Below, piece after piece: positions 1 to 35,030 of a stretch of DNA of 35,030 nucleotides. A program made the translations under genes and the position numbers. Every line of letters starts with the position of its first letter. Position 1 is the first letter of the stretch. Origin of the DNA: a virus; IMG/VR virus record IMGVR_UViG_3300027782_000195, positions 1 through 35,030 of that record; one strand, given 5' to 3'. The notes under the pieces are model-generated. The model was not told the DNA's origin. It made no database searches and saw only the letters and a list, made by a program, of their open reading frames with translations.

Positions 1-3000
1 GCTACTAATAGACCAGACTACGACATTACTTCAGCCAATTGGATTTTATTAATAGCACATGATCTTAACAACTCTTTAAACGCACGAGGAGATTTAAGAA
101 CATTTAAAAACAACAGACCTAGTACAGTAGAGATTGGAACTGATACATATGTGTTGGGAGTAATGTCAGATGTTCCTAACTGGAAGAAACTAAATGTAGT
201 ACCAGCCGTCTATTATGTTGATACATTTACCGGCCAAGATATAGCATCATACGGAAACACATGGGACCAACCTTGGCAGACTATTAGATATGCCTGTGAT
301 AAAATCAATCAAGGATTTTACTATACTAATGTAGTAACACTTTTAAAGAACAATAAAGCGTTTATGGTTGCAGAAATGTACCAATGGATGCTGTATCAAA
401 TGAGTCAAAATATTAGTCCGTTTAGTCCTGATAGTCTATGGGATGTAAACTATACTCAAAGAGATGCTGAAAGAATTATTGATGCAATCATTTACGATCT
501 GAAGCGTGGCGGCAATAGTCAAACTGTTGCGGCTACATTATCATATTTTTATGTTGGCAGTAAAACACAGTTCATCAACAGTCTAGTAGCATCTACAGTA
601 GCTTACTATAGCCCATCGTTGACCTACTTGTTAAGTGTAATGCAAAGCGTTATAACTAACACTAGTGTGTCAACAAACTATCAACTATTGAATAACGTTA
701 CACCAAGCGCAGTTGTTAATCAAATTATTGATAATACACTAACTGCTGAAGCTGGAACAGCAACTGAAATATCAAGTTTAATGTCAATCGTATTGACAGC
801 ATTAACTAACCAAAATACATATAGTGTTCCAGGATCCAACACAGGTATCTCTGCATCAATATATGTTAAGACTGGCACATACAATGAAATGCTACCGATC
901 GTTGTACCAGAAAACGTATCGATTATCGGAGACGAACTACGTAGTGCAGTAGTACAACCGATCACAAGCAAGACATTCTATTGCACTCAAACTATTGAAG
1001 CAAATGCTAACCCTATAACATCAAACACTATGGTTGTTAATAGTACAGTGGGATTAACAGATCAAATGCCAATGCAGTTCATTAGTCCTTTCATTAACAA
1101 TGCAAGCACTACCTTTGGCGGAGTAGTATCGGGACAAACATACTATATTGTTGGCAGCAGTATTACCAGCACATCATTACAAATAAACGATGGCCCTACA
1201 TTTAGTTTTAGAGGTAGTACTACTAACAATAGTAACATTATTTCAAACGTATCTAATATTACTCAACTAGCAGTTGGTATGAAGATAACTGGTCCCGGAA
1301 TTCCGGCCAACACTTATGTCTATAACTTTGCACAAGAAGTTAATAGTGTAGCTAATATTACTTTATGTTTAGGATATCCATTAGCGGAAAACTACATATT
1401 TGTCGCATCTAATGCAACACTCAGCGGAATCCTACAAACATTTACATCTAGCGGAAATCTAGTGTCATTTAGTAATGGCTCAGGAAACATGACCGTATAT
1501 GCTGGTGATTGCTTAAAGAACATGTTCTTAATGAGAAACGGCACAACAATCCGTAATATGTCGTTATTTGGTCTTAAAGGAACAGTATCAGCAAACAATC
1601 AATATCAAACAGCTCGTCCAACAGGCGGGTCCTACACAAGTTTAGATCCAGGAACCGGACCTAATGATACTAGTGCCTGGATTATTCGTAAGAGTCCGTA
1701 TGCTCAAAACTTAACAGTATTTGGCGACGGATCTACCGGAATTAAGATTGACGGTACATTACATAATGGCGGAAGTAAATCGATCGTGTCTAATGATTAC
1801 ACTATGGTAATCAGCGATGGTATTGGCATTTGGTGTACAGGTCCTGGTGCTATCACAGAAGCTATTTCAGTATTCTCATACTACTGCTACGCTGGCTACT
1901 TTGCAGAAGCAGGCGGTCGCATTCGTTCAGCCAACGGCAACAGCTCATACGGTACATTTGGAGTTGTTAGTGAAGGGTACGATTTAACAGAAGTTCCTTT
2001 AACAGGAACTGTGAACAACCAATCACAACAAGTTCAGGCTGGAGTTATTAGTGCGTTTGGTACATCTGATCAGTTGTTAAAATTAAACTATAGCAATGCT
2101 GGTTCAGCATACTATAACCCTACAACTAACATGCTAAAATGGAGTAATGAGTTTCTTACTGTATGGACTAACGATGCTAACGTATCGTTCATTAAGAACA
2201 ACATTGCACCAACGGGCTACACAGAAGCATGGTTGTTAACTGGATCAACTAGCACACCTGGTACAGGATATATTCAACAAAGCATTGCAATCAATCCTGC
2301 AGGATATAGTTATACCAACATCAGTGGAGTTACACAAGATGGTGCTCCAGGTAACGGTGCAACATTCGATATTAAAGTTACTCCTGCTGGTTATGTAGTA
2401 ACTGTTAATACCGCGGGAACATTGTATCAAACAGGAAACAATATTTTAATTAGCGGTTCGCAATTAGGCGGTTTAGATATTACAAATGATTTGACTATTG
2501 TTGTAGGCAACTTATCAGGTACAGGCATTTCAACTATTGATGCAACATCTGGTACAGTACCTGCTGGTAGCAGTCAGTCATTTACACTGAGTATGTATGT
2601 GTATGCAGGAAACTCAGCAAGCATTGATATGCAAGCTGTATTTTCTGGAGCAACAACAGTAACTAGCGGCATCAATTATAACGTTTCTAGTCATACTGTA
2701 ACGCCTTATAGCGGAACAAGTATTACAAATTCAGCCAATGGTGGAACACTACCAGCATCATACGGTGCTCAGAAAACACTAGTAACCGGATGGTATAGAG
2801 TTTGGATGTCAATAAATGATTCCACTGGCGTTAATACCTCACTAACTTACAAGTTTTTCCCACAAGGTGCAAATGCTCCAATTGCCAATACATATTCAAT
2901 AATTTATGGCGCACAGTTAGAAGTTTCTTCAGTAGAAGTTCTGCCAGAGTTTTATCTTGAAACAACAACTAATAGATTTACAGCATATGCAAACTATCAA

Positions 3001-6000
3001 GTAGTCGGCGCAGGTGCAGGCGCAATACTATCCGGCGAAGAATCTCGAAGCCAGTCAGTGTTTAATGCTAGAATTATAACAGACAATAATGGATTTACCG
3101 GCGGCGCTGGCTATGCAACTAGTGTAAACACCGCTCAAGAAGGAAATGATTATTCTATTAGATTAGCATCTACTGACCAAGGGCTTTATAACTACTTGGG
3201 TATGCGTATATTTGTCAGTAGCGGTACAGGTGCAGGACAATACGGCTTTGTGTCTTATTATAATAACTCTTCAGGTGTGGATGCAAACGGAGTTACTTCT
3301 AAAACTGCATTGGTATTAAAAGAAACAGTGGATCCAGTAAGTGTAATATCATCAACTTATAGTGCAACAGCCGCTCTTAACTTGCTAACACTGTCATCGG
3401 GTACAGATATAAGCACATGGTATGTTAATCAAGCAGTACAATTTATTCCAACATACTATACAACAACGGCAACAGCCACTTCCATTGATACAGTAGTAGT
3501 TACTGCAACAGTCGGCGGAGTAATAAACACGATTGCTGTTCCAACAGCAAGCCTAGCATTAAACATGCCAGTGACATTCGGTGCAGGCAGTTTTAATATT
3601 ACAGAAGGATACTTGTACTATATTGTAGATATTGATTACGATCTTGATCTTATTCAACTGTCTACCGAGATATCGGGCAACCCAATACAGTTATCTACAG
3701 TAGCATCTGGAAGTCAGACTATGACATACCCAAGATATTCCGGTTATATCAAAGCACCAACTTCAAACATGGTGCCAAACATTGACATTCAGTTTACCGG
3801 TGTATCTTTAGGTGGATTATCATTAGGTAGTACTTACTATATTAATGACATTATTGATGCAAATAACTTTACTGTATCTACAAATAAAGTTACATTAACC
3901 TCAGTAGAAACAGTTGGCGGTACAACTAACACAGTAAGAGCTACGACTTCTAGTTTAGTAGCATTGAATCCAGTGGTATTCAGTGGAACAATATTTGATG
4001 CGGCTATTAGTCCGGGCACAACATATTATATCAGCAAAATTGTTGATGCTAATAACTTTAACATAACAAATACCATTATTAGATTTACTGCAACACAAAC
4101 TGAGTTCAGTACAAACTTGATTAAAGTTAGTGACACTACTAATTTTGTTGTAGGCAACCCAATAATATTCAGCGGTATCCCTAGTGGAACAACATTTGGT
4201 AACATTGCTCCTGAGACTGTATATTACATTCAAACTATTAACCCGTCTACTAATCAAATTACTATCACATTAGATAAAACAAATACATTTACTTTAACTA
4301 ATAAAGATGGATTAATACTAGCAAGAACTTGTCCCGAAGCAATATCATTAGGTGCCGGTACAGGATCAATGACATTGACTAGTACTGGAACTAGACTAGT
4401 TGTTACTAACAGCGTTGGTAATATTAGTACAATGAACGGCACATTTTCAACTAGCTTGTTTGGAGGAATAAACTCCTATACTCGTTATTTTATAACTGCA
4501 ATAACTCCTCCGGGACAAGGCAGTAGTAATACCACATTGTCAATCAGCACATCAAGAGCAGGAACTCCTATTACATTAGCTACGGGAGTAGGAAATATGC
4601 AAATGGCAGCAAGCGGATGGGACAATATTACTCCCGGCACTCCGGATGTTGTTACGCTTGATTCTACCAGCTCATATATTATAGAGCCTAAAACAACATT
4701 TAGTTTACCATCATACCAACAAGCTAGCGGAGTTGTATCATCACCGTTATCAAATGGCGCATCATTTAGTGCAGTTGCATATGGAAACAATTATTTTATA
4801 GCGGTTCCTACTAGCGGAACAAAAGGTGCTGTATCATCTAACGGCACAACTTGGGCACCAGTATCACTACCATCGACTGTTAATGCATGGACCGGTATTG
4901 CCTACGGAAACTCTTATTGGGCGGCATTAGGTACAACAACTTCAGGAAGCAACTCGGTAGTAGCCTACTCTAATTCCAACGGATTAGGATGGAGAACTAG
5001 CTCACTACCAACAAACTCTTCATGGAGTAAAATTGCTTATGGTAATGGTACTTTTGTAGCGATAAGCAGTGATAATACTCGTGCGGCATACTCATCTAAT
5101 CAAGGACTAACTTGGACAGCAACTAGCTTGCCGAGTAGTACTCCAATAACAGGAACAGGCACTCCTGTAATAAGCACTACACAACAAAAATTTGGCATAT
5201 CTAGTTTATACTTAGATGGTTCAAGCTATGTCACAGTTGCAAGTGATGCGCGATTTGCCTATAACAAAGAAGATTTCACTGTTGAATTTTTCTGGCGTCC
5301 AACGGCTCTTGGCGCACAACAGGTACTAATCGATCAACGCAGTACTAGTAATGATGCGGCAATATATCTAGAAATGAATACTTCTGGTAATATAAGATTA
5401 TTTGTTAACAACGCATATCAAATTACATCTAGCGTAACTTGTTCAGCAGGTTCATGGAACCATGTTGCTGTATCACGTGCAAGTGGAACAACTAGACTGT
5501 TTGTTAACGGAACACTAACTCCTACAACTTATACAGATGCTAACACCTATGCAACTCGCCCAATAGTAATTGGAGCATCATTTACCGGTACAACACTTGC
5601 TACAGGTTATATTGATGAAGTAAGAGTTAGCCGTGGAGTAAGTAGGTACACAACTACATTTACTCCTACGTCAACAGCATTTACAGCAGATGCAAACACA
5701 ATGTTGTTGATGCATTTGGATAATATTAATAACAGTACTGCTATTACTAGTTCTATTGGATCATGGACTGCATTAACATATGGTTCTGGACTATTTGTTG
5801 CTATTAATACCAACGGACAAGCAGCATGGAGCACCGATGGTATTACGTGGAACTTATCTACATTACCCACAAGTAATACAGCACTTGCTGGAGTAACTAT
5901 TATTGGTGGCGCTGGCCAGTTTACCTGTACAACCACAAGCACACAATTAATTATTGGGCAAAGTGTAGTAGTATCTGGTGCGCTAACTAGTGCTGGTGGC

Positions 6001-7581
6001 GAAGGCACTATTACTAATGGTACATATTATATAAGTGCAACTAACGGTAAGTCAACATTTACCTTAGCAGATACATACCCACACGCCATTGCTGGGACAA
6101 ATCCTATAACAACTGGCGCTGGGACAACAACTGGGTTAACCTTTGCTGTAGGCGCGCCAGCATATACCGATATAGCATTTGGTAATAATAAGTTTGTAGC
6201 AATACAAACTGGCGCAGGACTTCGTTCAGCATACAGCTTTGACGGTGTTAACTGGTATCAGTCATTAATTTATATGTCAGCTACCGGCCTAAGCTACGGC
6301 CAAGGTGTGTTTGTAGCTGTAAATTCTGGAAGTACAACAGCGTATGTTAGCGAGCACGGCATTTATTGGAAAACTCGAACATTAACATATGGTAGTATTA
6401 GCTCAATAAAATTTGGTCTGTCTACTTCAAATGTTGGAGTATTTGCAACACTAACTGGAACTGGCGGATCCGTAGGAAATGCAACGGTAATCAGCGAGGG
6501 TGCAAGGGCACAAGGTCGACCAACACTTAATTCTGGAGTAATTTCTGCACTTTCATTATGGGAGACAGGATCTTGCTATACATCAGTTCCGTCAGTTAGT
6601 TTAATAGATTATAACGTGTCTGTAAATGCAACAATTACTCCTCGTGTTGGAAATGGTGCATTGGCTAATCCAACATTTATTAATAGAGGCACTGGTTACA
6701 GTACAACATCTACTGTTGTAACAATTACAGGTAATGGTTATGCAGATACTTTCCAAATAGGATTAAATTTAATTGTTAAAAACTTAGCATCTGTTCCACT
6801 AGTAGGTAGTAACTTATCCATTGACGGGAACACTCAAGTGTATAAAGTAACAAGTGCCAGTGCAGTGTTTGGAACTACTACTCCGTTTATTGAAGCAACA
6901 ATACAATTGTCTCCTGAGATAACTACTGCAAAGAGTCCAGCACACGGAACTGCTGTACAGCTACGTCAACTTTATAGTCAGTGTCGAGTAACCAATCATG
7001 ACTTCTTGCTAGTAGGAACAGGAAACAGGGCTACAGCTAACTATCCGTATACTGACATTACTACAGCTAAAATTAATCAACAAGCAGTTGAAACGAATCA
7101 AGGTCACGTATTTTACACAAGCACTGACGAAAACGGAAACTTTAGTGTTGGCGGATTGTTCGGAGTTCAGCAATCAACTGGTACTGTTACACTAAGCGCA
7201 ACACAGTTTGGATTGTCTGGATTAGAAACATTGAGTTTAGGCGGTATTGCTGTAGGTAGTTCGAGTGTCATTATTACACAATTTAGTACAGATAATACAT
7301 TTGCGGCAAATTTAGATTCAATAGTTCCAACTCAGAGAGCAGTTAAGTCTTACTTAACTGGACGTTTAAGCCAGGGTGGCGCAAATACTTACACTGGTAA
7401 TTTTATTGCTGGTACAGTAAGCATTGGTGGTCCAAATTTTGTTAAATCAACAGTAGCAAACGGCGCAACTGGATCAGCTATCAAAATTGCCAATAAAATG
7501 TATATTACTGGCAAAGGCGTTGATGGAAATATGGCAGCATTAGATATGTTTATGAGAAGCGCAACTAGACGCGGTTTGTAA
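1..7581 (+). CDS. Giant fibre-like virion protein A (5' end outside window)
   Basis: The frame is open from base 1, so at least 2526 residues are present and the true start lies upstream; the GTG at 151 is not a credible start. Visible order (residues counted from base 1): beta-helix entry around 67-105 (YYVDTFTGQD...PWQTIRYAC), a helical RDAERIIDAIIYDL motif near 154, beta-helix part 1 (GTY...VVPENVSIIGDELRS, 287-320), a 185-residue insert, beta-helix part 2 (506-675, with GGRIRSANGNSSYGTFG), a carbohydrate-binding-like domain (711-995), a stack of short beta modules, a BNR-like 7-blade propeller (about 1589-2170) with a LamG-like insert, and a C-terminal foot (about 2325-2526, GNFSVGGLFGVQQSTGTVTL). 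Beta-helix, propeller and foot recur in B, and the beta-helix also in G. Inferred role: fibre or tail-associated host-contact protein. The fold assignments come from motif reading; the exact T4 counterpart is unknown. Confidence 0.85.
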   Translation, partial: ATNRPDYDITSANWILLIAHDLNNSLNARGDLRTFKNNRPSTVEIGTDTYVLGVMSDVPNWKKLNVVPAVYYVDTFTGQDIASYGNTWDQPWQTIRYACDKINQGFYYTNVVTLLKNNKAFMVAEMYQWMLYQMSQNISPFSPDSLWDVNYTQRDAERIIDAIIYDLKRGGNSQTVAATLSYFYVGSKTQFINSLVASTVAYYSPSLTYLLSVMQSVITNTSVSTNYQLLNNVTPSAVVNQIIDNTLTAEAGTATEISSLMSIVLTALTNQNTYSVPGSNTGISASIYVKTGTYNEMLPIVVPENVSIIGDELRSAVVQPITSKTFYCTQTIEANANPITSNTMVVNSTVGLTDQMPMQFISPFINNASTTFGGVVSGQTYYIVGSSITSTSLQINDGPTFSFRGSTTNNSNIISNVSNITQLAVGMKITGPGIPANTYVYNFAQEVNSVANITLCLGYPLAENYIFVASNATLSGILQTFTSSGNLVSFSNGSGNMTVYAGDCLKNMFLMRNGTTIRNMSLFGLKGTVSANNQYQTARPTGGSYTSLDPGTGPNDTSAWIIRKSPYAQNLTVFGDGSTGIKIDGTLHNGGSKSIVSNDYTMVISDGIGIWCTGPGAITEAISVFSYYCYAGYFAEAGGRIRSANGNSSYGTFGVVSEGYDLTEVPLTGTVNNQSQQVQAGVISAFGTSDQLLKLNYSNAGSAYYNPTTNMLKWSNEFLTVWTNDANVSFIKNNIAPTGYTEAWLLTGSTSTPGTGYIQQSIAINPAGYSYTNISGVTQDGAPGNGATFDIKVTPAGYVVTVNTAGTLYQTGNNILISGSQLGGLDITNDLTIVVGNLSGTGISTIDATSGTVPAGSSQSFTLSMYVYAGNSASIDMQAVFSGATTVTSGINYNVSSHTVTPYSGTSITNSANGGTLPASYGAQKTLVTGWYRVWMSINDSTGVNTSLTYKFFPQGANAPIANTYSIIYGAQLEVSSVEVLPEFYLETTTNRFTAYANYQVVGAGAGAILSGEESRSQSVFNARIITDNNGFTGGAGYATSVNTAQEGNDYSIRLASTDQGLYNYLGMRIFVSSGTGAGQYGFVSYYNNSSGVDANGVTSKTALVLKETVDPVSVISSTYSATAALNLLTLSSGTDISTWYVNQAVQFIPTYYTTTATATSIDTVVVTATVGGVINTIAVPTASLALNMPVTFGAGSFNITEGYLYYIVDIDYDLDLIQLSTEISGNPIQLSTVASGSQTMTYPRYSGYIKAPTSNMVPNIDIQFTGVSLGGLSLGSTYYINDIIDANNFTVSTNKVTLTSVETVGGTTNTVRATTSSLVALNPVVFSGTIFDAAISPGTTYYISKIVDANNFNITNTIIRFTATQTEFSTNLIKVSDTTNFVVGNPIIFSGIPSGTTFGNIAPETVYYIQTINPSTNQITITLDKTNTFTLTNKDGLILARTCPEAISLGAGTGSMTLTSTGTRLVVTNSVGNISTMNGTFSTSLFGGINSYTRYFITAITPPGQGSSNTTLSISTSRAGTPITLATGVGNMQMAASGWDNITPGTPDVVTLDSTSSYIIEPKTTFSLPSYQQASGVVSSPLSNGASFSAVAYGNNYFIAVPTSGTKGAVSSNGTTWAPVSLPSTVNAWTGIAYGNSYWAALGTTTSGSNSVVAYSNSNGLGWRTSSLPTNSSWSKIAYGNGTFVAISSDNTRAAYSSNQGLTWTATSLPSSTPITGTGTPVISTTQQKFGISSLYLDGSSYVTVASDARFAYNKEDFTVEFFWRPTALGAQQVLIDQRSTSNDAAIYLEMNTSGNIRLFVNNAYQITSSVTCSAGSWNHVAVSRASGTTRLFVNGTLTPTTYTDANTYATRPIVIGASFTGTTLATGYIDEVRVSRGVSRYTTTFTPTSTAFTADANTMLLMHLDNINNSTAITSSIGSWTALTYGSGLFVAINTNGQAAWSTDGITWNLSTLPTSNTALAGVTIIGGAGQFTCTTTSTQLIIGQSVVVSGALTSAGGEGTITNGTYYISATNGKSTFTLADTYPHAIAGTNPITTGAGTTTGLTFAVGAPAYTDIAFGNNKFVAIQTGAGLRSAYSFDGVNWYQSLIYMSATGLSYGQGVFVAVNSGSTTAYVSEHGIYWKTRTLTYGSISSIKFGLSTSNVGVFATLTGTGGSVGNATVISEGARAQGRPTLNSGVISALSLWETGSCYTSVPSVSLIDYNVSVNATITPRVGNGALANPTFINRGTGYSTTSTVVTITGNGYADTFQIGLNLIVKNLASVPLVGSNLSIDGNTQVYKVTSASAVFGTTTPFIEATIQLSPEITTAKSPAHGTAVQLRQLYSQCRVTNHDFLLVGTGNRATANYPYTDITTAKINQQAVETNQGHVFYTSTDENGNFSVGGLFGVQQSTGTVTLSATQFGLSGLETLSLGGIAVGSSSVIITQFSTDNTFAANLDSIVPTQRAVKSYLTGRLSQGGANTYTGNFIAGTVSIGGPNFVKSTVANGATGSAIKIANKMYITGKGVDGNMAALDMFMRSATRRGL
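961..1515 (+). other. Insert splitting the beta-helix of protein A
   Basis: About 185 residues lie between GDELRSAVVQP and KNMFLMRNGTTIRNM. Those two segments belong to one beta-helix and are separated by about 1011 residues in B and 82 in G. The insert holds one module of the type with VSGQTYYIVGS, and one module of the type with LAVGMKITGPGIPANT. Confidence 0.6.
2131..2985 (+). other. Carbohydrate-binding-like domain with nested module, protein A
   Basis: The domain runs from MLKWSNEFLTVWTN to YGAQLEVSSVEVLPEFYLETTTN. This is the phage-tail pattern that begins NLL.YSQ.W and ends GAQLE.....Y..T. An extra module of about 85 residues (about 2308-2560, with LISGSQLGGLDITNDLTIVV) lies between INPAG and SSQSFTLSMYVYAG, where a short turn is expected. 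The whole domain is absent from the corresponding place in B. Family assignment is by motif only. Confidence 0.55.
3364..4610 (+). repeat. Stack of short beta modules in protein A
   Basis: About five degenerate repeats of about 60-90 residues share the pattern N.(V/I)FSG......GTTYYI..I.....F.(V/I). Examples are NPVVFSGTIFDAAISPGTTYYI and NPIIFSGIPSG...PETVYYI. They look like small beta domains or spacers. Related copies occur at about 1020-1200 and 5905-6150 in A and at several places in B. Function unknown. Confidence 0.6.
4765..6520 (+). repeat. Seven-blade BNR-like propeller in protein A
   Basis: Seven repeats of the type W..(I/L)(A/T)YG(N/Q)G.FVA(I/V)......(A/V)..S.DG..W begin near 4765, 4888, 5023, 5764, 6163, 6283 and 6397. 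Seven is a normal blade number for a closed beta-propeller. Two domains interrupt it: a LamG-like domain between blades 3 and 4, and a short beta module between blades 4 and 5. The last blade is the most degenerate. Confidence 0.65.
5143..5745 (+). other. LamG/concanavalin A-like domain inside the propeller of A
   Basis: About 200 residues show the LamG_3 pattern: FGISSLYLDGSSYVTV, then EDFTVEFFWRP, WNHVAVSRASGTTRLFVNG, YIDEVRVSRGVSRY and a closing MLLMHLDN. Members of this fold often bind glycans. It sits between blades 3 and 4. No equivalent is present in the propeller of B. Confidence 0.7.
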
Positions 7582-7600
7582 ACCTAAGAAAAACAGTAAA

Positions 7601-7608
7601 GATAAATA
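7601..7608 (+). promoter_or_regulatory. Late-promoter-like GATAAATA before protein B
   Basis: GATAAATA differs by one base from the T4 late consensus TATAAATA. It lies in the 47-nt spacer after the stop of A and 20 nt before the ATG of B, with an AGAGGA ribosome-binding site at 7614-7619 between them. Spacing matches three other TAAATA sites in the window. Confidence 0.5.
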
Positions 7609-7628
7609 CTATCAGAGGATGATATAAA

Positions 7629-10600
7629 ATGGCAGAATTTAAATTAGGTAGAATTAAGTTTGTGTACCAAGGTACATGGGCGCAAAACCGCAGTTATGTA
7701 GTCGACGACGTAGTCACTAACAGTGGAAAAACATATATTTGTGTAATTAGCCACACTTCGACCAATACAACTGTTGGGTTTACTACAGATTCAACCGGCG
7801 GCGCAGGCATTACTAAATGGAACCTCATTGCTGACGGCACTTCTTGGCGCAATTCATGGACTGCAACTACTTATTATAATTTAGGTGACATGGTCCTATA
7901 TGGAAGTGTTGTTTATCTTTGTAAAACTGCTCACACTAGTGCAAGTTCAACAGCGTCTATTACAGCAACAGGGTTAACAGTTTCTTCTGGAACTGCTACA
8001 CTTACATATTCTACACAAGCAGTTCAACCATTTTTAGTTGGCGCAACAATTACATTGGCTGGATTTAGTCCAGCATCTACTAGTGGATCAGTTAACACAG
8101 TTAATACAACATTTACTGTTGTGACTTGCACAACTACACAACTAACGTTTGCGCTAACTGGTACATATTCTGTTGTAACATTAGGCACAGTATCGGGCAC
8201 TAGTCAACTAGGATTAGAAGCTGATCAAGGTAAATGGGATACATTTGCCGCTAGTTTTAATTGGCTTGGCGCATGGAATACTGGTACTAGATATAAAGTA
8301 AGAGATTTAGTTTATTACGGCGGAAGTACTTATGTTTGTAATAACGCACACGTTTCAAATACTTCTGCATCGTCGGGATTAGAAGCCAGTTCTGCTAACT
8401 GGGACACCTTTAATCAAGGCATAACTTATCTTGGAGATTGGAATGCGTCCGGCCTACCAGGCGGAACTAATATACGTTATAAATTAAACGATGTTGTTAA
8501 GTTTGGAGCTGACTTGTGGATCTGTACAGCATATCATACATCTTCAGGCACAAGTATAGATACTAATTCGTTCTCTATATTTGTTAATGGATTCCAATTT
8601 GAAGGATCTTGGAGTGCGTCTAGTGAATATCAAATTGGTGACGTTGTAACATACGGTGGTTACACATATACAGCCATACAAAATAATGGATCAGCAGTTC
8701 CAAAAGTTCCAAGCACACAACCTACTTATTGGAAAATATTTACATCTGGTGTGGTATATTCGGGAGCATGGGTTACCGGTACAAGTTATAAAATTGGAAA
8801 TGTTGTAACACTAGGCAGTTATTCTTATATAGCTACCGCAGATAACTCTGCATCTCAACCCCCAGGACTAAGTACTGCAACATTTACAGGTAGTATTAGC
8901 GGGACTACTTTAACAAATTCGTCACCAACAGGCACAATTGCAGTTGGCATGACAGTAACTGGCGGTACAGTTTCAGCTGGAACAGTTATTGTTTCAGGTA
9001 GTGGAACTAGCTGGACAGTTAACAATGCTCAAACAGTGGCTAGTGCTGCTTTAACGGGTACAATTACATTTTGGAGCCAGTTAAGTTCAGGTATCCGTTG
9101 GAATTCTGCACCAAATACAACATACACAAACATTGCTAGCAGTAACGTTAGCGCAACAGGAACTGGTAGTCCAACATTTACTGTAACACGATCTGGTACA
9201 ACTTATTCAGCAGTAATAGGTAGTACAGCAGGAACTGGATACACAGTTAATGACACATTAAAAGTTTTAGGAAATGCAATTGGTGGAGCAACTCCTGGAA
9301 ACGACTTAGTTGTTAAAGTAGCAACTATTACCGGCGGCGGCGGAACCGGACCGATTGGCACTGTTACAGTACTTACTGGATATGCAGCTTCCTGGAAAAC
9401 TGGTATAACTTATGTTATAGGTGATGCAGTATATTATGGAAATAGTAGTTACATCTGTATTAGTGCTCATATTGGATCCGCTGGGGTAAATGATCCTATT
9501 ACAGATAACAGCACTTACTGGAATATTCTAGCTAGCGGCGCAGACAGTGGAGCCTTGACAACTCAAGGCGACATGGTATATTACGGTACTAATGGACCAA
9601 CACGGCTACCAATTGGAACTGACGGACAAATTCTTCGTGTTAATGTAAACAAACCAGAATGGCAATACTATGGACAACTGCAAAATGTTGTGTATGTTGC
9701 ACCTAGTGGTGTTGACAGTTCAGGCAGTGGCCAAGGTATAACATTGGATAAGCCGTGGGCCAGTTTACTATATGCTTGCAAACAGGTTGAAGAAGGGTAT
9801 TTAAATACCAACGCTGGACTAGCATTGACTGTTAACAAACAATTTATGATGAAGGAAGTTAATAACTATATTTTAACTACCTATTCTTTTAATGTAACTG
9901 GAACTAGCTCAAGTGGAAATACATTTATTGTTGGATCAACAAGTACAACTAGTCAGGTAACTACAGCAAATATGTATTATGGCATGCCTATTACATTCTC
10001 GGCGGCAACAGGCGGAGTATCTGTAGGTACAGTTTATTATGTAAACACAATCCCAACAAGCGTAACTTTTACTGTTAGTAGCGTGTATCAAAGTGGCCAA
10101 ACTTTAGCAATTAGTCCTAGTAGTGCTACTGCTTCAACTGCAACATTTAACTATACACAAAGTAAAGCAGAGCGAGATACTGGAACTGTTATTGATGGAA
10201 TAATATTTGATTTAACACACGGTGGTAATTTGTATAGCACAACTGCTACAAAAGCATATTTTAAAACACTAACAAGTTTTACTAGCACTGGTACTACACA
10301 ACAAGCTCCTGTATTTGCAGGCAGTCTAGTATACTTAAAAGATACATTGTTTTCAGCGGTAATGGCTAATAGTGCTCCAGCTAATAATTATCAAACAATA
10401 CGTAGCATTAGCACAAAAGCTATTCAAAATACAACTACAGTTACAACTTCTTTAATAGAAAGTGGGTCATTATCAACAGCACAGGGACTATTGTCTATTA
10501 TTACCAGTGCATTAACAGCAGGTACTTACGGAAATAGCCCGCAAGAAGCTCGCCCACACACAACTGTATACCTAAAAACTGGAACATATAGCGAATACGG

Positions 10601-13600
10601 TCCTATAGTAGTTCCACAAGATACTGCGATTGTTGGAGATGAACTACGTAGCACTATTGTTCAGATGTCTAGTGCTCAAATAAATTTATACAACGATAAA
10701 CCTAAAACAGCAGTTGCATTACAACGTGTTCAAAGTGTATTATCTAATTTAATAGCCAATAGTACAGTGACTCCAACTACTACAGGAACAACTGCACCAA
10801 ATACTCAAACACAAATAAAAGTATTGCCTGCAGGTGATACTGGAAATAGTTCAGCAATTAACTTAGTTGTTGATAATACTAGACTTATTCAAGATATGTT
10901 TGCTGGCGGTGGCGTTATTACTGGCCCAACTAACTCTAACTATCCTAACGGGTTAATTCATCAACCAGCAATTAGTATGCCAACAGTTACTGGATATAAC
11001 TCATCATATCTAGCAAATTACGGCGATGCTGTAACTTTGATCCAAGCCAACTACCAATTCCTTAAAGATGAAATTGTAAGTTTCTTAAACACTGACGGTA
11101 ACTTAACTGGGTCGGCACAATGGAGTTCTTATAGTGCGACATATCAAGCAGAAACGTTACGTGATTTAACTTTCATGCTTGATGCTATCTGTTACGATCT
11201 AACATATGGTTGCAACAACCAATCATTAATTACCGGTAGTTCATACTACAGTCTAAATACTGCTCAATTATTTGCACCATATATACTTGGTGTGACAGAA
11301 TCATTAAGTAGACTATCAACAGTTATTGGACAAGTTGTCCAAAAAACAGCAGTCACACGTAGTACAGGCAACACAACTACACAATATGTAACTGGAACAG
11401 CTGGATCAGCAGCAGCGGCTGCATTTGCTCAAGCACGTATTGCTGATATTGTCTATTGGATCAATAACGGCGCACCTGATACATCAAGTGCAACATTTAC
11501 TGGTTCCATCACAACAACAACACTGACTGTAAGTGGAGTATCAGGAACAATCAAAATTGGACAACTTGTCACAGGCGGAACAGTAGCCGCAGGTACTTAT
11601 ATTACAGCAGGATCAGGAACAAGCTGGACTGTTAGTGTAAGTCAATCAGCTACCGCAACTGGATCTACGCTAGTGATTACTCCGCTAGTTTCCGGATCAT
11701 ACGCTCTTGCAACCACTGCAAACAAAGCATCTTACGATGCAATACAATTTCGTTTAAGCGAAATTGCAAATGATGCTCAATCGTGGGTAACCCGTTTCTA
11801 TCAAAATGAAAGTCCTATCTTATCGTTAACAAATCGTGACGCAGGTTATGTTGTTTCAGCACTGGCCTACGATGTATTGTTTGGAGGAAACTTCCAAAGT
11901 ATTCAATGTGGTCGTTCATACAATAGATTAGTTACATCAGTTGTTACTTTGCAAACTAGTCTTGCAGATTCAACTTACGGTGTTCTTGGATTTATTGGTG
12001 AGCGTGTTAAATTAATTGCGTCTAGTGGCGCAGTTGCACAAACATCGGCAGTTATTGATGAAATGGTTGCACAGATTTATGGACAACCCACAACAGTAGC
12101 AACATTTAACGGAACAATTACTGGTACTCAGTTAGTTGTTAACGGATCAGTAACAGGTACTATTGCAATTGGTATGCAACTAAGTGGTACCGGTATAGCT
12201 AACGGTACAAGTGTTATTTCTGGTAGTGGTACAACATGGTTGTTAAATTACAATCAGTCAGCTGCTTCAACAACTACAAGTATTATTAGTGTAACTACTA
12301 GTGTAACTCTAAACGGAAATACATATACTAACGTTCTTACAGCAGGTACAACTAGCGGATTTGTTCCAGGGCTAACTATTACAATTACCGGAACAACTAT
12401 TAGTAATCTTGTAGCAGGCACATACTATATCAAACAAGTATTAAGTTCGACACAGTTTACAGTTAGTCAAACATATCTTGGAACAGTGTTCACTATCAAT
12501 AGCACTGCTTCGGGAGCAATGACAGCAGTTGTGTACGGTATTTACGGTGGTCTTGGCTTAACAACAAATATTACAGCAAGTGGAACAATTATTCCAGTAA
12601 CTACGGCAACTACAAGTACAAACTTAATTACTGTATCTAGTAATGCAGGTATGTATGTAAACATGCCAATTGTATTCACCGGATTACCAGCAAATATTAC
12701 TACAACTGCAACTACAATTTCTAGCAACGCAATTACACTATCAAGTGTAGCAGGTGTAGTTGTTGGCCAAAAAGTGTGGTTTACTGGATTTACTCCACAA
12801 GCTACAACAACACAATCAAGTATTGTTGCTAATCAGATCTATTATGTTCAAGGAATTGTAAGTAGTACAATTACTATTGCCGCAACATTAGGCGGATCAG
12901 CTGTCACATTAACTAATGCCACTGGCTTAACTTTAACAGCAACATTTAACGCTGCTGGTGGACTAGTGCCAGGAAATATCTATTGGATTAATAGTGTAAC
13001 TGCTGGATCATACCCAGCTGCTGGCACAACTATTACTGTTGCTAATAGATATAAGAGTGGTACAGCATTTGTAATTACTAATACTGTAACTGGATTATCA
13101 GCAACAGCCACAGCTGGCATGCCTTTGAATCAAGGTATTAATGATAAAAATACTAACGGTACAATCCAGCCTTGGAATAATCCAACAGGATCATACGGTT
13201 CTGCTAGTGGTTATAACAATACCCTAGCTACAATTCAAGGTGCTGAAATCATCCGTGCTAACAAATCATTCTTAGCTAGTGAAATGGTTGCTTATGTGTT
13301 ATCACAGTTTACAGGAGCTGTGACTACTACAGCAAGCGGCGGAACTATTACATGTAGTGGTGCTCATAATTTATCAGTTGGAGATCCTATTGTATTCAGC
13401 GGAACAAGTTTTGATGTTAATATCACAATAGGTACAAAGTATTGGGTACTAACAACACCAACTACAGCAACATTTACCATGACTATCACTGCTCCTGGTA
13501 CTGGCACCCAAGCTACTAAAACATTACTAGGCGCCAGCGGATCAATGACAGTAAGTTACTACATGAGTCAAACTAAGTGTATTCGTGATGCTGGACAGTA

Positions 13601-16600
13601 TCTTGATGCTCTGGTATACGATTTAGGATTAACTGGTAATTATAAATCAACAAGAGCTATACAAATTTATTTGTCAGCAGTAACTGGTGCTACAACTAAT
13701 GACTTATTCCATTTACGTAATGGTACTGGTTTAAGAAATATGACAGTCAATGGATTGACTGGTGCATTAACATTGCCTAATGCGCTAGGAACTCGTCGTC
13801 CAACAGCAGGTTCTTACTCAAGTCTTGACGCAGGGTTTGGACCAAATGATAGTGCGGCTTGGGTAAGTAATCGCTCACCATATACACAAAACTTAACGCT
13901 ATTTGGTTCTGGTTGTACTGGTATGAAGATTGATGCAGCATTACATAGCGGTGGTAACAAATCTATTGTTGCTAACGATTATACAACTATTATCAGTGAT
14001 GGTATCGGTGTATGGTGTACCGGTTCTAATGCGTTAACTGAACTTGTTAGTGTGTTTGCATACTATTCATACGCAGGCTACTTAGCAGAATACGGTGGTC
14101 GTATCCGTGCTACTAACGGCAACAGCTCATATGGAACATATGGTGTTATTGCTGAAGGCATTGACAGCTACGAAACTCCAATTTATGGTAGATTAAATAA
14201 TCGTGCTAATCCGGCATACATCACAAACGTTATAACTGACGGTACAAATCAAATTTATCGTTTAGAATTTCAAAACGCAGGTAATGCATACACAAACGCA
14301 TTGCCTACAGTAAGCGGTGCGGGCTATAATATTGTAGCAATACAAGATGAATTCCGTGATAGCTCAGTATTTGAAACACGTCTAGTTGACTTAAATAACG
14401 GGCAGGGAACCGGCGGTAGCAACTATCTGACAGCAAGTAATGTAGCACAAACTGGAGCAGTTGGCAGTATAACTATTGCCAACTCTGACATCCAATTAAG
14501 TTCAGCTTATGTTGGAATGAGAATTCAGCTTATAGCAGGTACTGGTGTTGGACAATTTGCCAACATTATTGGATATGCTCAGAGTAATAAATTTGCTAAT
14601 ATAATTCGACCAAGTTTTGCAACATTGACCATTACAACAAATAATACTACCGTATTCACAGTGGCTAGTACAGCAACTATGTATGTTGGGCAACCAATTT
14701 ATATGGGTGCATCAATTGGTGGATTAAGTGTAACTGGCTCAGCAGCCACAGCAATATATACACCTACAGTTTACTACGTAAGCACAACTAGTTTTACTAG
14801 TACAACATTTAGACTTGCTACATCAGCAGCAAATGCCGCAGGTGGTACAAACATTACACTAACTGCAACTAGCGCAACACCGGCTGTAACAGTAGCATCA
14901 ATCATTGTTGGAACTACATTAACTGTTGGTACATTATCATCAGGTACAATTTATCCAGGCATGTTATTAACTGGCGGATCGGTATTGCCTAATACATTTA
15001 TTGTTAGTCAAATAACTGGAACTACTGGTAGTACTGGTACATACGTTGTTAGTGTGAGTCAAAACTTAGCAAGTACAGCGTTGACTGGCACAGTTAATGT
15101 TTCTGTATATGAAGCAGGTTGGGATCACGTTGTACCGGGTAATTCAGTTCAACCATTATTAGATGCTACATCAGGTTACGTTATTGAACCAGCAATATCT
15201 TACTCAAGTCCAGGATTTGCTGCTACATCAATTACTATGACGGCGGCTGCAACTACAACTTGGTCAAGTGTAGCATATGGCCAGGGAAAATTTGTTGCAA
15301 TATCAAATGCAACAGGAATTAACAGCACAGCAACTACAGCAGACGGCACAACATGGGCCGCTGGCGGCAACTTACCAACTGATGTAAGTTCCGCATGGGG
15401 AAGAATTGTTTACGGTGGTGGTCAAAATGCCACAGCAACAGCAATAGTTGGTGGAGTCGGCGGCAGCGGCGCAGTACTATCAGCAGTTATTGGCACCGGA
15501 AATACTGCGGGACAGATTATTAGTATTACAGTGATTAGTGGCGGATATAATTATGTAACGCCTCCGACTATTGTAATTACTGACAGCGCAGGATCAGGTG
15601 CAACAGCAACCGCTAGAGTATTAAATGGTTCTATACAAGCTGTAGATATGGTTATTACTGGTAGTTTGTACTCAAGCCCAACAATTACCGCAGTTACTAG
15701 TAGCTTATCAAGTATTACAGCTACAACTTGGGGCAGCGGATATTATGCCACACCAATAATAACTATCACAGCACCATTTACAGCAACCGGTTGGAGTTCA
15801 GGCGGAGCAGCTACATCTGGCGCCTACTACTCAGCAGTTGATACAACAGTAAGTCCTAACATGACTAACTACTATCTAGCCAGCGCCAGTGGTACATTTA
15901 GTGCAACCAAGCCAACATTTACTAACGTATTTTACGGTAAATCTGGGTATGGTGCAACTGGCATTGGTGCAAGTGTAACATACGGCGTAACTTTAACTTA
16001 TGTTGGATCGCTTGCAGTGGCCAGCGCCAATACAAATACAAATACCGCAGGCTATGGTGTGATAAGTTATACAGTTAGCCAAACTGGTTACGGTTATACT
16101 ACTACCCCAACAGTAACAGTTACTGATCCAAATGCGGCATTTGTAGCTATCAGCCAAGCAACAGCCAGTGCTGCATATAGCACAGATCAAGGAACAACCT
16201 GGTCAGCTACTGGCGGCACAACTGGTAAAACAAATCTAAGATCACTAGCATATGGTAACAACTTATACATTGCAGTTGGCGGAACAAGTTCAGCTGTAGC
16301 CGTATCGTTAAGCGGTAGCCCAACAGGTACTTGGTCAGATCAGTCAAGCAACATTACTGCTAACTCATCTGGATACAGCTATATTGCCTACGGTGCTGGC
16401 GTATTCTGCGCAATTGGCGGAACAATAAGTTCATTCACAGCAGCAGATCCAACAAAATGGTATGCTGGCGCAACATTGCCAAATAAAACTTGGGCAAGTA
16501 TTACTTACGGCAACGGGCGATTTGTGGCATTAGCAAGTGACGGCACGGTTTGCTATACAACCAACTGGCAAGCAGGTGGTTGGACAACAACACCATCATA

Positions 16601-18197
16601 TGCAGCAAATAATACATGGGTCACAACTGTAAACAATCCATTGTTTGCTAGTGGAGTAACAACATGGAGTAGAATTAGATACGGGCAAGGGTTGTTTATT
16701 GCAATTGCAACGTCGAGTCAGGCGGTGGCAACAAGCCCAGACGGCGCAAATTGGACTTACTATGCAACCGGAATGCCAAGTTCAAGCAACTGGTTAGGTC
16801 TAACATTTGGTAATCCAATAAATGCTACATTAGGCCGAGTTCCTACATGGGTAAGTGTATCTAACACAAGCGGTAAAATTGCTACTAGAATTTCAACCGG
16901 AGCAACTGCACAAGGTCGTATAAAAGTAGTTAACAATCAAATTAGTGAAGTTAGAATGATTGAACCAGGAAGTGGATATCCGCGTGGTAATGTTACTACA
17001 ACAAGTAACACAAGTACTGGGACTATCACCGTTGATAATATTACAAACCTGTCAGCAAATCAGCCTATTTTGTTTAACGGAACAAATTCTGGAGGTATTG
17101 TTGTTGGAACATATTATTATGTTAAAGGAACACCCACATCGACATCAGGTCTAGCAGGAACAATACAAATATCTGCGTCAGCTGGCGGATCAATTGTTGC
17201 ACTAACAGCATCAACACCAACCGGTATGACATATTTTGCTAGTCCAATTATTACACAAACAGATCCTAACAAAGTTAATACAGCACCGTTAGTGGGACGT
17301 ATTGGAAATGGCGCATTAGGCAATCCAAGTTTTGGTAATCGTGGCACTGCTAATACAACTGCCACAGCAAGTTATGCAGGTGACGGATATGCTGATTTGT
17401 ATCAAACAGGCACGTATGTTAACGTAAGCGGACTATATCAAATTCCAACAGCAGGTTGTAATGTGGTGTTTAGTAGCATTACTGGAGCAAATCGCTGGTA
17501 CAAACTAGTGAGTGTGACCAACATAGCTGGAGTTGCTGGCAACTATACTGCTACATTCCAAGTTAATCCAGGAATATCAACATTGTTAGCACCTTCACAT
17601 AACGACTTGATCACAACAAACTTGTCATATAGTAACGTTCGTTTAACTGGACATGACTTCTTGTACATTGGTACTGGTGGATTTAGTGCAACAAACTATC
17701 CATATGTTGATGCTACTAAAGCAGTAGCATCTAGTCAAGAGCTATTTGTAGGAGGTGGACGAGTATTCTTTACAAGTACTGACCAAGACGGTAACTTTAA
17801 CGTTGGTAACTTGTTTGGAGTTCAACAGTCAACTGGTACTGCTACATTGAATGCTAGTGCGTTTAACTTGTCAGGACTACAGAGTTTGACACTTGGATCA
17901 GTAAGTTTAGGAGTTGGATCAGCTACAATTTACCAGTTTAGTACAGACCCGTACTTTACAGCTAACAGCGACGGTGTAGTACCTACACAGAAAGCTATTA
18001 AAGCGTTTATTACGGCGCAAATTGGTGGCGGACAAAGTTCATTGAACGTAAATACTATCACATCAGGACAGATATACATTGCTGGAAATACCATAAGCAA
18101 CACTAACAATGTACAAATCTACGTAAGTAGTAAGATGCTGTTCACAGGCGGAATAGACGGAGCACCAGTTGCTCTAGTGTATTTTGGCCAGAAATAA
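7629..18197 (+). CDS. Giant fibre-like virion protein B
   Basis: This 3522-residue protein is a paralogue of A. The ATG follows AGAGGA at a good distance. Order: seven CBM5/12-like repeats (about residues 11-617), a fibre collar motif (about 644-683, GDMVYYG...RLPIGTDGQIL), beta-helix entry (about 688-722), beta-helix part 1 (978-1013), an insert of about 1011 residues (1014-2024), beta-helix part 2 (2025-2192, GGRIRATNGNSSYGTYG), beta modules, a 7-blade propeller (about 2545-3094) interrupted in blade 2, and a C-terminal foot (about 3334-3522, GNFNVGNLFGVQQSTGTATL). RDA....DA..YDL..GGN helical segments recur inside the large insert. No signal peptide or catalytic motif is evident. Inferred role: a very long fibre or tail-associated adhesin. 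The shared C-terminus suggests that A and B attach or fold in the same way. Confidence 0.88.
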   Translation: MAEFKLGRIKFVYQGTWAQNRSYVVDDVVTNSGKTYICVISHTSTNTTVGFTTDSTGGAGITKWNLIADGTSWRNSWTATTYYNLGDMVLYGSVVYLCKTAHTSASSTASITATGLTVSSGTATLTYSTQAVQPFLVGATITLAGFSPASTSGSVNTVNTTFTVVTCTTTQLTFALTGTYSVVTLGTVSGTSQLGLEADQGKWDTFAASFNWLGAWNTGTRYKVRDLVYYGGSTYVCNNAHVSNTSASSGLEASSANWDTFNQGITYLGDWNASGLPGGTNIRYKLNDVVKFGADLWICTAYHTSSGTSIDTNSFSIFVNGFQFEGSWSASSEYQIGDVVTYGGYTYTAIQNNGSAVPKVPSTQPTYWKIFTSGVVYSGAWVTGTSYKIGNVVTLGSYSYIATADNSASQPPGLSTATFTGSISGTTLTNSSPTGTIAVGMTVTGGTVSAGTVIVSGSGTSWTVNNAQTVASAALTGTITFWSQLSSGIRWNSAPNTTYTNIASSNVSATGTGSPTFTVTRSGTTYSAVIGSTAGTGYTVNDTLKVLGNAIGGATPGNDLVVKVATITGGGGTGPIGTVTVLTGYAASWKTGITYVIGDAVYYGNSSYICISAHIGSAGVNDPITDNSTYWNILASGADSGALTTQGDMVYYGTNGPTRLPIGTDGQILRVNVNKPEWQYYGQLQNVVYVAPSGVDSSGSGQGITLDKPWASLLYACKQVEEGYLNTNAGLALTVNKQFMMKEVNNYILTTYSFNVTGTSSSGNTFIVGSTSTTSQVTTANMYYGMPITFSAATGGVSVGTVYYVNTIPTSVTFTVSSVYQSGQTLAISPSSATASTATFNYTQSKAERDTGTVIDGIIFDLTHGGNLYSTTATKAYFKTLTSFTSTGTTQQAPVFAGSLVYLKDTLFSAVMANSAPANNYQTIRSISTKAIQNTTTVTTSLIESGSLSTAQGLLSIITSALTAGTYGNSPQEARPHTTVYLKTGTYSEYGPIVVPQDTAIVGDELRSTIVQMSSAQINLYNDKPKTAVALQRVQSVLSNLIANSTVTPTTTGTTAPNTQTQIKVLPAGDTGNSSAINLVVDNTRLIQDMFAGGGVITGPTNSNYPNGLIHQPAISMPTVTGYNSSYLANYGDAVTLIQANYQFLKDEIVSFLNTDGNLTGSAQWSSYSATYQAETLRDLTFMLDAICYDLTYGCNNQSLITGSSYYSLNTAQLFAPYILGVTESLSRLSTVIGQVVQKTAVTRSTGNTTTQYVTGTAGSAAAAAFAQARIADIVYWINNGAPDTSSATFTGSITTTTLTVSGVSGTIKIGQLVTGGTVAAGTYITAGSGTSWTVSVSQSATATGSTLVITPLVSGSYALATTANKASYDAIQFRLSEIANDAQSWVTRFYQNESPILSLTNRDAGYVVSALAYDVLFGGNFQSIQCGRSYNRLVTSVVTLQTSLADSTYGVLGFIGERVKLIASSGAVAQTSAVIDEMVAQIYGQPTTVATFNGTITGTQLVVNGSVTGTIAIGMQLSGTGIANGTSVISGSGTTWLLNYNQSAASTTTSIISVTTSVTLNGNTYTNVLTAGTTSGFVPGLTITITGTTISNLVAGTYYIKQVLSSTQFTVSQTYLGTVFTINSTASGAMTAVVYGIYGGLGLTTNITASGTIIPVTTATTSTNLITVSSNAGMYVNMPIVFTGLPANITTTATTISSNAITLSSVAGVVVGQKVWFTGFTPQATTTQSSIVANQIYYVQGIVSSTITIAATLGGSAVTLTNATGLTLTATFNAAGGLVPGNIYWINSVTAGSYPAAGTTITVANRYKSGTAFVITNTVTGLSATATAGMPLNQGINDKNTNGTIQPWNNPTGSYGSASGYNNTLATIQGAEIIRANKSFLASEMVAYVLSQFTGAVTTTASGGTITCSGAHNLSVGDPIVFSGTSFDVNITIGTKYWVLTTPTTATFTMTITAPGTGTQATKTLLGASGSMTVSYYMSQTKCIRDAGQYLDALVYDLGLTGNYKSTRAIQIYLSAVTGATTNDLFHLRNGTGLRNMTVNGLTGALTLPNALGTRRPTAGSYSSLDAGFGPNDSAAWVSNRSPYTQNLTLFGSGCTGMKIDAALHSGGNKSIVANDYTTIISDGIGVWCTGSNALTELVSVFAYYSYAGYLAEYGGRIRATNGNSSYGTYGVIAEGIDSYETPIYGRLNNRANPAYITNVITDGTNQIYRLEFQNAGNAYTNALPTVSGAGYNIVAIQDEFRDSSVFETRLVDLNNGQGTGGSNYLTASNVAQTGAVGSITIANSDIQLSSAYVGMRIQLIAGTGVGQFANIIGYAQSNKFANIIRPSFATLTITTNNTTVFTVASTATMYVGQPIYMGASIGGLSVTGSAATAIYTPTVYYVSTTSFTSTTFRLATSAANAAGGTNITLTATSATPAVTVASIIVGTTLTVGTLSSGTIYPGMLLTGGSVLPNTFIVSQITGTTGSTGTYVVSVSQNLASTALTGTVNVSVYEAGWDHVVPGNSVQPLLDATSGYVIEPAISYSSPGFAATSITMTAAATTTWSSVAYGQGKFVAISNATGINSTATTADGTTWAAGGNLPTDVSSAWGRIVYGGGQNATATAIVGGVGGSGAVLSAVIGTGNTAGQIISITVISGGYNYVTPPTIVITDSAGSGATATARVLNGSIQAVDMVITGSLYSSPTITAVTSSLSSITATTWGSGYYATPIITITAPFTATGWSSGGAATSGAYYSAVDTTVSPNMTNYYLASASGTFSATKPTFTNVFYGKSGYGATGIGASVTYGVTLTYVGSLAVASANTNTNTAGYGVISYTVSQTGYGYTTTPTVTVTDPNAAFVAISQATASAAYSTDQGTTWSATGGTTGKTNLRSLAYGNNLYIAVGGTSSAVAVSLSGSPTGTWSDQSSNITANSSGYSYIAYGAGVFCAIGGTISSFTAADPTKWYAGATLPNKTWASITYGNGRFVALASDGTVCYTTNWQAGGWTTTPSYAANNTWVTTVNNPLFASGVTTWSRIRYGQGLFIAIATSSQAVATSPDGANWTYYATGMPSSSNWLGLTFGNPINATLGRVPTWVSVSNTSGKIATRISTGATAQGRIKVVNNQISEVRMIEPGSGYPRGNVTTTSNTSTGTITVDNITNLSANQPILFNGTNSGGIVVGTYYYVKGTPTSTSGLAGTIQISASAGGSIVALTASTPTGMTYFASPIITQTDPNKVNTAPLVGRIGNGALGNPSFGNRGTANTTATASYAGDGYADLYQTGTYVNVSGLYQIPTAGCNVVFSSITGANRWYKLVSVTNIAGVAGNYTATFQVNPGISTLLAPSHNDLITTNLSYSNVRLTGHDFLYIGTGGFSATNYPYVDATKAVASSQELFVGGGRVFFTSTDQDGNFNVGNLFGVQQSTGTATLNASAFNLSGLQSLTLGSVSLGVGSATIYQFSTDPYFTANSDGVVPTQKAIKAFITAQIGGGQSSLNVNTITSGQIYIAGNTISNTNNVQIYVSSKMLFTGGIDGAPVALVYFGQK
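7659..9480 (+). repeat. Seven CBM5/12-like repeats at the start of B
   Basis: Seven copies of G.W.....Y..(G/N)D(V/L)V.YGG..Y.C...H.S begin near 7659, 7840, 8256, 8421, 8592, 8750 and 9380. Examples are LGAWNTGTRYKVRDLVYYGG and FEGSWSASSEYQIGDVVTYG. The spacing Trp, Tyr, Asp-x-Val, Tyr resembles the chitin-binding type 3 (CBM5/12) fold. One module of the SGTSWTVNN type lies between copies 6 and 7. Paralogue G has a single copy at its N-terminus. Confidence 0.65.
10668..13700 (+). other. 1011-residue insert splitting the beta-helix of B
   Basis: The insert separates GDELRSTIVQM from LFHLRNGTGLRNM, which belong to the same beta-helix. It contains three helical segments (DLTFMLDAICYDLTYGCNN, AGYVVSALAYDVLFGGN, AGQYLDALVYDLGLTGN), two modules of the SGSGT(S/T)W type and several YY(I/V)..(I/V) beta modules. 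It looks built by repeated duplication of modules found elsewhere in A and B. Confidence 0.6.
15261..16910 (+). repeat. Seven-blade BNR-like propeller in protein B
   Basis: Blade starts near 15261 (WSSVAYGQGKFVAIS), 15396 (WGRIVYGGG), 16236 (LRSLAYGNNLYIAV), 16374 (YSYIAYGAGVFCAIG), 16491 (WASITYGNGRFVALA), 16665 (WSRIRYGQGLFIAIA) and 16791 (WLGLTFGN). Blade 2 is broken after its first strand and resumes at about 16134 (AAFVAISQATASAAYSTDQG). Confidence 0.65.
15429..16130 (+). other. Insert within propeller blade 2 of B
   Basis: About 234 residues interrupt blade 2 between YGGGQN and NAAFVAIS. The insert holds repeats of the type GY.Y.TPP.IVITD..GSGATATA, namely GGYNYVTPPTIVITDSAGSG, GSGYYATPIITITAP and GYGYTTTPTVTVTDP. 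The edges show a weak similarity (TCAAAATGCCACA and TCCAAATGCGGCA). Function unknown. Confidence 0.6.
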
Positions 18198-18221
18198 ACA
18201 TAAAAATTTGGAGAAACAAAA

Positions 18222-18575
18222 ATGGCAACAGGAATTTTATACACAGGTACACCAGCAGCTACAACACCAACTACTGCTTACATGGTACCAAACACTACAT
18301 ACACAGTATGTAACGTTAGCTTTACAAATACAGGCTCAACTTCAGCAACTATTAGATTGTATATTGGTACTAGTTTAGGATCTGCAGGATCTCCTACAGG
18401 TTCATTGGTATCCAGTGAAGCTATTGAATTTGATACAGTAGTTGCGCCAAAAGGCGTATTTGAAAGAACAGGGTTAGTATTAAGTGCAACATCGGGTGCA
18501 AAATACGTTACTGTATATACTTCAACTTCAAACGTAAATGTGAACATTTACGGTATTGAAACATCAACAGTATAA
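18222..18575 (+). CDS. Small beta-rich structural protein
   Basis: This is a 117-residue protein starting at ATG after GGAG at 18210-18213, only 24 nt past the stop of B. It is rich in Thr, Ser, Ala and Val with alternating hydrophobic residues (YTVCNVSFTNTGSTSATIRL, KYVTVYTSTSNVNVNIYGIE), which predicts a single small beta-sandwich. It has no signal peptide or catalytic motif. Small proteins of this kind are common beside fibre genes in cyanophage-like T4 relatives. Position and composition suggest a virion or fibre accessory component, possibly a cap or connector for B or for the next fibre. The exact role is unknown. Confidence 0.75.
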   Translation: MATGILYTGTPAATTPTTAYMVPNTTYTVCNVSFTNTGSTSATIRLYIGTSLGSAGSPTGSLVSSEAIEFDTVVAPKGVFERTGLVLSATSGAKYVTVYTSTSNVNVNIYGIETSTV

Positions 18576-18595
18576 TATAAAAGAGAGATACTAAT

Positions 18596-19687
18596 ATGGC
18601 ACGTTATAATACGGTAATATCATCAGCAACTGCGTCAACAACCGCAGCCTTTACATCTCCGGGAGCTGGAACATTTACAAAACTTACAGGGTCAAGCTAC
18701 ACTGTGACTATTGGAGATCCTATATTGTTTGCTGGGTTATCACAGACTTTTTATAATGCGGCCAGCGGAACTATCACATTGACATTTACTACAGGGGGTG
18801 GTGGTATATTTACTGGCCCAGGCGGCAGCGGCACAACAAGTCAAACTATGTCAACCGGTACTACTACCACGTTGTTTAGTGACGGTACAAACTGGGTAAC
18901 AATGGGAGCAGGTGGCGGCCCAATAACTGCAACAACTGGCGCATTTAGTGGACAGGTGTCAACAACTGGCGCAACTGGTTTTAATATTGTATCCAGTTCA
19001 ACAGACGACTCAACTAGTGACTTAACCGGCGCCGCAACATTTGCAGGCGGCGTAGCTGTTAATAAAAATATCACTATAGGTAAAGCAGGTAATACTGGTA
19101 GATTGCGTCTAATGGGTTCAACTAGTGGAACAGTTACTTTCCAAGCGGCAGCAACAACAACAGGCGGAACATATACATTTCCGGCAGCTGACGGAACTAA
19201 CGGTTATGCATTAACCACTAACGGTTCAGGAACACTAAGCTGGTCAGCAGTTGGTGCATCAATAAGCGATGATACCAGTACAAACGCAACATATTATCCT
19301 GCTATTCTAACAACAACAACTGGAAATGCCACAGCTCTTAAAACATCTAGCGGTAAATTTACATTTAATCCAAGTACAGGTTTATTAACTGTTACCGCAT
19401 TAACTGAAAGTTCAAGTATTACATTAAAAGAAAATGTTAATCCAATAGCTGGTGCATTAGAAGCTATTATGAGTTTAGTTGGTGTAACATATGATCGTCG
19501 AGACGGTTCAAGTAAAAACGAAGCAGGGCTAATTGCTGAAGAAGTAAACAAAATTATACCAAATATTGTCAGCAAGAATTCAAAAGGCGATCCAGATGGT
19601 ATTCACTACAGTAAACTAACTGCGTATCTTGTGGAAGCAATCAAATCATTAAAAGAAGAAATTAATGAATTAAAAGGTAAAAAATAA
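18596..19687 (+). CDS. Fibre protein with C-terminal S74 intramolecular chaperone
   Basis: This protein has 363 residues. The first roughly 270 are Thr/Ser/Gly-rich beta sequence typical of a trimeric fibre, including TTTGGTYTFPAADGTNGYAL and LSWSAVG, a fibre collar-like pattern. Residues about 271-363 match the chaperone-of-endosialidase (peptidase S74) domain: SITLKENVNPI, then VGVTYDRRDG, EAGLIAEEV and a long C-terminal helix ending KSLKEEINELKGKK. In this family the domain trimerises the fibre and usually cuts itself off at a serine at the domain start. Ser274, in the SITLK context, is the best candidate here. GAGAG at 18582-18587 is a modest ribosome-binding site. The last base of the stop is the first base of the next ATG (TAATG), so the two genes are probably translationally coupled. 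Confidence 0.85.
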   Translation: MARYNTVISSATASTTAAFTSPGAGTFTKLTGSSYTVTIGDPILFAGLSQTFYNAASGTITLTFTTGGGGIFTGPGGSGTTSQTMSTGTTTTLFSDGTNWVTMGAGGGPITATTGAFSGQVSTTGATGFNIVSSSTDDSTSDLTGAATFAGGVAVNKNITIGKAGNTGRLRLMGSTSGTVTFQAAATTTGGTYTFPAADGTNGYALTTNGSGTLSWSAVGASISDDTSTNATYYPAILTTTTGNATALKTSSGKFTFNPSTGLLTVTALTESSSITLKENVNPIAGALEAIMSLVGVTYDRRDGSSKNEAGLIAEEVNKIIPNIVSKNSKGDPDGIHYSKLTAYLVEAIKSLKEEINELKGKK

Positions 19688-22185
19688 TGGCGCAGTTAAC
19701 AAGTTTAACAGGTAACGATACTGGTAACTTAACTTTACCTACTGGTACGAATGCCAATCGTCCGTCGGCCCCAACTACAACCGTTGCTCAATTTACTACT
19801 ACTGGTGCCGCTACTTGGACATGTCCGGCAGGCGTTACCAATATTGAAGTGTTAGTTGTGGCTGGCGGCGGCGGCGGTGGCTCAGCAGCCGGTGGTGGTG
19901 GTGGTGGAGTTATTTACGATCCACGATACCCAGTAGTTCCAACAACTGTATACAATTTATCAGTGGGCGCCGGCGGCGCAGCCGCAACTACTAGTTCAAG
20001 TGGTGTGGCAGGCAGTAGCGGAACTAATTCAACATTTGATTTATTAACTGCTATAGGTGGCGGAGGAGGAGGTGCATATAATACTCCTAATAATGCTGGA
20101 CTAAGTGGCGGATCAGGTGGAGGCGGCGGATCAGTTGTGGGCGGCAATGCGGCAAATTTAGGCGGCGCAAGCACAGTTGGTCAAGGATGGAAAGGCGGCA
20201 ATGGCAACGCCAGCTCAAATCCGTGGGCAAGTGGTGGAGGTGGAGGCGCCGGCGGCGCTGGATACCCAGCAACATCAGGCGGATACGCTGGCAATGGCGG
20301 CCCTGGAATTATGTGCGACATTACTGGAACTGCCTTATACTGGGGTGGTGGCGGTGGTGGTGGCGCACAAGGAGGGCGTGACGGCACTGGCAACGCAGGT
20401 GCCGGTGGTGTTGGTGGCGGTGGTGGTGGTTGTGTAACTTATCAAACCGGCACTATACTCACTTTCTTTGGTGGTGCCGGTGCGTTAAATGCTGGCGGAA
20501 ACGGAAACGCAGTTGCAGGCGGCACAGGTGCTGCCGCTGGTGCAGGCGGAGCAAATACCGGTGGTGGTGGTGGTGGACAAGGAATCTCAGTTGGCGCATC
20601 AGGAGCTGGCGGTTCGGGTATTGTTGTTATTAGATACAATACTAATACAATACCAGTGGAAGGACAAGCACGTTTCAACACTGAAACCAAAATATTAGAA
20701 ACTACTATTTCAAATAAATTTCGACCAGTTTTATACGAGAACATTGTTAAGAATGGACTTGTAGTGCATTTAGATGCGGCATACTATGCTGGAACAGGAA
20801 CCAGTTGGCAGGATTTAAGTGGACGAGATAACCACGCAACTATCACAGGTAGTCCAGCATATAGTACTAACAACGGTGGATATTTTACGTTTAGCAACGG
20901 AACAAATCAGTACGCTTCAAACACAAATACATTCTCTGCACATGTTGGCGCAACATCGATGACCATTTGCGGGTGGGTAAGAGCTCCGGCATCAGTGGGC
21001 GATTCTTATGTTGCATCAGTAGGCCCGGCAACTACAGGATCAGCTCGTGGGTTACGCCAAGCAAGTCAAGCATTAAGTGCAGTAAGTTATGGCAGTGGAG
21101 GTTCGCAAGATTTTAATAGCGGCGGAGTCCTAGAACTCAACAAATGGGTTTACTTATGTGCAGTGTGGAATGGTCCATATGTTTCAATATTCATTAACGG
21201 ATACGAAGTTGCAAAAACAAATTTAACTGCTCCGGCCGCATTGACTGCTGGTAATTATACTATTGGAAATAACAGTTGGAGTCCCGGTGGTACGTATACC
21301 TGGGGCGGCGACATTGCCATGGCGTCAATATATACTAGACCATTAAGCACACAAGAAATACGTCAAAACTTCAATGCAACATCTGCTAGATTTGGTCTTT
21401 CAGAAGTGGCAGAAAGAGGATTTGGCTTAAATGCAGGACAGCTAGGCGGACAATGGCCAACTCCTGACTTACTATGGTACGATGCCAGTTTGCCCAAATG
21501 CTATCCGGGGTCGGGCACAACAGTTAACGACTTATCGGGTCGTGGCTACACTGGTTCAACAACCAACATAACTTTTGGAACTCAAACATTTCCAACTGAA
21601 AACGGACAAGTCAACACCAGCTACTGGATTTTTAACGGCACAAACTCAAGTATTAACCTTGGTGGCAATGCAAGCAGTCAGTTAGCATGGAGCCCGTCAG
21701 GATATATTAACAGTACACTAACAGCATTTACTATAGAAATGTGGGTGTATTCATATGATGTTAACAATGCATTCTTTTTTAGTAAACCATGGAACGGCAG
21801 CGGACAATATAATATTTGGATGACAGATTGGTCGTTTACCTGCAACGGAGGAAATCCATATGTTAGTTCTGGAGTTTCGGCTAACAATAATCCTAACTGG
21901 GGCTGGAATCATGTGGTGGGACATATAGACGGTACTACTATTGGTTATTATCTAAATGGTCAGGGCCGCAGTCAACAGCACGGTATGAAATTCTACCAAG
22001 ATCCACCAAGCGGAAATGCTGGCGTTCAACCAACATTGGGCAGTATCTACCCAGGTGGATCGTACGGTGACAACAGTTTACAGTTTAGGGGTTTTATTTC
22101 AACTTGTAAAATGTATTCAAGAGTTTTAACACCTGTGGAAATACAAAACTTATTTCAATCAACAAGAGCTAAATTCGGAGTCTAA
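19687..22185 (+). CDS. Glycine-rich adhesin with two LamG-like domains
   Basis: This 832-residue protein starts at the ATG overlapping the previous stop by one base. Residues about 38-316 form a glycine-rich domain: opening VTNIEVLVVAGGGGGG, alternating Gly tracts and variable loops, and closing GGSGIVVIRYN. A fibre collar motif follows (about 322-349, GQARFNTETKILE). Then come two LamG/concanavalin A-like domains. The first (about 355-575) contains VVHLDAAYYAGTGTSWQDLS and GDIAMASIYTRPLS. The second (about 593-832) contains LLWYDASLP, WNHVVGHIDGTTIGYYLNG and STCKMYSRVLTPVE. The Gly tracts recall the polyglycine-helix sandwich of T-even gp38-type adhesins, but I see no direct gp38 homology. 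Likely a receptor-binding or fibre-tip protein with glycan-binding side domains. Confidence 0.8.
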   Translation: MAQLTSLTGNDTGNLTLPTGTNANRPSAPTTTVAQFTTTGAATWTCPAGVTNIEVLVVAGGGGGGSAAGGGGGGVIYDPRYPVVPTTVYNLSVGAGGAAATTSSSGVAGSSGTNSTFDLLTAIGGGGGGAYNTPNNAGLSGGSGGGGGSVVGGNAANLGGASTVGQGWKGGNGNASSNPWASGGGGGAGGAGYPATSGGYAGNGGPGIMCDITGTALYWGGGGGGGAQGGRDGTGNAGAGGVGGGGGGCVTYQTGTILTFFGGAGALNAGGNGNAVAGGTGAAAGAGGANTGGGGGGQGISVGASGAGGSGIVVIRYNTNTIPVEGQARFNTETKILETTISNKFRPVLYENIVKNGLVVHLDAAYYAGTGTSWQDLSGRDNHATITGSPAYSTNNGGYFTFSNGTNQYASNTNTFSAHVGATSMTICGWVRAPASVGDSYVASVGPATTGSARGLRQASQALSAVSYGSGGSQDFNSGGVLELNKWVYLCAVWNGPYVSIFINGYEVAKTNLTAPAALTAGNYTIGNNSWSPGGTYTWGGDIAMASIYTRPLSTQEIRQNFNATSARFGLSEVAERGFGLNAGQLGGQWPTPDLLWYDASLPKCYPGSGTTVNDLSGRGYTGSTTNITFGTQTFPTENGQVNTSYWIFNGTNSSINLGGNASSQLAWSPSGYINSTLTAFTIEMWVYSYDVNNAFFFSKPWNGSGQYNIWMTDWSFTCNGGNPYVSSGVSANNNPNWGWNHVVGHIDGTTIGYYLNGQGRSQQHGMKFYQDPPSGNAGVQPTLGSIYPGGSYGDNSLQFRGFISTCKMYSRVLTPVEIQNLFQSTRAKFGV

Positions 22186-22191
22186 TTTTAA

Positions 22192-24102
22192 ATGGCAAAT
22201 TTAACGTCTACATACATAAGTCCAAATAGTTATGTTAAACTGCCTAAGGGCACAACAGCACAACGTCCTGGATCACCAGCGGCAGGCATGCTGAGATATA
22301 ACACTGACTTGCGATATACAGAGTTATACAACGGCAATTCATGGGTTCCGTTTCAGGCATCTAAAGCATTACCTAACTATGCAACTGTAACAACAAGTTC
22401 GGGAAATCACGTAGTTACACACTATCTAAATAATCGTATACACTCATTTTTATCAGGTTCGCATACGTTTGTACCAACTGTTACTGGATATGTAGAAGTA
22501 CTAGTAGTTGCTGGTGGTGGTGCAGGCGGATCTGCAGGCGGCGGCGGTGCTGGCGGCCTAGTTTATAACAACGCATTTCTAGTCACTGCGGGTGCCAGCT
22601 ACACAGTTACAGTTGGTGCAGGCGGACTTGGATTTACTAGCAGTACTGCTAATGTAGCATCAAACGACGGTAGCGCAAGCGTTTTTGGTTCAATTACTGC
22701 TGTAGGTGGTGGTGGTGGTGGTGCGTATGGCAGTGCCAACACAAACGGACGAGCCGGCGGATCTGGCGGCGGCGCTGGACACGATACTGGTGTAGCCACA
22801 ACCGGTGGTGCAGGAACATCTGGACAAGGATTTAGAGGCGGAAACAAGCCTACATTTTACGGAAATAATCCATATTGTGCAGCCGGCGGCGGCGGAGCTG
22901 GCGGAGCAGGACAAGATGTTGCAACAAACAATGCTGCCGGCGCAGGCGGCCCTGGATTACCTATATCGATATTAGGTATTCCATTATACTGGGCAGGTGG
23001 GGGCGGTGGAGGAGTTCAAGGTAATACTATTGCAGGTATTGGCGGAACTGGTGGATTAGGTGGCGGCGGCGCAGGCGGAAACTGGAACAGCGGCGGGAGC
23101 AACTGGAATCAATTTGGTCTTGGACTTCAAGGCGCACTAAATCCAGGCAAACACGGATCAAATGGTAGTGGTAGTGTCACTTGCCGCGGTGGTGATGCTG
23201 GACCAAACACAGGTGGCGGCGGCGGTGGCATGGGTATTAGTGTAGAAATTAGCGGAAATGGTGGCTCAGGAATTGTAGTTGTTCGTTATCCAAGTATAAC
23301 TCCAACTCCTATCATACAACAGTACACTTTTGACAATGCTGGTATTCAACGAACTTATTGGACAGCCCCAGCAGGTGTAAGCAATGTGGAAGTACTAGTA
23401 GTTGCTGGCGGTGGTGGTGGTGGCCGCTACGGAGGTGGTGGCGGTGCAGGAGGAGTTGTATATAATTCAAGTTATGCCGTTACTCCAGGAAGTTCGTATC
23501 AAATTCAAGTTGGCGCAGGCGGAAGCAGTTGGGCAGGCGATGCTCAAAGTGGCGGCAATGCTGGCACAGGTGGTGACAGTTGGTTTGATGTACTCAGAGC
23601 ATTCGGTGGTGGTGGTGGTGGAAACTACGGAAACAATGCTTGTTCAAATGGTGCTGGTGGTGGTTCGGGCGGCGGCGGTGGATGTAATAATGCATCAGGT
23701 TGTGCTGGCGGCGCAGGCACACAGATTCAAGGTAACTCAGGCAGTGCTGGTAGCGGCAGTGCATATCAAGGCGGTGGTGGCGGTGGAGCAGGACAAGCTG
23801 GCGGAACTAATGGCACAAGCAGAGGCGGCGATGGAGTAATGTATTCTATCACAGGACTTCCATTGTATTATGGTGGTGGTGGATCAGGCTGTAGCCTACA
23901 ATTATTACCAGGAGGTTTAGGTGGCGGCGGCTATGGTGCTAGAGAAAGTACCTATGCAAATGTGCCGTACTGTGATGCATTGCCAAACACTGGTGGAGGT
24001 GGAGGTGGCGGCCGAGATGCTCTTTTCTTTGGCACATGGCGCACAGGCGCCGGCGGATCTGGTGTAGTGATATTAAGATATTATCAAACAACTTCATACT
24101 AA
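22192..24102 (+). CDS. Glycine-rich adhesin with two glycine-rich domains
   Basis: This 636-residue protein starts at ATG 6 nt after the previous stop; GGAG at 22177-22180 lies inside the upstream gene. The N-terminus has a fibre collar motif (KGTTAQRPGSPAAGMLRYNT, then ELYNGNSWVPF). Two glycine-rich domains follow, at about residues 90-367 and 389-633. Each opens with VEVLVVAGGG and closes with SGIVVVRY or SGVVILRY. In between, runs of four to seven glycines alternate with variable loops containing aromatic residues and pairs of cysteines. Unlike its neighbours it has no LamG or carbohydrate-binding-like domain. Likely a distal adhesin. The two domains look like an internal duplication that has diverged mostly in the loops. 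Confidence 0.8.
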   Translation: MANLTSTYISPNSYVKLPKGTTAQRPGSPAAGMLRYNTDLRYTELYNGNSWVPFQASKALPNYATVTTSSGNHVVTHYLNNRIHSFLSGSHTFVPTVTGYVEVLVVAGGGAGGSAGGGGAGGLVYNNAFLVTAGASYTVTVGAGGLGFTSSTANVASNDGSASVFGSITAVGGGGGGAYGSANTNGRAGGSGGGAGHDTGVATTGGAGTSGQGFRGGNKPTFYGNNPYCAAGGGGAGGAGQDVATNNAAGAGGPGLPISILGIPLYWAGGGGGGVQGNTIAGIGGTGGLGGGGAGGNWNSGGSNWNQFGLGLQGALNPGKHGSNGSGSVTCRGGDAGPNTGGGGGGMGISVEISGNGGSGIVVVRYPSITPTPIIQQYTFDNAGIQRTYWTAPAGVSNVEVLVVAGGGGGGRYGGGGGAGGVVYNSSYAVTPGSSYQIQVGAGGSSWAGDAQSGGNAGTGGDSWFDVLRAFGGGGGGNYGNNACSNGAGGGSGGGGGCNNASGCAGGAGTQIQGNSGSAGSGSAYQGGGGGGAGQAGGTNGTSRGGDGVMYSITGLPLYYGGGGSGCSLQLLPGGLGGGGYGARESTYANVPYCDALPNTGGGGGGGRDALFFGTWRTGAGGSGVVILRYYQTTSY

Positions 24103-24117
24103 AATTGGAAATATAGA

Positions 24118-26472
24118 ATGGCAATCTTAAAAAATACAACAGTTACAGACAACGGCTATGTGACCTTTTCACAAGGCAATACAGCCAATAGACCTGCAAT
24201 CGTTACCACACGCATACAATGGTTAACTGGTGGTGCCACAGTTTTATGTGGCAATACACCAACATTGTCAAGTACAAGTTGGACTTGCCCGGCTGACGTT
24301 AACGAAATTGAAGTATTAGTAGTAGCAGGTGGCGGGGGTGGTGGATTTGAAATGGGAGGTGGCGGAGGAGCAGGCGGATTAATTTATAATAAAAACTTCA
24401 GCGTTACACCTAACACAATATATACAGTTACAGTTGGCGCTGGCGGAAGTGCAAGAACTAGTAACGGTGATAATACTAGCAATGCTGGTAACAGTGTATT
24501 TGGCTCATTAACTGCTATTGCTGGAGGCGCAGGTGGAAATAACTCTAACACATATGATGGCACAGCAACCGGCGGCCGCCCAACAAACGGTGGTTCGGGT
24601 GGTGGAACAGGAGAAGGCCAATCCGTTGCACCGGGAACTAATGGCCAAGGATATGCTGGCGGTGCCGCTATTGAAGCTGGATACTATCATTCAGGCGGTG
24701 GTGGAGGAGCAGGCGGTGGTGGAGGAGCAGGTAGTCCTTACTGCGCAGGCGGTGGCGGCCCTGGATTATTAATTGATATTTCAGGAACACCAACTTGGTA
24801 TGCGGGTGGTGGTGGTGGTGGAAGTTATAGCCCTTCATCAAGCGGAAGTTTTCGTCCAGGAGCTGGTGGATTAGGTGGTGGCGGAAATGCTAACACACAA
24901 GCCGCTGGTTCGGCTGGCACTAATGGAACAGGTGGCGGTGGAGGTGGCGGTAGTTACAGTCCTTCGTCGGCAGGTGGTGCAGGCGGGTCTGGTATTGTTA
25001 TTATCAAATATACACAAGCCGCAGACAGCACAGATCCAAGAGGAATAATACGTTTTAATACTGACGTTAAAGATATTGAGATCTACAACGGTCAAGCACA
25101 AGGTTGGGTATCACAAAATCCAATGAAAAACTTTGGCGGACATAACCTATTACCATACAGTCAAGACTGGTCAACATATACTGGTAACTATTTTAGCAAT
25201 TGGATTAACTCCACAGTGACCGCAGGACAACGCGACCCATTTGGAACCACAAATGCCGCTTTACTTACTGGATATTACGCAAGGCTTTCAACTACAGTAT
25301 CAGTAACACCTGGCAAAACATATACATTTAGCGTTTGGTTAAAAAATTCTGCGTTAGTAAATGCTGTAAATTTACATATAGTTAAAGGACTCAGCGGAGC
25401 TCAACAAGGCGACGTTTCTCTAACAGTTAGTGTGGCCAGTATAACCAACTGGACTAGATTTTCTCTATCTTACACAGTTCCGGCTAGTGGAGTTAATCAA
25501 ATACAATGCGGTGTAGGATTTGGTAGTTCTATGTCAGCATCTGCTACTGGATATTCAATGTTTGTATTTGGAGGACAGTTAGAAGAAGCTAGTGCGCCTG
25601 GACCATACACATATACCAACGGTGTTGCTAGCCCAGCTCCAACTAAACTAAATGGTTACCGAATTCATACTTATTCTACCGCGGGCATAAGTGGATTTAC
25701 TCCAGCAGTTACTGGATTTGTTGATGTGTTAGTTGTAGCTGGAGGCGGTGGTGGTGGCAGCGGATTTAACAAAAGTGCCGCTGGAGGCGGCGGTGGCGGC
25801 GGCGGAGTTGTACAAATACAGTCCATGGCTGTTGAAGGAGACAAACAATATACTGTTGTTGTTGGCGCAGGAGGAACTGGCGGAACCGCAGGTACATCGG
25901 GCGTAGCTGGAATGGGCCGAATGGGCGGGATGAGCCAGTTTGGAACTGTAACTGCTGTCGGCGGCGGCGGTGGTGGAAACTATTCAGATATAGGTGGAAT
26001 GTCAGGCGGATCAGGCGGCGGAGGTGGCGGCGCTGGCGGAAATCGAAGCGACGGCGGCTATCTCGGCGGTGCTGGTACACCTGGACAAGGTTACCCTGGT
26101 GGCAGGCACGATGGGTCAGGACAAAGTAACACAACTACCAGTTGTGGTGGTGGTGGCGGAGCAGGCGGCCCAGGAATGGACGGATCAGTTGGTGCGCGAG
26201 GCGGAAACGGCGGCCCAGGTTTCCCAAGTTTAATTGCTGGATCAATGACTTATTTTGGCGGCGGTGGTGGTGGTGGTGGCGCAACCACTAACGGTGGTGG
26301 TTACGGCGGTATTGGCGGCGGCGGCAATGCCGGACAGAGCCAAAACTCCGACGGTCTTCCAGGAACTAATGGGCTTGGTGGTGGTGGTGGTGGCGGAAGT
26401 TGTGACGTTGGATCAATTGCTGGTGGCACAGGCGGCTCAGGAATTGTCATAGTACGATACAGACACGAGTAA
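24118..26472 (+). CDS. Glycine-rich adhesin with central carbohydrate-binding-like domain
   Basis: This 784-residue protein starts at ATG with only a weak TGGAA before it. Order: N-terminal fibre motif (YVTFSQGNTANRPAI), glycine-rich domain 1 (about 55-298), collar motif (about 305-335, RGIIRFNTDVKDIEIYNG), a carbohydrate-binding-like domain (about 342-501) and glycine-rich domain 2 (about 525-782). The carbohydrate-binding-like domain contains NLLPYSQDWSTYTG, VTPGKTYTFSVWLKNS and FVFGGQLEEASAPGPYTYTNG, a pattern common in phage tail spikes and fibres. A related domain, interrupted by an insert, is present in A. Both glycine-rich domains end in SGIVI(I/V)(K/R)Y. It is last in the glycine-rich gene run. 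Likely a fibre-tip adhesin that engages cell-surface glycans. Confidence 0.8.
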   Translation: MAILKNTTVTDNGYVTFSQGNTANRPAIVTTRIQWLTGGATVLCGNTPTLSSTSWTCPADVNEIEVLVVAGGGGGGFEMGGGGGAGGLIYNKNFSVTPNTIYTVTVGAGGSARTSNGDNTSNAGNSVFGSLTAIAGGAGGNNSNTYDGTATGGRPTNGGSGGGTGEGQSVAPGTNGQGYAGGAAIEAGYYHSGGGGGAGGGGGAGSPYCAGGGGPGLLIDISGTPTWYAGGGGGGSYSPSSSGSFRPGAGGLGGGGNANTQAAGSAGTNGTGGGGGGGSYSPSSAGGAGGSGIVIIKYTQAADSTDPRGIIRFNTDVKDIEIYNGQAQGWVSQNPMKNFGGHNLLPYSQDWSTYTGNYFSNWINSTVTAGQRDPFGTTNAALLTGYYARLSTTVSVTPGKTYTFSVWLKNSALVNAVNLHIVKGLSGAQQGDVSLTVSVASITNWTRFSLSYTVPASGVNQIQCGVGFGSSMSASATGYSMFVFGGQLEEASAPGPYTYTNGVASPAPTKLNGYRIHTYSTAGISGFTPAVTGFVDVLVVAGGGGGGSGFNKSAAGGGGGGGGVVQIQSMAVEGDKQYTVVVGAGGTGGTAGTSGVAGMGRMGGMSQFGTVTAVGGGGGGNYSDIGGMSGGSGGGGGGAGGNRSDGGYLGGAGTPGQGYPGGRHDGSGQSNTTTSCGGGGGAGGPGMDGSVGARGGNGGPGFPSLIAGSMTYFGGGGGGGGATTNGGGYGGIGGGGNAGQSQNSDGLPGTNGLGGGGGGGSCDVGSIAGGTGGSGIVIVRYRHE

Positions 26473-26475
26473 ATA
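26468..26475 (+). promoter_or_regulatory. Late-promoter-like AGTAAATA
   Basis: AGTAAATA overlaps the stop codon of the preceding adhesin gene and ends 20 nt before the next ATG, the same distance as GATAAATA before B. Only the TAAATA core matches the T4 late motif. Confidence 0.35.
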
Positions 26476-26495
26476 ACTCCATAGGAGATAATTAC

Positions 26496-26909
26496 ATGAA
26501 TACAGTTCCAATGGATTTGTTATTTGGAGTAGACGTAGCAATTAAAAAACTACGTCCTGGAGCAAATTTTCAATTAGAAGGATCCCGTATTACAATTTGG
26601 AATGATCCAGACGGTAGACCTGCACCTACTTGGGAAGAAATACAAGCTCAACTCGACTCTGACAAAAACCTTTATTACGACCACTTAGGCATTAAAGAAG
26701 ATGAGTATCCTATATTCGATGCACCAGTAGTGACAGGTGAGCCTCACGGTGGCGAGTTTGATGAAACTCCTGTCAGTAAACAACGAATGAATTTGTGCAA
26801 ACAATGCGATAGTTATATGCTTGGTATTAGAGTTTGTAAAGAATGTTCGTGCTTTATGCCAATAAAAACTTTACTAACTGATGCAGTTTGTCCATTGGGT
26901 AAATGGTAA
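26496..26909 (+). CDS. XkdW-like protein with C-terminal Cys-rich zinc finger
   Basis: This 137-residue protein starts at ATG 8 nt after AGGAG (26483-26487). The N-terminal half (DVAIKKLRPGANFQLEG, then WNDPDGRPAPTWEEIQAQL) resembles the XkdW-like segment often found beside phage tail-fibre genes. The C-terminus carries C101-x2-C104-x9-C114-x2-C117-x-C119-x12-C132, ending CPLGKW. This is a likely zinc-binding motif of a kind common in cyanophage-like genomes. Its place directly after the adhesins suggests a fibre assembly or structural accessory role, but this is inference. The next gene starts inside its stop region (7-nt overlap, ATGGTAA), so the two are probably co-translated. Confidence 0.7.
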   Translation: MNTVPMDLLFGVDVAIKKLRPGANFQLEGSRITIWNDPDGRPAPTWEEIQAQLDSDKNLYYDHLGIKEDEYPIFDAPVVTGEPHGGEFDETPVSKQRMNLCKQCDSYMLGIRVCKECSCFMPIKTLLTDAVCPLGKW

Positions 26910-27307
26910 ATTTAACTAAATTTTACCATCCAAATATTTCATCATTTACATTTTGCAATCCGCTTGATCTCAAATTAACCAGCTGGATTGTAGAATGTCT
27001 AAACACATACGCTAGACAAAATAAAATAACAGAACCGTTAACAATAACTCAACTGTGGCTAAACGAAGATGTTATAGGACAGATGCCGCATAGTCATAAC
27101 GGAAATTTTCTTATTGGATGCCTTTATTTTACTTTAGGTAGCAATATATATTTTATTGAAAATAATGAAGAAACTGACTGCTTTATAGAACCTGGTATGT
27201 TATTGTTATTTCCAGGAGGTACTATGCATGGAACTAGACCTCACACAGAAACTTATATTAGAAGATCAGTGGCATTCAACGTTAATAAAAGCTGTACCAA
27301 CCAGTAA
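26903..27307 (+). CDS. Short 2OG-Fe(II) oxygenase-like protein
   Basis: This 134-residue protein overlaps the upstream gene by 7 nt. Residues 50-77 (QLWLNEDVIGQMPHSHNGNF, then LIGCLYFT) and 96-127 (EPGMLLLFPGGTMHGTRPH, then RRSVAFNV) match the C-terminal core of the putative 2OG-Fe(II) oxygenase family also seen at 27951-28562. His63/His65 and His109 are candidate iron ligands, and Arg120/Arg121 candidate 2-oxoglutarate contacts. It is about 70 residues shorter than the neighbouring copy because most of the N-terminal region is missing, so it may be a minimal or degenerate form. The substrate is unknown. Its 3' end overlaps the convergent gene by 26 nt (27282-27307), so no separate terminator fits between them. 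Confidence 0.65.
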   Translation: MVNLTKFYHPNISSFTFCNPLDLKLTSWIVECLNTYARQNKITEPLTITQLWLNEDVIGQMPHSHNGNFLIGCLYFTLGSNIYFIENNEETDCFIEPGMLLLFPGGTMHGTRPHTETYIRRSVAFNVNKSCTNQ

Positions 27308-27890
27308 TAATAAACTTTTCTTCAGTAGCACTGGGCAATCCTCGATGTGTATAGGTCCAGTCACTAGGCCAGTATAGTGTAAGACCTTTTTGAGGTTTAA
27401 CTTTAATTTTTTGATGTAAAAATTCAGTTTCCCCTCCGTCCGCAACATCATTCAAATAGGTCATAAAGGCTAAATGTCTATTGTTAGCAGGCGTATTTGA
27501 TGTCCCACGCTCAGTATGCCATTGATGGTAAGCTCCACTTGGCATATATTTTTGTATATTAATTCCTTCAACTATTCCCCAGCGTTGATATACATCACAC
27601 ATTGGAAATTTATTTACATACATTTGTGTAACTTTTTGAAGTTGTATCGCCGCATATTCTTTAAACAAATTGGTATCTTGTTCAAGTTTACAATCAAATG
27701 AATCTTTGACAGACTTGTCTAAAATTCCTTCAGGATGTTCAATAGTATAAGATTGGCCGCGCTCAACATGTTTGCTATTAGCATGATAGTTGATAATCTT
27801 ATCGCATATAGACATATCTTCCAAAAACCACCCCCCAATAAAGTTTTCAGTAGAAGATTCAATAATACATTCTTTGAGCATAGAAGCCAT
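27282..27890 (-). CDS. Prolyl-4-hydroxylase-like 2OG-Fe(II) oxygenase
   Basis: This 202-residue protein is on the minus strand. The double-stranded beta-helix core carries His125-Thr-Glu127 (YHQWHTERG), then HLAFMTYLNDVADGGETEF, His182 (THRG) and Lys192 (EEKFIITGW). The metal triad would therefore be HxE...H rather than the classical HxD...H; I recall the same variation in related marine-phage proteins. Lys192 is the likely 2-oxoglutarate anchor. The family hydroxylates protein side chains, commonly proline, but the substrate here is unknown. AAGGG lies about 10 nt before the ATG on the minus strand. The gene diverges from the 27951 oxygenase across a 60-nt spacer and converges on the preceding one. 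Confidence 0.8.
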   Translation of the reverse strand: MASMLKECIIESSTENFIGGWFLEDMSICDKIINYHANSKHVERGQSYTIEHPEGILDKSVKDSFDCKLEQDTNLFKEYAAIQLQKVTQMYVNKFPMCDVYQRWGIVEGINIQKYMPSGAYHQWHTERGTSNTPANNRHLAFMTYLNDVADGGETEFLHQKIKVKPQKGLTLYWPSDWTYTHRGLPSATEEKFIITGWYSFY

Positions 27891-27901
27891 ATCGCGCCGA
27901 C

Positions 27902-27943
27902 CCTTGTTAGTTTAAGTATATATAATATTAACTTTAAACAAGG
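27902..27943. promoter_or_regulatory. Inverted repeat in a divergent promoter region
   Basis: CCTTGTT (27902-27908) and AACAAGG (27937-27943) are perfect inverted copies. Their inner flanks GTTTAAG and CTTTAAAC also nearly pair. The AT-rich centre holds TATAAT (27921-27926). The outer arms supply the AAGG ribosome-binding site for both divergent oxygenase genes, which may explain part of the symmetry. It could be a bidirectional promoter/operator or simply two mirrored Shine-Dalgarno sites. Confidence 0.4.
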
Positions 27944-27950
27944 TATAATT

Positions 27951-28562
27951 ATGATACATCATCTGTTCCCAACTCTCGTATATACAGGCTCAAATTTAGA
28001 TATTTTAGAAACCAGCAAAGCTATTTTTGATAAATGTCCAGAACTCCAGCCATGTTCTGAAAAATTTTCAACTACTTTGATAGAATATTCTCCAGGCACT
28101 TGTTTAGTCAGTTGGGATTTTTCAAAAGAATTAGAAACTCAACCGTTGTTAGATTTTATCAATGTATCTGTAAAAGAATACATGGAACAAATGCAAATTA
28201 TTCCAGAGTCATATCAGGTAGAAATTCCTAACATATGGTTAAATGATATGGAATCTGGAGGATATCATAGACCGCACAATCATTATGGTTATACATTCAG
28301 TGGAACTTACTATATTGATTGTCCAGCAGACTCAGGTAAGATTTTATTCCACAATATAACTGAAGATTGGTTTTTTCAAAAGTTAAAAAGTGTAAAAGAA
28401 TGGACTACTGGGAACTCAGCAACTTGGTGGATCCCAGTTGCGGCAGGAACTATTATTTTATTTCCTAGCTATTTGAAACATAGTGTGCCGCCCGCAATAT
28501 ATGAAGGCACTCGTAGATCTATTGCGTTTGATGTGGTTATGAAACCAATTTCATTAAATTAA
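27951..28562 (+). CDS. Putative 2OG-Fe(II) oxygenase
   Basis: This 203-residue protein has its start at 27951, not at the in-frame ATG at 27735, because the longer form would run antisense through the divergent oxygenase gene and AAGG lies 7 nt before this ATG. Motifs: IPNIWLNDMESGGYHRPHNH (His106, His109, His111), YTFSGTYYID, then PVAAGTIILFPSYLKHSVPP (His177) and RRSIAFDV (Arg188/Arg189). These match the putative 2OG-Fe(II) oxygenase family frequent in T4-like marine phages, with HxH and a distal His as metal-ligand candidates. The N-terminus (HHLFPTLVYTGS) is also typical. It overlaps the convergent NUDIX gene by 9 nt. The substrate is unknown. Confidence 0.8.
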   Translation: MIHHLFPTLVYTGSNLDILETSKAIFDKCPELQPCSEKFSTTLIEYSPGTCLVSWDFSKELETQPLLDFINVSVKEYMEQMQIIPESYQVEIPNIWLNDMESGGYHRPHNHYGYTFSGTYYIDCPADSGKILFHNITEDWFFQKLKSVKEWTTGNSATWWIPVAAGTIILFPSYLKHSVPPAIYEGTRRSIAFDVVMKPISLN

Positions 28563-29003
28563 ATCAACTAGATCAAACACTGTTTGCAGTTTAGTACGAA
28601 TAATTTTACTACTAAAACTATTGCGCAGTCCTTGATGCAATGGCTTAGGCGCACGATCAATAGTGGCCCACGCCCATCCTTGATGCTCATCACTTAATAC
28701 TGGAACAAATTCCGTGTCAATTACACACAAGTATGTGTGAAAATTAAACACACGATCATTACTGACAAATGTTTCAAGAGGAATTGTTTTTAGTATAGTA
28801 GGAAGTACACTTATTTCTTCAGAGATTTCACGTTGTAATCCCTGCCAAGGTGTTTCGCCAGTGATGTTTGTGCCACCGACTAAGCCCCAAGTACCTTCGT
28901 GTTTGCCGTGTGCTTTTTGTAATAGTAAAAATCGTCGTGTGGACTTGGCATAAAATAATGCACCACTACAAACTATAGATTCTTTTATAACACTATTTTC
29001 CAA
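28554..29003 (-). CDS. NUDIX hydrolase
   Basis: This 149-residue protein carries a full NUDIX box at residues 44-66: G-x5-E-x7-REISEE (GTNITGETPWQGLQREISEE), with the usual final Gly replaced by Ser65. Before it come LLLQKAHGKHEGTWGLVGG, typical of MutT-like members. Enzymes of this family cleave nucleoside diphosphates linked to another moiety, such as (d)NTPs, ADP-ribose, dinucleotide polyphosphates or RNA caps. The substrate cannot be read from the motif. The start overlaps the end of the upstream gp15-like gene by 19 nt on the same strand, so it is probably the third gene of the minus-strand gp14-gp15 transcript. T4 also encodes a NUDIX enzyme, NudE, but orthology is not shown. Confidence 0.85.
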   Translation of the reverse strand: MENSVIKESIVCSGALFYAKSTRRFLLLQKAHGKHEGTWGLVGGTNITGETPWQGLQREISEEISVLPTILKTIPLETFVSNDRVFNFHTYLCVIDTEFVPVLSDEHQGWAWATIDRAPKPLHQGLRNSFSSKIIRTKLQTVFDLVDLI

Positions 29004-30484
29004 TTAGCAGCCTCGTATACACCTTCGAATGACTTGACCCATGAAACACCGTTCCACAAGTATTGTATTCCAGTATATATATTCGTCTGCCATACCATAG
29101 TGTCTGAGTTCTGACTAGCGTTAAAAATCACAGTCCAGCGTAGTCCAGTCCATTCAATGATATCGTTTGCGTGTGCAACAAAGTCTGCGCCTGTAGTACT
29201 TTGCCATGCAGTAGGGCCTTTTCCAGCTGCATTTAGTGTGCTACCAATGTCTTCGATAATAAGAAAACGTCTACCCGCAACTACTAGTTGATCAGTTGCT
29301 TCTTTGTTGGGTTTTTTAGGATCGTATTGCTGTGGATCTATAATAGCATCAAAAGTACCTGGACTATTTGGTCTGTAACAAGACTGTAAATTATACCCAG
29401 CTACATTATCTAAAATTCCCGCACTGTCAATACCGGTGTTGGTGGTAAGTGTATCCACGTTCCACTTAACTTGTAAAATCGTTTCATCTAAACTATTAAT
29501 GGCAAAGGTGCCCACAATTAGTGTGCCGTTTGGTTGCGTTAAATATAGCTGGCTTGACCCGGCTTTATATTTGTTAGGAGTTCTAGCAAACAACTCATTC
29601 CAGTTGATAGGAGTGCCCAGTCTTACAGGAATATCTAAAGAACTTCCACGCTCAACAACACTTTCATGTGCTCCAATTAGTATAGCTTGTCCGTTATACA
29701 CTTCTAATCTATAGTTTTCATCTGACCCAATTACAAGTCCTAGCAAATCTGACATGGATGTTGTAGTGGCAATTGGATCTTGACCTAATCCGTCAATATA
29801 AGTTCCGCTAGTTGTGCTGGTATTGTACATACTGGTAACAATTTTAGTAATAACACCAAGATGTTTGACCTTAACTGGCGGATTAATCCATATAGGTGTG
29901 TCCAGTGTAAGGGTAGCAATATCAATAGGAGTATCTGTACCCACAGGAACTGTACGGCTATCCCAACTGATGTCATTTAAATTCAATACCGTTAAACTGG
30001 TCCAGTCAACATAGTTGTCTGTGGTTTGTAATTCTAAACTGGGGTTAAACAACACTAGAATTTGTTCAAGCATTTGTAATTTTTGATCTGTGTTAGCACT
30101 CCAGATATCGCACTTCATGGTTAGTTTAAAAGGAGTTGGCATTAATCTTTCAATTGTGTAATTTCTGCCTTGACCTGTTGTGTAACGATTAGTATCTGGA
30201 TCTATATCACGTTCACGAATGTTAACAGTTCCTACAAATGTCTGGTCACTTAGCCTGTCACGATCCATGGCCAAGCCAGTGATATAAACGCTGATTCTAG
30301 GAACACTATTAACTTTGTTCTCACTGTTGTTACGAATAATACTGGCAACTTGTCTGTCAGCATCTCCATACATAACTGGAACACGTACCAGTGTTCCATC
30401 GCCGTATTTGACCACAAAGTTACTCAGCGCACGAATTGTCTGCGTGATGTATCGTCTTATTTGCCCGTCATAAAAAAATTCCAT
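28985..30484 (-). CDS. 15: Tail sheath stabiliser/terminator, T4 gp15-like
   Basis: This 499-residue protein is recognisable as T4 gp15-like over its first roughly 240 residues: FFYDGQIRRYITQTIRALSN, then RVPVMYGD, VPRISVYI, PTPFKLTMKCDIWSANTDQ, MLEQILVLFNPSLEL and TPIWINPPVKVK. In T4 gp15 the equivalent stretches read FYNSSFRRYATL, RVPITY, PSPIKMIYELSIFTR, VEQILPYFQPHF and WMYPP. gp15 forms the ring that caps the tail tube and sheath and binds the neck. T4 gp15 is about 270 residues, so the C-terminal 230 or so here are extra. That extension includes QLVVAGRRFLIIEDIGS and ends in WLWNGVSWVKSF-like fibre motifs (YLWNGVSWVKSFEGVYEA). The start overlaps the gp14 stop by one base (TAATG). Confidence 0.85.
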   Translation of the reverse strand: MEFFYDGQIRRYITQTIRALSNFVVKYGDGTLVRVPVMYGDADRQVASIIRNNSENKVNSVPRISVYITGLAMDRDRLSDQTFVGTVNIRERDIDPDTNRYTTGQGRNYTIERLMPTPFKLTMKCDIWSANTDQKLQMLEQILVLFNPSLELQTTDNYVDWTSLTVLNLNDISWDSRTVPVGTDTPIDIATLTLDTPIWINPPVKVKHLGVITKIVTSMYNTSTTSGTYIDGLGQDPIATTTSMSDLLGLVIGSDENYRLEVYNGQAILIGAHESVVERGSSLDIPVRLGTPINWNELFARTPNKYKAGSSQLYLTQPNGTLIVGTFAINSLDETILQVKWNVDTLTTNTGIDSAGILDNVAGYNLQSCYRPNSPGTFDAIIDPQQYDPKKPNKEATDQLVVAGRRFLIIEDIGSTLNAAGKGPTAWQSTTGADFVAHANDIIEWTGLRWTVIFNASQNSDTMVWQTNIYTGIQYLWNGVSWVKSFEGVYEAANWKIVL

Positions 30485-31938
30485 TATAAATCTGCCCTTG
30501 GTTTTAATGCTTTGCTAATACTTTGACGTTGTGGTTCTCTGTAATTGTATACGGTCACAGTCCATTGACCTGCATACGGTATTGTTTGTTGTACAGTATC
30601 AACTATGGGTAAATTAATTTGCATCTTGGAACTGGTTATTCCTTCTGGACTAATATAATTATAAGATGTAATTAATCCTGGCATGTCTGCGACCACATAT
30701 TCTATTAATACTGTATCTATTTTTAGTACAATATACAAACCAGTTACAGTGGAATCAATTTGTGTTCTAACTCTGATAGCATCTTTAGCCGCATTAGTAA
30801 TATCACTAATAACTGCTTCGTTATAAGTCCAATTAGCATTATTAATGAATCCGGTTTTTAACGTATTTCTTGAATTGGTATTGGTCATATTCATACGTAC
30901 TGCATCTTCCACTGCTATCCATGCATTTTGTTTACCATCAAATCTATATAGTCTGTTTGGCAGCATGTCAACACGTAAAAAGAAATCATCTGCAGCAGCT
31001 GTTGCTGGAAATTGTATGCCAAATCCAAAGTCGTAACCGTTAGTAGGAAAGCCATCGCCCAACAAGTAACCAGTGTATCCACTACGTTGCGGAACACCTG
31101 TAACTGAACTGGCAGTTACTCCGTTGCTGGCATTACTGGCCAGAACAGAACCGCTGTCTGCTGTGTTTAATACTGTTTTGCCAGTGTCAGGATCTGCGGC
31201 AATTGTGTAATATTGACGAGTTTCAAAGCCACTTTTTGGCACATCAATTTCAGCCTGTTGAACCACAGCATCACTGATTTGTAATTCTTGATTGTGTGTA
31301 CTTAATAGGTCACGCAATGTGGTATCTGCAACAGGATCACCGTTGGCATCTTTGGCTGGCTGGTCAAAGATTTGTGCAAATTGTTGACTGTCTGTGACTT
31401 TCTTCAGTTTTAATCTGTACAAATGTGGGAACCAAGTTACACTGAATCCTTCACTAGCACGGCCCACATCTTCAATAACATAGTATCTAGGCAAAGCAAA
31501 GTCAAATTCGTTAAGAGCAAAATCATCACGCAAATGCGGCAGTTCTAACACATCTCCACTTATGGGCTTGCGTCCTATGTACTTGATAAAATCGTTAATA
31601 TGCACAGTCATGTACAAGGTATCATTGTCAATAAACAAGCCAAATTGACTTAGGTTGAAATCAACGTTTTGTACATTATAAAGTCCACGAATTCTGTAGA
31701 TTTCTGTGTCATAACTTCTGTCACGATTCTCTAAAAACAGCAAATCTTGTATGTTTGTAACTGCTGTGGTTGCATAGTGTGGCTGATCCGCAGTGGCATT
31801 TTCAGCCGCAGTATTTGCACCTAAATACTTGTGCAGATAAACGTCTGTTCCGCCCGCTTGGAACATTTCTGAGCACTGGCGATCGATGAACTTGTAATCA
31901 AGTCCTTTTTCGGGTTTATATAAACTTAGTCTTGGCAT
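30484..31938 (-). CDS. 14: Neck protein, T4 gp14-like
   Basis: This 484-residue protein lies directly upstream of gp15 with a one-base stop/start overlap. The central region LYMTVHINDFIKYIGRKPIS, then GDVLELPHLRDDF, LPRYYVIEDVGRASEGF and TWFPHLYRLKLKKV fits gp14 of T4-like phages, where GREPKGGDLIYFPL and NWVQPYNPFYQ occupy the same places. gp14 joins gp13 in the neck ring that closes the filled head and receives the tail. T4 gp14 is about 256 residues, so this form is much longer. The extra length is mainly C-terminal and includes GYTGYLLGDGFPTNGYDFGF and a beta-rich end. The assignment rests on motif similarity plus synteny with gp15 and gp13. Confidence 0.78.
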   Translation of the reverse strand: MPRLSLYKPEKGLDYKFIDRQCSEMFQAGGTDVYLHKYLGANTAAENATADQPHYATTAVTNIQDLLFLENRDRSYDTEIYRIRGLYNVQNVDFNLSQFGLFIDNDTLYMTVHINDFIKYIGRKPISGDVLELPHLRDDFALNEFDFALPRYYVIEDVGRASEGFSVTWFPHLYRLKLKKVTDSQQFAQIFDQPAKDANGDPVADTTLRDLLSTHNQELQISDAVVQQAEIDVPKSGFETRQYYTIAADPDTGKTVLNTADSGSVLASNASNGVTASSVTGVPQRSGYTGYLLGDGFPTNGYDFGFGIQFPATAAADDFFLRVDMLPNRLYRFDGKQNAWIAVEDAVRMNMTNTNSRNTLKTGFINNANWTYNEAVISDITNAAKDAIRVRTQIDSTVTGLYIVLKIDTVLIEYVVADMPGLITSYNYISPEGITSSKMQINLPIVDTVQQTIPYAGQWTVTVYNYREPQRQSISKALKPRADL

Positions 31939-31945
31939 AGTAACA

Positions 31946-31953
31946 TATTTATC
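31946..31953 (-). promoter_or_regulatory. 14: Late-promoter-like GATAAATA toward gp14
   Basis: GATAAATA on the minus strand ends only 7 nt before the gp14 ATG, so a transcript from it would have almost no leader. It forms an inverted pair (TATTTA-N8-TAAATA) with the plus-strand motif toward gp13. Confidence 0.3.
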
Positions 31954-31957
31954 GATA

Positions 31958-31965
31958 GCTAAATA
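31958..31965 (+). promoter_or_regulatory. 13: Late-promoter-like GCTAAATA toward gp13
   Basis: GCTAAATA ends 18 nt before the gp13 ATG, with AGGAG at 31970-31974 in between. The 11-nt string TAGCTAAATAT recurs at 33371-33381 before protein G with the same 18-nt spacing to the ATG. Confidence 0.45.
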
Positions 31966-31983
31966 TACTAGGAGAGTAATAAC

Positions 31984-32769
31984 ATGGATGATTTACCATC
32001 AACAACTACGTCGAATTCCACTTTAGAACGAAATAAAGTCTTTGATTATGTGCGAGATATGCTGGGCGATGGCATGGTTGAAGTAGAGCTTGACCCTAAG
32101 CATTACGAAACCGCACTAGATCGTTCGCTAAACCGTTATCGTCAAAAGAGTTCAAATGCAGTAGAAGAAAGCTACCTGTTTTTAGAATTAATACAGGATC
32201 AAAATGAATACAGATTACCTGATGAAGTTATCACTGTTAGACAAGTGTTTCGCAGAGCAATTGGCTCAAGAACTGGCATGGGTGCAGGTGGTACGCTGTT
32301 TGAACCGTTTAACCTAGCTTATACAAATACCTATCTAATGTCAGGTAGTATGATGGGAGGTCTAGCAACATATGACATGTTTGCCGGATACCAAAAACTA
32401 GTTGGTCGCATGTTTGGTAGTTATATTGAGTTTCATTGGAAACCAACTACACATATTCTAAACATTTTACAACGTCCGTTTGCACAAGGCGAACAGATTT
32501 TAATACAAAGTTATAATTTCCGTCCTGACTGGGTATTGTTGCAAGACATCTATGCCAAGCAGTGGTTACGTGATTACACCTTGGCCGTGTGCAAAACCAT
32601 GTTGGGCGAAGCACGTTCTAAGTTTGCCAGCATTGCAGGCCCAGGTAGTTCAATACAAATGAATGGTGGAGATTTAAAATCCAGTGCTAAAGAAGATTTT
32701 GAACGTCTTGACAAAGAATTAATGGATTTTACAGCCGGTGGTACAGGATACTACTTTGTAACTGGATAA
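31984..32769 (+). CDS. 13: Neck protein, T4 gp13-like
   Basis: This 261-residue protein starts at ATG after AGGAG. The N-terminus VFDYVRDMLGDGMVEVELDP, then ETALDRSLNRYRQKSSNA is the helical start typical of T4-like gp13. The C-terminus WLRDYTLAVCKTMLGEARSK, then FASIAGPGSSIQMNGGDL and FERLDKELMDF matches the gp13 pattern in which a W..RY..A..K...G helix is followed by a Pro-Gly loop and a terminal E.LE.EL helix. gp13 is the head-completion neck protein working with gp14. T4 gp13 is about 309 residues. Here it diverges from gp14-gp15 instead of leading them on the same strand. It is followed after 8 nt by a fibre-repeat gene, with which it is probably co-transcribed. Confidence 0.82.
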   Translation: MDDLPSTTTSNSTLERNKVFDYVRDMLGDGMVEVELDPKHYETALDRSLNRYRQKSSNAVEESYLFLELIQDQNEYRLPDEVITVRQVFRRAIGSRTGMGAGGTLFEPFNLAYTNTYLMSGSMMGGLATYDMFAGYQKLVGRMFGSYIEFHWKPTTHILNILQRPFAQGEQILIQSYNFRPDWVLLQDIYAKQWLRDYTLAVCKTMLGEARSKFASIAGPGSSIQMNGGDLKSSAKEDFERLDKELMDFTAGGTGYYFVTG

Positions 32770-32777
32770 AAACTTAG

Positions 32778-33377
32778 ATGACTATTAAATTTTCACAATT
32801 ACCGTTACAAGCAACTATTGATGGAACTTATGTTGTCCCAGTAGTAGGGCCAGGCCCAACCAGTTATAAAACCACAGTTGACAATATTGGCGCATATTTA
32901 CTTGCGGGTAATGCGGCCACTGCTACTAAGTTAGCCACGGCACGTACAATTAACGGTGTGAGTTTTGACGGCACTGCCAACATTAGTATTACAGCGTCAA
33001 TTCCCACATCAACTAGTTCAGTACTGGGTGGTGTAATTGTTCCTGTAGTTGGTACCAGCGGACTTACTAATTCAAGTGGAACTATTGGAGTAGCCACAGC
33101 TTCTACCACACAACTTGGTGCTGTTAAAATTGACGGAACTACTGTAACAATTAACGGTAGTGGAGTCATTAGTGCAGCACCCTTACAAGCAACAATGGTA
33201 CATGCATTTGCATTTGATGCAAATAAAAATTTAATTTATACAAAAACAACAGGACAAGCATTTAACTACACTACAGACGGTCAAAATAGTTCGTATGTAA
33301 TGGTGGATATTGGAACAGATGTATACAATTATAGTTTAGATGCAAGCGGAAATTTAATAGCTACATTTTCTAGCTAA
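32778..33377 (+). CDS. Small fibre-repeat structural protein
   Basis: This 199-residue protein starts at ATG 8 nt after gp13; no good ribosome-binding site is seen, so it may depend on coupling to gp13. Residues about 44-70 (NAATATKLATARTINGVSFD, then GTANISI) match the phage tail-fibre repeat common in T4-like and lambdoid fibres. The next segment (STSSVLGGVIVP, TASTTQLGAVKID) has two copies of the S(S)..LG.V.(I/V) fibre repeat. The N-terminus MTIKFSQLPLQATIDGTYVV is a typical fibre attachment start. The C-terminal 60 residues (FAFDANKNLIYTKTTGQ, then YNYSLDASGNLIATFSS) form a different beta domain. Likely a short fibre or whisker-like virion component. Confidence 0.75.
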   Translation: MTIKFSQLPLQATIDGTYVVPVVGPGPTSYKTTVDNIGAYLLAGNAATATKLATARTINGVSFDGTANISITASIPTSTSSVLGGVIVPVVGTSGLTNSSGTIGVATASTTQLGAVKIDGTTVTINGSGVISAAPLQATMVHAFAFDANKNLIYTKTTGQAFNYTTDGQNSSYVMVDIGTDVYNYSLDASGNLIATFSS

Positions 33378-33380
33378 ATA
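33373..33380 (+). promoter_or_regulatory. Late-promoter-like GCTAAATA before protein G
   Basis: GCTAAATA overlaps the stop codon of the small fibre gene and ends 18 nt before the ATG of G, with TAGGA as ribosome-binding site. The string TAGCTAAATAT is shared exactly with the gp13 promoter region. Confidence 0.45.
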
Positions 33381-33398
33381 TTGAATATAGGATAAAAC

Positions 33399-35030
33399 AT
33401 GGCCGTAACTACAGTAAATTTAGGAAAAATAAGAGTAAACTGGCGTGGCCCGTTTGCCACAACCACAGCTTACACTATTAACGATGCTGTTAGTTTCAGC
33501 GGCTCGAGTTATATCTGCGTAACTGCTTACACCAGCACAAGCAGTTTTTCAACTGACTTAGCTGCCAACTATTGGCAACTAATGTCGCAGGGCGCAACAG
33601 CCAATACAACCACAGGTGATTTAACTTATCGAGCCAGCAACGGCAGTGATGCGAGATTGCCTATTGGTACAAGTGGTCAAGTTTTAACAGTGAGCACAGG
33701 CGGTGTGCCAGTCTGGGAAACAAATGACAGTGCTGGAACAGTTTATTATGTTACTACAAATGGTTTAGATACCAATAATGGTCTAACACTGGGTCGCGCA
33801 TTTAAAACTATTCGTTACGCCTGTACACAAATCACTGGACCAGCAACACTATATGTTAAAGCTGGTACATATTACGAACAATTACCAATCACAGTTCCTG
33901 CAAACGTTACCATTGTAGGCGACGGCATGCGAGATACAGTAGTTTCTCCATTAATTGGATCTACCAATACCACATACGCCAGCATGACATCTAACACTTT
34001 GGTGGTTGCTAGTACCAGCGGTATTGGCATTGGTATGACTGTGACTGGTACAGGATTTACCGGTGCACAAAAAGTCACTGCGGTAGTAGACGGCACCACA
34101 TTGACCATGAGTGCAACTTATAATACTACACCCAGTGGAGTATTAACATTTACATATCTAAGCACAGACGGCACTCCAGTTCCTAATCAGAACAGTACTA
34201 TGTTCTTGATGAGTGATCAGACCATGTTAACTGGTCTATTATTGATTGGTATGAGTGGATTTACACCAAGCGGCGCAGCTCCAGCCGACTACACACAGGC
34301 AACAGTGGGCGGTGTGTTCTTAAGATTAAACCCAGCAAGCCCTATCGCAAACAAATCACCATACATTAAAGACTGTACTGCAAAATCAACAGGCGGTGTG
34401 GGTGCTATTGTGGACGGTAGTGTACACGCAAGCGGTAATAGAAGCATGGTGTTCTGGGCCTATAACATGGTGATAGATGGTGGCGCTGGACTAGTTGTTG
34501 GTAATTTAGGTAAAGTTGAAGCAGTTAGTTGCTTTACTTACTATTGTTATTTTGGTTACTTTACCTATGGCGGCGGTGTTATCCGTTCTTTATCAGGTAA
34601 CAACAGTTACGGTACCTATGGTTGTGTGAGCCAAGGATTTGACTCAACAGAAAGTCCAGTAACTGGTACTGTTCACGGTAACATGTTGACCTTGACTACC
34701 AACACACTAACTGGCATTTTCCAACAAGGCGAAATTATTACGCAACCATATGCGGCTGCAATATCAATTTCCAGTGTAACTGGTGCAACAAATACAGCCA
34801 CAATTAACTATGCTAGCCAAGGATCTTCACCATTTGCAGTTGGCCAAACAATTATCATCGCAGGCGTGACACCAATCGGTTACAACGGCAATTATGTAGT
34901 TGCAACTAGTACCGCAACAGTTACAACTTTTGCTCTAAGCGGCGCTGGCGGATTAGGCAACGGCACGGGCGGCACAATTAAAGGTGTGGCCAGTGCGTAT
35001 GTAACCAGTGTTCAAGCTGGCTATTTGTAT
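33399..35030 (+). CDS. Fibre-like virion protein G, third scaffold paralogue (3' end outside window)
   Basis: The frame is open from the ATG at 33399 to the window end (544 codons) and is truncated by the right edge. Residues about 5-60 form one CBM5/12-like repeat (VNWRGPFATTTAYTINDAVS, then FSGSSYICVTAY). A fibre collar motif follows (GDLTYRAS...RLPIGTSGQVLTV). The beta-helix comes next: entry YYVTTNGLDTNNGLTLGRAF, part 1 (GTYYEQLPITVPANVTIVGD), an insert of about 82 residues, and part 2 (MFLMSDQTMLTGLLLIGMSG, GGGVIRSLSGNNSYGTYG). The domain order is that of B in reduced form: one CBM-like repeat instead of seven and a short insert instead of 1011 residues. The inferred role is as for A and B. 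Whether it has a propeller and foot cannot be seen. Confidence 0.8.
   Translation, partial: MAVTTVNLGKIRVNWRGPFATTTAYTINDAVSFSGSSYICVTAYTSTSSFSTDLAANYWQLMSQGATANTTTGDLTYRASNGSDARLPIGTSGQVLTVSTGGVPVWETNDSAGTVYYVTTNGLDTNNGLTLGRAFKTIRYACTQITGPATLYVKAGTYYEQLPITVPANVTIVGDGMRDTVVSPLIGSTNTTYASMTSNTLVVASTSGIGIGMTVTGTGFTGAQKVTAVVDGTTLTMSATYNTTPSGVLTFTYLSTDGTPVPNQNSTMFLMSDQTMLTGLLLIGMSGFTPSGAAPADYTQATVGGVFLRLNPASPIANKSPYIKDCTAKSTGGVGAIVDGSVHASGNRSMVFWAYNMVIDGGAGLVVGNLGKVEAVSCFTYYCYFGYFTYGGGVIRSLSGNNSYGTYGCVSQGFDSTESPVTGTVHGNMLTLTTNTLTGIFQQGEIITQPYAAAISISSVTGATNTATINYASQGSSPFAVGQTIIIAGVTPIGYNGNYVVATSTATVTTFALSGAGGLGNGTGGTIKGVASAYVTSVQAGYLY

Follow-up and report, generated by a model that had tools for sequence, protein, structure and literature searches.

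Several described receptor-binding systems bear on the locus reported here, and phages of this kind are believed to alter which host cells they recognise by means of a rigid, conserved glycine core with variable surface loops. In the tail fibre gp24 of cyanophage Pam3 (PDB 7YFW and 7YPX), TNF-like strands are combined with a bundle of glycine-rich loops in one domain, which is carried on an alpha-helical shaft and served by a separate chaperone, gp25. For a Klebsiella phage with a Pam3-like fibre, infection of an LPS mutant was regained with a fibre protein carrying two substitutions in its glycine-rich domain (PMC12671077). The gp38 adhesins of T-even phages and of S16 (PF05268; PDB 6F45) follow the same principle, in which glycine tracts bear hypervariable loops for the receptor (PMC12892980), and their gene stands after an S74-bearing fibre gene. 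In the hafunavirus study (PMC8651126), a glycine-rich tail-fibre adhesin gene lying in a hypervariable region is given as the key determinant of host range; the protein AAL55001.2 of the haloarchaeal virus HF2 is probably the adhesin in question. The glycine-rich region of the ALK/LTK receptors (PDB 7MZY and 7LIR) is likewise joined to a TNF-like domain, in the ectodomain of an animal receptor kinase with a signalling role.

The window analysed here comprises 35,030 nt of DNA, positions 1 to 35,030 of the viral record IMGVR_UViG_3300027782_000195 (IMG/VR). Its consecutive adhesin genes A, B and C, separated by gaps of only 6 and 15 nt, carry domains of an adhesin family that is already known, arranged with unusual richness: where Pam3 has one domain on its shaft, the window has five glycine-rich domains (GRDs) in three proteins, together with lectin-like partners. 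No gp25-like gene was recognised beside A, B and C using Pfam and PHROG. The parts of the locus are as follows, in window coordinates.

18596-19687, + strand: tail-fibre gene whose product closes with a Peptidase_S74 domain, a chaperone of the endosialidase type (Pfam PF13884, E 2e-10), immediately 5' of the adhesin genes
19687-22185, + strand: adhesin gene A, 832 aa; a single GRD interrupts the N-terminal fibre module, and Laminin_G_3 (ConA-like) stretches come after
19687-19764, + strand: N-terminal fibre module of A, first half (...LPTGTNANRP)
19739, no strand: last base of continuous similarity to the closest relative (contig L126), with collapse downstream
19768-20637, + strand: glycine-rich domain A1 (Pfam and motif)
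20662-20700, + strand: N-terminal module of A, second half (GQARFNTETKILE), past the inserted GRD (sequence)
20899-21360, + strand: Laminin_G_3 domain of A, the better of two stretches (Pfam PF13385, E 2e-31, aa 405-558)
22192-24102, + strand: adhesin gene B, 636 aa; N-terminal module intact, then a tandem pair of GRDs
22192-22344, + strand: N-terminal fibre module of B, intact (LPKGTTAQRPGSPAAGMLRYNTDLRYTELYNGNSW)
22417-23289, + strand: glycine-rich domain B1 (modelled, mean pLDDT 91.1, pTM 0.91)
23311-24081, + strand: glycine-rich domain B2 (Pfam and motif)
24118-26472, + strand: adhesin gene C, 784 aa; GRD-split module, CBM-like stretch and a second, C-terminal GRD
24118-24195, + strand: N-terminal module of C, first half (...SQGNTANRP)
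24232-25011, + strand: glycine-rich domain C1 (modelled jointly with the N-terminal module; mean pLDDT 89.4, pTM 0.87)
25042-25107, + strand: N-terminal module of C, second half (GIIRFNTDVKDIEIYNGQAQGW)
25279-25494, + strand: weak CBM_4_9-like stretch of C, between its two GRDs (E 6e-4, aa 388-459; 20.6 bits, below the Pfam cut-off of 25.9)
25645-26460, + strand: glycine-rich domain C2 (Pfam and motif)

The five glycine-rich domains and family PF21722

An earlier note, made from the letters of this DNA, had pointed to five glycine-rich domains in three consecutive adhesin-like genes, and all five were located. Each is 257-291 aa long, counting 25 residues ahead of the VEVLVV strand, and 33-41% glycine. 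The shared opening and closing motifs described in the note recur in every domain as (I/V)(E/D)VLVVAGGG and GGSG(I/V)V(I/V)(I/V/L)(R/K)Y, the latter widened to take in GGSGVVILRY, with which B2 closes. Proteins A, B and C score 67.3, 152.5 and 137.2 bits against the Pfam family PF21722 (Gly_rich_2; cut-off 24.3), and the family is matched at E<=0.01 by 66 of 66 aligned domains, that is, the window's five and 61 from outside it. A1, B2, C1 and C2 share 47-50% identity with B1 in the five-row alignment. Judged by sequence, the homology is clear and the five domains are members of this known family, from which they do not differ as domains. The top PHROG match of all three proteins, PHROG 2295, is listed as of unknown function, and we found no literature on PF21722 in phages.

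When viral contigs were searched with protein B alone, no relatives were returned; the five-domain alignment as query gave three among viral contigs and none among genome contigs. These weak yields are due to back-translated glycine patterns that are too degenerate; a DNA pattern for VEVLVVAGGGGG succeeded in their place. The richest array of GRDs that we found lies on another contig (L145, 11542-18348), in two consecutive proteins with four GRD matches each, the last of them cut.

Predicted fold and structural neighbours

AF2 was supplied with an alignment of the five window domains and the 61 outside domains, and the models made were of monomers. The structure prediction, which the earlier note had proposed as a check, yielded a confident fold whose best matches are adhesin or receptor folds with glycine tracts. 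VEVLVV and the closing GIVVVRY fall among the strands in the model of B1, and the glycine tracts in the models of B1 and C1 are confidently placed and mostly neither helix nor strand. In a Foldseek search of the PDB with B1, Pam3 gp24 ranked first (E 1.2e-5, probability 1.00, TM-score 0.41/0.47), followed by the Bxb1 tail tip and then by the GRDs of ALK/LTK (E 4e-3 and 5e-3), whose weaker match in fold has no counterpart by sequence profile. C1 with its N-terminal module retrieved the same groups, with Pam3 gp24 again on top (E 6e-5, probability 1.00). TM-scores are modest throughout, at 0.35-0.47 for the top Pam3 matches and 0.28-0.47 across solved folds. The best PDB profile match is also Pam3, if weak (E 0.07, and 0.02 with the family profile). 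An envelope protein that has glycine-rich stretches also came up in a PDB profile search and was dismissed as spurious, and phmmer with protein A gave no PDB match. By these models the domains come closest, among solved folds, to Pam3 gp24, which is TNF-like with a glycine-rich part, and not to the gp38 sandwich; the terminal strand of gp24, GIIIVQY, also resembles the GIVIVRY of the window domains.

A total of 235 viral predicted structures match the B1 model at E<=0.001, mostly under the name 'Glycine-rich domain-containing protein', which is all that most PF21722-like domains, common in viral proteins, are called. This large and mostly unassigned family gains a testable function from its ties to the fold of Pam3, to what is probably a host-range adhesin in archaeal viruses and to the loop-focused variation of cultured isolates.

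A hypervariable locus with a fixed insertion point

In many contigs GRD genes again stand behind an S74-bearing fibre gene. How many genes there are, and how many GRDs each encodes, varies from contig to contig, and the companion domains vary between relatives, including Laminin_G_3, fibrinogen-like and SPRY stretches. The closest relative, L126, has 79% nucleotide identity to the window across 9.6 kb, ending at 19739, some 50 nt into gene A. A second relative, L130, has 78% identity up to 18949 and a further similar stretch up to 19724. At the protein level, the two products encoded just upstream of A are 87% and 82% identical to those of L126 (the latter being the product of 18596-19687, whose PHROG matches are tail fibre/baseplate) and a downstream NUDIX protein is 89% identical, whereas A, B and C reach only 33-41% over all alignment columns; the locus is thus hypervariable. 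Its right edge is not clean, because a downstream gene is divergent too: the tail-sheath-stabiliser-like protein at 28985-30484 (- strand) has 34% identity to its L126 counterpart, next to the NUDIX protein at 89%.

The N-terminal module has the form MAxL...LPxGTTAQRPxxPxxGxxRYNTxxxxxExYxGxxW. Among the fetched loci, 34 proteins have it whole, and in about ten, A and C of the window included, a GRD interrupts it between RP and G..RYN. In gene B the module is intact in the window and in L126, and it contains a GRD in two other relatives (L134 and L136). From these sequences, the pattern looks like the gain or loss of a whole GRD at one site in a module that presumably serves as the virion anchor.

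The tree of GRDs is mostly unresolved, with 3 of 23 inner branches supported, and it was used only for pairs at the same position and for one cluster in L130, in which three GRDs from three different genes (9490-16916) group together. That cluster could reflect recent duplication or homogenisation within one genome. Four contigs (L004, L131, L132 and L141) end inside GRDs, which may reflect strain variation; these ends were left out as evidence because the loci had been picked for carrying GRDs.

Variation in tracts and loops

The earlier note had asked whether variation is concentrated in the loops, and it is, both among distant relatives and among cyanophage isolates. Over the 66 sequences, the lengths of the glycine tracts are near-constant, and those of loops span, for instance, 5-32, 14-38 or 10-57 aa. 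With classes taken from B1 alone and variation scored in the 61 outside sequences, entropy is 1.32 bits in tracts, 1.93 in strands and 2.43 in loops; part of this tract/loop contrast would be expected wherever a core is rich in glycine. When the classes were shifted circularly, none of 267 shifts reached the observed difference between loops and tracts.

Variation within one species was followed in the cyanophage S-RIM14. In it, as in its close kin S-ShM2 and S-SSM2, fibre genes precede a single GRD gene, in surroundings like those of the window. The S-RIM14/S-ShM2 protein (Ahtivirus sagseatwo) resembles those of the window in joining the N-terminal module to a GRD and has loops that are hypervariable among isolates; it differs in being the single GRD gene of its genome and in having an unsplit module. 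The set comprised 11 isolates of one species (L178-L185 and L188-L190), compared over only 12.7 kb: 12,668 aligned nt of equal length, of which 111 vary. Among the 11 genes compared, variation is highest in the GRD gene, at 35 sites/kb vs 2.8-13.9 in its ten neighbours. As many as 24 variable sites lie in one 123-nt block (codons 231-271) that spans two loops, and other 123-nt windows contain at most 11. The block occurs as two main haplotypes, of which isolate Np_11_1211 is a mosaic, and there are four-gamete failures inside the gene, which indicate recombination or recurrent mutation. Among eight isolates, 10 of the 13 nonsynonymous sites of the domain lie outside the glycine-rich stretches (hypergeometric p 0.023), and 9 of 15 synonymous sites lie inside them. 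The raised synonymous variation in the block fits import of a divergent segment and points to recombination, without demonstrating selection. The S-RIM14 isolates are in culture, and how the two loop haplotypes in one gene relate to the Synechococcus strains adsorbed is a testable question.

A second cluster, of 11 variable sites, lies at about 7012-7134 of the same locus in these isolates, in a neighbouring fibrinogen/COLFI-like gene that is perhaps another receptor-binding protein.

Proposed function and alternatives

We consider it likely, with a probability of roughly 0.8, that the GRDs of A, B and C are loop-presenting, host-binding adhesin modules of family PF21722 that are diversified at two levels. 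Each GRD would form a small TNF-like beta sandwich whose strands extend into packed, extended glycine tracts bearing non-conserved loops. Proteins A, B and C, as tail-fibre proteins encoded behind the S74-chaperone fibre gene, would present several such GRDs along with lectin-like domains, and the loops would bind molecules of the host surface. At one level, whole modules, genes and companion domains would be replaced, gained or lost at the locus; at the other, recombination would swap short blocks of one or two loops. The role of a loop-presenting adhesin is well supported by relatives; for the window phage itself, a position at the tail tip, the binding of surface glycans or proteins and an effect of the variation on host range are all probable by analogy. 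One such close relative is HF2 AAL55001.2, which the GRD profile matches end to end (142 bits) and which has the same start and end motifs; it differs as the single, short adhesin of an archaeal virus.

More tentatively, the locus might serve a lineage of jumbo phages as a cassette that diversifies adhesins at two levels. GRDs would then be gained, lost or replaced at a fixed acceptor point, which lies after ...RP and before G..RYNT...W in the small module for fibre attachment. Inside each GRD, short blocks with one or two loops would recombine, so that each virion carries several GRDs (five here, more in relatives) and may address several receptors at once.

What the domains are could be read in two other ways. 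The earlier note had likened them to gp38 without clear homology. The likeness held for the conserved glycine core with variable loops; as to homology and fold, membership of PF21722 is clear and the nearest fold is that of Pam3 gp24. True kinship with the T-even polyglycine-II sandwich (PF05268) would fit this common logic of tracts and hypervariable loops, as well as the gene order of S16, in which an S74-bearing gene (gp37) is followed by a glycine-rich one (gp38), as 18596-19687 is by A. However, hhalign gave a probability of only 0.5% for our 66-row profile vs S16 gp38, which belongs to PF05268/PF21721 and not to PF21722; the window proteins have no PF05268 match, PDB profile searches returned no gp38 chain, and a gp38 structure is absent both from the complete list of 43 fold matches of C1 and from the best 50 of 130 for B1. 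Membership of the gp38 family is therefore largely refuted, and such kinship seems very improbable. Alternatively, the GRDs could be passive spacers or stalks that hold lectin-like domains off the fibre while their loops drift neutrally. A and C could indeed bind through the Laminin_G_3 and CBM-like parts, and the number of domains differs between relatives, yet past its module B has nothing recognisable to Pfam except GRDs, and the HF2 protein is almost entirely GRD. The several-fold excess of cyanophage variation over neighbouring genes, placed in loops, and the altered infection caused by residue changes in a Pam3-like GRD (PMC12671077) also argue against mere spacing, which we regard as unlikely.

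As to the source of loop diversity, the earlier note had supposed long GGT/GGC similarity between the copies, open to slippage or recombination, and on both counts the DNA speaks against it. Exact identity between any two domains extends over no more than 17-20 nt, only slightly above synonymous-codon shuffles (12 shuffles), and such tandem repeats as occur are tiny. The range of loops across relatives, from 1 to 57 aa, would suit strand slippage at such repeats or conversion among the five copies, but all 11 cyanophage isolates are equal in length over the region compared and differ by substitutions only, with no indels. A contig nearly identical to the window (L004, 26242-32012) has three substitutions and zero indels, its overlap with C2 being unchanged. 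Slippage or conversion thus has little chance of being the source. A diversity-generating retroelement could account for hypervariability localised in an adhesin, as in the cyanophage isolates, but the substitutions in the block show no adenine specificity, many of them are synonymous, and no reverse transcriptase was found among the window proteins searched (the contig is partial); we give this origin almost no credence.

Surroundings of the adhesin genes

The window probably comes from a jumbo-type contractile phage from an aquatic source. The jumbo-type assignment rests on the relatives of its neck protein (31984-32769), the closest counterparts of which are in the jumbo phages Phosso, Atu_ph07 and PA5oct (40-45% identity), and on contigs as long as 245 kb (L127) that hold related fibre genes. 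Scans for promoters (20 found vs 14.8 expected) and terminators (8 found vs 8.1 expected) across the window were uninformative. Three 2OG-Fe(II) oxygenase-like genes adjoin the adhesin genes on the 3' side, at 26903-27307 (+ strand, PF13759), 27282-27890 (- strand, PF13640) and 27735-28562 (+ strand, PF13759), and no such ORF was seen at the corresponding place in L126. Toward the ends of the window (1-18197 and 33399-35030) lie giant ORFs of at least 2526 and 3522 aa, plus a third cut by the window end. All three have fibre-like sequence in common, for example PW.(T/S)(I/L).YAC, and the first also has a Laminin_G_3 stretch.
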